From positions 62,001-126,000 of the forward strand of contig WGMB01000010.1 in assembly GCA_016125275.1 (NCBI GenBank): DNA of 64,000 nt, given 5' to 3'. This document shows positions 1-64,000 of this stretch, in pieces. This stretch comes from Acidobacteriota bacterium (lineage in GTDB: Bacteria > Acidobacteriota > Terriglobia > Bryobacterales > UBA6623). How positions within the stretch are numbered: the stretch's first letter is position 1; each line of letters begins with the position of its first letter. Both the position numbers and the translations under genes were made by a program. Under the pieces are notes generated by a model. It was not told where the DNA came from. It worked only from the letters and a program-made list of their open reading frames with translations, and did no database searches.

Positions 1-687
1 CCATGAGCGTGGGTGGAAGATGTAGAGCCGTTGGGCCTTTGGACGCCATCGTAGCGGCTCGTCCGTCGAAATCCCAACACTACCGCGGCAGGTCGGATCC
101 GGGAACACCCCCTCGGCTTCGAGCCGACGCAGGTAGCCGCCCCCTTGCGGGCCCATCCGGAACAGCATCGGCACGACCTCGTCCACCGGCAGCTCGCCCA
201 GCCAATCCCGTTCGAAGCACCAGGACGCCAGCGCCGTGATCGACAGCCGGGCGAAGCGCGGGCGCAGATCGGCTAGAAGCTCCCGATAGAACTCGCGCTG
301 CGAGAGCGCGGCGTCGAAGTCCAACTGCAGGCCCTCGAAGGCCGGTCGCGCCGCCAGCTCTTCGATCCAGTCGACCGTCAGCGCCCGCTGGCCCGGCCCG
401 AGGTCCGCGTCTGGGCGCGCCTCGATGCGAACGACGGCAGTGACCGGCGTTCCCGGCGTCACGTGCAATGGCCAAGCGCGCGGCTGCGCTCGGACTTGAT
501 CGCCCTGCAAGCGCAGCGTCCCGATCAGCACGGCCACGCGGGCCTCTCCCGGCTCGAGGAACCGCAGGTCGTCGGGACGCTCCCACACCCACAGCGTCAG
601 CTCGACGGGAGTCGGCTCGGCCCGGCAGCCCCAGAACAGGGCCGCCGCCGACAGCGCCGCCGCCCAGCTTCGTCGGAACCCGCTCAA
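1..687 (-). CDS. DUF3142 family protein, partial at left edge
   Basis: An open frame of 229 codons runs leftward off the window. It begins with TTG at 687, overlapping the TGA stop of the NHL-repeat gene (TTGA), so translation is probably coupled. The N-terminus is hydrophobic (AAALSAAALFWGC) and may be an export signal; the residues before its Cys do not make a convincing lipobox. The body carries features typical of DUF3142 proteins: WVWERPDDLRF near the start, then LQLDFDA, LSITALASWC, and PVDEVVPMLFRMG. The LQLDFDA stretch recalls (beta/alpha)8-barrel glycosidase-like folds. The biochemical role of the family is unknown to me. It is the third gene of the sulfatase/NHL operon, suggesting a part in extracellular substrate processing. 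Confidence in the family is good; the C-terminus lies outside the window. Confidence 0.72.
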   Translation of the reverse strand, partial: MSGFRRSWAAALSAAALFWGCRAEPTPVELTLWVWERPDDLRFLEPGEARVAVLIGTLRLQGDQVRAQPRAWPLHVTPGTPVTAVVRIEARPDADLGPGQRALTVDWIEELAARPAFEGLQLDFDAALSQREFYRELLADLRPRFARLSITALASWCFERDWLGELPVDEVVPMLFRMGPQGGGYLRRLEAEGVFPDPTCRGSVGISTDEPLRWRPKAQRLYIFHPRSW

Positions 688-1634
688 TCCAGCTTCCGCA
701 AGAAGGTCAACCGTCCGATCTCCACCCATTCGCCCACGAAGATGTTGCCCTCGTGGTCGAAGCAGGCCCCGTGAGGGCAGACGAACTGCCCGGGCAGAAA
801 GTGCTCCCGGCTCATCAGGCGGCGCGCCCGATAGTCGGCTTGGCCTTGGCCCAGGTGCGCCAGCAGGCGATTGTCCTTGTCGAGCAGCGTGACCCGCGCC
901 GCCAGGTCGGGGATCAGCAGGGTCCCGTCGGGGGCCTGATCAAAGTGGCAGGGCAGATCGACGTCGCCCGCCAAGGTCCGCAACGGCTCGCCGTCGAGCG
1001 AAAACCATTGCAACCGGTGGTTCGAGCGGTCGGCGACCAGCACCTCCTCGGCGCCGGACCGGCGGTCGATGGCGATGCCGTGAGGCACGTTGAGCTCGCC
1101 CCGCTGGTCCGTCTTCCCGCCCCCGAAGGTGTTCTTGTAGCGGCCGTGGCGATCCCAGACCACAACGAAGCTCGAGCCGTAGCCGTCGGCGACGTAGATG
1201 TCTCCGTTGGAGGCGACCGCCAGATTCGTCGGCTTCCAGACGGGCTCCCTGCCCTCGGCGGCGGCGTAGGCGGGAGACTCGCGGGGGTAGCCGAGCGTCA
1301 GAAGCACGTTCCCCGCCAGATCCGTCTTCTGGACGATCGAACGACGAATGTCGCAGAAGTACAGGAATTCGTCGGACCCTTCCCGCACGAGCTGCATTCC
1401 GTGGGCGCCGCCGGCGAACTGGCCCCCCCAAGAGGTCACGAAATCCCCGCCCGGGTCGAAGACCACCACCGCGTGATCGCTGGGCGAGTCGGAGTGCACG
1501 GTGTGGTGTACGTAGACCAGCCCGGCCCTGTCGACCTGCACCGAGTGGACGTTGCCCCAGCGGATGCGATCCGGCAGATCCCCCCAGTCGTGAGTCGCTT
1601 CGTAGCGGTAGGCGCCCTGGCCGACGACGATCAT
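684..1634 (-). CDS. NHL-repeat beta-propeller protein
   Basis: A 316-residue protein made of NHL-type repeats: VHSVQVDRAGLVYV, NLAVASNGDIYVADGYG, PHGIAIDRRSGAEEVLVAD, DQAPDGTLLIPDL and PHGACFDHEGNIFVGEW mark successive blades. The overall pattern resembles 6-bladed propellers such as peptidylglycine alpha-amidating lyase-like proteins. No signal peptide is seen, so a cytoplasmic location is possible unless the start is further upstream. ATG at 1634 is chosen because it follows the sulfatase stop by two bases; the same frame is open further upstream but that would overlap the sulfatase. Its stop overlaps the start of the DUF3142 gene. Substrate unknown; the operon suggests a partner role in degrading a sulfated or related compound. 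Confidence 0.8.
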   Translation of the reverse strand: MIVVGQGAYRYEATHDWGDLPDRIRWGNVHSVQVDRAGLVYVHHTVHSDSPSDHAVVVFDPGGDFVTSWGGQFAGGAHGMQLVREGSDEFLYFCDIRRSIVQKTDLAGNVLLTLGYPRESPAYAAAEGREPVWKPTNLAVASNGDIYVADGYGSSFVVVWDRHGRYKNTFGGGKTDQRGELNVPHGIAIDRRSGAEEVLVADRSNHRLQWFSLDGEPLRTLAGDVDLPCHFDQAPDGTLLIPDLAARVTLLDKDNRLLAHLGQGQADYRARRLMSREHFLPGQFVCPHGACFDHEGNIFVGEWVEIGRLTFLRKLD

Positions 1635-1636
1635 GT

Positions 1637-3205
1637 TCAGTTCTCCACCCGCACTTCTTCGCTGTCCTGCAAACCCAATCGTACGGCGTGCGCCCGCAGG
1701 GTCTGGCCGGCGGACAGCTTCACCGGCTGGGAGTAGACCAGCCAGCGCGCCTGCGGGGCGGCGTCGAGGGTGTAGGCGATCGAGGCTCCTTCGTCCGAGT
1801 GCAAGGCGACCGTGGCGCCGCCGCCCGGTTGGGCCCGTTTGGACGCGGTCGGCGGAGCGGTCCGCTCGACGCGATTCTCCGGATACATCGTCCTGTAGAG
1901 CTCCGGCTCGGGGATCAGTCCGTGGTCGTTGGTGCGCGCCATCCACTCCAGCAACTGGCCGCGCATGCTCTCCAGGCGGGCGGCGTAGGCCGGCTCTCCG
2001 GCCAGATTGTGCATCTCATAGGGGTCCACGAGCGTGTCGTAGAGCTCCTCATAAGGCTTTGTGTCGGCCATGAACGGGGCGGTGAGCACATCGAGCCCGC
2101 CGGTCGTCTTCAGCCGTCCCAACTCTTGGTAGAGAGGGCCCTGGCTCGGCGTCCGCATGAACTGCACCCAGGGCTTGTGCGCTTCGAAGTTGCGGATGTA
2201 CTTGTAGCGCGCGTCTCGCACTGCCCGAATCATGTCGTAGCGCTCGTCCATGCGGTCGCGCGCGTGGAAGAGCCGTTCCGGCGCCGGCTCCGTATCGGGC
2301 CCCAGCAGCACGCGCCCGTGCAAGTGCTCGGGCCTGGCCACGCCGCCCAGCGCCAGCGTCGTCGGCGCCAAGTCCAGGAACTGCGCCAAATCTTGCCGGA
2401 CCGAATCAGGCTCGATGACCCCTGGCCAACGGACGATCAAGGGAACCTTCACGCCGGAGTCGTAGAGCCAGCGCTTGCCGCGCGCCAGGCCCACGCCGTG
2501 GTCTCCCCAGAAGAAGACGACCGTGTTGTCGCGCAGCCCGGCGTCGTCGATCTCCTGCAGCAGCTCGCCGATCCGTTCGTCGGTGATCGTGACCACGTCG
2601 TAGTAGGCCGCCCAGGCTTCGCGGGCCTTGGGGGTGTCGGGGTAGTACGGCGGTAGGACCAACTGAGTCGCGTCGTGGATGCGGTTCTTCGGGTGGGCCA
2701 TGCGCGCGGCGAGCTGCCGCCCGATCCGGCTCTCGTGGCTGGTCGTCAGGTTGAACACCGCGAAGAACGGCTGCTCCCGATCGGGTCGATTCTTCCAGTG
2801 GGCGTCCTTGCCGCTCTCGTCCCAGGCGATCGACGGGTCCTCGAAGTTGTAGTCCGTCTTGGAGTTGTTGGTGGCGTAGTAGCCCGCCGCCCGGAGGTAC
2901 TCCGGAAAGGCCTTCACGTAGGCCGGCGGGACCATCCTGGAGCGCATGTGCTGCGTCCCGATCGAGGTCGGGTACATGCCGGTGATGATGCCCGACCGCG
3001 TCGGGGCGCAAACCGGGGCATGCGAGAAGGCGTTCAGGAAGGTGACGCCCTCGGCCGCCAGCCGTGCGATGTTCGGCGTCTTGGCCAGCAGGTCGTAGGG
3101 CTCAACCTCCTGCCCGGTGTCCTCGATCGAGATCCAGACGATGTTGGGACGAGCCGCCGACAAGGCCGGAGCGAGCAGCAGCGCAAGGCTCAACAGGGTG
3201 CGCAC
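1637..3205 (-). CDS. Exported sulfatase (type I, formylglycine-dependent)
   Basis: A 522-residue protein with a cleavable signal (LLSLALLLAPALSAA), then the alkaline-phosphatase-fold sulfatase core (NIVWISIEDT, TPNIARLAAEGVTF). The signature is C66-A-P-T-R70 followed by SGIITG, so the residue modified to formylglycine is Cys, not Ser; it needs an anaerobic-type or FGE-type maturase, none of which is in the window. FFWGDHGVGLARGKRWLYDSGVKVPL carries the second metal-site D-H and the conserved Lys (split here: GDHG, then KRWLYDSGVKVP). The C-terminus beyond about residue 430 is a short non-catalytic extension. The start is GTG at 3205, six bases after a TAGAAT box on the same strand. Substrate cannot be told; S1 subfamily assignment would need a search. 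Confidence 0.9.
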   Translation of the reverse strand: MRTLLSLALLLAPALSAARPNIVWISIEDTGQEVEPYDLLAKTPNIARLAAEGVTFLNAFSHAPVCAPTRSGIITGMYPTSIGTQHMRSRMVPPAYVKAFPEYLRAAGYYATNNSKTDYNFEDPSIAWDESGKDAHWKNRPDREQPFFAVFNLTTSHESRIGRQLAARMAHPKNRIHDATQLVLPPYYPDTPKAREAWAAYYDVVTITDERIGELLQEIDDAGLRDNTVVFFWGDHGVGLARGKRWLYDSGVKVPLIVRWPGVIEPDSVRQDLAQFLDLAPTTLALGGVARPEHLHGRVLLGPDTEPAPERLFHARDRMDERYDMIRAVRDARYKYIRNFEAHKPWVQFMRTPSQGPLYQELGRLKTTGGLDVLTAPFMADTKPYEELYDTLVDPYEMHNLAGEPAYAARLESMRGQLLEWMARTNDHGLIPEPELYRTMYPENRVERTAPPTASKRAQPGGGATVALHSDEGASIAYTLDAAPQARWLVYSQPVKLSAGQTLRAHAVRLGLQDSEEVRVEN

Positions 3206-3211
3206 GCGCCT

Positions 3212-3217
3212 ATTCTA
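3212..3217 (-). promoter_or_regulatory. TAGAAT -10 box close to sulfatase start
   Basis: On the minus strand TAGAAT lies six bases before the GTG of the sulfatase gene and no Shine-Dalgarno sequence is present, as in the other short-leader candidates in this window. Confidence 0.4.
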
Positions 3218-3235
3218 GCCGGGCGAAAAAGGAGA

Positions 3236-3262
3236 TTGACAGCAAACGGGTTCGAGAATAAT
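3236..3262 (+). promoter_or_regulatory. Putative sigma-70 promoter of PEP-CTERM gene
   Basis: TTGACA (3236-3241) and AATAAT (3257-3262) are separated by 15 bases, slightly short for a sigma-70 promoter. A strong ribosome site, AGGAGGGGGA at 3301-3310, then precedes the ATG at 3318 by seven bases. Confidence 0.4.
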
Positions 3263-3317
3263 CTCAGCTTGTCGCTCTAGGGTAAAACCCTGAGTTGACA
3301 AGGAGGGGGATCGTTTT

Positions 3318-3959
3318 ATGCGGAAAAGCTTTTGTTTGACCGCTGCAGCGTTGCTGTTGACGGTTTCTGCTTCGGCTAGTCCGATTGTGGGCACGAACTA
3401 CGACACCGTCGTCGGCACGTTCGGAAACCTGATCGCGGGTCCGACATCGGACGTTTTTGTGGCGGCCTTGCCTCCGCCCGCATCAATCGGAACGTTGGAA
3501 AACTGGGTGTACTTCGACAGCACGTCGGGCCTGTACACCTACGTGCACCTGGTGACGCCGACGATTCCGTTCGTTTCGAAGTTCAACACGGGCTTCGGCG
3601 TGGAAGGCTTCAACGGCGTGGCCGGTTGGTCCTGGAGCGACGCTCTGGCGGCCGGCGGTCTCGGCACGGGGAACGGCTTCATGATCGATTTCGGCTTCGA
3701 CAAGAGCCTGGATTGGGTCACGGCCGGAAACCTCAACGGCAGTGTGACCAACACCAACGGCTGGGGACCGAGTGAAGGCATTCACTTCTTCTTCCAGTCC
3801 ACCTACGCCCCGGCCACCGGGGACTACAACATCATCAACGGCGAAGTCGGCACGGCCGTCAGCTACGCGCCTGCGATTCCGGAGCCCAGCACTGTCGTTC
3901 TCTTCGGCGGCGCGTTGGCCCTGTTCGCAATCGGTCGTCGCAGGCAACGCAAGTCCTAG
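3318..3959 (+). CDS. PEP-CTERM sorting domain protein
   Basis: A 213-residue secreted protein. The N-terminal signal (KSFCLTAAALLLTVSASA) is followed by a Gly/Asn/Thr-rich beta-type region of about 160 residues that I cannot assign. The C-terminus is a clear PEP-CTERM signal: PEPSTVVLFGGALALFAIG then RRRQRKS, i.e. Pro-Glu-Pro, a single hydrophobic helix and a basic tail. Known biology of the family: export by Sec, then recognition and cleavage by exosortase during delivery to the cell surface or exopolysaccharide matrix. No exosortase gene is in the window. It is a single-gene unit with its own strong Shine-Dalgarno and a downstream terminator. Confidence 0.88.
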   Translation: MRKSFCLTAAALLLTVSASASPIVGTNYDTVVGTFGNLIAGPTSDVFVAALPPPASIGTLENWVYFDSTSGLYTYVHLVTPTIPFVSKFNTGFGVEGFNGVAGWSWSDALAAGGLGTGNGFMIDFGFDKSLDWVTAGNLNGSVTNTNGWGPSEGIHFFFQSTYAPATGDYNIINGEVGTAVSYAPAIPEPSTVVLFGGALALFAIGRRRQRKS

Positions 3960-3985
3960 CCAAACAACGCAATCATTCATACCGT

Positions 3986-4015
3986 AGGGCGGTCCTTGTC
4001 GGGCCGCCCTTCTTT
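3986..4015 (+). terminator. Intrinsic terminator after PEP-CTERM gene
   Basis: AGGGCGGTCC (3986-3995) pairs with GGGCCGCCCT (4001-4010), a ten-pair stem with one G-T pair and a five-base loop, followed by TCTTTC. Confidence 0.75.
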
Positions 4016-4025
4016 CGTGTCGGAC

Positions 4026-5483
4026 TTACTGCCCTTGCGCGAGCGAGTACCCACGCTGGCCGTCGAACTCGTACAGGTGCTCGGTCTTGATGAAGTCGAA
4101 GCCCCGTTCGGCCAGCCGCGCCAGAAGCACGGCGATGTCCTGATGGGTGAGCTGACGGCCCGGCCGGTCGGCTAGAAAGCGGCAGCGGCAGTGGTCCGCC
4201 TCGACGGTCTCCGGAGCGCCGTCGGGCCAGATCTTGAGCCCTCGGCTGGAGATCGAGTCCAGCCGGAGAGGGGTCACGGGGGCCCCGAGCAGGCCCGCCG
4301 CCAGCTCGTTCGGGTCGCCCTCCTGGTCCCAGCGCACGTGGAGGAAGACGTCCACGCCGACCAGGGCCTTCGCCGCCGGCCGTGTTCGGCGCGGCTTCGT
4401 CTTGCGCATGTCCACGGACGGATAGTGCGACACCGGCAACCGGCTGGGCTCCTCGCCCATCCGCTCGATGACCGCCTCGGCAAACTCCGCGGTTCCCACC
4501 CGCCGCTTACTCAGCTCCGGCCGGTAGAGGTCGCCGGTGTGGACGCCGTCCTCGATTGTCTTCAGCCAAGCCTTCTGGACCCGGTCGGCGGCTTCGCTCT
4601 GGCCGATGTGCTCCAGCATCTTGACGCCCGCCAACAAAAGGCCGGAGGGGTTGGCGACGCCTTTGCCGGCAATGTCGGGCGCGGAGCCGTGGATGGCCTC
4701 GAACATCGCAGCCTTCTCGCCGATGTTGGCCGAACCGCCCACGCCGACCGAACCGGAAATCTGCCCCACGATGTCGGACAGGATGTCCCCGTAGAGGTTC
4801 AGCGTCACGATCACGTCGAAGCGCTCGGGCGTATCCGCCACGCGCGCCATGCCGATGTCGATGATCATGTGCTCGGTCTCGACGTCGGGATACTCGGCCG
4901 CCACCTCGTTGAAGACCCGATGAAAGAGCCCGTCGGTCATCTTCATGATGTTGTCCTTGGACATGCACGTCAGCTTGCGGCGCGGCCGCTTGCGGGCGTA
5001 CTCGAAGGCGTAGCGGACGATGCGCTCGCAGCCGGGCCGCGAGATCAGCTTGAGGCACTGCACCACATCGTCGGTCTGGCGGTGCTCGATGCCGGTGTAG
5101 AGGTCCTCTTCGTTCTCCCGCACGATCACCAGGTCGAGGTCAGGGAAGTGCGTCCGGATGTAGGGGTGATAGGCCCGCGACGGGCGCACGTTGGCGAACA
5201 ACGCCAGCGTCTTGCGGATCGTCACGTTGAGGCTCTTGACGCCGCCGCCCTGCGGCGTGGTGATCGGCGCCTTGAGCAAGACGCCCGTGCGATGGATCGA
5301 CTCCCAGGAGTCGGGACGGATCCCGGAGCTGAAGCCGCTTTCGTAAAGCTTCTCGCCGACCTCGATCGTCTCGATCGCCAGCTCAGCCCCGCCGGCCTCC
5401 AGTATCTCCAGCGTCGCAGCCATGATTTCGGGGCCGATGCCGTCTCCGTGCGCAACGGTGATGGGGGTCTTGTCGGTAGGCAT
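4026..5483 (-). CDS. icd: NADP/NAD isocitrate dehydrogenase, long type
   Basis: Oxidative decarboxylation of isocitrate to 2-oxoglutarate in the TCA cycle, cytoplasmic. The 485-residue protein shows GDGIGPEIM (13-21), the substrate loop SLNVTIRKTLALFANVRP (with the S-x-N-x2-R motif), the acidic loop VRENEEDLYTGIEH, and NLYGDILSDIVGQISG with the metal Asp residues, then EAIHGSAPDIAGKGVANP near the cofactor site. After the catalytic core (about 340 residues) there is a C-terminal extension of about 140 residues, as in the long Thermus/Rickettsia-type IDH rather than the 416-residue E. coli type. The start at 5483 (MPTDKTPITVAHGDG) fits homologues; a longer frame opens at 5546 but adds no family sequence, and a TACCCT box lies ten bases upstream of 5483. 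Confidence 0.9.
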   Translation of the reverse strand: MPTDKTPITVAHGDGIGPEIMAATLEILEAGGAELAIETIEVGEKLYESGFSSGIRPDSWESIHRTGVLLKAPITTPQGGGVKSLNVTIRKTLALFANVRPSRAYHPYIRTHFPDLDLVIVRENEEDLYTGIEHRQTDDVVQCLKLISRPGCERIVRYAFEYARKRPRRKLTCMSKDNIMKMTDGLFHRVFNEVAAEYPDVETEHMIIDIGMARVADTPERFDVIVTLNLYGDILSDIVGQISGSVGVGGSANIGEKAAMFEAIHGSAPDIAGKGVANPSGLLLAGVKMLEHIGQSEAADRVQKAWLKTIEDGVHTGDLYRPELSKRRVGTAEFAEAVIERMGEEPSRLPVSHYPSVDMRKTKPRRTRPAAKALVGVDVFLHVRWDQEGDPNELAAGLLGAPVTPLRLDSISSRGLKIWPDGAPETVEADHCRCRFLADRPGRQLTHQDIAVLLARLAERGFDFIKTEHLYEFDGQRGYSLAQGQ

Positions 5484-5493
5484 GAAGAGTAAC

Positions 5494-5499
5494 AGGGTA
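5494..5499 (-). promoter_or_regulatory. TACCCT -10-like box before icd
   Basis: Reads TACCCT on the minus strand, ten bases before the icd ATG at 5483, with no Shine-Dalgarno between; this supports the shorter start. Confidence 0.35.
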
Positions 5500-5605
5500 C
5501 CAACCGCCGCCTCCACCGGCTCCGACGGCTGTGGGTCGTCCGTCACACGGCCTTGGCGGCCCTTGCGCCGCGGCCCCCCTCGGCCCTACTCTTTCACTCA
5601 ACCCC

Positions 5606-6427
5606 ATGCGACACCCCTACCTCTGGCAACGCCACACTTGGCCCGAGCTCCGCGAGCGCGTCAAGGAACAGCCCGTCGTGGTCCAGCCCATCGGCTCGGT
5701 CGAGGACCACGGCTACCACCTGCCGCTGGACGTCGACAACTTCCTGATCGGCTCCATCTGCGAGGAGGCCGCCAAGCGAGCCAACGGCGACATCCTGCTG
5801 ATGCCGCACATCCCCTACGGGTTTGAAACCCATCACATGGATTTCCCCGGCACCATCGACATTCGCCAAGAGCATCTGCTCGACTTCGTCCTCGACGTCA
5901 CCAAGTCCATCGCCCACCACGGCTTCGAGCGCATTCTCATCGCCGACGGGCACGGCTCGAACATGCCGATCCTCGAGCTCGTCGCGCGCCGCACGATCCT
6001 CGAGACCCCCGCCCTGTGCGGCTGCTTCATCTGGCCCGGACTGGCCGCCAAGACGATCCAGCAGCAGCGCACTTCCGGCCACCAGGGCATGGCTCACGCC
6101 GCCGAGCTGGAGACCTCCGTCTACCTGCACCTCGACGCCGAGGCGGTGCAGATGGACAAAGCCGTCCGCGACATCGGTATGCCCGAGTCCGAGTTCATCT
6201 GGATGGACCTGATGAACGGTTCGCCCGTGCGCTTGATGGACGAGTGGACGCGCTTCTCCAAGAGCGGCGTCTACGGCGACGCCACCGCCGCTACGGCCGA
6301 GAAAGGCGGCATCATCTTCGAGGCCGTCGTCGAGGGATTCCTGCGCTTGGTGAAGGAGTTCAAGAATCGGCCGCGGGGCCAGCGCACCGATTACCACCAC
6401 GAGGCGCCGAACATTCCGGGACAATAG
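5606..6427 (+). CDS. Creatininase-family metal-dependent amidohydrolase
   Basis: A 273-residue cytoplasmic protein of the creatininase (CrnA / arfB / MftE) superfamily. The N-terminal metal motif is PIGSVEDHGYHLPLDVD, giving E33, H35 and the Asp pair 42/44 as likely ligands; the central ILIADGHGSNMPIL matches the family's G-N-G-G-N-type motif, and HAAELETSVYLHL matches the H-A-G-E-x-E-T-S motif. The family hydrolyses cyclic or linear amides (creatinine, formamidopyrimidines, mycofactocin precursor); the substrate here cannot be told. The ATG at 5606 precedes the first conserved block by about 25 residues. The sialidase-like gene starts five bases after its stop, so the two are probably co-transcribed. 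Confidence 0.85.
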   Translation: MRHPYLWQRHTWPELRERVKEQPVVVQPIGSVEDHGYHLPLDVDNFLIGSICEEAAKRANGDILLMPHIPYGFETHHMDFPGTIDIRQEHLLDFVLDVTKSIAHHGFERILIADGHGSNMPILELVARRTILETPALCGCFIWPGLAAKTIQQQRTSGHQGMAHAAELETSVYLHLDAEAVQMDKAVRDIGMPESEFIWMDLMNGSPVRLMDEWTRFSKSGVYGDATAATAEKGGIIFEAVVEGFLRLVKEFKNRPRGQRTDYHHEAPNIPGQ

Positions 6428-6432
6428 GACCC

Positions 6433-7383
6433 ATGCGCGCCGTCTCCCTCGCCTTGCTGTTCGCCGGCAGCCTCTTGGGCTGGGAGGCGGAGCTCGTCTC
6501 GGTCGACAAGATCTGGGACCGGGCGCCTCATCAGGCTTTTACCGACCTGATCCGCTTTCAGGACCGCTGGTACGCCACCTTCCGCGAGGCCGACGGACAC
6601 GTTCGCGGCGATGGCCGCCTGCGGGTGATCACCTCCGCCGACGGCTCGGCTTGGGAGTCCGCCGCACTGCTCGAGGAGAGCGGCATCGACTTGCGGGACC
6701 CCAAGCTGTCGGAGACTCCCGACGGGCGGCTGATGCTGACCGCCGGGGGCTCTACGTATCGCAACGGGGAGCTGGTGGGGCGCCGGCCGCGCGTGTTCTT
6801 CTCGGCCGACGGCCGCGGCTGGACGGCCCCCGAGCCGGTCCTGGCCGAGGGCGACTGGCTTTGGCGCACCACTTGGCACAACGGCCGCGCCTGGGGCGTC
6901 AGCTACACCAAGGACGGCTGCACGCTCTACTCCTCCGGCGACGGGCGCGCTTGGACGAGGGTGACCGACTGGGACGTCCCCGGCTGTACCGAGGTCACCG
7001 TGCGCTTCACCCCGGACGGCGAGATGTGGGCGATGGTGCGCCGTGATCGCTCCGGCGACGACGACTTCGGCTGGATCGGAACGGCGCACGCCCCTTACCG
7101 CTCCTGGACCTGGAACAAGGCCAAGGAGCGCTTTGGCGGCCCGGACTTCGAACGGCTGCCCGACGGCAGTTGGATCGCCGGCAGCCGGCACTACGGCGAC
7201 CCGACCACAACCGTGGTGGCGCGCTTGGGCCGCGACTCCTACGAGCCGCTGATCACGCTGCCCTCCGGCGGCGACACCAGTTATCCCGGCCTCGTCTATC
7301 ACGACGGGACGGTCTGGTTTAGCTTCTACGCCTCACAAGAAGGCAAGACGAACGTCTATCTGGCCAAGATCCGCCTGCGTTAG
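6433..7383 (+). CDS. Exported sialidase-like beta-propeller (BNR) protein
   Basis: A 316-residue protein with a short signal peptide (AVSLALLFAGSLLGWEA). The mature part resembles exo-alpha-sialidase/neuraminidase folds: FQDRWYATFREADGH has the W-Y-x2-F-R-E pattern around the catalytic-site Arg, and there are three Asp-box-like turns, TSADGSAWES, FSADGRGWTAP and YSSGDGRAWTRV. A C-terminal PSGGDTSYPGLVYHDGTVWFSFY block matches the last blades (seen as GGDTSYPGLVYHDG). The catalytic residues are not all recognisable, so it may bind or cleave another sugar. Follows the creatininase-family gene by five bases and precedes the ABC exporter by twelve. Confidence 0.7.
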   Translation: MRAVSLALLFAGSLLGWEAELVSVDKIWDRAPHQAFTDLIRFQDRWYATFREADGHVRGDGRLRVITSADGSAWESAALLEESGIDLRDPKLSETPDGRLMLTAGGSTYRNGELVGRRPRVFFSADGRGWTAPEPVLAEGDWLWRTTWHNGRAWGVSYTKDGCTLYSSGDGRAWTRVTDWDVPGCTEVTVRFTPDGEMWAMVRRDRSGDDDFGWIGTAHAPYRSWTWNKAKERFGGPDFERLPDGSWIAGSRHYGDPTTTVVARLGRDSYEPLITLPSGGDTSYPGLVYHDGTVWFSFYASQEGKTNVYLAKIRLR

Positions 7384-7395
7384 GCTCTTGGGCCG

Positions 7396-8139
7396 ATGGT
7401 TTCCTGCTCCAACCTGGTCAAGCGCTTCGGCCGCTTCACCGCCGTTGACGATGTCTCGTTCCGTGTCGAGCGCGGGACGATCTGTGCGCTCATCGGCGCC
7501 AACGGAGCGGGCAAGACGACCACGCTGGGGATGCTCACCGGCATGCTCCTTCCCACCGCGGGCCGCATTCTGGTCGCCGGCGCTTCGATCGAGGACGACC
7601 CTGTCGAGCTCCGCCGCCGCACCGGGGTCGTGCCTGACAGCCTGGGACTGTTCGATGCGCTGACCGTCGAAGAGCACCTGCGGCTCAGCGCCTCCGTCTA
7701 TGGCCTGGAGCGTGAGGTCGCGCGCCGCCGCTGCGAGGACTTGCTGGCCCTGTTGAGCCTCGATTCCGCCCGGCGCCGCTTCGCCGCCGATTGTTCGCAC
7801 GGCATGCGCAAGAAGCTCGCCCTGGCTCTGGCGGTTTTGCACAACCCAGCGGTCCTGTTTCTGGATGAGCCGTTCGAAGGCATGGACCCGGTCGCCGCCG
7901 AGACCGTGCGCCACGCGCTGGGGGCCGCCGCCCGGCGGGGGACGACGGTTCTGTTCACCTCGCACTCTCTGAACCTCGTCGAGCGGCTGGCCGACCAGGT
8001 CGTCTTCATCCATCACGGCAGAGTGGCGCTCGACCGCCCGATCTCGGATCTGCCGAAAGCCTTGCACGAGCTGTACTTCGAAACACTCGGTCAGCCGGAC
8101 CACGGACGCATGGAGTGGCTGGGGTCGCCGCAGTCCTAG
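7396..8139 (+). CDS. ABC transporter ATP-binding protein
   Basis: A 247-residue ATPase of the ABC-2/ABCA-like drug-exporter class. Walker A is GANGAGKTT (34-42), the Q-loop region is degenerate (TGVVPDSLGLFDALTVEEHL), the signature motif is CSHGMRKKLALALA instead of LSGGQ, and Walker B is VLFLDEPFEGMD with the switch His in TSHSLNLVERL. This set is usual for bacterial ABC-2 exporters, which often carry S-x-G-M-x-x-K/R. The next gene, overlapping by 25 bases, encodes the likely membrane partner. Transported substrate unknown. Confidence 0.85.
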   Translation: MVSCSNLVKRFGRFTAVDDVSFRVERGTICALIGANGAGKTTTLGMLTGMLLPTAGRILVAGASIEDDPVELRRRTGVVPDSLGLFDALTVEEHLRLSASVYGLEREVARRRCEDLLALLSLDSARRRFAADCSHGMRKKLALALAVLHNPAVLFLDEPFEGMDPVAAETVRHALGAAARRGTTVLFTSHSLNLVERLADQVVFIHHGRVALDRPISDLPKALHELYFETLGQPDHGRMEWLGSPQS

Positions 8140-9134
8140 TCGCGGCGGCTCGGCTGGTACGCCGCGACTTCGCCCGGCTGGGCGGCTTGCCAGCGAACAA
8201 CTTCGTCATCTTTGGCCTGATCCTGGCCAATCAGGGCGGCAACAACTGGTTCTTCTCCATCCTGATCGGCCTGGTTCTGCTGCTTGCGTTGAGCGTCGAC
8301 CCGCTCAGCAGCTTTCCTGCGGCTCGGCGAGCAAGCTGGCCGCTGACTCCGGCCGCGCGTCGAGTGGTGCGGCTCGGGGCCCTGGCCACGACGCCCACGG
8401 TCTGGATTCTGGTCGGGCTCTTCGTGTGGCGCGGAGCCGAGGCGGTGGTGCGCGAAGCCGTTGCGGCCGCCGCTGTCGGCGGTCTGCTGGTCGCGCTGGG
8501 CTCGTGGGCGCTACGCCGGGCGCCGCAACGGAATCCACTGGCGCTGCTGCCGGCGCCGCCGGGCTTGCTGGGTCCACTGTGGCTCAAGGATCTGCGTCAG
8601 ATGCTCCGAACCCTGGACGCCGGCTGCGCCATGGCGGTCAGCTTGGTCGGCTGTGCGGGCCGGTTCTGGGTCGGGCTCGATTGGGACGGGCGCATGACCA
8701 TGGCCGTGCTGGTCGTCATCGCGCTGAGCTCCTACGCCCAAAGGCTCTTTGGCCCGGACGCGGTGGCCGGGCTGGACCGTTACAGGATTGCGCCGATACG
8801 AGGCTGGCAGGCGCTGGGCTCCAAGGCGGCGGCTTTCGTCACCGTCGGAGTGGCGCTGACCCTGCCGCTCGACCCGCTCTCCGGACTGGCCTCCTCGTTG
8901 GCCGCGGTAGCCGTCGGCTTCCATCCCTCGACGAGTCGTTTTGCGCCGCTGCCGCCCTGGAGCTTGGCCGGGGCGGTGCTCTTGCCCCACAGCCTGACGC
9001 AAGGCGTTCTGCTGATCGGGGCCGCGGTCGTGGTCGCCCGGCAAACGCCGCTGGCGCTGGCGCCGATCGCGGCCGGCGCCGTCATCGCGGCATTCTGGTA
9101 TGGGAGGCGCTTCGAGCGCCGACTGCGACGCTAG
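8115..9134 (+). CDS. Polytopic membrane protein, probable ABC exporter permease
   Basis: A 339-residue membrane protein starting with GTG at 8115 inside the 3' end of the ATPase gene, which implies translational coupling. Several hydrophobic segments are visible, for example FSILIGLVLLLALSV, VWILVGLFVW, AAVGGLLVALGSWAL, MAVSLVGCAGRFWVG, TMAVLVVIALSSYAQRLFG and a C-terminal GAAVVVARQTPLALAPIAAG. No soluble domain or motif identifies the family, but the gene order (ATPase then membrane protein) and the RLFGPDAVAGLDRYRIAPI segment resemble ABC-2-type permeases. Function is inferred from context. Confidence 0.65.
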   Translation: MAGVAAVLVAAARLVRRDFARLGGLPANNFVIFGLILANQGGNNWFFSILIGLVLLLALSVDPLSSFPAARRASWPLTPAARRVVRLGALATTPTVWILVGLFVWRGAEAVVREAVAAAAVGGLLVALGSWALRRAPQRNPLALLPAPPGLLGPLWLKDLRQMLRTLDAGCAMAVSLVGCAGRFWVGLDWDGRMTMAVLVVIALSSYAQRLFGPDAVAGLDRYRIAPIRGWQALGSKAAAFVTVGVALTLPLDPLSGLASSLAAVAVGFHPSTSRFAPLPPWSLAGAVLLPHSLTQGVLLIGAAVVVARQTPLALAPIAAGAVIAAFWYGRRFERRLRR

Positions 9135-9137
9135 GGG

Positions 9138-10079
9138 CTACTGATCCAGCGCCACGAAGGTCTTGGAGATCCGGTCGTGCCAAGTCAGCCGGCCTTCATC
9201 GGCCGCCGCCCAGGCAAAGCCGATTCCTAAGGCCGCCGCGCTGAGTACCGTGCCGAACGCCCGCGCCCGGCGCTGCGCTTCGTCCGGCGGCTCGCCGTCG
9301 AAATTCAGCACCCGCAGGCCCAGCCAAGTCATGCCGGCGGTTCGGCCCAGAAAGCGCAGATAGAAGATCCAGTAGAAGGCCAGCAGCAGCACGAAGGTCA
9401 GGGCGATCAGCTTGATCCCGTCCTCGCCGGCCAGGATCTCTCCCTTGAAGGCCGCGCAGACGCTCACGAATGCGCCCAGCGCCGCCGCCACCACGGCCAG
9501 ATCCATCAGCCCCGCCACCAGCCGCAACGGAATCGGGGCCGCCCTCTCACGCGGGTCGCGCCGCGGCTCGGCCGGTTTGGCCGGCTCCAGCAGAGGCTCC
9601 CGTTGGTCCACGATCGGCGGCTTGATCGGGGCCGCGGGCCGCACCGAGCGGGCCTCGGTCTTCCAGGCGGTGGCCGCCGGCGGCGGCGGCAAGATCGAGC
9701 GCTCGGTCGGGGGCTCCCGCTTCGGAGCCGGCAGGTCGCTCTGCCGGGCTTCCCGAATGGGTGGCAGCTTGGCCTTGGGACGCGGCGGAGGGGGAGGAGC
9801 GGCGAGCTCGGTGGTCTCGTCGTCGTCAAAGAGCTCGCCCTGGCCGCCTTCCCGCCGTTCGCGGTAGCCCGCCAGCTTGCGGTTCAGCTCCTCGCGCCAC
9901 TCCGGCTGCTGGGCGGCCTTGGGCGGCAACGCCCGCGGCGGCTCCGGCAACGATTCGGCTTCCTCAGTTTCCCGCCGGATCAGGGTGCTGCGTAATCCGC
10001 CGAGCGGGCGGCCGCAGCGCTCGCAGCGCTCTTCTCCGGGGGGATTCCAGCGACCGCAATCCGCACAACGCTTCTCCAT
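9138..10079 (-). CDS. Zinc-ribbon RDD-family membrane protein
   Basis: A 313-residue protein. The first 25 residues form a zinc ribbon (C5-A-D-C8 and C19-E-R-C22). A long Pro/Arg/Glu-rich, probably disordered stretch of about 150 residues follows. The last 120 residues are an RDD domain: RLVAGLMDLAVVAAALGAF, ALTFVLLLAFYWIFYLRFLG, the conserved GRTAGMTWLGLRVLNFDG, and TWHDRISKTFVALD. RDD proteins are membrane proteins, some implicated in ion exchange; the role here is unknown. The start at 10079 is chosen because the zinc ribbon directly follows it; the frame also opens at 10202 without family sequence. It converges with the ABC exporter three bases away. Confidence 0.75.
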   Translation of the reverse strand: MEKRCADCGRWNPPGEERCERCGRPLGGLRSTLIRRETEEAESLPEPPRALPPKAAQQPEWREELNRKLAGYRERREGGQGELFDDDETTELAAPPPPPRPKAKLPPIREARQSDLPAPKREPPTERSILPPPPAATAWKTEARSVRPAAPIKPPIVDQREPLLEPAKPAEPRRDPRERAAPIPLRLVAGLMDLAVVAAALGAFVSVCAAFKGEILAGEDGIKLIALTFVLLLAFYWIFYLRFLGRTAGMTWLGLRVLNFDGEPPDEAQRRARAFGTVLSAAALGIGFAWAAADEGRLTWHDRISKTFVALDQ

Positions 10080-10235
10080 GGGAGAGTCGTGCTCATCCGG
10101 GTCCCGAGGCTGCGGCAATGCTGCCAATTCTCCCTGACGGCTGCGAGCCGCCGCGGAGGCGGCGCCGACTCCAGCGTTCGCCTTAGAGTCTATCGGAAAC
10201 ATAGTACTTGTTCAATGGTTTTCGTACAGCGCCCC

Positions 10236-10280
10236 AGGGTCAACGCGAAAGCGCTTCGACCTCAAGCTTTTGTTGACCCT
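10236..10280. promoter_or_regulatory. Long inverted repeat at the atpH promoter
   Basis: AGGGTCAAC (10236-10244) and GTTGACCCT (10272-10280) are perfect 9-base inverted repeats; inside them AAAGC (10248-10252) and GCTTT (10266-10270) are also inverted. The right arm contains the -35 TTGACC of the putative atpH promoter and the left arm contains its mirror image on the other strand, so it could be an operator or back-to-back -35 elements. This is the main structure in the 357-base gap between the RDD gene and atpH. Confidence 0.5.
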
Positions 10281-10302
10281 TTTTGATCGGCTGTGATAGC
10301 TT
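10273..10302 (+). promoter_or_regulatory. Putative promoter of atpHAG
   Basis: TTGACC (10273-10278), then a weak -10 (GATAGC at 10295-10300 or TAGCTT at 10297-10302). It would give a leader of about 130 bases before the atpH ATG. No other promoter-like sequence is obvious in the gap. Confidence 0.4.
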
Positions 10303-10436
10303 GAAACTTCACCGTTTACCTGCGCTTCAGCGCCCCTCCGCCCTCTCTCGATAACCGCCGGTTTGTGCGCTCGAAACTTCGGGCTCGCTGCCCGCGCGAG
10401 AAGGGCGGCAGGTCGGGCTGATGTCTGCAAAACACC

Positions 10437-10988
10437 ATGGCCCTCGCCATCGCCAATCGCTACGCCGCCGCGCTCGACGACGTTCTCGTCCGGACGGGCC
10501 AGCAGGCCTCCTCCGACGCCATCCTCAGCCAGTTGCGCGCTTTTGCGCGGTTGCTGCAGGAGTCCGGAGAGTTGCGCAACGTGCTGGCGTCGCCGGCGGT
10601 GTCGGCGGCGGACAAGCGGGGTGTGATCGATGCGCTGTGCGCCCGCCTGGGCGCGGCCAAGCCGGCGCGTAATCTGCTGCTGCTGTTGAGCGATCGGCGG
10701 CGCGCCGAGCTCGCCGGCGAGGTGGCGGAAGCCTTCAGCGCGCGCCTCGATGGACGGCGCGGCGTGGCCCGCGTGCGAGTGACCTCGGCGGCCCCGCTGA
10801 CCGAGCAGGAGCGCAGCCGCCTCCTCGAGACCTTCGCGGGCATCACCGGCAAGCAGACCGAAGCCGAATACACGGTCGATGAGAGCCTGCTCGGCGGCGC
10901 GGTCGTCCGAGTCGGCGGTCAGGTCTTCGACGGCTCGATCGCGGCGCAGTTGCGCGCCCTGTCCAGCTCGATGGCCGGCACAGCATAG
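10437..10988 (+). CDS. atpH: F1F0 ATP synthase delta subunit
   Basis: The 183-residue delta (OSCP-like) subunit links the F1 head to the peripheral stalk. MALAIANRYAAALDDVL is the family's N-terminal RYA-A-L helix, and the C-terminal VDESLLGGAVVRVGGQVFDGS is the canonical D-x-S-L-x-G-G-x-x-x-R-x-G-x-x-x-x-D-G-S block. The ATG at 10437 gives the normal length. First gene of the atpH-atpA-atpG block; atpA follows after 18 bases. The a, c and b subunits (atpB, atpE, atpF) are not upstream here, so F0 must be encoded elsewhere. Confidence 0.95.
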   Translation: MALAIANRYAAALDDVLVRTGQQASSDAILSQLRAFARLLQESGELRNVLASPAVSAADKRGVIDALCARLGAAKPARNLLLLLSDRRRAELAGEVAEAFSARLDGRRGVARVRVTSAAPLTEQERSRLLETFAGITGKQTEAEYTVDESLLGGAVVRVGGQVFDGSIAAQLRALSSSMAGTA

Positions 10989-12545
<1,557 letters not shown>

Positions 12546-12569
12546 GCGCGGGGCTCCGCAGACGAACCG

Positions 12570-13419
<850 letters not shown>

Positions 13420-13445
<26 letters not shown>

Positions 13446-14007
13446 GGGGCGCGGCCGCTTGCGGCGGGCGTTCCCCTTGCGCTGAGCCGTCGCCTCGCGC
13501 CAAGTCGGCGGCCAAGGGTGCGGCTGCCGCCACAACAACGGCGGCCAGGCCTGCCAGAAGCCAGCTTTCCAGACCGTCCGCGGGCTGCCGGGCCCATCCC
13601 GCGCCAAGGAAGAGCGCCGCAAGCAGGAGCAATAGCAGCGAGAAAACGCGGTGGAAGACCGCCATTCTCGATTCCGTCCAGCTCTCCGCGCTCTCTTCGA
13701 GCACGCGGCCTTCGTCGGAATCGGTGCAGTCGGGCTTGCGCCGACAGTAGTTGCAGCGCCCGGCGTCGGCCTGGTAGATCTTCAGGCGGCGTTTCTCGTC
13801 GATCTCCCGGAGCCACAGGTAGCCGCCTTGTGAGCACTTCCAAGCCCGCGCCTGGGGCTCAAAGCGAAAACCGGCCGTCCGCGAGCGTCGTACGCCGCGG
13901 TGGGTCAGGCGGCCGTAGATCTCCACCCCCAGGGCGATCAGCGTCAACGACGCGGCATACGCCGCGATCATGGCGATCTCCGGGTCGATGCCGGCCCGGA
14001 AGATCAT
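13420..14007 (-). CDS. Membrane protein with transposase-like Cys cluster, norB partner
   Basis: A 195-residue protein I do not recognise as a named family. It has a hydrophobic helix at about 11-30, a central soluble region (45-115) with C58, C85, C88 and C94 arranged as W-K-C-S-Q-G-G then C-N-Y-C-x5-C-T, two more hydrophobic helices (119-136, 149-168) and a Pro/Ala-rich tail. The Cys region, from FRFEPQARAWKCSQGGYLW to CRRKPDCTDSDEGR, resembles the zinc-ribbon-like segment of IS1182-type transposases (Y-x-C-P-x-G ... C-x2-C-x5-C-T ... G-R). The ATG at 14007 overlaps the norB stop (ATGA), so the two are translationally coupled. Its 3' end overlaps atpG antisense by 26 bases. A role in NO reductase assembly or metal/redox sensing is only a guess. 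Confidence 0.7.
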
Positions 14008-16325
14008 CGCCGGCTCCCAACCGGGTCCTCGGCAGGCTCCCGAAGCTCGGTGAAGAGGACGTCTTCGGGCTCTTCGCGGCTCGTCGGCGGCCGCCCGTAC
14101 CGTAGCCCCTGCCAAGCCATGTACAGCAGCGGCGGCGCTCCCAGAATGAAGAGGATGTCGCCGGGCAGGCGCATCCATTCAAAGAAGGCGTTGGTCTCGC
14201 TGGTCAGGAAATCGAGCGACCGCGCTTCGAAATAGCCTTCGCTGACGGAGTGGTAGAGCTGTAGCATACCGATCGGAAGCAGGGTGGCGAACGCCATCCA
14301 GGCCAGCCCGATGTTCAGGGCCCAAAAGCTGAAGCGCGCGGCGCCGTCTCGCCAGCGCAGGCGGAAGGTCAGGTAGTGCAGGCAGAAGAGTCCGAGCCCG
14401 ATCGCGAGCATGCCGTATACCCCCATGAAGGCGGTGTGGCCGTGATTGGAGGTCAACGCAGTGCCGATCTCGTAGTACGACACGATCGGCAGGTTGATCA
14501 AGAAGCCGAACACCCCCGCGCCCAGAAAGTTCCAAAAGCCGACCGCTGCCAGAAACATGACCGCCCAGCGGTGCGGGAAGCTTCCCGACAGCCCCCCCGT
14601 TTGAACGTCTCCGAGCTGGAGAAAACTCCAGGCCTCCAGGGTCAGGAAGGTCAGGGGCACGACCTCCAACGCCGAGAAGGTCGCCCCGAGGGCCATGTGC
14701 TCCACCGGCGCTCCGCTGAAGTACATGTGGTGCATGGTGCCGATCACGCCCCCGGCCGAATACAGGATGAAATCGAGATAGATCAGCCGCAGAGCGATCT
14801 TCTCGTGCACCACACCCAGCAGCACGAAGATGTAGGCCACCATGACGGTGGTGAACAGTTCCAGGAAGTCTTCCACCCAGAGGTGCACGACCCACCAGCG
14901 CCAGAAGTCGGCGGAGGCGAAGGTGTCGGTCGAGCGGGCCAGCAGTCCGACCGCGTAGAAGGCTGGGATGGCCAGCGCGGCGAACAGGAACAGCCAGGGC
15001 ATGTTGCCCTTGTGCTCCCGGGCGAGGCGCTGTCGCATCACGCGGGCCAGCAGGTAAACCCAGAAGAGTAGCCCGATGGAGAGCAGCGTTTGCCAGAACC
15101 GCCCCAGGTCCAGGTATTCGAAGCCCTGGTCGCCGAACCATTCCCAACTGTCTCCCATCCAGCCGAAGATCCCGGCGTACTCCCCAGCCAAGCTTCCGAA
15201 AACGACCAGCGCGACGGCGCCAAGCAGCGCGTAGGCGAGCCAATGCTGGCCGCGCGGCTCGCGGCCGGCAATCATCGGCGCCAGGAAGATGCCCGCCGCC
15301 AGGAAGCACGCCGCCACCCAGAAGATCGCAAGCTGGACGTGCCAGGTGCGCGCTACGTTGTACGGCAGAAACTGAGCGAGGTCGATCCCGAAGAATCCGC
15401 TGATCTCCGCGCGGTAGTGCTGCACCGAGCCGCCCAGCAACGCCTGCAGCAAGAAGAGAAGGAATGCGACCGCAAAGAACCAAGCAGTCGCGCGCTGCGC
15501 CGGGGTGATCGGCACCGACTCCGGCTCGATGAACGAGAGCCTGCGTCGGTCTCGGCCGTGCCAACCCAGGAAGTTCCAGCGGCCGAAAACCGCCAGCAGG
15601 ACCCCGATTCCTCCCAGAAGCGTGATGAGAGAAACGACGCTCCATACCATCACGTCGGCGCTGGGCTGGTTCCCGACGCGCGGCTCCGGAGGCCAGTTGT
15701 TGGTGTAGGTGTAAGCCTTACCCGGTCGCAGGGCGGAGGCCGCCCAAGCCGTCCAACTGAAGTAGGCGGTCAGCCGCCGAAGCTCTGCGGCGTCGGTGAT
15801 GGCGCTGGGACGCAGACCGGAGGCCGTCGTCGGATCGGAGAAGAACTCCCGGTAGTGCGCCACGAGCGCCTCGAACGCGGCAGCTTGGTTGGCGGTGAAG
15901 ACGAGCGTGCCCGAAGCCGGGTCGTAGCGGTTGGTCTTGAATTCCTCGGTTGTTCGCTGGACAGGCGCATTGTCGCCGGCGCGTTCATGCGCGGCGATGA
16001 CCGACAACGCAGCTCTGCGCAAGTAGTCCGCCGTGTAATCCGGTCCCAAGTAGCCGCCATGGCCGAAGATCGATCCATACTGCATGAGACCGTTCTTCAG
16101 AAAGACTTGCTGCCCGACTCGGATGTCATCGCCGGTGAAGAGCTCGCGCCCGGTCTCATCGACTACGTGAGCTGGTATCGGCGGCTCCGCTTGATAGGTG
16201 CGGTAGGCCAACAGGCCGAGGACGAAGAAACCGAACAGAAACACCAACAGAACGGCTTGGATCCAGCCTTTGCCGATCAACAGGGGTCGCTGCGAGCCAT
16301 CTACGGGGAGCTCGGGTGCGTTCAT
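14004..16325 (-). CDS. norB: Quinol-dependent nitric oxide reductase (qNOR)
   Basis: A 773-residue single-subunit NO reductase (NorZ type): reduces two NO to N2O with electrons from quinol. After an N-terminal helix (AVLLVFLFGFFVLGLLAY) comes the heme-free cytochrome c-like periplasmic domain (FTGDDIRVGQQVFLKNGLMQ, YGSIFGHGGYLGPDYTADY), then about twelve membrane helices of the heme-copper oxidase fold. Likely heme and iron ligands are in NVARTWHVQLAIFW, VVHLWVEDFLELFTTVM, GTMHHMYFSG and SNHGHTAFMGVYG, with a conserved Glu in the second block. The start at 16325 is preceded by GGAGG. It sits between the two atp blocks, transcribed the opposite way, with its membrane-protein partner overlapping its stop. 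Likely role: NO detoxification or denitrification. Confidence 0.93.
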   Translation of the reverse strand: MNAPELPVDGSQRPLLIGKGWIQAVLLVFLFGFFVLGLLAYRTYQAEPPIPAHVVDETGRELFTGDDIRVGQQVFLKNGLMQYGSIFGHGGYLGPDYTADYLRRAALSVIAAHERAGDNAPVQRTTEEFKTNRYDPASGTLVFTANQAAAFEALVAHYREFFSDPTTASGLRPSAITDAAELRRLTAYFSWTAWAASALRPGKAYTYTNNWPPEPRVGNQPSADVMVWSVVSLITLLGGIGVLLAVFGRWNFLGWHGRDRRRLSFIEPESVPITPAQRATAWFFAVAFLLFLLQALLGGSVQHYRAEISGFFGIDLAQFLPYNVARTWHVQLAIFWVAACFLAAGIFLAPMIAGREPRGQHWLAYALLGAVALVVFGSLAGEYAGIFGWMGDSWEWFGDQGFEYLDLGRFWQTLLSIGLLFWVYLLARVMRQRLAREHKGNMPWLFLFAALAIPAFYAVGLLARSTDTFASADFWRWWVVHLWVEDFLELFTTVMVAYIFVLLGVVHEKIALRLIYLDFILYSAGGVIGTMHHMYFSGAPVEHMALGATFSALEVVPLTFLTLEAWSFLQLGDVQTGGLSGSFPHRWAVMFLAAVGFWNFLGAGVFGFLINLPIVSYYEIGTALTSNHGHTAFMGVYGMLAIGLGLFCLHYLTFRLRWRDGAARFSFWALNIGLAWMAFATLLPIGMLQLYHSVSEGYFEARSLDFLTSETNAFFEWMRLPGDILFILGAPPLLYMAWQGLRYGRPPTSREEPEDVLFTELREPAEDPVGSRR

Positions 16326-16450
16326 GGGGCCTCCAGTGCCTGCAGCCCCTGGGACGCGTGATTCCTCAACTTTCGAGGTGAGCTGCGCCTACCGGGGGCG
16401 TTTTGATCTCCCCGACACGCCGGCAGGGAGCCTCTTCGTCGATGCTTTTT

Positions 16451-16468
16451 CGCTTTGGGATCAAAGCG
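16451..16468. promoter_or_regulatory. Perfect palindrome between norB and atpD
   Basis: CGCTTTGGGATCAAAGCG: two perfect 7-base arms with a GGAT centre. It lies 126 bases before the norB start and 16 bases upstream of the atpD -35. The half-site-N4-half-site geometry is that of CRP/FNR-family operators, although the sequence is not the FNR TTGAT/ATCAA consensus. Confidence 0.5.
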
Positions 16469-16483
16469 TTGCTTCGGATTCGA

Positions 16484-16511
16484 TTGACAGTGCCTTCGCT
16501 GGAAAGATACT
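16484..16511 (+). promoter_or_regulatory. Putative sigma-70 promoter of atpDC
   Basis: TTGACA (16484-16489), 16-base spacer, GATACT (16506-16511). The best match to a housekeeping promoter in the window; leaves a leader of about 95 bases before atpD. Confidence 0.6.
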
Positions 16512-16545
16512 TTGAAGGTTCGTCCGTTTTCCGTCAACCCTTTAA

Positions 16546-18051
<1,506 letters not shown>

Positions 18052-18054
18052 GCC

Positions 18055-18465
18055 ATGGCCGACCGCCTCCGGTTGCTCGTGGCCGCCCCGGACCGCCAAC
18101 TCGTCGACGGCGACGTTGATGAGGTGCAGGTTCCCGCCGCCGACGGCTACATGGGTGTGCTGCCGGGACACGCGCCGCTGCTGACGGCTTTGGGCTCAGG
18201 CGTGCTGAGCTTCCGCAACGAGCGCGGTTACCACTACATCGCCATGGAAGACGGCGTGATGGAAGTCCTCCCGGACCGCGTGCGGGTGCTGGTGGGGCAC
18301 GCCAATTGGGCCAACGAGGTGGACGTGGAGCACGCCCGCGTCGAGCTCCAACGGGCCACCCAGGTGCTGGAAGGGACGATCGAGAACGACATCGAGCACG
18401 CGCAGGCCGCCGTGGCGCGCGCCCGCGCCCAACTCGAAGCCTGGGATCGCGCCGCCAAGAAGTAA
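18055..18465 (+). CDS. atpC: F1F0 ATP synthase epsilon subunit
   Basis: 136-residue epsilon subunit of the rotor. The N-terminal beta sandwich shows VPAADGYMGVLPGHAPLLTA and the C-terminal 45 residues form the helical hairpin (VEHARVELQRATQVLEG, then AQAAVARARAQLEAWDRA) that inhibits ATP hydrolysis in many bacteria. Begins three bases after atpD and ends just before a strong terminator. Confidence 0.95.
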   Translation: MADRLRLLVAAPDRQLVDGDVDEVQVPAADGYMGVLPGHAPLLTALGSGVLSFRNERGYHYIAMEDGVMEVLPDRVRVLVGHANWANEVDVEHARVELQRATQVLEGTIENDIEHAQAAVARARAQLEAWDRAAKK

Positions 18466-18494
18466 GCGCCGAGCGAATAGTCCAGCCCGATTTC

Positions 18495-18540
18495 ACGGCC
18501 CGCCAGGATGCGACATCCGGCGGGCCGTTTCCTCTTTTTC
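18495..18540 (+). terminator. Strong intrinsic terminator of atpDC
   Basis: ACGGCCCGCC (18495-18504) pairs perfectly with GGCGGGCCGT (18519-18528); inside, GGATG/CATCC extends the stem, with a CGA loop. A tract TTCCTCTTTTTC follows. Confidence 0.9.
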
Positions 18541-18682
18541 AGGTCATTTTCTACCCGGACGCCCCGGATTGAGCGATATCGTTCGCCCTTCCGCCCGCTG
18601 GGCCTGCCTTGCGCCGATATCGCTATCCAGAATCTTCGTCGTCCATCTCACATCGTGGATGCGTGTTCCAAGAAAATATCGG

Positions 18683-18712
18683 TTGTTTTTCCGCACACAG
18701 TTGGAATATGCT
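18683..18712 (+). promoter_or_regulatory. Possible promoter of the large TonB receptor gene
   Basis: TTGTTT (18683-18688) and TATGCT (18707-18712) with an 18-base spacer. Weak -35; offered because it is the most AT-rich part of the 318-base gap after atpC. Confidence 0.3.
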
Positions 18713-18747
18713 TCACCTGCGGTTCGGAGAACCGGGGAATAGGGGCC

Positions 18748-18778
18748 CCTCCGTCCGCCACGAAAGCGGAGGTTTTTT
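18748..18778 (+). promoter_or_regulatory. Leader hairpin masking the Shine-Dalgarno of the TonB receptor
   Basis: CCTCCG (18748-18753) can pair with CGGAGG (18767-18772); a competing stem TCCGC (18754-18758) / GCGGA (18766-18770) is also possible. Both include the GGAGG ribosome site, and a run of six T follows at 18773-18778. The structure could act as an attenuator or control ribosome access. Confidence 0.4.
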
Positions 18779-18783
18779 CAGAC

Positions 18784-21700
18784 ATGAAACGGCTGTTAGT
18801 TGCGGGGGCCCTGCTGCTCCTGTTGGCCGCGGGCTTGTTGGGTCAAGCCGATCGCGGCGTCATCAGCGGCTCCGTCACCGACGGGACGGGCGCCGTCATT
18901 CCGGGCGCTACCATACGCGCAATTCGCACCGAAACCAATACAACGGCACAGACTTCCACCACGGAGTCCGGGGATTTCACGATTCCTTCGCTGCAGGCAG
19001 GGACCTACCGGGTGGAAGTAGAGGCCGAAGGCTTCAAGCAGTTCGTCGTTACTGACATCAAGCTCGTCGCCGGCGGCTCGGCTCGCGTCACCGCGCTTCT
19101 CGAGATCGGTTCGCTGTCGGAGTCGGTCGAGGTCATCAGCTCGGCCGTCCAGCTCGACACGACCAGCGCCAAAGTCATCTCTTCGGTCTCCACCAAGATG
19201 ATCGACGAGCTGCCCTTGGTGGTCGGCGGCCGCATGCGCAGCCCTTTTGACCTGGCGCTGGTGACGCCGGAGGCGAACCAGTACAACGGCGGCGATCAGG
19301 ATCGCGATTTTCAGATCGGCGGCTCGGTCGGCGGCACCTACGGCGCCACCATGGACGGCGTCTCCATCCTCACTGGCCGTTTCAACTCCGTGGAGTGGGC
19401 CAGCGTGAACACGCCCTCGGTGGACGCCATCCAGGAGTTCACGGTCGAATCCAACGGCTTCAAAGCCGAGTACGGCCGGGCCTCCGGCGGCATCATGACC
19501 TTCACGACCAAGTCGGGCACCAATGAGCTGCACGGAACGGCCTACGAGTTCCTGCGCAATAGCGCGCTGGATTCCCGCCGCTTCTTCGAGGCCCAGAAGG
19601 CGACGCTCAAGCAGCACGACTTCGGCTGGAGCCTCGGCGGGCCGGTCTACATCCCGAAGGTCTATGACGGCCGCAACAAGACGTTCTTTTTTGCCGCCCA
19701 GGAGTGGTTTCGCGACCGCGTCGGCGCCGCCAGCCAGCGCTTCAGCGTGCCCACGCCGGAGATGTACAACGGCGACTTCACGCAGTGGGTCGACCAGAAC
19801 GACGTGCTGATCCCGATCTACGATCCATCCACCACCCGGCGTAGCGCCGACGGCTCCGGCTTCGTCCGCGACCCCTTTGTGGGCAACGTCATCCCACAGT
19901 CCCGGTTCTCGAGCGTCGCCAGCGGCATCAAGGAGCAGGCCCAGCCCGTGCTGGCGCCCAACAACGCCGGCCCCGTGGGCACCAGCGCCTACGTCCGCAA
20001 CAACTACATCAACAATGTCGGCACGGCGCTCAATCCTTGGAACAAGATCTCCATCAAGGTCGATCACCACTTCACCGACAACTTCCGCGTCAACTACCTC
20101 TACAACTGGGGCTTGCACGACGGTCCCTCGCCCGGCCCGGACGGCTTTCCGGGCTTGCCCGCGCCGCTCAACGGCAACCGCCGCGGACGGCAGCGCAGCC
20201 CGCTGCAACGCTTCGGGGCGACCTGGGTCGTCACGCCCACCATCGTCAACTCGTTCTACGGCGGCTTGCAGAAGTGGAAGGAGCGCAATGCTTCCGAGAA
20301 CGTGGGCGGCGACTGGAAGGCCAAGGGCGTCTGCATTCCCAACGCCTTTGACTGCAACGAGAACTTCCCGATCATCACCTTCGACGACTTCGAGAACTGG
20401 GGCGCGTCGGCCGGCGACGGGTCCGAGAACCCCGTCTGGTCGTTCGGCGACGACATCACCATCACGCGCGGCAAGCACACCTTCAAGGCGGGCTACCTCT
20501 ACGAGCTGATGCACTACAACGGCTTTGGCCGCCAGTCTCTGATGGGCCAGGCCGACTTCCGGCGCCTGAGCACTTCGATCCCGGGCAACAACAACTTGGC
20601 CGTCGGCGGCGGCAGCTCGTTCGCATCGTTCCTGTTGGGCGAGGCGTGGGGCGGCGGCACCGAGAACGACCGCTTCGTCGGACAGCAATGGCGCAGCCAC
20701 GGGATGTACGTCCAAGACGACTTCAAGGTCAATCGCAAGCTGACCCTCAACTTCGGCGTCCGCTACGAGTTCACCCTTCCCCCGATCGAGGTCAAGGACC
20801 GCTGGAGCGACTGGACGCCGGACCGGCCCAATCCCGGCGCGACGCGGCCGGACGGCACGCCGCTGCTCGGCGCGCTGCGCTTCGCGGGCTTTTTGCCCGG
20901 CGAGGAGGGCAAGCGAGCGCTGGTAAACGGTTCCTACGGCGGCGTCGCCCCGCGCTTCGGCATGGCCTATCAGCTCGATCCGAAGACCGTGGTTCGTGTG
21001 GGCGCGGGTGTCTCCAACGGCGTGGTCAAGACCGTCACCGGCTCCACCCACTTCGAGGGCGCCATCATCATCTTCCGGCCGGCCACGACCGACAACGGCG
21101 TGACGCCCGCCTTCAACCTCGACCAGGGTATTCCGGACTACCCCGTGCCGCCCTTCATCGACCCGGCCTTCTCCAACGGCAACAACACCGCTTTCTGGGA
21201 CAACGAAGCCGTCCGGCTTCCGGAGACCTACCAGTGGACCCTCTCCATCCAGCGTCAGCTCGGCCAGAGCTGGGTGTTCGAAACGTCCTACAACGCCACC
21301 GTCGGCGCGCAGCTCGTCGCCGGGCTCAAGAACATCAACCAGGTCCCCTGGCAGATGGTGGACCAGTTGGGCAACAGCCTGCTCGGCGCCCGGCTCGACT
21401 CCGCGCAGGCGCGGGCCGCGGGCATCCAGGTTCCGTACCAGGAGATCTTCGATGACTTCGGCCCCAACGTGAGCGTTTCGCAGGCGCTGCGACCCTATCC
21501 GCAGGTCCGGGACATCCAGACCTTCCAGGGCCACGGCGACAAGAGCGGCCACTCGAGCTATCACTCCTGGATCGCGAAGATCAACAAGCAGTTCGGCAAC
21601 GGCGTGTCGGTCCAGAGCTCCTACGTGCTCTCGAAGCTCATCAGCGACGTGGACTCCTACGGCGAGGCCACCACGGCCCAGGACCAGTACAACCGCAGCC

Positions 21701-22314
21701 TGGAGAAGTCGATCAGCGACCTCGACCACACCCACAACTTCAAGGTCAGCTACATCTGGGAGCTGCCGATCGGCAAGGGACGGCGTTTCCTGAGCCAGGG
21801 CGGTCCGTTGGCGGCCGTGCTGGGAGGCTGGCGGTTGACCGGTACGCAGTTCTACAACTCCGGCAACCCCATCCGGCTCGTCAATGCGAACACCTTCAAC
21901 ACCTTCGCCGGCCGCATGAACTCGCTCTACATGGACCAGGTCGGGACCTACGACGGCTGGGTCGTCAACCATGACAATCCCAACTGGCTGGGCGACGACC
22001 GCTACTTCGTCCCCTCTTCGTTCTTCGGCGAGCAAAGCGCCACGGCGCTGGGCCGCACCCGTCCGGGCGATGAGACCCGTTACAACCCCAAGGCGCGGTC
22101 GCCCTGGAGCATGGTCGAGAACTACTCACTCGCGAAGAGCTTTCAGCTCACCGAGGGCGTACGGCTCGACCTGCGCTGGGAGGCCTTCAACGCCTTCAAC
22201 CGTTCGGTCTTTCAGACCGGCGATCAGAACATCACTTCGCCGAACTTCGGTCGCGTGCAGGGTACGGCCAACCAGCCCCGGCGCATGCAACTGGGTTTGA
22301 AGTTGTACTGGTAG
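18784..22314 (+). CDS. Large TonB-dependent receptor with carboxypeptidase-regulatory domain
   Basis: 1176-residue outer-membrane receptor of the acidobacterial type. Order: signal peptide (LLVAGALLLLLAAGLLGQA); a carboxypeptidase regulatory-like domain at about 24-105 (GVISGSVTDGTGAVIPGATI, FTIPSLQAGTYRVEVEAEGF); a plug domain (IDELPLVVGGRMRSPFDLAL, FTVESNGFKAEYGRASGG); then a long 22-strand-type barrel with many aromatic strand ends, closing with RRMQLGLKLYW. No clear TonB box is visible. The ATG at 18784 is chosen for the signal peptide and the GGAGG eleven bases upstream. Likely imports an oligosaccharide, peptide or chelate; no ligand-specific genes adjoin it. It is a single-gene unit between two terminators. 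Confidence 0.9.
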   Translation: MKRLLVAGALLLLLAAGLLGQADRGVISGSVTDGTGAVIPGATIRAIRTETNTTAQTSTTESGDFTIPSLQAGTYRVEVEAEGFKQFVVTDIKLVAGGSARVTALLEIGSLSESVEVISSAVQLDTTSAKVISSVSTKMIDELPLVVGGRMRSPFDLALVTPEANQYNGGDQDRDFQIGGSVGGTYGATMDGVSILTGRFNSVEWASVNTPSVDAIQEFTVESNGFKAEYGRASGGIMTFTTKSGTNELHGTAYEFLRNSALDSRRFFEAQKATLKQHDFGWSLGGPVYIPKVYDGRNKTFFFAAQEWFRDRVGAASQRFSVPTPEMYNGDFTQWVDQNDVLIPIYDPSTTRRSADGSGFVRDPFVGNVIPQSRFSSVASGIKEQAQPVLAPNNAGPVGTSAYVRNNYINNVGTALNPWNKISIKVDHHFTDNFRVNYLYNWGLHDGPSPGPDGFPGLPAPLNGNRRGRQRSPLQRFGATWVVTPTIVNSFYGGLQKWKERNASENVGGDWKAKGVCIPNAFDCNENFPIITFDDFENWGASAGDGSENPVWSFGDDITITRGKHTFKAGYLYELMHYNGFGRQSLMGQADFRRLSTSIPGNNNLAVGGGSSFASFLLGEAWGGGTENDRFVGQQWRSHGMYVQDDFKVNRKLTLNFGVRYEFTLPPIEVKDRWSDWTPDRPNPGATRPDGTPLLGALRFAGFLPGEEGKRALVNGSYGGVAPRFGMAYQLDPKTVVRVGAGVSNGVVKTVTGSTHFEGAIIIFRPATTDNGVTPAFNLDQGIPDYPVPPFIDPAFSNGNNTAFWDNEAVRLPETYQWTLSIQRQLGQSWVFETSYNATVGAQLVAGLKNINQVPWQMVDQLGNSLLGARLDSAQARAAGIQVPYQEIFDDFGPNVSVSQALRPYPQVRDIQTFQGHGDKSGHSSYHSWIAKINKQFGNGVSVQSSYVLSKLISDVDSYGEATTAQDQYNRSLEKSISDLDHTHNFKVSYIWELPIGKGRRFLSQGGPLAAVLGGWRLTGTQFYNSGNPIRLVNANTFNTFAGRMNSLYMDQVGTYDGWVVNHDNPNWLGDDRYFVPSSFFGEQSATALGRTRPGDETRYNPKARSPWSMVENYSLAKSFQLTEGVRLDLRWEAFNAFNRSVFQTGDQNITSPNFGRVQGTANQPRRMQLGLKLYW

Positions 22315-22336
22315 GGCCGCCCCACCCTACATCCCT

Positions 22337-22376
22337 GGCGCGGGCTCGTCGTGGGGCCCGCGCCCTTTCTTTTTTC
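22337..22376 (+). terminator. Intrinsic terminator after the TonB receptor
   Basis: GGCGCGGGC (22337-22345) pairs perfectly with GCCCGCGCC (22356-22364), ten-base loop, followed by CTTTCTTTTTTC. Confidence 0.88.
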
Positions 22377-22414
22377 TGCAACAAACCACGCCCGGGCCGG
22401 ATCATTCCCCTGGA

Positions 22415-22825
22415 ATGCGAATTCTCGTGATGGCCGTGATCGTCTGTTGCCTGGCCGCTTGCGGACCGGACCCCGCCCCGTCTCCGGAACCCACCGGCGC
22501 GCCGGAAACGGAAACGGCGGACCCCCTCGTCAATCGAGTCTGGATGCGCGACGACCCGGGCAACCTCCCCGGCCGCCAGCGGATCTTCCTGGACGACGGC
22601 GTGCTGTTGTCGGGCTCCTGCTGGGAGCCCTACCGCCTGTCGAAATGGCGGCGCGACGGCGACGAGCGCGTCATTTGGACGGAAGACGGCGTGGAGATTC
22701 CGGCGCAAGTGTTGGAGCTGACGCCGTCGGGGCTGCGACTGCGGCTTGCGCTGGTCTCGGGTACGGCGGAGGAGTCCTACCGGCTCGCCGAGACGCCTTG
22801 GGTCTGCCCGGACGTGCCTCGCTGA
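22415..22825 (+). CDS. Small lipoprotein of unknown function
   Basis: A 136-residue protein with a good lipoprotein signal: hydrophobic ILVMAVIVCC then the lipobox L13-A-A-C16. A Pro/Thr/Glu-rich linker (about 17-37) tethers a small beta-rich domain of about 95 residues with WMRDDPGNLPG, IFLDDGVLLSGSCWEPYRL and ERVIWTEDGVEIPAQVLEL. The pattern (release form, then GSCWEPYRLSKW) looks like small lipocalin-type or META-like proteins, but I cannot assign a family. It converges with the nitrilase gene seven bases downstream. Confidence 0.7.
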   Translation: MRILVMAVIVCCLAACGPDPAPSPEPTGAPETETADPLVNRVWMRDDPGNLPGRQRIFLDDGVLLSGSCWEPYRLSKWRRDGDERVIWTEDGVEIPAQVLELTPSGLRLRLALVSGTAEESYRLAETPWVCPDVPR

Positions 22826-22832
22826 CGCCGGC

Positions 22833-23681
22833 CTACGGCTGACGCAACAGGTCTCCGTAGATTTCCGGGCGGCGATCGCGCACCGGCCCGGCGCCCACGC
22901 GTTCGTCCAAGATCACCTCGCCCAGCACCAGCTCATCGTCCTCGGTCTGATTCTGGGCGACGATGCGTCCCCTCGGGTCGATCAGCAGCGCTCGGTGCGG
23001 GTGCACAAAGGCCAGCCAGACGCCGTTCTCGAAGGCCCGGGTGCGCATCAGGGCGTCGTTGAGGTCGTTGTAGGAGCCCCAAGCCGGCACGAGGATGAGC
23101 TGCGCGCCGCGAATCGCAAGCACACGGGCCGTTTCGGGCAAGCGCCGGTCGTAGCAGATGAGTGCGCCCAGCTTGCCCAAGCCGGTCTGCGACACCGGGA
23201 AAGCGGCTCCCTTGGTATTGAACGGTTCGTCGTGGGCGTTGTGGCTCTTGGAGTAATGCAGCGCGATCTCGCCGGCGGGGTCGAAGAGCGCGACGGAGTT
23301 ATACATCTTCCCTTCCCGCAGCTCGGCAAAGCCCAACATCAAGTGGATCTTCAGCTCGCGGGCCAACGCCTTCGCTCTCTTCAGATATGGCCCGTCCAAG
23401 GATTCGCCGATCGCGAGATAGCGTTGCTGCTCCAACTCCGGCTGCCGCTTGTCATTGCCGACGTAGCCTTCGAGAAAACCTTCCGGCGTGACGACAATCG
23501 CGGCGCCCTTGGCCGCGGCTTCTCGGGCGAAGCGCTCGAGCTCGGCGAAATTGGCTTCCTTGTCCCAGGCGACGGGTTCCACGCTGACGGCCGCCAGCAC
23601 AAAGCGCTGCGGTCCACCACCGTCAGCGGCGACCACGAGCTGGGCCAACAGGCCGAGGAACAGGCCGAGGCGGAGCGGCAT
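22833..23681 (-). CDS. Exported nitrilase-superfamily carbon-nitrogen hydrolase
   Basis: 282 residues with a signal peptide (LRLGLFLGLLAQLVVAADG) and a complete nitrilase-superfamily triad: E67 in VVTPEGFLEGY, K145 in ALHYSKSHNAHDE, and C176 in GALICYDRRLPE. The family hydrolyses nitriles, amides or carbamoyl groups; export makes it unusual, as most members are cytoplasmic. The substrate is unknown. ATG at 23681 is preferred over TTG at 23690 because a TATCTT box sits seven bases before it. Confidence 0.85.
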   Translation of the reverse strand: MPLRLGLFLGLLAQLVVAADGGGPQRFVLAAVSVEPVAWDKEANFAELERFAREAAAKGAAIVVTPEGFLEGYVGNDKRQPELEQQRYLAIGESLDGPYLKRAKALARELKIHLMLGFAELREGKMYNSVALFDPAGEIALHYSKSHNAHDEPFNTKGAAFPVSQTGLGKLGALICYDRRLPETARVLAIRGAQLILVPAWGSYNDLNDALMRTRAFENGVWLAFVHPHRALLIDPRGRIVAQNQTEDDELVLGEVILDERVGAGPVRDRRPEIYGDLLRQP

Positions 23682-23688
23682 GGCGCTC

Positions 23689-23694
23689 AAGATA
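23689..23694 (-). promoter_or_regulatory. TATCTT -10 box before the nitrilase gene
   Basis: TATCTT on the minus strand, seven bases before ATG 23681, with no Shine-Dalgarno between. Such spacing would start the message at or within a base or two of the ATG. Confidence 0.5.
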
Positions 23695-23733
23695 CCGCAT
23701 TCGCCGGGGTTGCGAGCGCGGGACCGGCGGCGC

Positions 23734-23739
23734 TATCCT
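23734..23739 (+). promoter_or_regulatory. TATCCT -10 box before the cytochrome c gene
   Basis: TATCCT nine bases before the GTG at 23749; it lies 39 bases from the divergent nitrilase box. Confidence 0.5.
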
Positions 23740-23748
23740 CGGGCGGTT

Positions 23749-24531
23749 GTGATCCGGGCCCTCCCGCTCCTGTTGTTCGCTGTCTCCCTGGCCGCGGCCG
23801 AGAATCCTCTGGCTCGTGACGCCGCCGCCGTAGCCGCCGGACGCGCCACATTCCTCGAGCGCTGCGCCGTCTGCCATGGGCAAGACGCCAAGGGCGGCCA
23901 GGCCGCCAACCTCACCCGCGCCCGAGCCGTCGCCGGCGGCACAGACCAAGGCTTGTTCCGCATCATCCGGGAGGGCTTCCCGGGTACCGCGATGCCGCCG
24001 CAGACCGATCTCAACGACGACGGCGTGTGGCAGCTCGTCAGCTATCTCCACAGTTTGGCGCGCCCCGGCGAGCAGCCGCCCGTGGAAGGCGACGCCACAG
24101 CCGGAGCCAAGCTTTTCCGAGACCGCGGCTGCATCTCCTGCCACATCGTTGACGGGCAGGGCGGCTTCTGGGGGCCCGGGCTCGATTCCATCGCCTCCCG
24201 CAAGCGGACGGAAGAGATTCGCGCTGACATCCTGGACCCCGGCGCCGTCGTCGACGAAGGGTATCGCCGCGTGGCCGTACGGACCAAGGACGGCCGCCGC
24301 ATCGAGGGTCTGCTCAAGAATGAGGACACCTTCTCGCTCCAGGTCCTCACGCGCGACGGCTCCTACGCTCTGCTGGAGCGCCCCCAGATCGCGAGCGTCG
24401 AGAAGCTGGAAGGCTCTCCGATGCCCAAGCCTGCCGCCTTCACCTCGGAAGAGCTCCAGAACCTGCTGGCCTTCCTCGACCGTCAGCGCGACCCTTACCT
24501 ATCCTTCGAACGAGGTTTCAACAACTACTAG
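23749..24531 (+). CDS. Diheme cytochrome c with TIGR02603-like C-terminal domain
   Basis: A 260-residue periplasmic electron carrier. Signal peptide (IRALPLLLFAVSLAAA), a first cytochrome c domain with C39-A-V-C42-H43 and a likely Met ligand in GTAMPPQ, and a second heme motif C128-I-S-C131-H132. The second half (ILDPGAVVDEGYRRVAVRT, GRRIEGLLKNEDTFSLQVL, ELQNLLAFL) matches the heme-binding domain known from planctomycete/verrucomicrobial proteins (TIGR02603). The start is GTG at 23749. The stop TAG shares its G with the GTG start of the PQQ dehydrogenase gene, so this is very likely the electron acceptor of that enzyme. Confidence 0.88.
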   Translation: MIRALPLLLFAVSLAAAENPLARDAAAVAAGRATFLERCAVCHGQDAKGGQAANLTRARAVAGGTDQGLFRIIREGFPGTAMPPQTDLNDDGVWQLVSYLHSLARPGEQPPVEGDATAGAKLFRDRGCISCHIVDGQGGFWGPGLDSIASRKRTEEIRADILDPGAVVDEGYRRVAVRTKDGRRIEGLLKNEDTFSLQVLTRDGSYALLERPQIASVEKLEGSPMPKPAAFTSEELQNLLAFLDRQRDPYLSFERGFNNY

Positions 24532-26108
24532 TGCGGCTCCTGATGCACTTCTCCCGCGCGGCGCTCCTGGCGTCTCTGGCCGTCTCAGCGACGGCGCAAA
24601 CCGTCGAGGCCCGCTTCGAGGACGCTCGCAACTGGGCCACCTATGACGGCGACAACACCGGGCGGCGCTATCGCGAGCTCGACCAGATCACGCCGGCGAA
24701 CGTGAAGCGGCTGACCGTGCAGTGGGCCTTCCAGTATCAGCCGGCCATTTCGCGGTCATTGGCGACGCCGCTGGCGCAGGACGGCATCGTTTACATCAGC
24801 GGCGGCGGCTCGACCGCGTACGCCATCGACGGCCGGACCGGGCGGACGGTTTGGCGCTACGACTACCCCTTCGCCGGCAGCGACGAAGACCGCAAGCGCG
24901 ACTGGAACCGCGGCGTCGCGCTATCCGGCAATCGTCTCTTCCTGGCGACGATCGACTGTCACGTCGTCGCCCTCGACCGCCGCAACGGCGCCTTGCTGTG
25001 GCGCTCGAAGATCAACATCGAGCAGCCCTGCCTGGGCTCGACGGCGGCCCCGTTCGTAGTGAAGAACCTGGTGCTGATCGGCAACAGCGGCGGGGACACC
25101 GGCTTGGTGCGGGGCTTCGTGGACGCTTTCGACACCGAAACCGGCGAGCGTTCGTGGCGGCTTTACACCGTCCCCAAACCGGGCGAAAAGGGTTCGGAGA
25201 CCTGGGGCGACAACGACGCCTGGAAGGGCGGCGGTGCGGCCACTTGGACGACCGGCAGCTACGATCCGGACCTGGACCTGCTCTACTGGCCTACCGGCAA
25301 CCCCGGCCCCAAGGATTTCGACGGCCGCGACCGGCCCGGCGACAACCTCTATACGGCCTCCGTGCTGGCCATCCGTCCCGACACCGGCGAGCTCGTCTGG
25401 CACTTCCAGTTCACCCCGCACGACGAGCACGACTGGGACGCCAACGAGACCCCCGTGCTGGTGGACGCCGATTGGCAAGGCAAGCCGCGCAAGCTGCTGT
25501 TGCATGCCGACCGCAACGGCTTCTTCTACGTGCTCGACCGCGCCACGGGCAAGTTTCTGCAGGGAACGCCGTTCGCCAAGCAGACCTGGGCGAAGGGTCT
25601 GACCGCGGAAGGCCGGCCGGTCCTGATTCCCGAGGCGGCGCCGGCGCGCGAGGGGCCCATCGTCTGCCCGGACATCCACGGCGGCACGAACTGGCAGTCG
25701 CCGGCATTCAATCCAGCCACCCGCCTGTTCTACCTGATCGCCCGCGACGGCTGCGGACGCTACTACCAAACCGGCTACAGCATCGACTACGAGCTGGGCG
25801 AGGCCCAGCAGTACCTGCGGGCGCTGGACATCCAAACCGGGAAGCTGCGCTGGGAGATCCCCTTCCTCGGCGACGAGAGCCAGGAGATCAACCACGCCGG
25901 CGCCATGACGACCTCCGGCGGGCTGGTCTTCTTCTCCAGCCGCGAGGGCAACTTCATGGCCGCCGACGCCAAGACCGGCGAGCTGTTGTGGGGCTTCAAC
26001 ACCGGCGGCAACATCCGAGCCTCGCCGATGACCTACGAGGCCGGCGGCAAGCAGTACGTCGCGGTCGCCACCAAGGCCGGGATCTTTGCCTTCGGACTGT
26101 TCGACTAG
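24531..26108 (+). CDS. PQQ-dependent dehydrogenase (quinoprotein), exported
   Basis: A 525-residue eight-bladed beta-propeller quinoprotein. Signal peptide (MHFSRAALLASLAVSATAQ) and then the opening block WATYDGDNTGRRYRELDQI, the W-docking-type repeats (YAIDGRTGRTVWRYD, VALDRRNGALLWRSKI, LAIRPDTGELVWHFQ, LDIQTGKLRWEIPF, MAADAKTGELLWGFNTGG) and the Ca/PQQ-site segment TPHDEHDWDANETPVL. The family oxidises alcohols or sugars in the periplasm and passes electrons to cytochrome c. No fused heme domain, so the upstream diheme protein is the natural acceptor. Start is GTG 24531, or ATG 24543. No PQQ synthesis genes are in the window. Confidence 0.88.
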   Translation: MRLLMHFSRAALLASLAVSATAQTVEARFEDARNWATYDGDNTGRRYRELDQITPANVKRLTVQWAFQYQPAISRSLATPLAQDGIVYISGGGSTAYAIDGRTGRTVWRYDYPFAGSDEDRKRDWNRGVALSGNRLFLATIDCHVVALDRRNGALLWRSKINIEQPCLGSTAAPFVVKNLVLIGNSGGDTGLVRGFVDAFDTETGERSWRLYTVPKPGEKGSETWGDNDAWKGGGAATWTTGSYDPDLDLLYWPTGNPGPKDFDGRDRPGDNLYTASVLAIRPDTGELVWHFQFTPHDEHDWDANETPVLVDADWQGKPRKLLLHADRNGFFYVLDRATGKFLQGTPFAKQTWAKGLTAEGRPVLIPEAAPAREGPIVCPDIHGGTNWQSPAFNPATRLFYLIARDGCGRYYQTGYSIDYELGEAQQYLRALDIQTGKLRWEIPFLGDESQEINHAGAMTTSGGLVFFSSREGNFMAADAKTGELLWGFNTGGNIRASPMTYEAGGKQYVAVATKAGIFAFGLFD

Positions 26109-26114
26109 CCCGCG

Positions 26115-27503
<1,389 letters not shown>

Positions 27504-27507
27504 GATT

Positions 27508-27579
27508 GCGTGAACCGTAGTCCGTGAACAGTGAGCCGTGGCCCGAGACGGCTCACGGTGGACGGCTCACGATTCACGG
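27508..27579. repeat. Intergenic palindromic repeat between sucB and lpdA
   Basis: About 72 bases built from short T-G-A-A/G-C-C-G units: TGAACCGT (27511), CCGTGAAC (27522), GTGAGCCGT (27531-27539), then inverted copies ACGGCTCAC at 27548-27556 and 27562-27570 and TTCACGG (27573). The arms align at 24 of 32 positions, giving a large imperfect hairpin in either transcript. It resembles REP-like intergenic elements. Confidence 0.7.
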
Positions 27580-27585
27580 CTTCTT

Positions 27586-28878
27586 TTAGATTTCCAGCAG
27601 CAGCCGCTCCGGTCTCTCCAGCACATCCTTGATGTGCCGCAGGAACGTCACCGCTTCGCGGCCGTCCACCAGGCGGTGGTCGTAGGTGAGCGCCAAATAC
27701 ATCATCGGGCGCGCCACGATTTGACCGTCAATCACGACGGCGCGCTCCTGAATGTTATGCATCCCGAGGATGCCGCTCTGCGGCGGATTGACGATCGGCG
27801 TCGAGAGCATCGAGCCGTAGATGCCACCGTTGGAGATGGTGAACGTCCCGCCCTGCAGCTCCGAGAGCTCGATCTTGTTCTTCTGCGCGCGCTCGGCGAA
27901 GTCCGCGATCTTGGCTTCGATCTCGGCGAAGCTGAGGCGCTCGGCGTTGCGCAGGATCGGCACCACCAGCCCGCGTCCGCCGCCGACGGCAATGCCGATG
28001 TCATGGTACTTGCGGTAGACGATGTGGTTGCCGTCGATGCGCGCGTTCACGGCCGGAATCGCCTTGAGCGCTTCCACCGATGCGCGCACGAAGAACGACA
28101 TGAAGCCTAGCTTCACGCCATGCTTCTTCAGGAACGCGTCCTTGAAGTGGCCCCGCATCTCCATGACGGCCGTCATGTCGACCTCGTTGAACGTCGTCAG
28201 CAGAGCGGCGTTCTGCTGAGCGTTCACCAGGTTCTTCGCGATGATCTTCCGCATCGGAGTCATCGCGACGACTTCTTCTTCGCGGCCGGGTTCGTCGGAG
28301 GCTACCGGCGGCGCCGAGGGAGGCTCCGGCGCTCGCGGAGCCGGAGGCGGCGCTGGTGCGGCGGGAGCAGGAGCGGCCGGCGCCTCGGCGACGGCGCGCT
28401 GCGCGTCTTCCTTCAGGACGCGTCCGCCCGGACCGGAACCCTCGACAGAAGCAGCGTCCACGCCGCCCTGAGCGAGGACCCTCTGCGCCGACGGCATCAC
28501 CCGCGGCGCACCGTCGGCGGCGGTCTTCGTCTCGGCCTTGGCGGCCGGTGCGGCGGCAGGCTTCTCAGCGGGCTTCTCCGCCGCCTTCGGCGCGGGCTTC
28601 GCAGCTTCGGCCTTCGGCTTGGCTCCGTCCGCCGGAGCCGCCCCTTCCTCCAGCAACCCGATCACGTCGCCGACGGCCGCTTCTTCGCCGTTCTTCTTCA
28701 GAATCTTCTTGAGGATTCCGCTCGACGGAGCCGGCAGCTCGATGGCGGCTTTGTCAGTCTCGATCTCGACGAGCACCTCGTCGACATCGACGTAGTCGCC
28801 TTCCGACTTACGCCACTGCCCGATCTGGACTTCGGTGATGGATTCGCCCGATTGAGGGACTTTCAGCTCGACAGCCAT
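27586..28878 (-). CDS. sucB: 2-oxoglutarate dehydrogenase E2, dihydrolipoyl succinyltransferase
   Basis: 430 residues: one lipoyl domain (1-78) with the modified Lys in [17 protein letters not shown]; an Ala/Pro/Lys-rich linker; the E3-binding domain around [19 protein letters not shown] (residues 135-165); a second Pro/Ala linker; and the catalytic domain ending with active-site [15 protein letters not shown] (H-x3-D-G). The single lipoyl domain and the SucA-type E1 next door make this the succinyltransferase. ATG 28878 ([13 protein letters not shown]) is the family start; the frame also opens 60 bases upstream. Confidence 0.95.
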
Positions 28879-28955
28879 GGCCTGGATACGGCTGGGCGGA
28901 GCCGCCGCTTGTCGGCCGACCCCGCCAGCGTTTTTCATTGTCGCACTTTCGAGCG

Positions 28956-31781
<2,826 letters not shown>

Positions 31782-31899
31782 TTGGAACTTCCGTTTGGGC
31801 GAGGCTCCGCCGCAAGGCGCAACCCCCTCAGCTACTCATGAGACCATCGGCGCCGAGAGCGGTCAAGCCCACCCGAGGGGGAAAAGAAGAGGATTCCAG

Positions 31900-32733
31900 A
31901 TGGCGCAAACCAAGAGATTCAAGATCGGAGACCTGGAGGTCGGCGAAGGCGCGCCTCTGTTCCTCATCTGCGGGCCCTGCGTGATTGAATCGGAGCCGCA
32001 TGCCGTCGCCGTCGCACGCGCCGTCGGCCAGGCCGCCGAGGACGCGGGTCTGCGTGTCATCTTCAAGGCTTCGTTCGACAAAGCGAATCGCACCAGTGCG
32101 GAATCGTACCGCGGCCCGGGGCTCCGCGAGGGCCTGCGCATCTTGGCGGCGGTCAAGCGGGAGACCGGTCTCCCGATCTTGACCGATATCCACGAGCCGG
32201 CCCAAGCAGGCCCGGCCGCCGAAGTTTGCGACGTGCTGCAGATTCCCGCCTTCTTGTGCCGCCAAACGGATCTTTTGATCGAAGCCGGTCGCACCGGCCG
32301 CGTGGTGAACATCAAGAAGGGGCAGTTCCTGGCGCCCTGGGACATGGCCTACGCCGCCGAAAAGGTCATCTCCGGAGGCGGTGACCGGATCATCCTCACC
32401 GAGCGCGGATCGAGCTTCGGTTACCAGAACTTGGTCGTCGATTTTCGCGGGCTGCCGATGATGCGCGATCTCGGCTGGCCGACGGTGCTCGACGTCACCC
32501 ACAGCCTGCAGCTCCCCGGCGCCGCCAAGGGCAAGAGCGGCGGGCAGCCGGAGTTCATCGAGACGCTGGCCCGCGCCGGAGTCGCGGCCGGAGCCGACGG
32601 GCTGTTCTTCGAGACGCACGAGGCGCCCGAGAGGGCTCTCTCCGATGGGGCCAACGCCCTGCGCCTGGACCTGCTGCCCGGTTTGCTGACGAGGATGGCC
32701 GAGCTGGGCCGGCTGGTGCGGAGCTGGAGCTAG
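31900..32733 (+). CDS. kdsA: 3-deoxy-8-phosphooctulonate (KDO8P) synthase
   Basis: 277 residues. Condenses phosphoenolpyruvate with arabinose 5-phosphate, the first committed step to the KDO of lipopolysaccharide. Motifs: FLICGPCVIESE, VIFKASFDKANRTS, LTDIHEPAQ, VNIKKGQFLAPWDM and TERGSSFGYQNLVVDFR. A Cys is found in GPCVIE and in the AEVCDVLQIPAFLCRQ block, compatible with either metal-dependent or -independent class; I cannot decide. A purine-rich stretch AGAAGAGGA at 31885-31893 serves as ribosome site. Supports a Gram-negative envelope. Confidence 0.95.
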   Translation: MAQTKRFKIGDLEVGEGAPLFLICGPCVIESEPHAVAVARAVGQAAEDAGLRVIFKASFDKANRTSAESYRGPGLREGLRILAAVKRETGLPILTDIHEPAQAGPAAEVCDVLQIPAFLCRQTDLLIEAGRTGRVVNIKKGQFLAPWDMAYAAEKVISGGGDRIILTERGSSFGYQNLVVDFRGLPMMRDLGWPTVLDVTHSLQLPGAAKGKSGGQPEFIETLARAGVAAGADGLFFETHEAPERALSDGANALRLDLLPGLLTRMAELGRLVRSWS

Positions 32734-32755
32734 CCGACGCGGTTTGGCGCCGCGG

Positions 32756-33598
32756 ATGCTCCCACAGCCCCCGATGCGGGTAACCGACGAACAGCGGGAG
32801 TCGCTGCGCGAGAACGGCTATGCCGTCTTTCGGCAAGTCATCGATCCCGCCGTGGCGCAGCGGGCCGCCGCCGAGATCGTCCGGTTCGTGGGCGCCGATC
32901 TCGCCGATCCTTCCACCTGGTATCGCGGCGATCGGCGGCTCGACGGTATCGCGCCCCTGCATCATGCCGACGGATTGTGGGAGGTACGGCAGCAGCCGGG
33001 GGTGTATGAGGTCTTCCGCCGGCTGTGGGGCGCCGACAACCTCTACGTGGATATGAACCGTTGCTGCTTCCGGCCCCCGGCCTCGCCGCAGCATCCGGGC
33101 CGCAGCCTGGGAGAGATCCACTGGGACATCGATCCGCGCGGGCCCTTGCCGCCGTCGCTCCAGGGCATCGCGCTGCTCTCCGACGTCGGCCGCAACGGCG
33201 GCGGCTACCAATGCGTGCCGTCGATCTACCGGAAAGTCGACGAATGGCTCGCTCAGAACGCCCACGCCCCGGACTTCGACTTCTTCAACCCCGGCATCGA
33301 CTTCGGCGACGCGGTACAGGTGCAGGGTTGCGCGGGCGACTTGATCGTGTGGTCCACCCGCCTGCCCCATGGGCCCGCCCCGAACTTCTCGCGGACTCCT
33401 CGGATCGCCGCCTTCGTCTCGATGGGAGTGGCGAACCAAGACCCGGAGCTGCGGGCGGAGCGGGTGAGCTGGTGGCGTGACAAACGCGCTCCGCCCTGGT
33501 GGCGAGGCCTGCCGGGTCAGCTCGACCCCGAGCCGGGCCCGCCGGCGCGCCTCACCGCTCTGGGCCGCAAGCTCGTCGGCGTGGAGCCTTGGGGCTAA
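32756..33598 (+). CDS. Phytanoyl-CoA dioxygenase (PhyH)-family oxygenase
   Basis: A 280-residue Fe(II)/2-oxoglutarate-dependent oxygenase. The iron ligands appear as H122-W-D124 in GEIHWDIDP and a distal His in RLPHGPAPNFSRTPRIA, whose Arg would bind 2-oxoglutarate. The N-terminal REN-G-Y-A-V-F-R-Q block is typical of the family. PhyH proteins hydroxylate diverse small molecules; substrate unknown. The start could be ATG 32756, ATG 32774 or TTG 32744; 32774 would put the ATG directly before VTDEQRESLRENG. Followed 39 bases later by an ABC ATPase gene. Confidence 0.82.
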   Translation: MLPQPPMRVTDEQRESLRENGYAVFRQVIDPAVAQRAAAEIVRFVGADLADPSTWYRGDRRLDGIAPLHHADGLWEVRQQPGVYEVFRRLWGADNLYVDMNRCCFRPPASPQHPGRSLGEIHWDIDPRGPLPPSLQGIALLSDVGRNGGGYQCVPSIYRKVDEWLAQNAHAPDFDFFNPGIDFGDAVQVQGCAGDLIVWSTRLPHGPAPNFSRTPRIAAFVSMGVANQDPELRAERVSWWRDKRAPPWWRGLPGQLDPEPGPPARLTALGRKLVGVEPWG

Positions 33599-33637
33599 GG
33601 TGCGTCGAAAGGATACGGCTTGGGGAATTGGGCGACA

Positions 33638-35146
33638 ATGTGCGGGTACGTGCCCACTCGCCTGACAATGACCGGCGTCAAGAAGGCCTTCGGCGCCACC
33701 GTGGCGCTCGACGGGGTGGACTTCTCCGTCGCCCCGGGCGAGGTGCACGCCCTCATCGGCGAGAACGGCGCCGGCAAGTCCACGCTGATGAAGACGCTGG
33801 CGGGGGTGCATCAGCCCGACGCCGGCGGCATGCAGCTCGACGGCGTCGCCTACGCCCCCGCCGACCCGCTCGACGCCCGACGCCAGGGCGTGGCGATGAT
33901 TTTTCAGGAGCTGGCCCTGGCGCCGCACCTGAGCGTAGAGGCCAACGTCGTCCTCGGCGTGGAACCCGCCTCCGGCCTGCGGCTCGACACAGCCTCGGCC
34001 CGCGCCAAGACCCGCGAAGCCCTGGCGGCGCTGGGCCACAGTGAGATCGACCCGGCCGCGCGTGTCAGCGAGCTCTCCATCGCCGCCCAACAGTTGGTCG
34101 AGATCGCTCGCGCGCTCATCCTCGACGCCAAGATCATCGTGCTCGACGAGCCGACCTCCAGCCTCACCGGGGCCGACGTCGACAAGCTTTTCGAGGCGAT
34201 CGAGCGGCTGAAGGCCCGCGGCGTCTCGATCATCTATATCAGCCACTTCCTCGAAGAAGTCGAGCGCATCGCCGACTCCTTCACGGTGCTGCGCGACGGG
34301 CGCTCGGTGGGTTCCGGTGTGATCGGCGAGGTCTCGATCGACCGGATCGTCGAGTGGATGGTGGGGCGCTCGGTGGCCGAGATGTTCCCTCGCACCCCGC
34401 ACGATATCGGCGAGCCGGTCCTGGAGGTGAGCGACCTGGCGGCGGACAACGGCCTGGAGCGGGGCTCACTCGTTCTACGCCGGGGGGAGATCCTTGGTCT
34501 GGCGGGCCTGATCGGCGCCGGCCGCACCGAGATGCTGCGGGCCTTGTTCGGCCTCGACGCCATCACCAGCGGCCGGGTCCGGCTGGGCGCCTTCGAGGGT
34601 CCGGCTGCGCCGCCCGAGCGCCTGCGCCAGGGCATGGGTTTTCTGAGCGAGGACCGCAAGAGCGAGGGGTTGGCGCTGGCGTTGTCGGTCGAGCAGAACC
34701 TGACCCTGTCTCGCCTGGACCCTTTCGTCCGCCGGGGCTGGCTGAGCCCGGTCAAGGCGCGGGCGGCGGCCGAGCGCTGGATCGAGCAAGTGGGCGTGAA
34801 GACCGCCGGGCCCGACGCGCCGGTGGGCTCTCTGTCGGGCGGCAACCAGCAGAAGGTACAGTTGGCGCGGCTGCTGCACCACGATTGCGACGTGCTGCTG
34901 CTCGACGAGCCGACCCGCGGCATCGATGTCGCCAGCAAGGTCGTGATCTACGAGTGGATCGGGCGGCTGGCGGCCCAGGGCAAGGCCATCCTTTTCGTCA
35001 GCTCCTACATCCCTGAGCTGCTCGGCGTGTGTGACAGCTTGGCCGTCATGCACCGCGGGCGGCTGGGTCCGGTGCGCCCGATCGCCGAGTGGGACCAGCA
35101 CAAGATTCTGCTGGCCGCCGCCGCAGGGCAACCGGAAGCGGCCTGA
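33638..35146 (+). CDS. Sugar-type ABC transporter ATPase (RbsA-like, double domain)
   Basis: A 502-residue fused double ATPase of the ribose/galactose/simple-sugar importer class. First domain: Walker A GENGAGKST, signature VSELSIAAQQLVEIARAL and Walker B IIVLDEPTSSLTG. Second domain: degenerate Walker A GLIGAGRTEML (normal for RbsA), signature GSLSGGNQQKVQLARLL and Walker B VLLLDEPTRGID. No permease (RbsC-type) or periplasmic binding protein is next to it, which is unusual. Start choices are TTG 33620, ATG 33638, GTG 33650 and ATG 33668; the last is closest to the conserved TMTGVKKAFGATVALDGV. Confidence 0.88.
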   Translation: MCGYVPTRLTMTGVKKAFGATVALDGVDFSVAPGEVHALIGENGAGKSTLMKTLAGVHQPDAGGMQLDGVAYAPADPLDARRQGVAMIFQELALAPHLSVEANVVLGVEPASGLRLDTASARAKTREALAALGHSEIDPAARVSELSIAAQQLVEIARALILDAKIIVLDEPTSSLTGADVDKLFEAIERLKARGVSIIYISHFLEEVERIADSFTVLRDGRSVGSGVIGEVSIDRIVEWMVGRSVAEMFPRTPHDIGEPVLEVSDLAADNGLERGSLVLRRGEILGLAGLIGAGRTEMLRALFGLDAITSGRVRLGAFEGPAAPPERLRQGMGFLSEDRKSEGLALALSVEQNLTLSRLDPFVRRGWLSPVKARAAAERWIEQVGVKTAGPDAPVGSLSGGNQQKVQLARLLHHDCDVLLLDEPTRGIDVASKVVIYEWIGRLAAQGKAILFVSSYIPELLGVCDSLAVMHRGRLGPVRPIAEWDQHKILLAAAAGQPEAA

Positions 35147-35161
35147 GAGGCGTCCAACCCC

Positions 35162-35800
35162 ATGATGCGACTCTTTTTGCTCCTCCTTTTCGCCGCGGCT
35201 CTGCCGGGCCAAGACCTGGGCAAGGTCATCGACGGCATGGAGCTGCACTACAACCGCCTGGCGACCCTGCGCGTGGACTTCGAGCAGGAGCTGCGCTTCG
35301 CCGGCAGCCCCCGTGCGCTCGAAAAGGGCACGCTGTCGCTGCTGAGGCCGCAGAAGATGCGCTGGGACTACCGGCGGCCCGAGGGCAAGTTGCTGGTCGG
35401 AGAGGGCGAGCGGCTCAAGATGTACAACCCGAACACCAACCAGGTTCGGACCGTGCTGATGGACCAGAGCGCGGACATGCGAGCGCCGTTGGCCTTTCTG
35501 CTGGGGCGCCTGAACCTCAAGCGGCAGTTCAAGAACCTGAAGCTCGACAACCGCGGCCGGCCCGCGCTGGTGGGCGAGGGCCGCACGGGCAAGGAGCAGT
35601 ACTCCCGGGTCGAGTTCTTCTACGACCCAGCCGCCGACTTCCGCCTCGACGAGGTGCGCGTGCTCGGCCGGGACGAGTCGGTGACCATCTTCCGGTTCAG
35701 CAACGAGGAGATCAACCCCAAGCTCGATCCGGCTCTGTTCGAGTTCGTTCCGCCCGCCGGGGCGGAGGTCCTGCCCGAACAGAACCTGACCGATCAGTAG
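35162..35800 (+). CDS. lolA: Outer-membrane lipoprotein carrier LolA-like protein
   Basis: 212 residues: signal peptide (MRLFLLLLFAAALPGQ) then the half-barrel LolA fold, with LATLRVDFEQELRFAGS, KGTLSLLRPQKMRWDYRRPE and GKLLVGEGERLKMYNPNTNQ as the characteristic opening strands. LolA shuttles lipoproteins across the periplasm to the outer membrane. Starts 15 bases after the ABC ATPase stop, probably the same transcript; converges with the SDR gene 19 bases downstream. LolB and LolCDE are not in the window. Confidence 0.85.
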   Translation: MMRLFLLLLFAAALPGQDLGKVIDGMELHYNRLATLRVDFEQELRFAGSPRALEKGTLSLLRPQKMRWDYRRPEGKLLVGEGERLKMYNPNTNQVRTVLMDQSADMRAPLAFLLGRLNLKRQFKNLKLDNRGRPALVGEGRTGKEQYSRVEFFYDPAADFRLDEVRVLGRDESVTIFRFSNEEINPKLDPALFEFVPPAGAEVLPEQNLTDQ

Positions 35801-35819
35801 GACGGCTCTGGGGCGGCCG

Positions 35820-36581
35820 TCAGTCCATCAGCATGCCGCCGTTGACCTCGATCGACTCGCCCACGATGTGCGAGGCGGCTTCGCTGGCCAGAAAGGCGAT
35901 CGCCGGGGCGATCTCGTCGGCCCGGCCCGCGCGGCCCTGCGGAATCATCGAGACCATCGCACGCATCTGCTCGGGCTTGCTGAAGCGCTCGTGGAACGGC
36001 GTCAAGATCACGCCGGGGTTGACGGCGTTGACGCGAATCCCCTGCGAGATCAGCTCCTTGGCCATCCCCTTGGTCACGCACGTGACGGCCGCCTTGGTCA
36101 TTGCGTAGGGCATCGCGCCGATGCCGCCGCCGTTGTGCCCGGCGATGGAGCCCAGGTTGACGATGGCGCCGGAACCCCGCTCCTTCATGTGCGCAACGAC
36201 AGGCTGGCTCACCCACAGGACGCTCGACACGTTCACGTCGATGACTTCGCGCCAGAACTCGTCGTCGATCTCCAGGAACGGCCGCCGCTCGATCAGCGAG
36301 CCGGCGTTGTTGACCAGCACGTCGATGCGGCCGAAGCGCTCCAGCACAGCCGGCCCGAGGGCGCGGGCCTGGTCGGCCTTGGAGACATCGGCCTGGAAAA
36401 GCTCGGCTTCTCCTCCCAGCTTGCGGATCTCGGCGGCGACTTCTTCCGCCTGTGTGCGGCTCGAGCGATAGTGCACGGCGACGCGCGCGCCTTGGCGAGC
36501 GAATTCCAGGGCCGTGGCGGCGCCGATGCCGAGGCTGGCCCCTGTGATGAGAGCGACTTGATCGGAGGTGAAGGCGGACAT
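35820..36581 (-). CDS. Short-chain dehydrogenase/reductase
   Basis: 253-residue classical SDR. NAD(P)-binding TGASLGIGAATALEFARQG, DVLVNNAGS, catalytic Ser in IVNLGSIAGHNGGG and catalytic Y-A-M-T-K in MPYAMTKAAVTCVTKGMAKE, then RVNAVNPGVILTPF. The C-terminal SHIVGESIEVNGGMLMD is the usual SDR end. The Arg at the start of VAVHYRSSRTQAEEV suggests NADP preference. Resembles FabG/glucose-dehydrogenase types; substrate unknown. A TACAAT box lies eight bases before its ATG. Confidence 0.88.
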   Translation of the reverse strand: MSAFTSDQVALITGASLGIGAATALEFARQGARVAVHYRSSRTQAEEVAAEIRKLGGEAELFQADVSKADQARALGPAVLERFGRIDVLVNNAGSLIERRPFLEIDDEFWREVIDVNVSSVLWVSQPVVAHMKERGSGAIVNLGSIAGHNGGGIGAMPYAMTKAAVTCVTKGMAKELISQGIRVNAVNPGVILTPFHERFSKPEQMRAMVSMIPQGRAGRADEIAPAIAFLASEAASHIVGESIEVNGGMLMD

Positions 36582-36589
36582 AGCCCCCG

Positions 36590-36595
36590 ATTGTA
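36590..36595 (-). promoter_or_regulatory. TACAAT -10 box before the SDR gene
   Basis: TACAAT on the minus strand with eight bases to the ATG at 36581; it lies in the short 19-base gap after the divergent-order upstream gene's stop at 36601. Confidence 0.45.
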
Positions 36596-36600
36596 GCGCC

Positions 36601-37845
36601 CTATCGGCCGGTAAACCGCAGGTCCAGGGCGCCCACGCGGGAGGCCGTCACGTTCATCTCGATCTGCCGAATCTGCGGTTGGCTGTTGCCGCTCACCCGC
36701 AGCAGCAGAGTCCCGTTGCCTGCGCCCGGGGCGCTGTTGAGCTGCTCGATCTGCACCTCGACGCGGTCTTCTGCGACCTTGCGCCAAGTCCCGAGGATCG
36801 ACCAGGAGCGGTCGCCGGATAGCTCGAAGCGCGCCCGCCCGCCCTGATCCAGCCGGACCAGGATCTCGCGAACGACCTCCTCCGAGCCGTTGAGCGGCTC
36901 CAGGTAGCCGGTGCCGCGCAGGGTCTGCGAGAGCCCGCTGAGGTCGCCGGAGGTGACGGGCGTCCCGCCGATGGACGGCGGATTGGGTGAGATGATCTGG
37001 CCCTTCTTCGACAGCGGCGGCGGAGCCGGAGCGGTCGGCGTCACGGGCGTGGAGGGCGACCCCGGCTTGGTGAAGTCGCGGTACTCGCCGCGCTGGGTGA
37101 AGTTGAGCTGGAAGGAGCCTTGGTTGGGCGTGCTGCCGTTCAGCTCCATCGTCGCTAGGCGATCGCCGCTGAGCTGGATGCGGCCCGATCCGCTGCCGGC
37201 GCCGGTTCCCAGCACGTCGTTGAGCGTCAGCTCGATGATGCCGCCGTTCTGCCGCCAGCTCCCCTTGAAGCGCAGCTCGGGGGAGTCGGAGAAACTCACG
37301 ATCGCCAGGCCGGTGGTCGTCAGGCTGACCGAAGTCTGCGTCAGGCCCTGGGTGCGGGCGGGCAGGCGCGCCGCCCCCGTACCGGACGCCGTCGCGCTCA
37401 GCTCCGAGATCTGGACATAATTGCCGCCGTAGATCGGCCCGGGACCCCCGCCGCTAGAGGTCCCATCCCAGGTGATGCGGGCGTGGTAGCGGTCTTCCCC
37501 GCCCTTGCTGTCACTGATGCGGAGCTTCAACGTCCAACCGTTGGACAGCGATGGCTCTTCGATCACCACGATGTCGCCACGGCCGTCCATCTTCTTCACG
37601 CTGAGCTGCGAAGGCGCCGCGAACGGCAGCGGGGCGGAGTACGCCGAGCCGTCGTTGCGGGGCGCCTTGGTGCCGCCGGCATCGTAGCGAACCCGATCGC
37701 CCTGAATGTAGAAATCCACGGCGATATCCACGTAGACCCGCAGGTCGATCTGCGGCGTCGAGCTCTGGAACTTCTGGAGGGGAATCTCCTGGGCGGCCAG
37801 CAGCGGAGCCAGGAGGAAGAGACAGACGGGTCCGAGGATTCGCAT
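36601..37845 (-). CDS. Secreted two-domain protein of unknown function
   Basis: 414 residues. Signal peptide (ILGPVCLFLLAPLLAAQ), an N-terminal beta-rich part of about 130 residues (VYVDIAVDFYIQGDRVRYDA), then two similar domains joined by a Pro/Thr/Ser linker (about 268-300). Domain A contains LRFKGSWRQNGGIIELTLND, GSGSGRIQLSGD and a closing MELNGS; domain B contains RARFELSGDRSWSILGTWRK, APGAGNGTLLLRVSG and MNVTASRVGALDLRF. The shared pattern (beta strand, G-x-W-R, then G-x-G-x-G-x-L/I-x-L-S-G) suggests an internal duplication. I do not recognise the family. ATG 37845 gives the signal peptide. Confidence 0.65.
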   Translation of the reverse strand: MRILGPVCLFLLAPLLAAQEIPLQKFQSSTPQIDLRVYVDIAVDFYIQGDRVRYDAGGTKAPRNDGSAYSAPLPFAAPSQLSVKKMDGRGDIVVIEEPSLSNGWTLKLRISDSKGGEDRYHARITWDGTSSGGGPGPIYGGNYVQISELSATASGTGAARLPARTQGLTQTSVSLTTTGLAIVSFSDSPELRFKGSWRQNGGIIELTLNDVLGTGAGSGSGRIQLSGDRLATMELNGSTPNQGSFQLNFTQRGEYRDFTKPGSPSTPVTPTAPAPPPLSKKGQIISPNPPSIGGTPVTSGDLSGLSQTLRGTGYLEPLNGSEEVVREILVRLDQGGRARFELSGDRSWSILGTWRKVAEDRVEVQIEQLNSAPGAGNGTLLLRVSGNSQPQIRQIEMNVTASRVGALDLRFTGR

Positions 37846-37926
37846 CACAGGATTCGGCGGACGATTCCGCTCCCCCTCATTGTGCAGCAAAAGCCGCACT
37901 TCGTTGGACGCAATTGTGCGGGAATC

Positions 37927-38340
37927 CTACGCGGCCGACGCGCCTTGGACTGTAATCGTGAGCGCGACAGCGGGCCGAATCGTGTTCGCTACGATGCAGC
38001 CTTTCTCGGCGATCGCGGCGAGCTTTTGGATCTGGTCCGGGTCGGCGGTGGCCTCGAGCGCGATGGTCATGGCCGTAAAGCGCGGCGGCGTTCCGTCCAG
38101 AGTTCCCGTCACCTGGGCGCGTACGTCGCTCAGCGGCGTCTCCCGAGCCCTCGCCGCTGCCAGCAGATTGCTTAGGAAGCAGCCGCCCAGGCCGGCGAGC
38201 AGAAGCTCTCCGCCCATCGGACCCTGGTCGGCGCCGCCCTTGCTCTCGGGCCGATCGACGACCACGGCGTGGGAGCGGATGGAGGCCTCGGTCGTGGACG
38301 GGCCGGTCTGGCGGAAGGAGACTTCGATTTCAACAGGCAT
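37927..38340 (-). CDS. OsmC/Ohr-family peroxide-resistance protein
   Basis: 137 residues with the two conserved cysteines of the family, C54 in GLGGCFLSNLL and C115 in AEKGCIVANTI; the first is the peroxidatic one. OsmC/Ohr proteins reduce organic hydroperoxides using thiol donors. The ATG at 38340 begins MPVEIEVSFRQTG, and a TAGAAT box lies eleven bases before it. A terminator of the neighbouring beta-helix gene lies just upstream. Confidence 0.85.
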   Translation of the reverse strand: MPVEIEVSFRQTGPSTTEASIRSHAVVVDRPESKGGADQGPMGGELLLAGLGGCFLSNLLAAARARETPLSDVRAQVTGTLDGTPPRFTAMTIALEATADPDQIQKLAAIAEKGCIVANTIRPAVALTITVQGASAA

Positions 38341-38351
38341 GGTTGGCTGCG

Positions 38352-38357
38352 ATTCTA
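38352..38357 (-). promoter_or_regulatory. TAGAAT -10 box before the OsmC gene
   Basis: TAGAAT on the minus strand, eleven bases before ATG 38340, directly after the upstream terminator. Confidence 0.45.
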
Positions 38358-38365
38358 CCCCCATC

Positions 38366-38406
38366 AAAGGAGAAGGGCCGGCCGCCTTGCCGACGGTCGG
38401 CCCCTT
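38366..38406 (-). terminator. Terminator after the TonB / beta-helix cassette
   Basis: On the minus strand AAGGGGCCGACCG (38406-38394) pairs with CGGCCGGCCCTT (38384-38373), one mismatch and one G-T pair, then CTCCTTT. Confidence 0.6.
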
Positions 38407-38425
38407 TCCGGTTCTTAGGCCAGGG

Positions 38426-40213
38426 CTACTTCGCCATGTCCTGTTCCTGGATCGTGGTGGTCCACTCCTCGGTCCAGTCCACGTCAGCGAAGGCGCCGTT
38501 GTAGCGGGCCGTCTGGTCGAAGAAGCCGTCGTCCGGCGGCTGCACCCAGTTGGCGCGGAAGACGGGCGAGCCGAGCATCGGCCGGAAGTCGATGTCGCTG
38601 AACTCGAACGGACGGCGCAGCATCGGGTCGGCCACCATCATGTTCGGCGCCTGGGTGGTGACGTAGGTCAGGGCGCGGTCGTTGACCTGGCCGGCCAAGT
38701 CGTTGGCGGCGCCGCTGAACATGCCGTTCTTCCACATCAGGATGCCGTTGAGCGACAGCTCGCCGGCGTCCAGACGCGCCTGGGTGGCGTCGTCGTTGAT
38801 GTTGATGCCGCCGTCGACCCAGTTCTGGACCACGACGTTGTTGATCGAGCCGCCTGCGCCGCGGCGCAGGTAGATGCCGGCCACGGTGCCTTCATCCACG
38901 CCCTGGTCGGTGATGTCGCCGTCGCCCACGAGCGTGCCGTTGTAGAACGTCGGGCTATTGAGCGGAACCGCGCCGAAGTCGTTCTCGTTGTTGTCCCACT
39001 CGAAGCCGCGGTTGGAGTTGTCGGCGTTGATGATCGCGGCGAAGAACTGCACCCGGCCGGTCCATCCGATCTGCGAGTCGAAGTTGTCGTCGCGGGGGTA
39101 GCTCGACAGCAGGTACTTGGCGTCGTTGTTGCCGCCGAACCACTCGAACGAGTCGTCCAGACCGTAGTGCGCCTGCAGGTGGTCGAGGCTGGTCTGCTTG
39201 CCGCAGCCGGCCCACGTGAAGGCGTTGATCTCGTCGTTGGGCCGCAGCTCGGCGCCGGCGAACTCCAGGCGCACGTAGCTCATCGAGCCGCAGTTGTGCT
39301 CCGGGTCGGTTCCGCCATAGACGGTGTCGTCGCTCGGCGGCAGACCTTCGATGTTACCGGTGCCCGAGGGCCAGTTCACCGGCGCTTGACCCATCATCAC
39401 CACGCCGCCCCAGTCGCCGGCGCGGCGCTGGCCGAACGGTGGCGAGCTGGTCATGATGATCGGGCGCGACCGCGTGCCCTTGGCCTCCAGACGGCCGCTG
39501 TTGGAGACGATGATGGCCGAAGGCGGCTGCGAGCCGGGCTGACCGATGACGAAAGTGCCGGGCTCGATGTTGAGCACGCCGCCCGCGCGAACGATCATCA
39601 GGCCGCTGAGGCGGTAGGCCTTGGTGTTGACCAGGGTGCGGTTGTCGGTCACGTCGCCGGTGATGTCCTCGAAGCCTTCCACGACGCCGACCTTCCAGTA
39701 CGCCGCCTTCACCACGCGCCCGCCGGTGTAGTCGCGCACTTCCACCACCACGGTGTGCATGCCGAGCTCGCTGGGAAGCGTGATGGCCGGGAACATGCCG
39801 CCCGAGCCCACCAGCGTCTGCTTCTCAGCCGACGGCAGCCGAACGATGTTGAAACCCTGCTCCACGGTGTTGCCGAAAATATCCGTCGCCTCGGTGGTGC
39901 CGTTGGGCAGATAGGTCTTCTCGCCGGTCTGGTTGTTCTGGCGATAGGCCACGAGGGTGTAAGGAATCAGATCGCCATTGGGCTTGATGGTCCAGTTCAA
40001 AGACAATTGCTCGCCGGGCTGATAGACATACTTGTCCGACCAGATCCACATGGCGGCGGGGGTTTCCAACTGCTCGAAACCCGAAAGCTCCTTCACTGCG
40101 TCGTTCGGGCTGACCGACGCGAAGCGGAGAGACTGGCCCGAATCGGCGGCCAGCAGGCCGACCGACAGGGCGGCGGTGAGTGTTGCTAATTTTGCGAGCG
40201 TTCGCAGGTGCAT
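38426..40213 (-). CDS. Exported beta-helix surface protein, TonB-receptor partner
   Basis: 595 residues, with a signal peptide (LATLTAALSVGLLAA). The first ~160 residues look like an Ig-like domain (YVYQPGEQLSLNWTIKPNG). The rest has the pattern of a widespread family best known from Bacteroidota and some Proteobacteria: an opening ITGDVTDNRTLVNTKAYRLS, NIEPGTFVIG, GRLEAKGTRSRPIIMTSSPP, RRAGDWGGVVMMGQAPVN, YVRLEFAGAELRPNDEINAF, YGLDDSFEWFGGNNDAKYLL, then SPTFYNGTLVGDGD and SLNGILMWKNGMF. These fit right-handed beta-helix repeats. The gene follows the TonB receptor by 54 bases, an association known for this family, and ends at a terminator. Likely cell-surface binding or processing partner of the receptor; ligand unknown. 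Confidence 0.8.
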   Translation of the reverse strand: MHLRTLAKLATLTAALSVGLLAADSGQSLRFASVSPNDAVKELSGFEQLETPAAMWIWSDKYVYQPGEQLSLNWTIKPNGDLIPYTLVAYRQNNQTGEKTYLPNGTTEATDIFGNTVEQGFNIVRLPSAEKQTLVGSGGMFPAITLPSELGMHTVVVEVRDYTGGRVVKAAYWKVGVVEGFEDITGDVTDNRTLVNTKAYRLSGLMIVRAGGVLNIEPGTFVIGQPGSQPPSAIIVSNSGRLEAKGTRSRPIIMTSSPPFGQRRAGDWGGVVMMGQAPVNWPSGTGNIEGLPPSDDTVYGGTDPEHNCGSMSYVRLEFAGAELRPNDEINAFTWAGCGKQTSLDHLQAHYGLDDSFEWFGGNNDAKYLLSSYPRDDNFDSQIGWTGRVQFFAAIINADNSNRGFEWDNNENDFGAVPLNSPTFYNGTLVGDGDITDQGVDEGTVAGIYLRRGAGGSINNVVVQNWVDGGININDDATQARLDAGELSLNGILMWKNGMFSGAANDLAGQVNDRALTYVTTQAPNMMVADPMLRRPFEFSDIDFRPMLGSPVFRANWVQPPDDGFFDQTARYNGAFADVDWTEEWTTTIQEQDMAK

Positions 40214-40267
40214 GGTTTCTCCTTTCAGGTCTTGGCGGGCGGAAGTCGATCCTGGGTTGGGGGTTTC

Positions 40268-43054
40268 CTAGAACGAGTAGGTGGTGCCGACGCTATAGGT
40301 CCGGCCCAATCGAAAACTGCGCTGGGTGATGTCTGCCTGGATCCACTGGTAGTGGTTGTCGGTCAGGTTCTCCGCGGTGAACCGCATGTTCCAGCGGCCG
40401 TCTTCACGGAAGCTGTACTGATAGACGAAATCCAGGAAGGTATTGCCCTGCTGGTAGACATCCGGCAGGCCGAGCGCACCGACATCGGTGATGCGCCGCG
40501 AAACGTGGTTGACGTAGAAGCGAGCGTTACTGCGCCAGCGAGGCTTGAGCCACTCGGTGATGAGGTTGTACACCACCTTCGACTGGCCCATCATGGGGCG
40601 CTGGAGCGACGTGAGCAGGTTGCGCTGGGCTTCGCCGAGCTGCACCTGGGAGTCGACCAGGGTCAGGTTCGCCTGAACGTTGAACTGCGCCAGCTTCGGG
40701 TTCAGCACCGCCAGGCTGCGGCGTAGCTCGAACTCGACGCCCTGGTTGGTGCCCCCGGCGGCGTTGATGTAGCTCTGCCGCAAGTCTCCGGTCGTCGGCT
40801 GAATGGTGACCTCGATCGGGTTCGTGAAGTCCTTGTAGAAGTAGCTGGCCGCCACGAGCTGGCTGCCCCCGAAGAAGTGCTCCCAGCGCGCGTCGAAGTT
40901 CTTGATCTTGGCGCGAACCAGGTTCGGGTTACCGGCGAAGCTGTAGCCGCCGAGCACGTTCACGAAATCGAACGGAGACAGCTCGCGGAAGTCCGGGCGC
41001 GAGAGCGTCTCGCTATAGCCGAACCGCAGGTTCGACTTCGGGCTGAGCGCGTAGATCACGTTGACGCCCGGCAGGGGATCGCGATTCGCCAGCGTGGAGA
41101 CCGCCGGCACCGCTCCGGGGATCAGCGGGTCGAGCGTCTCGACGTCGATGACCGCGTCTTCCACGCGGACGCCGCCCACAACGCGCCACTTGGCCCCGAA
41201 CGACAGGTCCACCATGGCGTAGCCGGCGTAAACGTCCATCGCCGCCGTGTACTGGTCGGTGCCGCGGGTGTTCTCGCGAATCTGGAACAGATCCGGCGTG
41301 ATGTTCTCCGGCGCGAACAGCTCGTCGCTCGGCGCCGTCAAGTCGAGTTGCGACAGCCGCAGCGGAACGAAGCGGAAGCGGCGGGCGGCGAAGTCGCGGT
41401 CGCGGAAGGTTCCGCGGAAGCCGACTTCGACCTTGCCGCTGAAGCCCTTGCCGTAGAACGGCGTCGCCCAACTGGCCTGCGGCTCGATGATGTGGTCGGT
41501 CAGGTAGTTGTAGAAGCGAGTGCCCGACTGCGGCGAAGCCAAGTACGGCGTGGTGCCGTCCGGGCGCAGCGTGCGCACCACCTCGCGGAAGTCCGGCTCG
41601 TCGCGCTTGCTGGTCGAGTAGGTGAGCTGCCAGGTGAACAGGCTGTTGTGCAGCCGGTTGAAGGAGTGCTGCCCTTCCAGACCGGTGGAGACCAGCGAGC
41701 GCTCAACCCAGCGCAGGCGCTGGTCTTGGATGACGGTGTCGATGCCGCCGTTGAGGCCGCTGAATGTCCGCGCCTCCTTGTCGGTCTCGCGTGTCAGGGT
41801 GTTGCGGAAGATCAGCTTGTGCGACGGGTTGATCGAGTACGCCAGGTTCATCACGCCGCCCAACCGCACCGACTCGGAGTCGGCCACGTAGTCGGGGTAG
41901 TCGGTGAAGATGGCTGCGTTGCCGCCGCCGGTGTTGACCAGGTAGCGCAGCAGCTCGGACTGGCGCTGGAGCTTGTTGGTGAAGGTGATCGCGCCGACCA
42001 CGCCCAGCTTGCCCCAGGTGTTGCCGCCCGCAATCGAGTAGCCCACGGTGGGCCGCACGCTGTCCTGCGGCACGGGCTGCCAGTTGTTGGGGAACGCGCG
42101 GCCGATCTCTTGGAACTCTTGGGGCGTGAAGGCGCCCGGGAAGACGCGCCCGTCCTGCGGCACCAACGACGGCAGGTCGCGGGTTCCGTCATCGAAGCCG
42201 AAGAAGTCGCGCGAGCCGCCGCGATAGGTGTCGCCCGGCTTGAACGTCGTCCGGGAGTTGAAACCGATGGTCGTGCCGACCGTGAAGATCTTCTGCCGCG
42301 GGAACTCGACGGTCTCGAGCTTCACCACTCCGCCGGCGAACTCGCCAGGCATGTCCGGCGTGTAGGTCTTGAGAACCTTCACGTCGTTGAGCAAGCTGGC
42401 CGGAAACAGGTCCAGCGGAACCACGCGGCGCTCGGGCTCGGTCGTCGGCAGCATCGCGTTGTTGAGCATCGTGCTGCTGTAGCGCTCGCCCAGACCGCGG
42501 ACGTAGACGTAGCCGCCTTCCACCACCGAGACGCCCGTGACCTTCTCGACCGCGCCGGCAGCGTCCGAAGCTGTCGAGTTCTTGATCTCTTCGTGCGAGA
42601 TGCCGTCGCTCACCACGGGGGCGAGCTTGCGTTCTGCGATGAGCGCCTCGGCCGTCGCCGTCGACGCTTCCACGGTGGCGACGACCTCCACGGTCGTCAC
42701 CTCGGTCTCGGTGGATAACACCACGCTGCCGTCGGCGATTTCGCCGGCCGTCACGACGATGCCTTCCACCTTGGCCGGCAGGAACTTCTCCGCCGTGACG
42801 GTGACCGAATAGGTCCCCGGCGCCAGATTGAAGCGATACGTGCCGTCCAGGTCCGTCCGCGAATTGTTGTCCGTCTGGCCGTCCAGCGATACCTGGGCCC
42901 CGCGAATCGGCTCCCCCGTATTGGCGTCGAAGACGAAGCCGAGGATGGAGCCTTGTCCGGCGGGCTGCCCGGAGGCTTGGTCCGGCAGCAAGAACCCCGC
43001 GCACAGCAGCACAAGCGCCGCGAAAGGGGTTCGCAATGAAATAGGTCGAATCAT
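40268..43054 (-). CDS. TonB-dependent receptor
   Basis: 928-residue outer-membrane receptor. Signal peptide (FAALVLLCAGFLLPDQASG); carboxypeptidase-regulatory-like domain (GSILGFVFDANTGEPIRGAQ, LDGTYRFNLAPGTYSVTVTA); plug with the hallmark SDGISHEEIKNSTASDAAGA, VYVRGLGERYSSTMLNNAML and PASLLNDVKVLKTYTPDMPG, EFAGGVVKLET; then the barrel, ending in Phe (GRTYSVGTTYSF) as outer-membrane barrels do. The plug motifs place it in the family whose gene usually adjoins the beta-helix protein. Ligand unknown. It lies between the TIGR03437 gene (57 bases) and the beta-helix gene (54 bases). Confidence 0.92.
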   Translation of the reverse strand: MIRPISLRTPFAALVLLCAGFLLPDQASGQPAGQGSILGFVFDANTGEPIRGAQVSLDGQTDNNSRTDLDGTYRFNLAPGTYSVTVTAEKFLPAKVEGIVVTAGEIADGSVVLSTETEVTTVEVVATVEASTATAEALIAERKLAPVVSDGISHEEIKNSTASDAAGAVEKVTGVSVVEGGYVYVRGLGERYSSTMLNNAMLPTTEPERRVVPLDLFPASLLNDVKVLKTYTPDMPGEFAGGVVKLETVEFPRQKIFTVGTTIGFNSRTTFKPGDTYRGGSRDFFGFDDGTRDLPSLVPQDGRVFPGAFTPQEFQEIGRAFPNNWQPVPQDSVRPTVGYSIAGGNTWGKLGVVGAITFTNKLQRQSELLRYLVNTGGGNAAIFTDYPDYVADSESVRLGGVMNLAYSINPSHKLIFRNTLTRETDKEARTFSGLNGGIDTVIQDQRLRWVERSLVSTGLEGQHSFNRLHNSLFTWQLTYSTSKRDEPDFREVVRTLRPDGTTPYLASPQSGTRFYNYLTDHIIEPQASWATPFYGKGFSGKVEVGFRGTFRDRDFAARRFRFVPLRLSQLDLTAPSDELFAPENITPDLFQIRENTRGTDQYTAAMDVYAGYAMVDLSFGAKWRVVGGVRVEDAVIDVETLDPLIPGAVPAVSTLANRDPLPGVNVIYALSPKSNLRFGYSETLSRPDFRELSPFDFVNVLGGYSFAGNPNLVRAKIKNFDARWEHFFGGSQLVAASYFYKDFTNPIEVTIQPTTGDLRQSYINAAGGTNQGVEFELRRSLAVLNPKLAQFNVQANLTLVDSQVQLGEAQRNLLTSLQRPMMGQSKVVYNLITEWLKPRWRSNARFYVNHVSRRITDVGALGLPDVYQQGNTFLDFVYQYSFREDGRWNMRFTAENLTDNHYQWIQADITQRSFRLGRTYSVGTTYSF

Positions 43055-43111
43055 ATACAGCTTGGTTCTCGAGAGATCGGTCGGGCGCCGGTTCCTTGGG
43101 TCCGGGGGCGC

Positions 43112-43897
43112 TTAGCGAGCCACCCAGAAGGAGACCGCGTTGGTCTTCAGGCCGGAGACTTCGGCCTGCAGGGTCACCTGGCCGTCGACGAACGTCACAT
43201 CGGGAACCGTGACGTTGAGCTGCCAGGCGTTGACCAGGGTCGGGGCCAAACCGCTGAACAGGACTTCGGCTTCGGCCACCGAGACGTAGACCGTCGTGTC
43301 CGACGAGGTGTTGATCAGGCGGTCGCTGGGGGCCGGCGCGCCGTCGTCGGGCAGCTCGGAGAAGTCCGCGCCGATGCCGTAGGCGACGATCACTTCACCC
43401 GGCGCGGCCGGATTTTGCTCGCTGTTGAGCGTGCCGTCCTGGTTGAGGATGGCGCCCGGCTTGGCGACGTCGCCCGGGTTGATCGACAGCAGGCCGGGGC
43501 TGATCGGGAAGACCTGCAGCGAGCCTTCATAGATGTTCATGCCCGAGACCGTGATGCGCAGCGTCATGCGGCCTTCCGGCGTGCCCTTGGGAACCAGGAA
43601 GTTGATCTGCGTGGGGCCGACGTAGCTCATCGGAGCCGCCGCGTCGTTGACGAATACCTGCACGCCTCCGAGCGTGGTCGGGAACGGAACCGCGTCGGCA
43701 AAGGAGGCCGTGGTCACGCCCATCGAGGCGAAGTCGCCGAACGAGGTCGCCCAGCAACCCGGCGCCAACGGGAACTGCGCGCTGAACGAGGCGGCATTGG
43801 TCGTCGCAACCTGCGTGAGTTGCGCGCTCAACGGGAGCCCGAGGGCGAGGAAGGCCAAGATGGAAATCGAGATACGCAAAGCGAGGTTCTTTTTCAT
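43112..43897 (-). CDS. Secreted TIGR03437-type protein
   Basis: 261 residues with signal peptide (ISISILAFLALGLPLSAQ). The mature protein is the TIGR03437 type expanded in Solibacter and relatives: TTNAASFSAQFPLAPGCWAT, PTTLGGVQVFVNDAAAPMSY, VGPTQINFLVPKGTPEGRMT and PAAPGEVIVAYGIGADF followed by a final VTLQAEVSGLKTNAVSFWV. It reads as beta-sandwich surface modules; function unknown. It is the first gene of the TonB receptor / beta-helix group. ATG 43897 is chosen for the signal peptide. No other TIGR03437 protein appears in the window. Confidence 0.88.
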   Translation of the reverse strand: MKKNLALRISISILAFLALGLPLSAQLTQVATTNAASFSAQFPLAPGCWATSFGDFASMGVTTASFADAVPFPTTLGGVQVFVNDAAAPMSYVGPTQINFLVPKGTPEGRMTLRITVSGMNIYEGSLQVFPISPGLLSINPGDVAKPGAILNQDGTLNSEQNPAAPGEVIVAYGIGADFSELPDDGAPAPSDRLINTSSDTTVYVSVAEAEVLFSGLAPTLVNAWQLNVTVPDVTFVDGQVTLQAEVSGLKTNAVSFWVAR

Positions 43898-44056
43898 GGA
43901 ATTCACCGGGTGAGAGCGCGCCAATTCGCGAGTTTGCTACTTCGGCGCCGAATAGGGTTGGAGCGCGAAAGAGAGCGCTCCCGCCATACCCTGCGGCCAG
44001 CTTGGAAACTCCAAGCTACCGACCAGCGAGTTGGGTTTCTGTAACGACTGGTTGAA

Positions 44057-44090
44057 GCTTTGGTTAAGATCCAAAGCGTTCGCGTTAAGG
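44057..44090. promoter_or_regulatory. Palindrome and repeated GTTAAG upstream of the TonB cassette
   Basis: GCTTTGG (44057-44063) and CCAAAGC (44071-44077) are perfect inverted repeats with a seven-base loop. GTTAAG occurs at 44063 and again at 44084, 21 bases apart (two helical turns), a layout used by OmpR/PhoB-type regulators; such a regulator is encoded next door. The site is 160 bases before the TIGR03437 start. Confidence 0.4.
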
Positions 44091-44121
44091 GTCGAGGGAG
44101 CCTTTGCCTAGGGAGAAGGTC

Positions 44122-44808
44122 TTAGGCGCCGCGGTCGTCGAAGGTGTATCCGACGCCGCGCATGGAGCGAATCCAGCGGGGGTTTGCAGGGTCTTTTTCG
44201 AGCTTATTCCGCAATCGAACGATGTAGGCGTCGACGGTCCGCTCGAGCACGTCGCGGCGGTCGCCCCACACCGCGTCGAGCAGCCGCTCGCGCCGAAACA
44301 CCTGCCCCGGGTGCCGCATCAGGTGCTCGAGCAAGCGGAACTCCGTGGCGGTCAGCGCCACCGGATCGCCATCGAGCTTCACGGTGTATTGGCTGCGGTG
44401 CAGCTCCAGCGGCCCCGAGCGGAGCACGTCGCCGTCTTCGGGCTTGGCCCGCAGGTGGATCTTCACGCGGGCCGCCAGCTCCCGCACCGAGAACGGCTTG
44501 ACGATGTAGTCGTTGCCCCCGATCTCGAGCCCCAGCACGCGGTCGGTCTCGCTGCCCAGCGCCGTTAGGAAGATCACCGGAGTCTGCCGCAAACCCTGGT
44601 CAGCCCGCACCAACCGGCAAATTTCGATGCCGTCGCCTTCGGGCAGCAGCACGTCCAGGACGACCAAGTCCGGCTTGGCGGAGCGCAGGAAGGGAAGCGC
44701 CCCCGCAGCAGTGCGCTGACCGACGACCTCGTGGCCCTGCTGCCGGAGCGTGTGTTCGACGAGCTCGTAGAGATCCCTGTCGTCTTCGATGAGCGCGACT
44801 TTGGCCAC
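44122..44808 (-). CDS. OmpR/PhoB-type response regulator
   Basis: 228 residues: receiver domain with D52 as phosphoacceptor (VVLDVLLPEGDG), acidic pair E8-D9-D10, and K in YIVKPFSVREL; C-terminal winged-helix domain with LTATEFRLLEHLMRHPG, VFRRERLLDAVWG, and ERTVDAYIVRLRNKLEKDP. No histidine kinase gene is adjacent, so it is an orphan here. It lies upstream of the TonB cassette on the same strand, and the 224-base gap between them carries possible operator repeats, so it may regulate the cassette (inference). Confidence 0.92.
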   Translation of the reverse strand: MAKVALIEDDRDLYELVEHTLRQQGHEVVGQRTAAGALPFLRSAKPDLVVLDVLLPEGDGIEICRLVRADQGLRQTPVIFLTALGSETDRVLGLEIGGNDYIVKPFSVRELAARVKIHLRAKPEDGDVLRSGPLELHRSQYTVKLDGDPVALTATEFRLLEHLMRHPGQVFRRERLLDAVWGDRRDVLERTVDAYIVRLRNKLEKDPANPRWIRSMRGVGYTFDDRGA

Positions 44809-44936
44809 TCGCTTCCTTGGTTACTGTAGCGAGAATAAGCAGACGCCAGCGTGAAGACTCGATGAATTGCGGCGACGGAGCCGGAGCCGCTACGGTCGGT
44901 GGGCCGCCGGTTGGGAGCCGCCCGCGCCCCCCGTGG

Positions 44937-44942
44937 TATTCT
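44937..44942 (+). promoter_or_regulatory. TATTCT -10 box before the AIM24 gene
   Basis: TATTCT ten bases before the ATG at 44953, no Shine-Dalgarno between; supports the start that places the zinc ribbon at the N-terminus. Confidence 0.5.
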
Positions 44943-44952
44943 GGCGGGCGTC

Positions 44953-45834
44953 ATGCCATTTTGCAGCAATTGTGGTTCCCAACTCCCCGAAGGGTCTGCC
45001 TTCTGCAGCAACTGCGGCGCGCGGCAAGGCGCGGGCGGCTCGGTCACCCCGACTTCCGTCCCGGTCGTGAGCTCCGAACCGTTGGACTATGACATCGAAG
45101 GCGACAACCTGCAGATCATCCGCGTCCGGCTCAAGCCCGGTCAGGAGCTGATCGCGGAAGCGGGCAAGATGGTCTACAAGACGCCCAGCGTCGAGTGGCA
45201 GACAAAGATGACCGGCGAGGGGATCGGCCAGAAGCTCTTCGGCGCCCTCAAGCGCAAGCTCACCGGCGAATCGCTGTTCCTCACGCACTTCCGCCTCAGC
45301 GGCGCCAAGGGCGAGGTCGGCTTTGCGGGAGACTTCCCCGGACGCATCCAGGCCTTCGAGCTCGGAGCCGGGCAAGCCGTACTCGTCCAGCGCGACGGCT
45401 TTGTGGCCGCCGAGGCCTCGGTCACGCTCGACATCGCCTTTACCAAGAAGATCGGCGCCGGGCTGTTTGGCGGCGAAGGCTTCATCCTGCAGAAGCTCAC
45501 CGGCCCGGGGACGGCCTTCATTCACGGCGGCGGCGACTTCGTCGAGTTCACCTTGGGCTCGGGCGAGTCGTTGCAGATCGACACCGGTTGCGTGGTGGCC
45601 TTCGACGAGTCGGTCAGCTACGACGTCCAGTTCGCCGGCGGCATCGCCTCGAGCATCTTTGGCGGCGAGGGCCTGTTCCTGGCCACTTTGACCGGCCCGG
45701 GGCGGGCGATCATCCAAACCATGACCTTGTCGAAGCTGCGCCGGGAGCTGGGCGGCGGTGTGGGCGCGAAGACCGGCGGCGGCGAGGCCCACGGCCTGGA
45801 GACGCTCACCAACTTCTTCGGCAGCAGCGACTGA
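44953..45834 (+). CDS. Zinc-ribbon AIM24/TIGR00266-family protein
   Basis: 293 residues. Zinc ribbon at the N-terminus (C4-S-N-C7, C18-S-N-C21), a Ser/Thr/Pro linker and an AIM24 domain (about 45-270): LRLKPGQELIAEAGKMVYK (as RVRLKPGQELIAEAGKMVY), LFLTHFRLSGAKGEVGFAG, FVAAEASVTLDIAFTKKIGA, FGGEGFILQKLTGPGTAFIHG (in parts) and VAFDESVSYDVQFAGGIAS. The family forms beta-sandwich trimers; bacterial function unsettled. Converges with the SET gene 13 bases downstream. Confidence 0.88.
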   Translation: MPFCSNCGSQLPEGSAFCSNCGARQGAGGSVTPTSVPVVSSEPLDYDIEGDNLQIIRVRLKPGQELIAEAGKMVYKTPSVEWQTKMTGEGIGQKLFGALKRKLTGESLFLTHFRLSGAKGEVGFAGDFPGRIQAFELGAGQAVLVQRDGFVAAEASVTLDIAFTKKIGAGLFGGEGFILQKLTGPGTAFIHGGGDFVEFTLGSGESLQIDTGCVVAFDESVSYDVQFAGGIASSIFGGEGLFLATLTGPGRAIIQTMTLSKLRRELGGGVGAKTGGGEAHGLETLTNFFGSSD

Positions 45835-45846
45835 TCGCCGCTGACC

Positions 45847-46194
45847 CTAATCCACCCCTTCCCACTCGTCGCCGTAGTGGAAGGTGATCTCGTCTCCGAC
45901 GCGGATGGTGCGTAGGGCGTAGAGCTCGGGTCCGTCGAAACCCGCATTGGGCTGCGAGCTGTGATTCAGGTAGCGGAGCTCGTTTTGGCCGTCGATGCCG
46001 CGCCAGACGCCGTCTCCGTCATCCACCCAGAGGACGTAGCGGGCGTCGGTCATCGTCGCCGGCCCCTCGTAGGAGCCGATGAAGGCCCCCTTGCGAATCT
46101 GTCGGCGGGCGAAGCAGCCCTTGCCGTGAATCGGGCTCGGCTTGGACTCGACCCACTGCGAGAGGTCGGGGCGCTGGCGGACTGATTGGGGCAC
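45847..46194 (-). CDS. Small SET-domain protein
   Basis: 115 residues, essentially one minimal SET domain: KPSPIHGKGCFARRQIRKG, FIGSYEGP, the AdoMet/pseudoknot motif ELRYLNHSSQPNAGF, and GDEITFHYGDEW with the catalytic-site Tyr. SET proteins are lysine methyltransferases; bacterial targets are largely unknown. The start is not certain: GTG 46194 is preferred because a TAAATT box lies eight bases before it; the frame is open further upstream but only by overlapping ribF. Last gene of the DUF1844-MBL-ribF group. Confidence 0.72.
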   Translation of the reverse strand: MPQSVRQRPDLSQWVESKPSPIHGKGCFARRQIRKGAFIGSYEGPATMTDARYVLWVDDGDGVWRGIDGQNELRYLNHSSQPNAGFDGPELYALRTIRVGDEITFHYGDEWEGVD

Positions 46195-46202
46195 GGTTTC
46201 CC

Positions 46203-46208
46203 AATTTA
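46203..46208 (-). promoter_or_regulatory. TAAATT box before the SET gene
   Basis: TAAATT on the minus strand, eight bases before GTG 46194, in the 50-base gap after ribF. Confidence 0.35.
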
Positions 46209-46244
46209 GCAGGCCGTCGGGCGCCCTTAGCGTGTCGGCGTCGT

Positions 46245-47195
46245 TCAGGCCGGGGCCGGATTCAGCCGGCGGAAATAGCGCTGCGCCGCGGCGGCGTCTG
46301 CCAGGATCTGGCCCTTGAGGGCTTCGGCCGAGGCGAAGGTGCGCTCGTCGCGCAACCGATGCAGGAAGCAGACCTGCAGGCGGCGGGGAGCGCTTCCGTT
46401 CAGCGGCGCCAGCAGGTGGGTCTCGACGGAGCGCTCGCTCGGACCGAAGGTGGGCCGGTAGCCCACGTTGGAGACAGCCGGCCAGGCGTGGCCCCTCTCC
46501 AGATCCAGGGCCTGGGTCACGTAAACCCCGTCCCTCGGCAGCAGCTCCGTGTCCGGAGCGATGTTGAGCGTGGGGACGGTGTGCCTCGCTCCGATGCCGC
46601 GACCCGCCACGACGTCGCCGCGGAGGCGAAAGGAGCGGCCCAAGAGCTTGCGTGCCAGACCGACCGAACCGGCGTCCACGGCTTCCCGCACACGGCTGCT
46701 GCTCACCAGCTCTCCTCCGATCTCCAGAGGCTCCACCGATTCCACGCCGAAGCCCAGCTCCAGCCCCAGAGACCGTAGGGTGGAGATGTCGCCGGCGTGC
46801 CGGGAGCCGAAGCGAAAATTCTCGCCCACCACCACCCAGCGCGCCTGCAAGCCGTCCACCAGCGCGCCACGCGCAAACTCTTCCGGAGACTGCCGCATCA
46901 GCTCTTGGTCGAAGCGCAGCACAACCGCCAGATCCAGGCCGATCTCCTCGAACAGGTCCAGCCGCTCGTCGATGGTCGTCATCACGCGCGGCGCCTGCTC
47001 GGGACGGATCACGCGCACCGGATGCGGGTCGAACGTCAGGGCCGCGGCCGCCCAGCCGTTGCGCCGGGCCTGCTCGATGGCGCGCTCCAGAATCAGGCGG
47101 TGCCCCTTGTGCACGCCGTCGAAGTTGCCGATCGTCACGGCGCACGGACCCAGCCCGCGCGGCGCCGGGCCGGAGCCCTGGATGAGCCGCTGCAT
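46245..47195 (-). CDS. ribF: Bifunctional riboflavin kinase / FAD synthetase
   Basis: 316 residues. N-terminal FAD synthetase with VTIGNFDGVHKGHRLIL and the conserved DGLQARWVVVGENFRFG block (20 at most shown as VVVGENFRFG); C-terminal riboflavin kinase with LLGRSFRLRGDVVAGRGIGA, DGVYVTQAL, SNVGYRPTFG and VETHLL. The kinase G-F-P-T-A-N loop is here T-V-P-T-L-N, a mild departure. Makes FMN and FAD, and so supports LpdA and other flavoenzymes here. Its ATG overlaps the stop of the MBL-fold gene by one base. Confidence 0.93.
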   Translation of the reverse strand: MQRLIQGSGPAPRGLGPCAVTIGNFDGVHKGHRLILERAIEQARRNGWAAAALTFDPHPVRVIRPEQAPRVMTTIDERLDLFEEIGLDLAVVLRFDQELMRQSPEEFARGALVDGLQARWVVVGENFRFGSRHAGDISTLRSLGLELGFGVESVEPLEIGGELVSSSRVREAVDAGSVGLARKLLGRSFRLRGDVVAGRGIGARHTVPTLNIAPDTELLPRDGVYVTQALDLERGHAWPAVSNVGYRPTFGPSERSVETHLLAPLNGSAPRRLQVCFLHRLRDERTFASAEALKGQILADAAAAQRYFRRLNPAPA

Positions 47196-48004
47196 CAGTC
47201 GCGCGCTCCCGAGGTCTCCACCACCAGGCCGTCGTAGGCCAGCTCGATCCCGTCCGGCAGCGCGGCGGTGGTCTCGGCGTGCGGCAGGTCGTGGCAGATG
47301 TGGGTGAAGTAGGCGCGCCGGGGCCGTATGCGGTCCACCCAGCCCAGCGCCTGGTCGACAGTGGAGTGCGAGGGATGCGGCTCCTTGCGCAAGGCGTCCA
47401 CGAACAGCACGTCCAGGCCCTCGAGCAGCGGCAGCGTCTGTTCGGGAATGTCGGACATGTCCGTCAGGTAGGCGGCGGCGCCGAAGCGGTAGCCCAGAAT
47501 CCTCTTGCGCCCATGCCAGATCGGCGCCGGGATGAACTCCAGCCCGAACAGCTCCAGCGGCTCCGCGCCCAGCGTATTGGCTTCCAGCCGCGGCAAACCG
47601 CCCGGATGCGTCTCGATCTCCTGGAAGGCGTAGGGGAACACCCGCTGCACAACCTCCAGCGTGTCCCGGTCGCCGTAGATTGGCAGCCGCTCAGTGCGTC
47701 CGTAGTTGAACGGGCGGATGTCATCCAGCCCCATGATGTGGTCCGAGTGGGCGTGGGTATAAAGGATGGCGTCGAGCGTCTTGAAGCCGGTTTCGAGCGC
47801 TTGCCGGCGGAAATCCGGCGTGGTGTCGATCACGATGTTGCGCAGTCGGCCGTCGGATTCGTAGCTCACCAGCAACGACGAGCGCTGACGACGGTCGCGG
47901 GGGTCGTCGGAATGGCAAACGGCGCACGGGCACCCGATCGTGGGTACCCCTACGCTGGTGCCTGAGCCGAGAACGGTCAGTCGAACGGGCCCGGAGATCG
48001 CCAT
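47195..48004 (-). CDS. MBL-fold metallohydrolase (PhnP-like)
   Basis: 269 residues of the metallo-beta-lactamase fold. Opening LTVLGSGTSVGVPTIGC followed by a Cys cluster (C-P-C-A-V-C) as in PhnP-type phosphodiesterases; metal motif LYTHAHSDHIMGLDDIR (H-x-H-x-D-H); later AYLTDMSDIPEQ and YFTHICHDLPHAET carry further ligands. PhnP-like enzymes hydrolyse cyclic phosphodiesters; the substrate here is unknown. Lies between DUF1844 (5-base gap) and ribF (1-base overlap), so it is co-transcribed with them. Confidence 0.85.
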   Translation of the reverse strand: MAISGPVRLTVLGSGTSVGVPTIGCPCAVCHSDDPRDRRQRSSLLVSYESDGRLRNIVIDTTPDFRRQALETGFKTLDAILYTHAHSDHIMGLDDIRPFNYGRTERLPIYGDRDTLEVVQRVFPYAFQEIETHPGGLPRLEANTLGAEPLELFGLEFIPAPIWHGRKRILGYRFGAAAYLTDMSDIPEQTLPLLEGLDVLFVDALRKEPHPSHSTVDQALGWVDRIRPRRAYFTHICHDLPHAETTAALPDGIELAYDGLVVETSGARD

Positions 48005-48009
48005 CGCGC

Positions 48010-48453
48010 TCAGGCCGCGTCGCCCCGGGAGATCTCCTGGGAGCGCTGCACGAAGCGGAAGCGCAGCTCGGTGAGGGAGTTCTCCAGCAGGCGCTGCTCA
48101 GCGAGCTCCAGATTGCCCTTGGTCTTGGTCTGGAGTACGCCCAACATGTCGATGGCGTGCCTTGCCATCGGCAGGTCGGTGCGGTCAGGCCCGCCCGCAA
48201 AGCCGAGGCTCATCTCGGCCTGCATGATCAGGGAATAGACCAGCAGCTCGAAGGAGGCCGGCGGCGGAGGGGGCGCCGTCTGTGCTTGCGGCGGCTCCTC
48301 GGCCGGATCGCCGACCGCCTCTGCTACTGGGGAATCTTCGGCTGGAGCCGAAACCTCCTCCGGAGGCGGCGCTGCCGCAGCTTCGTCGAGCGGCTCTCCA
48401 TCGGCGGAGAAGCGGCGCCGATCGCTGACCTTGAATTCCGAAGACTCGCTCAT
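48010..48453 (-). CDS. DUF1844 protein
   Basis: 147 residues. A charged, Pro/Ala/Glu-rich N-terminal half, then the DUF1844 domain in the last ~75 residues: FELLVYSLIMQAEMSLGFAG, DLPMARHAIDMLGVLQTKTK, GNLELAEQRLLENSLTELRF. The domain is small and helical; function unknown. Common in acidobacteria, and found ahead of MBL-fold genes in this window. ATG 48453 is seven bases after a TAAAAT box. Confidence 0.82.
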   Translation of the reverse strand: MSESSEFKVSDRRRFSADGEPLDEAAAAPPPEEVSAPAEDSPVAEAVGDPAEEPPQAQTAPPPPPASFELLVYSLIMQAEMSLGFAGGPDRTDLPMARHAIDMLGVLQTKTKGNLELAEQRLLENSLTELRFRFVQRSQEISRGDAA

Positions 48454-48460
48454 TCCTAGT

Positions 48461-48466
48461 ATTTTA
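48461..48466 (-). promoter_or_regulatory. TAAAAT -10 box before DUF1844 operon
   Basis: TAAAAT on the minus strand, seven bases before the ATG at 48453. Between here and 48712 I see no convincing gene. Confidence 0.5.
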
Positions 48467-48712
48467 GTCGCGCCGCGCAAGGCGGAGGGCACCCCTTTGC
48501 CGCACAACGTCGAGGCGGCGGCTTCCGCCGGCCGACAGGATGCCGCCGGGGCGTAACTGTTTTTCGGGTATGAAAATCGTTTGGATGGCCAAGGGGCTTC
48601 GAGGGCCGGCGGCGGCCAACCGCGAACTGGCCGCGGACGCGATCATGTGACCGCGGCCCCGATCCGGCCCGTCTCTCCGACAGAAGTTATTTGTTGCGAG
48701 CAGGATGCGTCG

Positions 48713-50266
48713 CTATGGCGCAGGAATCGCCGGGCTGTCCGGCGCGGTCACCGCTTCGACCAGCATCAGGTCGACCAGGTTCCGGATATAGGAAGTCGAA
48801 ACTCCGAAGTTGTTTACGTACACCGCAAACACCAGCTCCCGCCCGTTGAGCGCAGTGGCGTATCCGGCCAGCGCCGTCACGTGAGACAACGTGCCGGTCT
48901 TGGCGTGAATCCGGCCTCGCGCCGCCGTCTTGGAGAACCGCCAGTCCAGCGTGCCGTCTTCTCCGGCGATCGGCAGCGAGTCGACCCAGGCGGCGCGCGC
49001 CTCGGACCCGTACATCGCCCGCAGCAGCTTGACCGTGCCGGCTGGGCTCACCAAATTCTTGCGCGAAAGCCCCGAGCCGTCCTCGAGAAAGAACTCCCAG
49101 GGGCTCAAACCGCTCTCCTGCAGGAAGTCCCGCATCTCCTCGATGCCGGCGTCGACACTACCGACGTTGCGGCGCTGGTAGCCGACCTCGCGCAGCAGCA
49201 TCTCGGCATGCAGATTCAGGCTGTCCTTGTTGAGCGCCTGCAGGATCGCTGCCAGCGACGCCGACTCCCGCGAAGCGATCTCCACGCCGCGCGGCGGAGC
49301 GGGCGGATTGGACTGCGCCTTCAAGTCCCCGACGTCGTAGGTCTCCACATAGCGGCCGCGCGCCGCGCCCTTCACCTTCACGCCTTCTTCCTCGAGCGCC
49401 CTATGCAGCGCCATGGCAGCGAACAGCGCCGGGTCATCCACAGCCACATTCATTTCCCGGCCGGGCGAGCGCTGCGAAATCTGACCCCATAGGTCCAAAC
49501 GCCGCTGGCCGAAGTGCAACTGCATCTCCAGCCGCCGCGCCACGGTCTGGGACGGCGCCGTGCGAGTCAGGTTGCGCAGGTTGAAGTACTCCAGCGGCGG
49601 GGTGATCTTCAGCGCCGCCGGCTGGCCCGCCCCGCTTCCGGGACGCACGAGGATATCCATCGTGTTGTCATTGAAGGTCAACGCGCTCACGGGCGCGCCG
49701 TATCCCCACGAGACGTCTTCGAGCGACCATCCCGGCGGAAACGGCTCCCACACATAGCGGGTCGCGTCTCCCACCACGTCTCCCTCGACCGCCGTCACCC
49801 CGGCCGCCTTCGCGGCCCGGGCCAGTTCCCGCATGGGCTCCAGGCGATCCTCGCGGAACTCGATCTTCGGGTTGTAGGGCAAGTGCCGCGACGAAAGATT
49901 CGGGTCGCCGCCGCCTACCAGGACCAAGTCCCCTCGCAAGACCCCGTTGGAGAGCGCGCCGTCGGCCAGCAACTTCGTGCTGAACCGCATTTCCGGTCCG
50001 AGGCGACTCAGCGCCAGCGACGTCGCATAGACCTTCGCGTTCGAGGCCGGGACAAAGAGCTTGTCCTCGTCATGCGCAAACAGCGTTTCGCCGCTGTCCA
50101 GGTCGGCGATGAGCACGCCCCAGGTCGCCCGCTGCGCTGAAGGCCTTGCCAGGATCTCGTCCAGCCGCGCGGCGAGCGGAGCCGACGGGTCCTCTGCGGC
50201 CAGCAGGCCTGCCAAGCCGAGAAGGATCAACGCCGGAAGGGCGGACCGGAGCTTCGAACGGAACAT
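48713..50266 (-). CDS. dacB: D-Ala-D-Ala carboxypeptidase/endopeptidase (PBP4, S13 type)
   Basis: 517 residues; signal peptide (ALPALILLGLAGLLAAED). The three penicillin-binding motifs are S75-N-A-K78 in FVPASNAKVYATS, S-L-N in KDSLNLHAEMLLREVG and K-T-G in IHAKTGTLSHVTALAGY. The long insert between the first two motifs is typical of PBP4-type enzymes, which trim peptidoglycan crosslinks in the periplasm. ATG 50266 is preceded by AAAGGCGG and, eleven bases away, by TATCAT. Confidence 0.92.
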   Translation of the reverse strand: MFRSKLRSALPALILLGLAGLLAAEDPSAPLAARLDEILARPSAQRATWGVLIADLDSGETLFAHDEDKLFVPASNAKVYATSLALSRLGPEMRFSTKLLADGALSNGVLRGDLVLVGGGDPNLSSRHLPYNPKIEFREDRLEPMRELARAAKAAGVTAVEGDVVGDATRYVWEPFPPGWSLEDVSWGYGAPVSALTFNDNTMDILVRPGSGAGQPAALKITPPLEYFNLRNLTRTAPSQTVARRLEMQLHFGQRRLDLWGQISQRSPGREMNVAVDDPALFAAMALHRALEEEGVKVKGAARGRYVETYDVGDLKAQSNPPAPPRGVEIASRESASLAAILQALNKDSLNLHAEMLLREVGYQRRNVGSVDAGIEEMRDFLQESGLSPWEFFLEDGSGLSRKNLVSPAGTVKLLRAMYGSEARAAWVDSLPIAGEDGTLDWRFSKTAARGRIHAKTGTLSHVTALAGYATALNGRELVFAVYVNNFGVSTSYIRNLVDLMLVEAVTAPDSPAIPAP

Positions 50267-50379
50267 GCCGCCTTTCCATGATAGTGCGCCGCGACGCCGA
50301 CGGGGCGCCGTTGGTCGCACACGCGAAAGCGACCGGCAGCTCCGCGCTTCCCCGTTTGTTATTCTGTTGGGTTGAACGA

Positions 50380-50398
50380 CGAAGGCTGTCGGCCTTCG
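50380..50398 (+). promoter_or_regulatory. Hairpin in the yebC leader
   Basis: CGAAGGC (50380-50386) and GCCTTCG (50392-50398) pair perfectly around a TGTCG loop, ten bases before the yebC ATG and next to its G-rich ribosome site. An extended -10 (TG-N-TATTCT, 50357-50365) lies upstream. Confidence 0.4.
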
Positions 50399-50408
50399 GG
50401 GGGTTTCT

Positions 50409-51155
50409 ATGTCCGGCCATTCCAAATGGCACACTATCAAGCATAAGAAGGCTGCGCTCGACTCCAAGCGCGGCAAGCTCTTTACGCGTCTGCTGCGCGA
50501 GATCCAGATGGCCGCCCGCGGGGGCGCCGATCCGGACTCCAACGCCCGCCTGCGCACGGCCGTGACGGCCGCCAAGGCGAAGAGCGTTCCGCAGGAGAAC
50601 ATCAAGCGCGCCATTCTGCGCGGCAGCGGAGGCCTCGAGGGCGAAAGCCTCGAAGAGATTTCCTTCGAGGGCTACGGGCCAGCCGGCGTCGCGGTCTTTG
50701 TCGAGACGGTCACGGACAATCGCAACCGCACGGTCAGCGAGGTCCGCCACATGTTCTCGAAGAACGGCGGCAACCTCGGCGAGAACGGCTGCGTGTCCTG
50801 GATGTTCGACCGCAAGAGCCTCATCGTCGTCTCCAAGGAGAAGGCCAAGGAAGAGCAGCTCTTCGAAGCCGTGCTCGGAGCCGGCGCCGAAGACATGCAA
50901 GACGACGGCGAGACCTGGTCGATCATCTCCGACTATACCCAGCACGACGCGGTGGTCGACGCCATCGACAAGCTGGGCGTCGAGACCGAATCGGCCGAGC
51001 TCACCCGCATTCCGCAGAACACCATCAAGGTCGAGGGCAAGCAGGCCGCCGCGGTTCTGCGCATGATCGAGGCCATCGAAGAGCACGACGACGTGCAAAG
51101 CGTGGCCGCGAACTTCGACATCGACGACGAAGAGATGGAAGCCCTCTCGGCTTGA
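50409..51155 (+). CDS. yebC: YebC/PmpR-family protein
   Basis: 248 residues, family length. [20 protein letters not shown] (first 20 residues) and [18 protein letters not shown] are the family hallmark; [40 protein letters not shown] and [12 protein letters not shown] confirm it. YebC proteins act as transcription regulators or, as shown for some, help ribosomes through proline stretches. Followed by ruvC after four bases, a very common bacterial order. Confidence 0.95.
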
Positions 51156-51159
51156 GCCG

Positions 51160-51672
51160 ATGCGGATCGTCGGCGTTGACTGCGGAGCGGAACGGACCGG
51201 CTACGGAGTCATCGACAGCGACGGTCGCCGCCATCGGCTCCAAACCCACGGCGTGATCCGGACCAGCGCCAAACAGCCGCTGGCAGAGCGGCTCCAGAAA
51301 ATCTATACCCAGATCCGGTCGGTGCTGGAAACCTCCCAGCCCGACCGGATCGCCGTTGAGACGGTCTTCGCGGCCGTCAATCCGCGCAGCTCCCTGCTGC
51401 TGGCGCACGTACGCGGCGTGGTGCTGCTGGCCGGGGCCGAGCAAGGCGTCGCCGTGGCCGAGTACTCTCCGCTGGAGATCAAGACCAGCGTGGTCGGCTA
51501 CGGCCGCGCCGACAAACGCCAGGTCCAGATGATGGTGGCCTCCCTGCTGGGCCTGCCGGCGATCGTCGAGCCGCACGACGCCTCCGACGCACTGGCCGCG
51601 GCTATCTGCGACGTGACACGCGCGGCGTTCGCCTCCAGAATGAGGGGCGGAGGGGTGAAGAGTGTCCGCTAG
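51160..51672 (+). CDS. ruvC: Holliday junction resolvase RuvC
   Basis: 170 residues. RuvC cuts Holliday junctions during recombinational repair. RNase H-fold acidic residues: D7 in [15 protein letters not shown], Glu in [20 protein letters not shown] (20 residues), and the last Asp pair in [13 protein letters not shown]. Coupled to yebC; the next gene starts 11 bases inside it (GTG). RuvA and RuvB are not in the window. Confidence 0.95.
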
Positions 51673-52300
51673 CCGAATCGCCTGTCTGGTTGTGCTGTGG
51701 GCCGGGTCCTGCCTGCCGGTCTCCGCCGCCCAGCTGTTCTTCTCGCGGGACTTTCCGGGCAGCTCACCGGCCTACTTCGATATCACCATCGAGGCGGACG
51801 GCGCCGCGGCCTACCGCGAGGCCCCGGACGAAGACCCGCTGAAGTTTCAGGTGGACGCCGCGACGGTAACGGAGCTGCTCAACCGCGCCGAAGCCGTAGA
51901 GGCTCTCGGGCCGTCAGTCGCCAGCAAGCGCAAAGTCGCCTTCACCGGCAACAAGGTTCTGCGGCTGTCGGACGACGGTCGGCAACAGGAGGCCAAGTTC
52001 ATGTATTCGGAGAACCAGGACGCACAGTATGTTGTGTCCTGGTTCCTCAAAGCCGCCGAAACCATCGGGCACCGCATCAACCTGGAGCGCGCTGTTCGGT
52101 TCGACCGGCTGGGCGTGAATGACGCCCTCCTGCAGTTGCAGGGCGCCTTCGAGCGAGATCGCGTCGTCGCCGCCGATCAGCTCATTCCCGTGCTCGAGCA
52201 GATCACGGGCCAAGAGAAGATCCTCCACCTGGCCCGCTCCCGGGCTGCGGCGTTGCTCGAAAGGATTCAGGCCGCCGAGCCGGCGCCGGCTGCGCCTTAG
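51662..52300 (+). CDS. Secreted protein of unknown function downstream of ruvC
   Basis: 212 residues starting at GTG 51662, overlapping ruvC by 11 bases. Signal peptide ([19 protein letters not shown]), then a beta-rich N-terminal part ([20 protein letters not shown]) and a C-terminal helical part ([20 protein letters not shown]). I do not recognise the family. Its TAG shares bases with the parB stop on the other strand (TTAG at 52297-52300). Overlap implies coupling to ruvC but no shared function is evident. Confidence 0.68.
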
Positions 52301-53214
52301 GACTCGTCGCCGGTGAGATGCGCGTAGATCCGGTCCAGCTCATCCTGCGAGCTGTATTCGATCTCGATCTTGCCGCTTTGCCTGCCGCGCTGGATGAGGC
52401 GCACCCGCGTCCCCAGAGCACGCTCCAGCGTCTCGACGGCCGCTTCCACATTGGGATCGACAGGCTTGGGCTCGGGTTCCGGTACGGGTTGGAGCCGCTT
52501 GCGGACAAGCTCTTCGACCTGCCGCACGGAGAGACCTCGACGCAGAACTTCGTCAGCCACTTCCACCTGATCCGTTTCCTCGGACAGCGCCAGGAGCGCC
52601 CGGGCATGCCCCATCTGCAACTGTCCCTGCGCCACCAGCCTTTGGACCGACGCAGGCAGCTTGAGCAGCCGCAAGAGATTCGTAATGGTGGTCCGATTCT
52701 TTCCGGTGCGCTGGGCCAGCTCCTCGTGGCTGAGGCTGAGCTCGTGGGCCATCCGCTGCAGGGCCTGGGCCACTTCGATTGAGTTCAGATCCTCGCGCTG
52801 GATGTTCTCGATCAGAGCGATCTCCAGGACGCGGTCGTCCGCGATGTCGCGCACGACCGCCGGAACCTCCATGAGTCCGGCCGCCTGCGCGGCCCGCATG
52901 CGCCGCTCACCGGCGATCAGGAGGTACCGGTCACCGGCCGGGCGAACGATCAGGGGCTGGATCACGCCGTCGATGCGGATCGACTGCGCTAACTCCGCGA
53001 TGGACTCCGCCGAGAACGTCTGGCGGGGCTGATCCGGATTCGCATCGATCAGTGCGAGCGAAAGCTGCCGGATGGTCTCGACGGACGGGTCGACCTCGAT
53101 CGGCGACGGACCGGGCGCAGCGGCCGGCGCGGGCTTCTTTGTGGCCAGAAGGGCGTCGAGCCCGCGACCAAGGGCTTTCCTCTTCTGGGAGAGGGCGTTG
53201 GGTTCCTTCTTCAT
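52297..53214 (-). CDS. parB: Chromosome partition protein ParB
   Basis: 305 residues. N-terminal nuclease-like/CTPase domain with IRIDGVIQPLIVRPAGDRYL (20) and the CTP motif GERRMRAAQAAG, IENIQREDLNSIEVAQAL, then the helix-turn-helix region QRTGKNRTTITNLLRLLKLP, and a C-terminal dimerisation part (KIEIEYSSQDELDRIYAHL). Binds the two parS sites found 0.8-0.9 kb away, near rsmG. Follows parA by 12 bases on the same strand. Confidence 0.95.
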   Translation of the reverse strand: MKKEPNALSQKRKALGRGLDALLATKKPAPAAAPGPSPIEVDPSVETIRQLSLALIDANPDQPRQTFSAESIAELAQSIRIDGVIQPLIVRPAGDRYLLIAGERRMRAAQAAGLMEVPAVVRDIADDRVLEIALIENIQREDLNSIEVAQALQRMAHELSLSHEELAQRTGKNRTTITNLLRLLKLPASVQRLVAQGQLQMGHARALLALSEETDQVEVADEVLRRGLSVRQVEELVRKRLQPVPEPEPKPVDPNVEAAVETLERALGTRVRLIQRGRQSGKIEIEYSSQDELDRIYAHLTGDES

Positions 53215-53226
53215 GGCGTCCCTGCT

Positions 53227-54015
53227 CTAGGCGCGCCCTTGGTGGGCAGTGCGCGATCCGGACCGCGCCAGAATTTCGCGCGCAAGGTTCAAGTAGCTCT
53301 CGGCGCCGCGTGAACGCAGGTCATACTGCATCACGGGCTTCCCGTGGCTCGGCGCCTCCGCCAGCCGGACGTTGCGGGGAATGACGGTCTGGAAGACGTC
53401 CTCTTGGAAGAACTCGCGGAGATCGGCTTCCACCTGGCGGGTCAGGGTCATGCGTTCGTCGAACATCGTCAGCAGCACTCCCTCGATGGAGAGGCCGGGA
53501 TTGAGGCTCTGCTGAATGCTGTCCACCGTGTCCATCAGCGCGGAGATTCCTTCCAAGGCGAAATACTCGCATTGAATCGGGATCAAGACCGCGTCGGCGG
53601 CGGTCAGGGCGTTGATTGTCAGCAGATCGAGCGCCGGCGGACAGTCGAGCATGATGAAGTCATAGCGGTCTCGCAGCTTGGCCAACTGCTTCTTGAGCCG
53701 CTGTTCCCGGCCGTCGGCATCCACGAGCTCCACATTCGCGCCCGCGAGGTGACGGCTCGAAGGAATCAGGTGGAGCGAATCGAAGGCGGTCTCCAGGATG
53801 ACGGCGTCCGGTTCGGCCCCCATCAGCAGATCGTAGACTCCCGGACGTTCCGCGTCCTGCGGAAACCCGAGCCCGGAGGTGGAATTGGCTTGCGGGTCGC
53901 AGTCTACAACGAGAACGCGACAATCCGCGGCGGCGAGTGAAGCCGAGAGATTGATGGCGGTTGTCGTCTTTCCGACGCCGCCTTTCTGGTTGGCAATGGC
54001 GATGATGCGACCCAA
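53227..54015 (-). CDS. parA: Chromosome partition ATPase ParA (Soj)
   Basis: 262 residues. Deviant Walker A KGGVGKTT at 11-18 just after the start, VVDCDPQANSTSGLG, and Walker B FIMLDCPPALDLLTINALTA (20). Start is TTG 54015, giving MGRIIAIANQKGGVGK, the normal family N-terminus. The frame remains open upstream through the parS region, but no ATG/GTG fits before the conserved block. Moves ParB-parS complexes. Confidence 0.94.
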   Translation of the reverse strand: MGRIIAIANQKGGVGKTTTAINLSASLAAADCRVLVVDCDPQANSTSGLGFPQDAERPGVYDLLMGAEPDAVILETAFDSLHLIPSSRHLAGANVELVDADGREQRLKKQLAKLRDRYDFIMLDCPPALDLLTINALTAADAVLIPIQCEYFALEGISALMDTVDSIQQSLNPGLSIEGVLLTMFDERMTLTRQVEADLREFFQEDVFQTVIPRNVRLAEAPSHGKPVMQYDLRSRGAESYLNLAREILARSGSRTAHQGRA

Positions 54016-54080
54016 GGCGGCCCCCTGCGTCGGAATGAATGTCCGAATCGAGCCCCACTGTAGCACAGGGCGCGCAAGAG

Positions 54081-54094
54081 GTTTCACGTGGAAC
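54081..54094. promoter_or_regulatory. parS centromere site 1
   Basis: GTTTCACGTGGAAC, one mismatch from the palindromic consensus core GTTTCACGTGAAAC. It lies 66 bases upstream of parA. Confidence 0.88.
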
Positions 54095-54125
54095 ATTTCG
54101 CGCGGGCCTCGCCACGGAACCCGAC

Positions 54126-54139
54126 GTTTCACGTGGAAC
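54126..54139. promoter_or_regulatory. parS centromere site 2, overlapping the rsmG stop
   Basis: A second GTTTCACGTGGAAC 45 bases from site 1. The TGA stop of rsmG on the minus strand (54131-54129) is made of bases inside this site. Confidence 0.88.
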
Positions 54140-54743
54140 GTCGGCGACCCACCACCAGGAAACGCGATTCCCCGCCCCGCAACTCCACGCTCTCGTCCCA
54201 GGCCCACTCCGCCCGGGCACGCGCGGCCTCGGCCCCCTCTTCGCTCACCCAAAGCCCCACGTTTCGACCGATCCGCGCCAAATCACCCAGCGCACCCGCC
54301 ACGCTCACGGCCCGCATCCACACCCAGTCCGCCGACTCGCGGAACATCTCCGCCCGCACATCCCGAACCCGCACATTCCCCCATTCTCGCGACGCCTCCC
54401 GCAAGAAAACCGCTTTCTTGCCAACAGGCTCCAGCAGTGTCACCTGCTTGTCCGGGCAGGCAGCCGCCAGAGCCAAGCCCGGAAAGCCCGCGCCGGAACC
54501 GACATCCACCGCTGAACGCCACTCATCCGTTGCCGCAGCAAGAAAAGCCAGCGATTCCCCGAAGTGCCGACGCGCCGCCTCTTCCGGTTCAGCAACCCGC
54601 GTCAGATTCATCCGCCGGTTCCACTGCGTCAACAGACCGTAGTGCCCGACCATCCGCTCTACGGCCGCCTCATCCAGGGTTAAGCCCAAAGCCTGAATCT
54701 CCCCCGCCAACGCCGCTCGGAACCGGTCCTCAACGCTCGGCAC
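54129..54743 (-). CDS. rsmG: 16S rRNA m7G527 methyltransferase RsmG (GidB)
   Basis: 204 residues. SAM-binding motif [20 protein letters not shown] (20) and the usual [15 protein letters not shown] and [20 protein letters not shown]. Methylates G527 of 16S rRNA. Overlaps the mnmG 3' end by 14 bases, the classical gidA-gidB arrangement. Ends inside a parS site. Confidence 0.94.
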
Positions 54744-56634
54744 GCGCCGCAGTCTCCAAGTGCATGTTCAGAATCGACACGGCCGCCGGCGTCACGCCCG
54801 GAATCCGGCCTGCCTGCGCCAGCGTCTCCGGGCGCACCCGCTCCATCTTCTCCACCATCTCGCGCGACAGTCCCGGAAGACCGGCGAACTGGAAGTCCGA
54901 CGGTATCCGCCGCCTCTCCGCCTTCGCCAGCCGAGCCACATGGCGCTTCTGTTGCTCGTAGTAGCCCGCGTACTTCACCTCGGTCTCGACCGCTTTCCAG
55001 TCCGACGCCCGCAACTCCCCACGGGTCCCCTCGTCCATCAGCGGGATGACATCGTCGATCTCGACCTCCGGACTCCGCAAATAGCCCGCCAACGTCTGCC
55101 GTTGCTCCGGAACCCGGCCCAACGCGCCGAACAACCGCACGGCCTTCCCATCCTCCGGGGATGGCCGAAACTCCTCCAAGAACCGCCGCACCCGGCTCAA
55201 GCCCTCCCGCCGAGTCTCGAACCTCCGCCAGTCCGCATCGCCCACCAGTCCGGCCCCCCGCCCCGTCGGCGTGAGCCGCTGGTCCGCGTTGTCGATCCGC
55301 AGATGCAGGCGAAACTCCGCCCGCGAGGTGAACATCCGGTACGGCTCGTCCGTCCCCTTCGTCACCAGGTCATCGATCAAGATCCCGATGTACGCCTCGC
55401 TCCGCTCCAGGCGCACCGCCTCCCTACCCTGCACAAGGCGGGCCGCGTTGATCCCGGCCATCAAACCCTGCGCGGCAGCCTCCTCATACCCGGTCGTGCC
55501 GTTGATCTGACCTGCCAGGAACAGCCCCCGCACCCTCTTCGTCTCGAGCGAATGATCCAACTCGGTCGCGTCCACGGAGTCGTACTCGATCGCGTACCCC
55601 GGCCGAATCATCTCCGCCTCCTCCAGGCCCGGAATCGAAGCGACCATCGCAGTCTGTACGTCGATCGGCATGCTGGTCGATAGGCCGTTCACATACACCT
55701 CGTTCGTATCCAGCCCCTCCGGCTCCAGAAAGATCTGGTGGCGCTCTTTGTCGGCGAACTTGACGATCTTGTCCTCGATCGACGGGCAGTACCGCGGTCC
55801 GATCCCTTCAATCTGCCCACTATAGAGCGGGGACCGACTCACACTGTCCCGCAAGATCTTGTGCGTCTGTTCCGTGGTGTAGCCGATATGGCATTGAATC
55901 TGCTCGCGTTCGATCCTCTCCGTCCGGAACGAGAACGGCGTCGGCTCGGCGTCGCCCGGCTGCGGTTCGAACCACTCCCACCGGATCGTGCGGCCATCCA
56001 GCCGCGGCGGCGTGCCGGTCTTGAGCCGACCGCACCGAAAGCCAAGGCTCCGCAGCCGCTCCCCCAGCGGGATCGACGCTGGCTCCCCGCTCCGGCCCGC
56101 CGGATAGCGCGCCTCGCCAATGTGCACCAGCCCGTTCAAGAAAGTCCCCGTGGTCACTACCGCCGCCTGGCACTCGAGCACCCGCCCATCCATCAGGCGA
56201 ACGCCGCGCAGCGTGCGCTCCGCCCCGGGGGACGACTCCAGCACGAAGTCCACCACCTCGGCCTGCTTGATCGTCAGATTCGGCTCCCGTTCCAGCAGCC
56301 GCCGCATCTCCACGCGGTAGAGCTTCTTGTCGCACTGCGCTCGGGGAGACCACACCGCCGGGCCCCGCCGCGTATTGAGCAGCCGAAACTGGATGCCGAC
56401 CGCGTCGGTCACCACGCCCATCAAACCGCCCAGCGCGTCGATCTCCCGCACCAAGTGCCCCTTCGCGATACCGCCGACCGCCGGATTGCACGACATCTGC
56501 GCAATCAAATCCAAATTGAGCGTCGCAAGGGCCGTCCGCAGCCCCATCCTGGCCGCCGCCACCGCCGCCTCACAGCCGGCGTGTCCCGCGCCGACCACCA
56601 CCACGTCAAACCGTTCGTTCGCCTGTATCCGCAT
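54730..56634 (-). CDS. mnmG: tRNA uridine-5-carboxymethylaminomethyl modification enzyme MnmG (GidA)
   Basis: 634 residues. FAD motif [20 protein letters not shown] (20), [20 protein letters not shown] (20), [20 protein letters not shown] (20), [20 protein letters not shown] (20) and a C-terminal helical MnmE-binding region. Modifies wobble U34 with MnmE. The start at 56634 ([19 protein letters not shown]) agrees with homologues. Confidence 0.95.
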
Positions 56635-56646
56635 CGCTGGAAGCCA

Positions 56647-56673
56647 TTGACCCCGGGCTCACCTGTTATTCTA
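56647..56673. promoter_or_regulatory. Divergent promoter region of purD and mnmG
   Basis: TTGACC (56647-56652), and TG-T-TATTCTA (56664-56673). TATTCT is an extended -10 for purD; read on the other strand the same bases give TAGAAT for mnmG, i.e. a near-symmetric -10 that could serve both. Confidence 0.4.
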
Positions 56674-56732
56674 GGCTCTCTACCGGTCGTCGGGGCCCAG
56701 CGCCGCCCGAGCGGTCCGGCGCAGTCAACTCC

Positions 56733-57998
56733 ATGAAAGCATTCGTTCTAGGGGCCGGGGGACGCGAACACGCGATCGCCTGGCGCCTGTCGCAGTCTCC
56801 CTCCATCGAGCGCGTCTACGCCGCCCCGGGAAACGCCGGCCTGGCCTTCGACCTCTCGTGCATCCCGGCGGACCTCACCGCCCCCCAGGAGTTGGCCGCC
56901 TTGGCCGAAACCCTCGACGTCGATTTCACCATCGTCGGCCCGGAAGCGCCCCTCGTCGCCGGCGTCGTCGACGCTTTCGAGGCCCGCGGCCTCCCCATCG
57001 TCGGCCCCTGCCGCTTCGCCGCTCAGCTCGAAGGCAGCAAGGTCTTCGCCAAGGACTTCTTCCAGAAGTACGGCATCCCCACCGCCCGTTCCCGCACCGT
57101 CGACTCGACGGATCAGCTCGCAGCCGCCGTCGACGAGATCGGCCCCGCCGTGGCCCTCAAGGCCGACGGCCTCGCCGCCGGCAAAGGCGTGATCCTGGCC
57201 CATAGCCGCGCCGAAGCCCTCGACGCCGGCCGCCTGCTCCTCTCGGGAGAGGCTGTGGGCGAGGCCGGGCGTCGGATTCTCGTGGAAGAGCTGCTCGTCG
57301 GGCGCGAAGTCAGCTTCATCGTGCTCACCGACGGCAAGCGACTCTTCGAGCTGCGACCCACCCAGGACCACAAGGCCGCCTATGACGGAGACCAGGGGCC
57401 TAATACCGGCGGGATGGGCGCCTACTGCGACGACTCCATCCTTGATCCGGACCTGCGCCAAGCTATCGTCGACACCATCATCCAGCCGGCGCTCGACGGC
57501 ATGAAGTCCGAGGGCTCGGTCTTTCGGGGCTTCCTCTATGCCGGCCTCATGATCACCGCCGACGGTCCCAAGACGCTGGAATTCAATGTGCGACTTGGCG
57601 ATCCCGAGACTCAGCCGTTGCTCTATCGTCTCGACGGCGACTTCGGAGAGCTGATGGCGTCGGCCGCCCGCCGCTCGCTCGACGCCTCGGTCGTCTCCTG
57701 GAAGCCAGGCGCTACGACCTGTGTCGTGATGGCCTCGGAAGGCTATCCCGGCGCCTACCCCAAAGGTCGCCCCATCAGCGGCATCGGCGACGCCGAGGCA
57801 ACCGGCGCCAAGGTCTTTCACGCCGGCACGGCCTTCCGCAAAGGCCGCCTCGCCACCTCGGGAGGCCGCGTGCTCGGAGTCACCGCCGGCGGCGACACCC
57901 TCGAGGCCTCCCTGCAAGCCGCCTACGCCGCGGTCGAGTGCATCTCCTTCGAGGGCGCACACTACCGGCGCGACATCGGCCGCCGCCCGCGCGCCTAG
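56733..57998 (+). CDS. purD: Phosphoribosylamine-glycine ligase
   Basis: 421 residues, normal length for GARS. FVLGAGGREHAIAWRLSQSP (20) at the N-terminus, ATP-grasp blocks ALKADGLAAGKGVILAHS and FRGFLYAGLMITADGPKTLE (20), then FNVRLGDPETQPLL, which carries the metal Glu/Asn. Second step of purine synthesis. It is transcribed divergently from mnmG. No other pur genes in the window. Confidence 0.96.
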   Translation: MKAFVLGAGGREHAIAWRLSQSPSIERVYAAPGNAGLAFDLSCIPADLTAPQELAALAETLDVDFTIVGPEAPLVAGVVDAFEARGLPIVGPCRFAAQLEGSKVFAKDFFQKYGIPTARSRTVDSTDQLAAAVDEIGPAVALKADGLAAGKGVILAHSRAEALDAGRLLLSGEAVGEAGRRILVEELLVGREVSFIVLTDGKRLFELRPTQDHKAAYDGDQGPNTGGMGAYCDDSILDPDLRQAIVDTIIQPALDGMKSEGSVFRGFLYAGLMITADGPKTLEFNVRLGDPETQPLLYRLDGDFGELMASAARRSLDASVVSWKPGATTCVVMASEGYPGAYPKGRPISGIGDAEATGAKVFHAGTAFRKGRLATSGGRVLGVTAGGDTLEASLQAAYAAVECISFEGAHYRRDIGRRPRA

Positions 57999-58033
57999 GG
58001 CCCGCCCGCTCACCAAGCAGAGGAACCAACACG

Positions 58034-59050
58034 ATGAAAGTAGGACTAATCGGCACCGGAGCCATTTCCCACAAACACGGCGACAGCTATCGCGAGCTCG
58101 GCTACGAGATCGTCGCCTGTTCCAATCGCGGCGAGCAGAAGGGACGGGAGTTCGCGGCCAAGTACGGCGCGGAGTTCCTGCCCGACTGGCGAGACCTAGT
58201 GGCCCGCGCAGACGTCGGCTACGTCGACGTCTGCACCTTCCCCGACTCCCACCTCGAAATCGTGCGCGAGTGCGCCGCCCGCGGCAAGAGCGTCCTGCTG
58301 CAAAAGCCCATGGACCTGACCCTCGACAACTGTCGAGAGATGATCCAACTCGCCGAGAAAGCCGACATTCGCCTCGGCGTCGTCAGCCAGCACCGCTTCG
58401 ACGACTCCACGATCTTCCTCAAGAAGGCCATCGACGACGGCCGCCTCGGGACGATCCTACAAGCCGACGGCTACGTCAAGTGGCACCGGCCCCAGCCCTA
58501 CTACGATCGTCCCGGCAAGGGGACCTGGGCGGTCGAGGGCGGCGGCGCCCTCATCAACCAGGGCATCCACACGGTCGACGTGCTCATGTACCTGGCCGGC
58601 CGCGTGGCGCAGGTGGCGGCCCAGTGGCAGCTCGCCGCCGCCCACCGCATGGAAGCCGAGGACGTCGTCAACGCGCTGGTGCGCTACCAGAGCGGAGCGA
58701 CCGGCGTGATTCAGGCCGCCACGGCCTTCTGGCCCGGCTTTACCGAGCGCATCGAGATCCACGGGACCAAGGGCTCAGCCATCATCACCGGCGACCGGCT
58801 CACCACCTGGGCCGTCGAGGGCGATGACGGAGCCGACGCGCCCGTCGCCCAAGGCTCTGACGACTCCGGCGCTTCCGACCCGATGGCCATCCCCATCGAG
58901 AACCTCAAGCGCGGTTTCGCCGATTTCGCCCAGGCCGTCGAGAGCGGTCAGGCCCCCCTCATCACGGGCGAAGAGGGCTATCACGCCCTGGCTATCGTGC
59001 TCGGCGTCTATGAGGCCGCGCGCTCCGGTCAGGTTGTTAGCCTGACCTAA
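58034..59050 (+). CDS. Gfo/Idh/MocA-family oxidoreductase
   Basis: 338 residues. NAD(P) motif VGLIGTGAISHKHGDSY, then VDVCTFPDSHLEIVRECAAR (20), the family's E-K-P motif as LLQKPMDL, RFDDSTIFLKKAIDDGRLG, and the catalytic-loop His in NQGIHTVDVLMYLAG. The family oxidises or epimerises sugars, inositols and related polyols. ATG 58034 follows purD by 35 bases. Its sugar-type role fits the AKR and enolase genes downstream. Confidence 0.9.
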   Translation: MKVGLIGTGAISHKHGDSYRELGYEIVACSNRGEQKGREFAAKYGAEFLPDWRDLVARADVGYVDVCTFPDSHLEIVRECAARGKSVLLQKPMDLTLDNCREMIQLAEKADIRLGVVSQHRFDDSTIFLKKAIDDGRLGTILQADGYVKWHRPQPYYDRPGKGTWAVEGGGALINQGIHTVDVLMYLAGRVAQVAAQWQLAAAHRMEAEDVVNALVRYQSGATGVIQAATAFWPGFTERIEIHGTKGSAIITGDRLTTWAVEGDDGADAPVAQGSDDSGASDPMAIPIENLKRGFADFAQAVESGQAPLITGEEGYHALAIVLGVYEAARSGQVVSLT

Positions 59051-59077
59051 ATTTTGCTAGGGCTTTCTTCTCGTCGC

Positions 59078-59086
59078 TGTTATACT
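59078..59086 (+). promoter_or_regulatory. Extended -10 before the PRC-barrel gene
   Basis: TG-T-TATACT at 59078-59086, an extended -10; the leader of about 40 bases holds AGGAG (59119-59123) ahead of the ATG at 59133. Confidence 0.45.
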
Positions 59087-59132
59087 CGACCCGCCGGCCC
59101 CGCCGGCGACTCCATGACGAGGAGAAAAGCCC

Positions 59133-59819
59133 ATGCAAGGCCTGAAGCACCTGTTCGGTTATCGCGTCCGCGCCAAGGATGAGGATATCGGCAAGGTCGA
59201 AGACTTTTTCGTCGACGATAGATCCTGGTCGGTCCGCTACCTGCTGGTTCGTACCGGAGGCTACTTCTCCGGCGCCAGCGCCGTGGTCCCGGTCGAATGT
59301 CTGGGCTCCCCCGACACCGCCGGCCACGTGCTCCCGGTTCGGTTCGGCAAGGACCAGCTCGACGCCGTCGCCCAGCGCAACATCCAACCCGTCGCCGCTG
59401 AGATGAAAGCCCTTCTCAACGCCCTCTACGGCAAGTCCGACGATCGTAGAGACCGGGGCTTCATCCGCGTCGGCTGCCCCACCGCCGACGGCGCCGAGGA
59501 CGCCTCCTCCCTGCGCAGCGTGCGGGAGGTGGCCGCCTATCAACTCGAGACGCGCGACGGCGCCTGCGGCCTCTGCACCGATTTCCTAGCCGACTTCGAC
59601 GACTGGACCGTTCCCTACCTGGTGGTCAACACCAAGGAGTGGCGGCCTCACGGCCATGTCCTGGTGCCCACCACTTGGGTCACCGAGATCTGCTGGAAGG
59701 ACATGGAGATCGAAGTGTCGGCGAGCCGCGACAAGATCCAGCACGCACAACGCTTCGACCCCGCGTCGCACGAGTTCCGACCCGGCGGCTCGGCTCGGCC
59801 GCTGCACAAGAGCGCCTAG
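59133..59819 (+). CDS. Two-PRC-barrel protein
   Basis: 228 residues, two PRC-barrel domains. First: LKHLFGYRVRAKDEDIGKVE (20), FFVDDRSWSVRYLLVRTGGY; second: YQLETRDGACGLCTDFLADF (20), DDWTVPYLVVNTKEW. Each ends with a Y/P-L-V/L strand and downstream acidic loops. PRC barrels bind RNA-processing or photosynthetic partners in known cases; stand-alone ones like this are often stress-related. Its own promoter and a good Shine-Dalgarno suggest an independent gene. Confidence 0.82.
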   Translation: MQGLKHLFGYRVRAKDEDIGKVEDFFVDDRSWSVRYLLVRTGGYFSGASAVVPVECLGSPDTAGHVLPVRFGKDQLDAVAQRNIQPVAAEMKALLNALYGKSDDRRDRGFIRVGCPTADGAEDASSLRSVREVAAYQLETRDGACGLCTDFLADFDDWTVPYLVVNTKEWRPHGHVLVPTTWVTEICWKDMEIEVSASRDKIQHAQRFDPASHEFRPGGSARPLHKSA

Positions 59820-59842
59820 CGTGATCCCAGGCGCCGGACGCC

Positions 59843-60766
59843 TCAGGCGTCCTTGCGCTTGTATTGCTCGATCTCCGGGCCGATCTTCCCCGCTCCGGTC
59901 CGGCTCAGCAGCGTCCGGATCTCCTCCTCGTCGAACGGTTTGGCCGTCTTGATCGTCGCCACGTTCTCTTCGAGTTGCTCGATCGTCTCGACCCCCGACA
60001 CGATCACGTCCGGGTTCTGCGCCATGGCATAGCGCAGGCATTCTTCGATCGAAGCGATATTGTTGGCCGAGATGTGCCCAATGGCGTTGGTCTTCATCGC
60101 CAACAGCCCGTAGCCCGCCTCGCGCGCCCGCTGCATGATCGGCTTGAACGACAGGTAGTGCGGGTCGATCAGGTTCACCGGGTGCTGGATCGTCTCCCAA
60201 CCGGCGTAGCCCTCGAACAGAGCCTTGTGCACAGCCGGGTCGTGGTGGCCCGTAAAGCCGATGTGCCGCACCTTGCCCTGCTCCTTGGCCTTCACGAAGG
60301 CTTCCAACGAGCCGCCCGGAGCAAAAATCCGCTCTACCTCATCCAGCCGCGAGACCTCATGGCATTGCCAAAGGTCCAGGTAGTCCGTCTTCATCCGCCG
60401 CAGCGTCTCTTCGAGCTGCTGCATCGCCTCCTGGGCCGTCCGCAGCTGCGCCTTGCTCATCAGCAAGGCCTTCTGGCGCTTCGAGGAGGAGCCGTTGAAG
60501 GCCGCGCCGTACGTCTTGTCACTCTCGCCCTCGTGGTACTTGTGGGCGGAGTCGAAGAAGTTCACGCCCAGGTCCAGCGCCCGGTCGATCATCCGCACGC
60601 CGTTCTCCTCGCCGTTCTTTCGCATGTGGAAGCCGCCCAGGCAGAAGTACGAGACCCGTAGCCCCGTCCTGCCCAGCGTATGCATCGGCATCGGAGCCGC
60701 TGCAGCCAGGCGAGCCGTGAGCGAAAGCCCCGCGGCGGTCAAAAACGTACGTCGTTGCATCGACAT
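59843..60766 (-). CDS. Tat-exported aldo/keto reductase
   Basis: 307 residues. Twin-arginine signal MQRRTFLTAAGLSLTARLAA (20) followed by a complete AKR barrel. Active-site tetrad: D in GVNFFDSAHKYHEGESDKTY (20), Y in the same block, K in LMSKAQLRT and H in LDLWQCHEVSRLDEV. AKRs reduce aldehydes or ketones with NADPH; export of an NADPH enzyme is unusual, and a Tat route implies that the cofactor is loaded inside. Start 60766 or 60760. It is divergent from the enolase-superfamily gene. Confidence 0.88.
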   Translation of the reverse strand: MSMQRRTFLTAAGLSLTARLAAAAPMPMHTLGRTGLRVSYFCLGGFHMRKNGEENGVRMIDRALDLGVNFFDSAHKYHEGESDKTYGAAFNGSSSKRQKALLMSKAQLRTAQEAMQQLEETLRRMKTDYLDLWQCHEVSRLDEVERIFAPGGSLEAFVKAKEQGKVRHIGFTGHHDPAVHKALFEGYAGWETIQHPVNLIDPHYLSFKPIMQRAREAGYGLLAMKTNAIGHISANNIASIEECLRYAMAQNPDVIVSGVETIEQLEENVATIKTAKPFDEEEIRTLLSRTGAGKIGPEIEQYKRKDA

Positions 60767-60813
60767 TTCGCGCTCAGAATACCACCCCCGCGCCCGCGCC
60801 GGGCCGTCTGGCG

Positions 60814-60819
60814 TATCCT
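60814..60819 (+). promoter_or_regulatory. TATCCT -10 box before the enolase-superfamily gene
   Basis: TATCCT ten bases before the ATG at 60830, in the 63-base divergent gap; no Shine-Dalgarno. Confidence 0.5.
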
Positions 60820-60829
60820 GTCGTGCAAG

Positions 60830-61972
60830 ATGCCGCGCCTTTCCCGCCGAGAGCTCTTCTCCTGTATCGCCGCCGCCGGAGTCGCCGAATCCGTCGCAGG
60901 CTCCTTCCGTCACGCCCTTTCCGCCACGCCCTCCTCCGCGCAGGCGATGAAGATCGCCAGCTTCGAGGTCATTCCCACCCGCGTCGGCATGCGCGAGAGC
61001 GTCCGCGAGGCCTGGATCTCGGCTTGGCGGCTGCAGAACCGCTTCCAGGAAGACTACGAGGTCACCGTGGTCAAGCTCACCTCCGACGAAGGGCTCGTCG
61101 GCGTCTGCAACGCAGCCATGCCCGCCGCGCGTGCGACGCAGCTCGCCAAGTCCATGGTCGGCCGCTCGCCCTGGGAGTATCTTCTCGACGACTCGATCGG
61201 CGGTCTCTTGATCGCCGTCTACGACCTCATCGGCCAAGCCTCCGGCCTGCCCGTCTCGCGCCTCTTCTCGCCCAAGCCCCAGGACAAGGTCATCCAGACC
61301 TGGTGGAGCCAGTGCTTCCCGCCGGACGTCATGGCGTCGGAAGCCAAGCGCGGCTACGACCTCGGCTACCGCGTCCACAAGGTCAAGGCGCGTCCCTGGG
61401 AGGATCCCATCGAGCAAGCCGCCGCCATTGCCGAGGCCGTTCCGCCGGACATGCGCGTCTGGGCCGACGCCAACGCCTGGTGGCGCACCGTCGGCCGCAC
61501 CATGCACTTCGTCGAAGAGTTGGCCAATTTCGCGCACTACTTCGCCATCGAATCGCCCTTCCGCCGCGAGCACATCGACGGCTACCGCATGCTCAAGGGA
61601 ACCAGCCCCCTCCAGGTCGCCGAGCACATGCCGTCCGACCCGATGCCCTTCGTCAACGAGCGCCTGCTGGTCGCCTTCGTCATCGGCGGACCCATCGGCC
61701 GGACCCTCGTGCAGCGCGCCCTAATGGCCGAGGTCACCGGCATCCCCCTGTGGGTCGAGCATTCCATCGAATGCGGCGTCAACAAGGTCTTCCAGGCCCA
61801 CCAGTCCGCCGCCTTCCCCGGCATCGAGTACACCATCAGCATCGACCACGTCCTGGCCGACGACCTCATGAAGGAGGATTTCCCCGTGGAGAACGGCTTC
61901 TACTCGCCGCCGACGGGCCCGGGGCTGGGCGTCACCTTCGACATGGATGCGGTCGAACGATTCCGCGTGTGA
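60830..61972 (+). CDS. Tat-exported enolase-superfamily dehydratase/racemase
   Basis: 380 residues. A Tat signal (LSRRELFSCIAAAGVAESVA, 20) and then the enolase-superfamily capping domain and barrel. K-x-K in YRVHKVKARPWEDP, metal Asp in RVWADANAWWRTVG, second ligand Glu in YFAIESPFRREHIDG, third acid in PLQVAEHMPSDP, and a His in GIPLWVEHSIECGV; a plain reading is a mandelate-racemase-type member. The substrate (acid sugar or similar) is unknown. Followed after 16 bases by the RraA-like gene, a neighbour that fits sugar-acid aldolase chemistry. Confidence 0.85.
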   Translation: MPRLSRRELFSCIAAAGVAESVAGSFRHALSATPSSAQAMKIASFEVIPTRVGMRESVREAWISAWRLQNRFQEDYEVTVVKLTSDEGLVGVCNAAMPAARATQLAKSMVGRSPWEYLLDDSIGGLLIAVYDLIGQASGLPVSRLFSPKPQDKVIQTWWSQCFPPDVMASEAKRGYDLGYRVHKVKARPWEDPIEQAAAIAEAVPPDMRVWADANAWWRTVGRTMHFVEELANFAHYFAIESPFRREHIDGYRMLKGTSPLQVAEHMPSDPMPFVNERLLVAFVIGGPIGRTLVQRALMAEVTGIPLWVEHSIECGVNKVFQAHQSAAFPGIEYTISIDHVLADDLMKEDFPVENGFYSPPTGPGLGVTFDMDAVERFRV

Positions 61973-61988
61973 TCCTGGACCCAAACCG

Positions 61989-62681
61989 ATGCCTGCTTCC
62001 TGGAACAACGACGCGGAGCTCTTCGACCTCTGCCGCCAAGAGCTCTTCACCGCCGTCGTCGGGGACGTCCTCGACAAGATCGGCTTTCAGCACCAGTTCC
62101 TGCCGCCCGCAATCCGCCCCTTGCGGGCCGACATGGTCGTGGTCGGGCGCGCCATGACCGTGCTCGAAGCCGATTGCTTCACCGAGTCCCACGGCAGCCG
62201 CAACCCGATCATGGACAAGCCGTTCGGCCTGATGCTCGAAGCCCTCGACGACCTGCAGACCGACGAGGTCTACGTCTGCGCCGGCGCCTCGCCGCGCTAC
62301 GCGCTCTGGGGCGAGCTGATGAGCATTCGCGCGCAGAAGCTCGGCGCGGCCGGCGCGGTGATGGACGGCTATTCCCGCGACACCCACGGCATCCTCGAGC
62401 TCGACTTCCCGACCTTCTCCTACGGCCCCTACGCCCAGGACCAAGGCCCCCGCGGCAAGGTCATCGACTTCCGCTGCCCGCTGCAGATCGCCGGCGTGCA
62501 CGTTCGCCCCGGCGACATGGTCTTCGGTGACGTGGACGGCGTCCTGGTGATTCCGCGCGAAGCCGAAGAGGAGGCCCTGGAGCAGGCCCTCGAGAAGGCG
62601 CGCGGCGAGAAGGCCGTGCGCAAGGCGATCGAGGCGGGCATGGGCGCCGCGGAGGCCTTCGCCAAGTTCGGGATCATGTAG
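61989..62681 (+). CDS. RraA-like/4-hydroxy-4-methyl-2-oxoglutarate aldolase-type protein
   Basis: 230 residues of the RraA fold. Motifs: LFTAVVGDVLDKIGFQHQFL (20), CAGASPRYALWGELMSIRAQ (20), GAAGAVMDGYSRDTHGI, FSYGPYAQDQGPRGKVIDF and PGDMVFGDVDGVLVIPREA. The D-G-x-x-R-D segment is the pyruvyl-aldolase active site. Members cleave 4-hydroxy-2-oxoacids or, as RraA, inhibit RNase E; context favours the aldolase. ATG 61989. Confidence 0.85.
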   Translation: MPASWNNDAELFDLCRQELFTAVVGDVLDKIGFQHQFLPPAIRPLRADMVVVGRAMTVLEADCFTESHGSRNPIMDKPFGLMLEALDDLQTDEVYVCAGASPRYALWGELMSIRAQKLGAAGAVMDGYSRDTHGILELDFPTFSYGPYAQDQGPRGKVIDFRCPLQIAGVHVRPGDMVFGDVDGVLVIPREAEEEALEQALEKARGEKAVRKAIEAGMGAAEAFAKFGIM

Positions 62682-62700
62682 CGCCAAGGAACTTGCCCCT

Positions 62701-62706
62701 TACAAT
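62701..62706 (+). promoter_or_regulatory. TACAAT -10 box before the Uma2-like gene
   Basis: TACAAT seven bases before the GTG at 62714; supports that start over the TTG at 62693. Confidence 0.5.
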
Positions 62707-62713
62707 CAAAACC

Positions 62714-63271
62714 GTGGCCGTCTCCACGACGATCTCAGTTGAGGACTTCGAGCGCCTCTCTCCGTCGGACGACCGGCGCCTAGAGCTCGTGAACGGGCGT
62801 ATCGTGGAGTCGAGCTTCCCGCCGCCGATCCACAACCTCGTGGCGATGCACGTAGTGCGACTCCTAGGCGCCTTCGTCGATCTCCACCGCCTCGGTCTCG
62901 TTCTCCCCGCCCGGACCGGCTACATCTTGTCGCGGCAGCCGGCCACCGTCCGAGGTCCCGACATCTCTTTCTTGTCCGCCCGCCGATTGGCGTCTGTCGA
63001 CCTACACCACAACATCGAAGGAGCCCCGGACTTGGCGGTGGAGGTCCTGAGTCCTTCCGATACCATTGCCGCGATGCGGACGAAACTTGAGCAGTACTTG
63101 GCGGCCGGAGCGACCGCCGTCTGGGTCTTGCACCCGAAGGCTCGGGAGGCCCAGGTCTTTGAGCCCGGCCCACGCCCTCGCCTCCTGATCGCGGAAGATA
63201 CTCTCGCTTGTCAGGAGCTGCTGCCGGGCTTTTCGCTTCGGGTGGCCGAGCTGTTTCCGGCCGCGCGTTAG
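62714..63271 (+). CDS. Uma2-family (DUF820) putative endonuclease
   Basis: 185 residues. PD-(D/E)xK-type Uma2 fold: FERLSPSDDRRLELVNGRIV (20), GPDISFLSARRLAS, APDLAVEVLSPSD, MRTKLEQYLAAGATAVWVLH (20, with the Lys) and PKAREAQVFEPG. Predicted nuclease; such genes are often found in multiple copies as selfish or defence-linked elements, but no partner gene is next to it here except the TIR-like/deoxyribosyltransferase-like gene. Function unproven. Confidence 0.82.
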   Translation: MAVSTTISVEDFERLSPSDDRRLELVNGRIVESSFPPPIHNLVAMHVVRLLGAFVDLHRLGLVLPARTGYILSRQPATVRGPDISFLSARRLASVDLHHNIEGAPDLAVEVLSPSDTIAAMRTKLEQYLAAGATAVWVLHPKAREAQVFEPGPRPRLLIAEDTLACQELLPGFSLRVAELFPAAR

Positions 63272-63272
63272 G

Positions 63273-64000
63273 CTAGGCAGGACGCCCAGGGGTTCGCCGG
63301 CCAATCAGCGCCCCCAGCCAGCTGGCAAGCTGTTCCCTTAGGTCCGCAGGCGTCTTCCAGAATAGATGCGGGTAGTGCTGGGTGTCGAAGTGGCAATCGG
63401 CCTTATGATCCTCTCGGCAAGTAAAGACGACCGGGCGACCGAGCGCCATTGCATACCCCGCTTCGAAGTAGACTCCCTGGCTGTGATGGGTCACGTCCGC
63501 GACGACAAACTCGGCGAGGGCGATCTCGGCGAGGATCTTGTCCTCATAGGCAGGATTGAGTTCTGGCTTGAACGATATCGCGACGAAAACTCGCCCTGAC
63601 ACAATCTCCTGCTCCCCTGGGCGCTCAAGCTCCGCCCAGCCATCGAGCGTCATCGCGACACTCCCTTCCCTTTTGGGAGGCTCGCCCAAGAAAGGCGTAT
63701 AGGTAGTCCATCCCTTCGATTCCAGAAATCCCACAAAGACGTGCAACTCCTCTGGGGAAGTCGCCCCGATCGCAGGAAAATCGATATCCAGCTCGAGTTT
63801 CGCTTTGGAGCCGATTCCCTCGCAGCGGGAGGCCAATAGCTCCAGGAGCAGGCGTGCCTTTGTGGCAACCGGCAACGGCTGACGTTCGGTGAGGGGACCG
63901 ATCTGGCTTGAATCTAGCTGTAGCAGCCTGCCATGATCCGACGCTCGCCGCGTCGCCACACTGAGTCGACCTTGCCCCCCTTTATCCAGTCGGCCGGGCA
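63273..64000 (-). CDS. Nucleoside 2-deoxyribosyltransferase-like protein, partial, internal gap
   Basis: The frame is open from 63273 to the right edge without a stop, and family likeness (RLSVATRRASDHGRLLQLDS, 20, near the edge) suggests the N-terminus lies outside; a GTG at 63959 is an alternative start. The C-terminal domain has the DTS-like pattern RVFVAISFKPELNPAYEDKI (20), FVVADVTHHSQGVYFEAGYA (20) and RPVVFTCREDHKADCHFDTQ (20), then YPHLFWKTPADLREQL. Compared with my recollection of relatives, the segment between PAYE and DKILAEIALAEF lacks about 30-35 residues, which would be an in-frame deletion. The role, possibly nucleotide or NAD cleavage in stress or defence, is unknown. Confidence 0.65.
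   Translation of the reverse strand, partial: PGRLDKGGQGRLSVATRRASDHGRLLQLDSSQIGPLTERQPLPVATKARLLLELLASRCEGIGSKAKLELDIDFPAIGATSPEELHVFVGFLESKGWTTYTPFLGEPPKREGSVAMTLDGWAELERPGEQEIVSGRVFVAISFKPELNPAYEDKILAEIALAEFVVADVTHHSQGVYFEAGYAMALGRPVVFTCREDHKADCHFDTQHYPHLFWKTPADLREQLASWLGALIGRRTPGRPA

Follow-up and report, generated by a model that had tools for sequence, protein, structure and literature searches.

What might an OmpR-type response regulator, a TIGR03437 protein, a TonB-dependent receptor and a beta-helix protein, encoded side by side in an acidobacterial genome, sense and take up? The four genes lie on the minus strand of a 64-kb stretch, hereafter the window (contig C20, positions 62001–126000, of genome G000, which comprises 7.55 Mb in 20 contigs), where a preliminary description made from the letters alone had placed them. 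Pfam and NCBIfam models and a structure model confirm all four genes, and the wording uptake and sensing used in that description is a fair one. The regulator gene (44122–44808), with Response_reg and Trans_reg_C domains, is flanked by an AIM24 gene on one side and the TIGR03437 gene on the other and is therefore an orphan without an adjoining kinase, as had been described. It is followed by the genes for a TIGR03437 (IPT/TIG-type) secreted protein (43112–43897; 162.5 bits against an NCBIfam cut-off of 29.05, with a Pfam TIG match), a TonB-dependent receptor with a CarboxypepD_reg-like N-terminal domain (40268–43054) and a right-handed beta-helix protein with a strand-rich N-terminal part before the helix (38426–40213). 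The open frame of the TIGR03437 gene runs to 43924, its likelier start being the ATG at 43897, 224 bp from the regulator gene. The gaps of 57 bp between the TIGR03437 and TonB genes and of 54 bp between the TonB and helix genes fit a single operon from the TIGR03437 gene onward, the three genes of which would be co-transcribed.

The orphan regulator is PhoB-like. Its receiver and winged-helix domains include the acceptor-site residues, and both the acceptor-site and the DNA-binding motifs align with those of pst-linked PhoBs. The best NCBIfam model is PhoB, at 219 bits and below the cut-off of 296, as is also the case for the pair-linked regulator of the relative G052 (235 bits), and PhoB is the best model for none of the seven other full-length OmpR-type regulators found in the same genome. 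Relatives of the regulator at E 1e-50 or better occur in 21 of 22 genomes searched: 16 genomes of the larger sister family (f3) have one copy each, with 53–57% identity to the window regulator, and G024 has a second copy with 45% identity. The orthologous regulator closes a pst-phoU-kinase-phoB run in G019 and G058 and lies beside pst in G045. In a tree of 32 sequences, the window regulator, on a long branch (0.96), pairs with the TonB-linked regulator of G006, a genome of the window's own family (91/85). This pair is sister to a clade (98/90) composed of the f3 copies, pst-linked ones included, and the other PhoB of the window's genome (C14:1206020), which follows a PnpS/PhoR-like kinase; the joint clade that unites them has a support of 97/95. 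To judge by these sequences, the window regulator appears to be a second PhoB copy that has diverged and remained at the operon.

The gap between the regulator and TIGR03437 genes had been described as containing repeated GTTAAG and a palindrome. Copies of the hexamer are indeed present at 44063 and 44084, together with two inverted repeats, CTTTGG-N7-CCAAAG at 44058–44076 and AGCTTGGA-GTT-TCCAAGCT at 43999–44017; over the whole window the hexamer is no more frequent than expected (3 copies against 5.6), and its number alone was set aside as evidence. None of 60 shuffles, however, produced two copies 30 bp or less apart. One copy is part of the first of three 11-bp units that form a tandem repeat at 44041–44069, which reads TCTTAAC-CAAA-GCTTCAA-CCAG-TCGTTAC on the minus strand, overlaps the first inverted repeat and is a candidate Pho-box-like operator. 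The other copy, an extra CTTAAC half-site on the minus strand (44084–44089), starts 21 bp upstream of the first, out of register by one base. When three CTTAACC units were strictly required, the window gave no match; the motif is degenerate and needed a trained matrix. A simple pattern search matched pstS in G007 and a site beside a 436-aa frame in the window's own genome (C10:453286) and missed the window, and such patterns therefore give false or unexplained matches. Another box pattern was composed after its two sites had been seen, and the uniqueness of these sites is only supportive.

The matrix models three copies of a single 7-mer set 11 bp apart and was fitted from random seeds to 23 upstream regions of relatives, namely those of pstS and of the frame before pstS. 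The spacing was fixed by us after the operon upstreams had been read by eye, and the training upstreams were inspected before the fit; hence, the letters of the motif were learned and its spacing was not. The rows L230_3835 and L239_4954 and both L242 starts were dropped beforehand, and L241 had no called frames. The resulting consensus is CTGTAAC, which resembles the Pho boxes of other bacteria; the L227 and L228 upstreams contain no good site (5.3 and 2.1). The matrix was then applied to the upstream regions of 21 TonB operons, none of them used in training, with 140 upstreams from the same loci as controls. All but one of the 21 were at or under 5% of the controls, the sole exception being G033 (L044; p 0.057), 16 scored above all 140 controls, and all 21 had a shuffle p of 0.043 or less. 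The mean best score at 11-bp spacing was 14.4 for the TonB upstreams and −1.4 for the controls; at other spacings within 8–15 bp the TonB upstreams scored 0.9–5.0 against −2.3 to −0.3 for the controls (p 1e-7 to 3e-3), so that base composition contributes to the contrast. The window box scores 12.1, which is above all 140 control upstreams (shuffle p 0.01) and weaker than most boxes of relatives. It is the only site of 9.5 or more on either strand of the 64 kb; in shuffled 64-kb windows the mean number of sites anywhere along the length is 1.4 at 9.5 and 0.25 at 12.1, and 20% of these windows hold one as good as the window box somewhere. The window regulator has no upstream box of its own (p 0.27), whereas the linked regulators of relatives have one in five of five cases, and a set of 11 related regulators also carries one.

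The same type of site accompanies phosphate genes elsewhere in the genome, in stretches that had been chosen for phoB or phosphate genes and not for a box. The matrix detects sites at the phoB gene on C14 (20.4), at the Porin_O_P (OprP-type porin) gene (20.5) and phoU (12.9) on C20, and at a PhoU_div-PiT pair on C6 (15.8). One further site in the stretches examined lies at C20:247892 (13.9). The genome has no PstC over the cut-off and no PstS by TIGR02136. Within f3, the receptor–helix pair is present in 14 of the 21 genomes without PstC and in 5 of the 20 with PstC (Fisher p 0.012, a test that ignores kinship), which hints that the pair is part of an alternative phosphate strategy in this family.

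A helix protein was found in 35 of 61 genomes (the window's own and 60 relatives), in 21 of them, window included, at 49% identity or more. The TonB receptor gene lies directly upstream of the helix gene on the same strand in the window and in all 20 orthologous loci of relatives. The association with a regulator recurs in some of these relatives: a related regulator is found beside the pair at five of the 20 loci (G052, G055, G057, G059 and G007), and no such regulator is present in the fetched stretch at the other 15. In G052, G055, G057 and G059 the regulator precedes the TonB–helix pair with a kinase gene in front of it, and the three of these four kinases that were scanned are all PnpS/PhoR-like, below cut-offs; in G007 the regulator is inverted and lies downstream of the pair. 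Outside the 20 loci, G006 has the regulator followed by TIG (60% identity), TonB (51%) and helix (38%) genes, with an unrelated 467-aa frame inserted between regulator and TIG and with boxes before both of these genes. Hence, the four-gene order that had been proposed as worth seeking in relatives recurs in G052, G055 and, with the insertion, G006. The TIGR03437 protein had been suggested to replace the usual neighbours of the pair. This is not borne out, as it precedes TonB in 10 of the 20 loci and PhoB itself is a usual neighbour. The TIGR03437 protein is optional at the pair, as the other 10 relatives lack it, and its role may be generic, since 100 matches to the domain occur in the window's own genome, 99 of them over the cut-off.

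Beyond the order, a scan of named genomes yielded at least 575 loci, the best 80 of which belong to Bacteroidota, Gemmatimonadota, Planctomycetota, Latescibacterota, Proteobacteria and others. Among these best 80, a helix frame was called in 69 and a receptor in 64; in 56 the two genes are immediate neighbours with the same orientation (53 with TonB first, 3 with helix first). The pair is thus conserved across phyla, in agreement with the earlier statement that the two families occur side by side. A regulator with PhoB as best model lies within the fetched stretch at 18 of the 80 loci. In the regulator cluster, 20 of 21 members were scanned (L158:12962 was left out), giving 19 with PhoB and one with RprY as best model, and the PhoB cut-off is passed at four loci (L093, L095, L154 and L156). 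PstC exceeds its cut-off at L119, which also has a Porin_O_P gene; L155 and L160 have PstC/PstA-like permeases by similarity only, their Pfam models being generic. PiT is over the Pfam cut-off at L130 and L141, L143 has a PitA match below cut-off, and the OprP-cluster gene of L145 has no Pfam match. In all, 23 of the best 80 loci have at least one PhoB-, Pst-, PiT- or OprP-type gene, which is a raw count, uncorrected for background, that includes many short contigs. In F. fontis (L132), a kinase-cluster gene, a regulator with PhoB as best model, the receptor and the helix gene follow each other in a row, and the helix protein is 33% identical to that of the window (E 1e-52).

No Pfam or NCBIfam model recognises the helix protein itself at E 0.01. 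Its structure model (pLDDT 88) is a right-handed beta-helix over about residues 178–531. A Foldseek search of the PDB yielded a single match under 0.001, which superposed poorly, and VIA-align was used on the Foldseek chains instead, which gave Z scores of 22.9 for the AlgE4 module (277 residues, 3.5 Å), 21.4 for Pel9A and 21.1 for AlgG. The structures that align best belong to alginate epimerases, pectate and alginate lyases and tailspikes, with 8–14% identity, and a predicted fold in common with these proteins does not establish function. A helix profile run against the sequences of solved structures found nothing up to E 1. Eight acidic residues, D353, D354, E357, D375, D376, D379, E405 and D407, are invariant in 15 aligned helix proteins and kept at 99–100% in 69 distant rows (where the trimmed alignment numbers are 5 lower). 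The first three fall within one of the two peptide patterns by which the rows were retrieved, so that their conservation is to some extent built in; the remaining five lie outside. These residues suggest a metal or ligand site. The signal region, as read from the alignment, contains no cysteine within the first 28 residues, and a lipoprotein anchor is thus not indicated. Most distant matches do not cover the residues before about 180. In the receptor, all three domains (CarboxypepD_reg, plug and barrel) are over the Pfam cut-offs, and a receptor profile matched only carboxypeptidase-D and scaffoldin domains (1e-5) among solved-structure sequences. The heme-receptor model gives 56 bits (cut-off 317) and the SusC/RagA model 29 bits (cut-off 368). 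Many arginines are invariant in the aligned receptors.

Two related systems have been described in other phyla. The phoBR operon of F. johnsoniae (PUSIV) encodes PhoR (Fjoh_0543), PhoB (Fjoh_0544), a TonB-dependent transporter (Fjoh_0545) and the lipoprotein FII (Fjoh_0546), which has a pectin-lyase-type fold entry and 31–36% identity to a low-phosphate lipoprotein of Caulobacter; upon phosphate depletion the table lists transcript values of 8.0 for Fjoh_0545 and 9.9 for Fjoh_0546, which the text gives as log2 fold change (PMC8115612). ElpS (CC0170) of Caulobacter crescentus, encoded next to the TonB receptor CC0171, is made when cells are starved of phosphate and is associated with increased extracellular alkaline phosphatase activity, and the authors state that the ElpS–receptor pair co-occurs in genomes (PMC2996285). 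CC0171 was reported to be constitutive, which speaks against joint induction in Caulobacter, and ElpS is still produced after deletion of CC0171 (PMC2996285). The PhoB regulon of Caulobacter includes TonB receptors (PMC11208175). Judged by sequence, the window pair is an acidobacterial relative of the FII and ElpS pairs, the link to FII running via the F. fontis locus and that to ElpS through FII. Judged by titles and abstract openings, none of the papers listed in a literature search, which covered few subscription papers, describes the pair in Acidobacteria; no paper of the collection searched contains TIGR03437 or brings together a TonB-dependent receptor, phosphate starvation and a beta-helix, and one of those that combine Acidobacteria, Pho regulon and TonB is about lanthanides (PMC10875860).

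The ligand, which the preliminary description had left unknown, can be narrowed to phosphorus, as the box, the neighbouring genes and the published homologues point there. We consider it likely that the TIGR03437, TonB and helix genes form a phosphate-starvation operon under PhoB-type control, with the induction, the substrate and the activity of the helix protein predicted as follows. Low phosphate would activate a PhoB-type regulator, either the orphan copy or the copy on C14 beside the PhoR-like kinase or both, phosphorylation probably being carried out by that kinase. The regulator would then bind the 11-bp tandem repeat and switch on the operon. Subsequently, the beta-helix protein, presumably located at the cell surface, would bind or release a phosphorus-containing ligand, and the TonB receptor would carry the phosphorus compound through the outer membrane. 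For the inner membrane step a PiT transporter is encoded in the genome, in which no Pst system was found. Given the acidic constellation kept across phyla, we tentatively speculate that the helix protein is a metal-dependent surface phosphoesterase or a binder of phosphate esters and that it forms with the TonB receptor a phosphorus counterpart of SusCD, the operon's own PhoB copy allowing its induction to differ from that of the rest of the Pho regulon.

A function in carbohydrate uptake, with the helix protein as a polysaccharide lyase, epimerase or hydrolase and the receptor importing oligosaccharides without any tie to phosphate, would agree with the enzymes found as structural matches and with the glycan-related ligands suggested for FII in PMC8115612. 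However, those matches are very distant in sequence, the fold is common to many functions and no enzyme model of Pfam or NCBIfam recognises the helix protein, and the Pho box and the PhoB, Pst, PiT and OprP neighbours speak for phosphate, which makes such a function unlikely. A phosphorylated glycan as ligand would reconcile the carbohydrate and phosphate readings. That a metal or siderophore receptor lies by chance beside a PhoB-like gene is less probable still and hardly credible. Iron is the classic cargo of TonB receptors, and the weak heme-receptor match could be read in this way, but the window shows no further recognisable metal gene next to the pair and the box is common to pst, PiT and porin promoters. 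Moreover, the receptor of F. johnsoniae is reported to be one of those whose induction was confined to phosphate depletion (PMC8115612).

Two further alternatives concern the wiring and the origin of the locus. The orphan regulator might be a diverged protein with its own signal and target, with control of the operon resting with the other PhoB or shared between the two; its long branch, its position with the G006 regulator outside the main PhoB clade and the lack of both an adjoining kinase and a box of its own would be in line with this. Its acceptor-site and DNA-binding motifs nevertheless match those of pst-linked PhoBs, and G006 keeps the same gene order with boxes before regulator and TIG, so that we regard a separate role as conceivable but rather doubtful; if true, it would alter the wiring and leave the link to phosphate unchanged. 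The pair had also been proposed to be horizontally acquired and combined with a local surface protein. Its patchy presence (19 of 41 f3 genomes have an orthologue) and the different placement of G052 and G055, the latter on a long branch, in rpoB and operon trees could be taken as signs of transfer. In quick trees of 21 genomes, however, the window and G007, a genome of the same family, are sisters for rpoB (99), TonB (99) and helix (98), so that for this lineage the receptor and helix trees agree with the species marker, an outcome that had been named beforehand as counting against transfer. The four-gene stretch also has the base composition of the window (64–67% GC). A recent horizontal acquisition is therefore not supported and seems very improbable; the discordance of G052 and G055 inside the sister family makes exchange or replacement inside the order possible, with none seen in the window lineage.

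A phosphate-starvation operon of this kind would place the receptor–helix pair in an acidobacterial Pho regulon with a defined predicted operator, and it provides a testable function for a pair that occurs in several phyla and of which the helix protein fits no Pfam or NCBIfam model. Soils are often poor in phosphorus, and Acidobacteria are common in soils. The locus looks like a new relative of the known Caulobacter and Flavobacterium systems with local additions rather than an unknown system. As in PUSIV of F. johnsoniae, the genes for a TonB receptor and for a surface protein of the beta-helix type have a PhoB gene as neighbour, whereas the window locus lacks a kinase and has an added TIGR03437 protein, and its helix protein differs from FII in an extra N-terminal part and in the absence of a cysteine from the signal region. 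ElpS and CC0171 likewise combine a surface protein with an adjacent TonB receptor and a link to phosphate starvation, but ElpS is a lipoprotein whose gene neighbours those for type II secretion, and its receptor was reported to be constitutive (PMC2996285). With the PusCD and SusCD complexes the pair has in common, by analogy, a TonB-linked uptake with a surface partner, although none of the four window proteins matches a SusD model and the only partner is the beta-helix protein. The Pst-Pho regulon of the same order has the same type of box and related PhoB/PhoR genes, Pst being in contrast an inner-membrane Pi transporter. What is locally distinct is the probable second, diverged PhoB copy kept at the operon, together with the TIGR03437 protein within it.

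Across the larger sister family f3, the distribution of the orthologue of the beta-helix protein was compared with that of PstC in 41 genomes. The orthologue is encoded in 14 of the 21 genomes without PstC versus 5 of the 20 with PstC, and is commoner where PstC is absent (Fisher p 0.012, uncorrected for kinship). Among the best 80 of at least 575 distant loci, nine have a small lipoprotein-like protein of about 190 aa encoded after the helix gene, all belonging to one cluster (L153, 9375–9947, and eight further loci); a Pfam and NCBIfam scan of a single member gave no match. By eye, arsenic-type genes resembling ArsR, ArsC and ArsM are seen near the helix side in loci L041, L043, L044, L046 and L048 of genus g19, with EutN/CcmL-like shell proteins on the opposite side.

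At another phoB locus of the window's own genome (L081, 9424–12712, G000:C14), one PnpS/PhoR-like kinase is located between two PhoB-type regulators, and a Pho-box-like operator precedes only the second of these. A similar regulator-kinase-regulator arrangement is found in G024. In the window, a perfect inverted repeat with 8-bp arms, AGCTTGGA-GTT-TCCAAGCT (43999–44017, minus strand), lies between the response regulator and TIGR03437 genes; it could form an RNA hairpin, and no T run follows it. Divergently oriented relative to the regulator is a gene for an AIM24-family protein with a zinc-ribbon N-terminus (44899–45834, plus strand; Pfam). A candidate small SET-domain-like protein was read by eye at about 45847–46240 (minus strand; residues SPIHGKGCFARRQI...NHSSQPNA) within a longer open frame. 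The 432-aa protein encoded at 36601–37899 (minus strand) looks secreted and had no match in Pfam and NCBIfam scans. GC skew is clearly negative at about 53000–64000 (minimum -0.24) and approximately zero in the rest of the window.

The helix domain also recurs within single open frames of two relatives, with two matches per frame in G014:C161, G014:C187, G015:C85 and G015:C186. These frames span 4,339–6,827 aa and are predicted to encode giant proteins carrying repeated helices like that of ElpS from Caulobacter.
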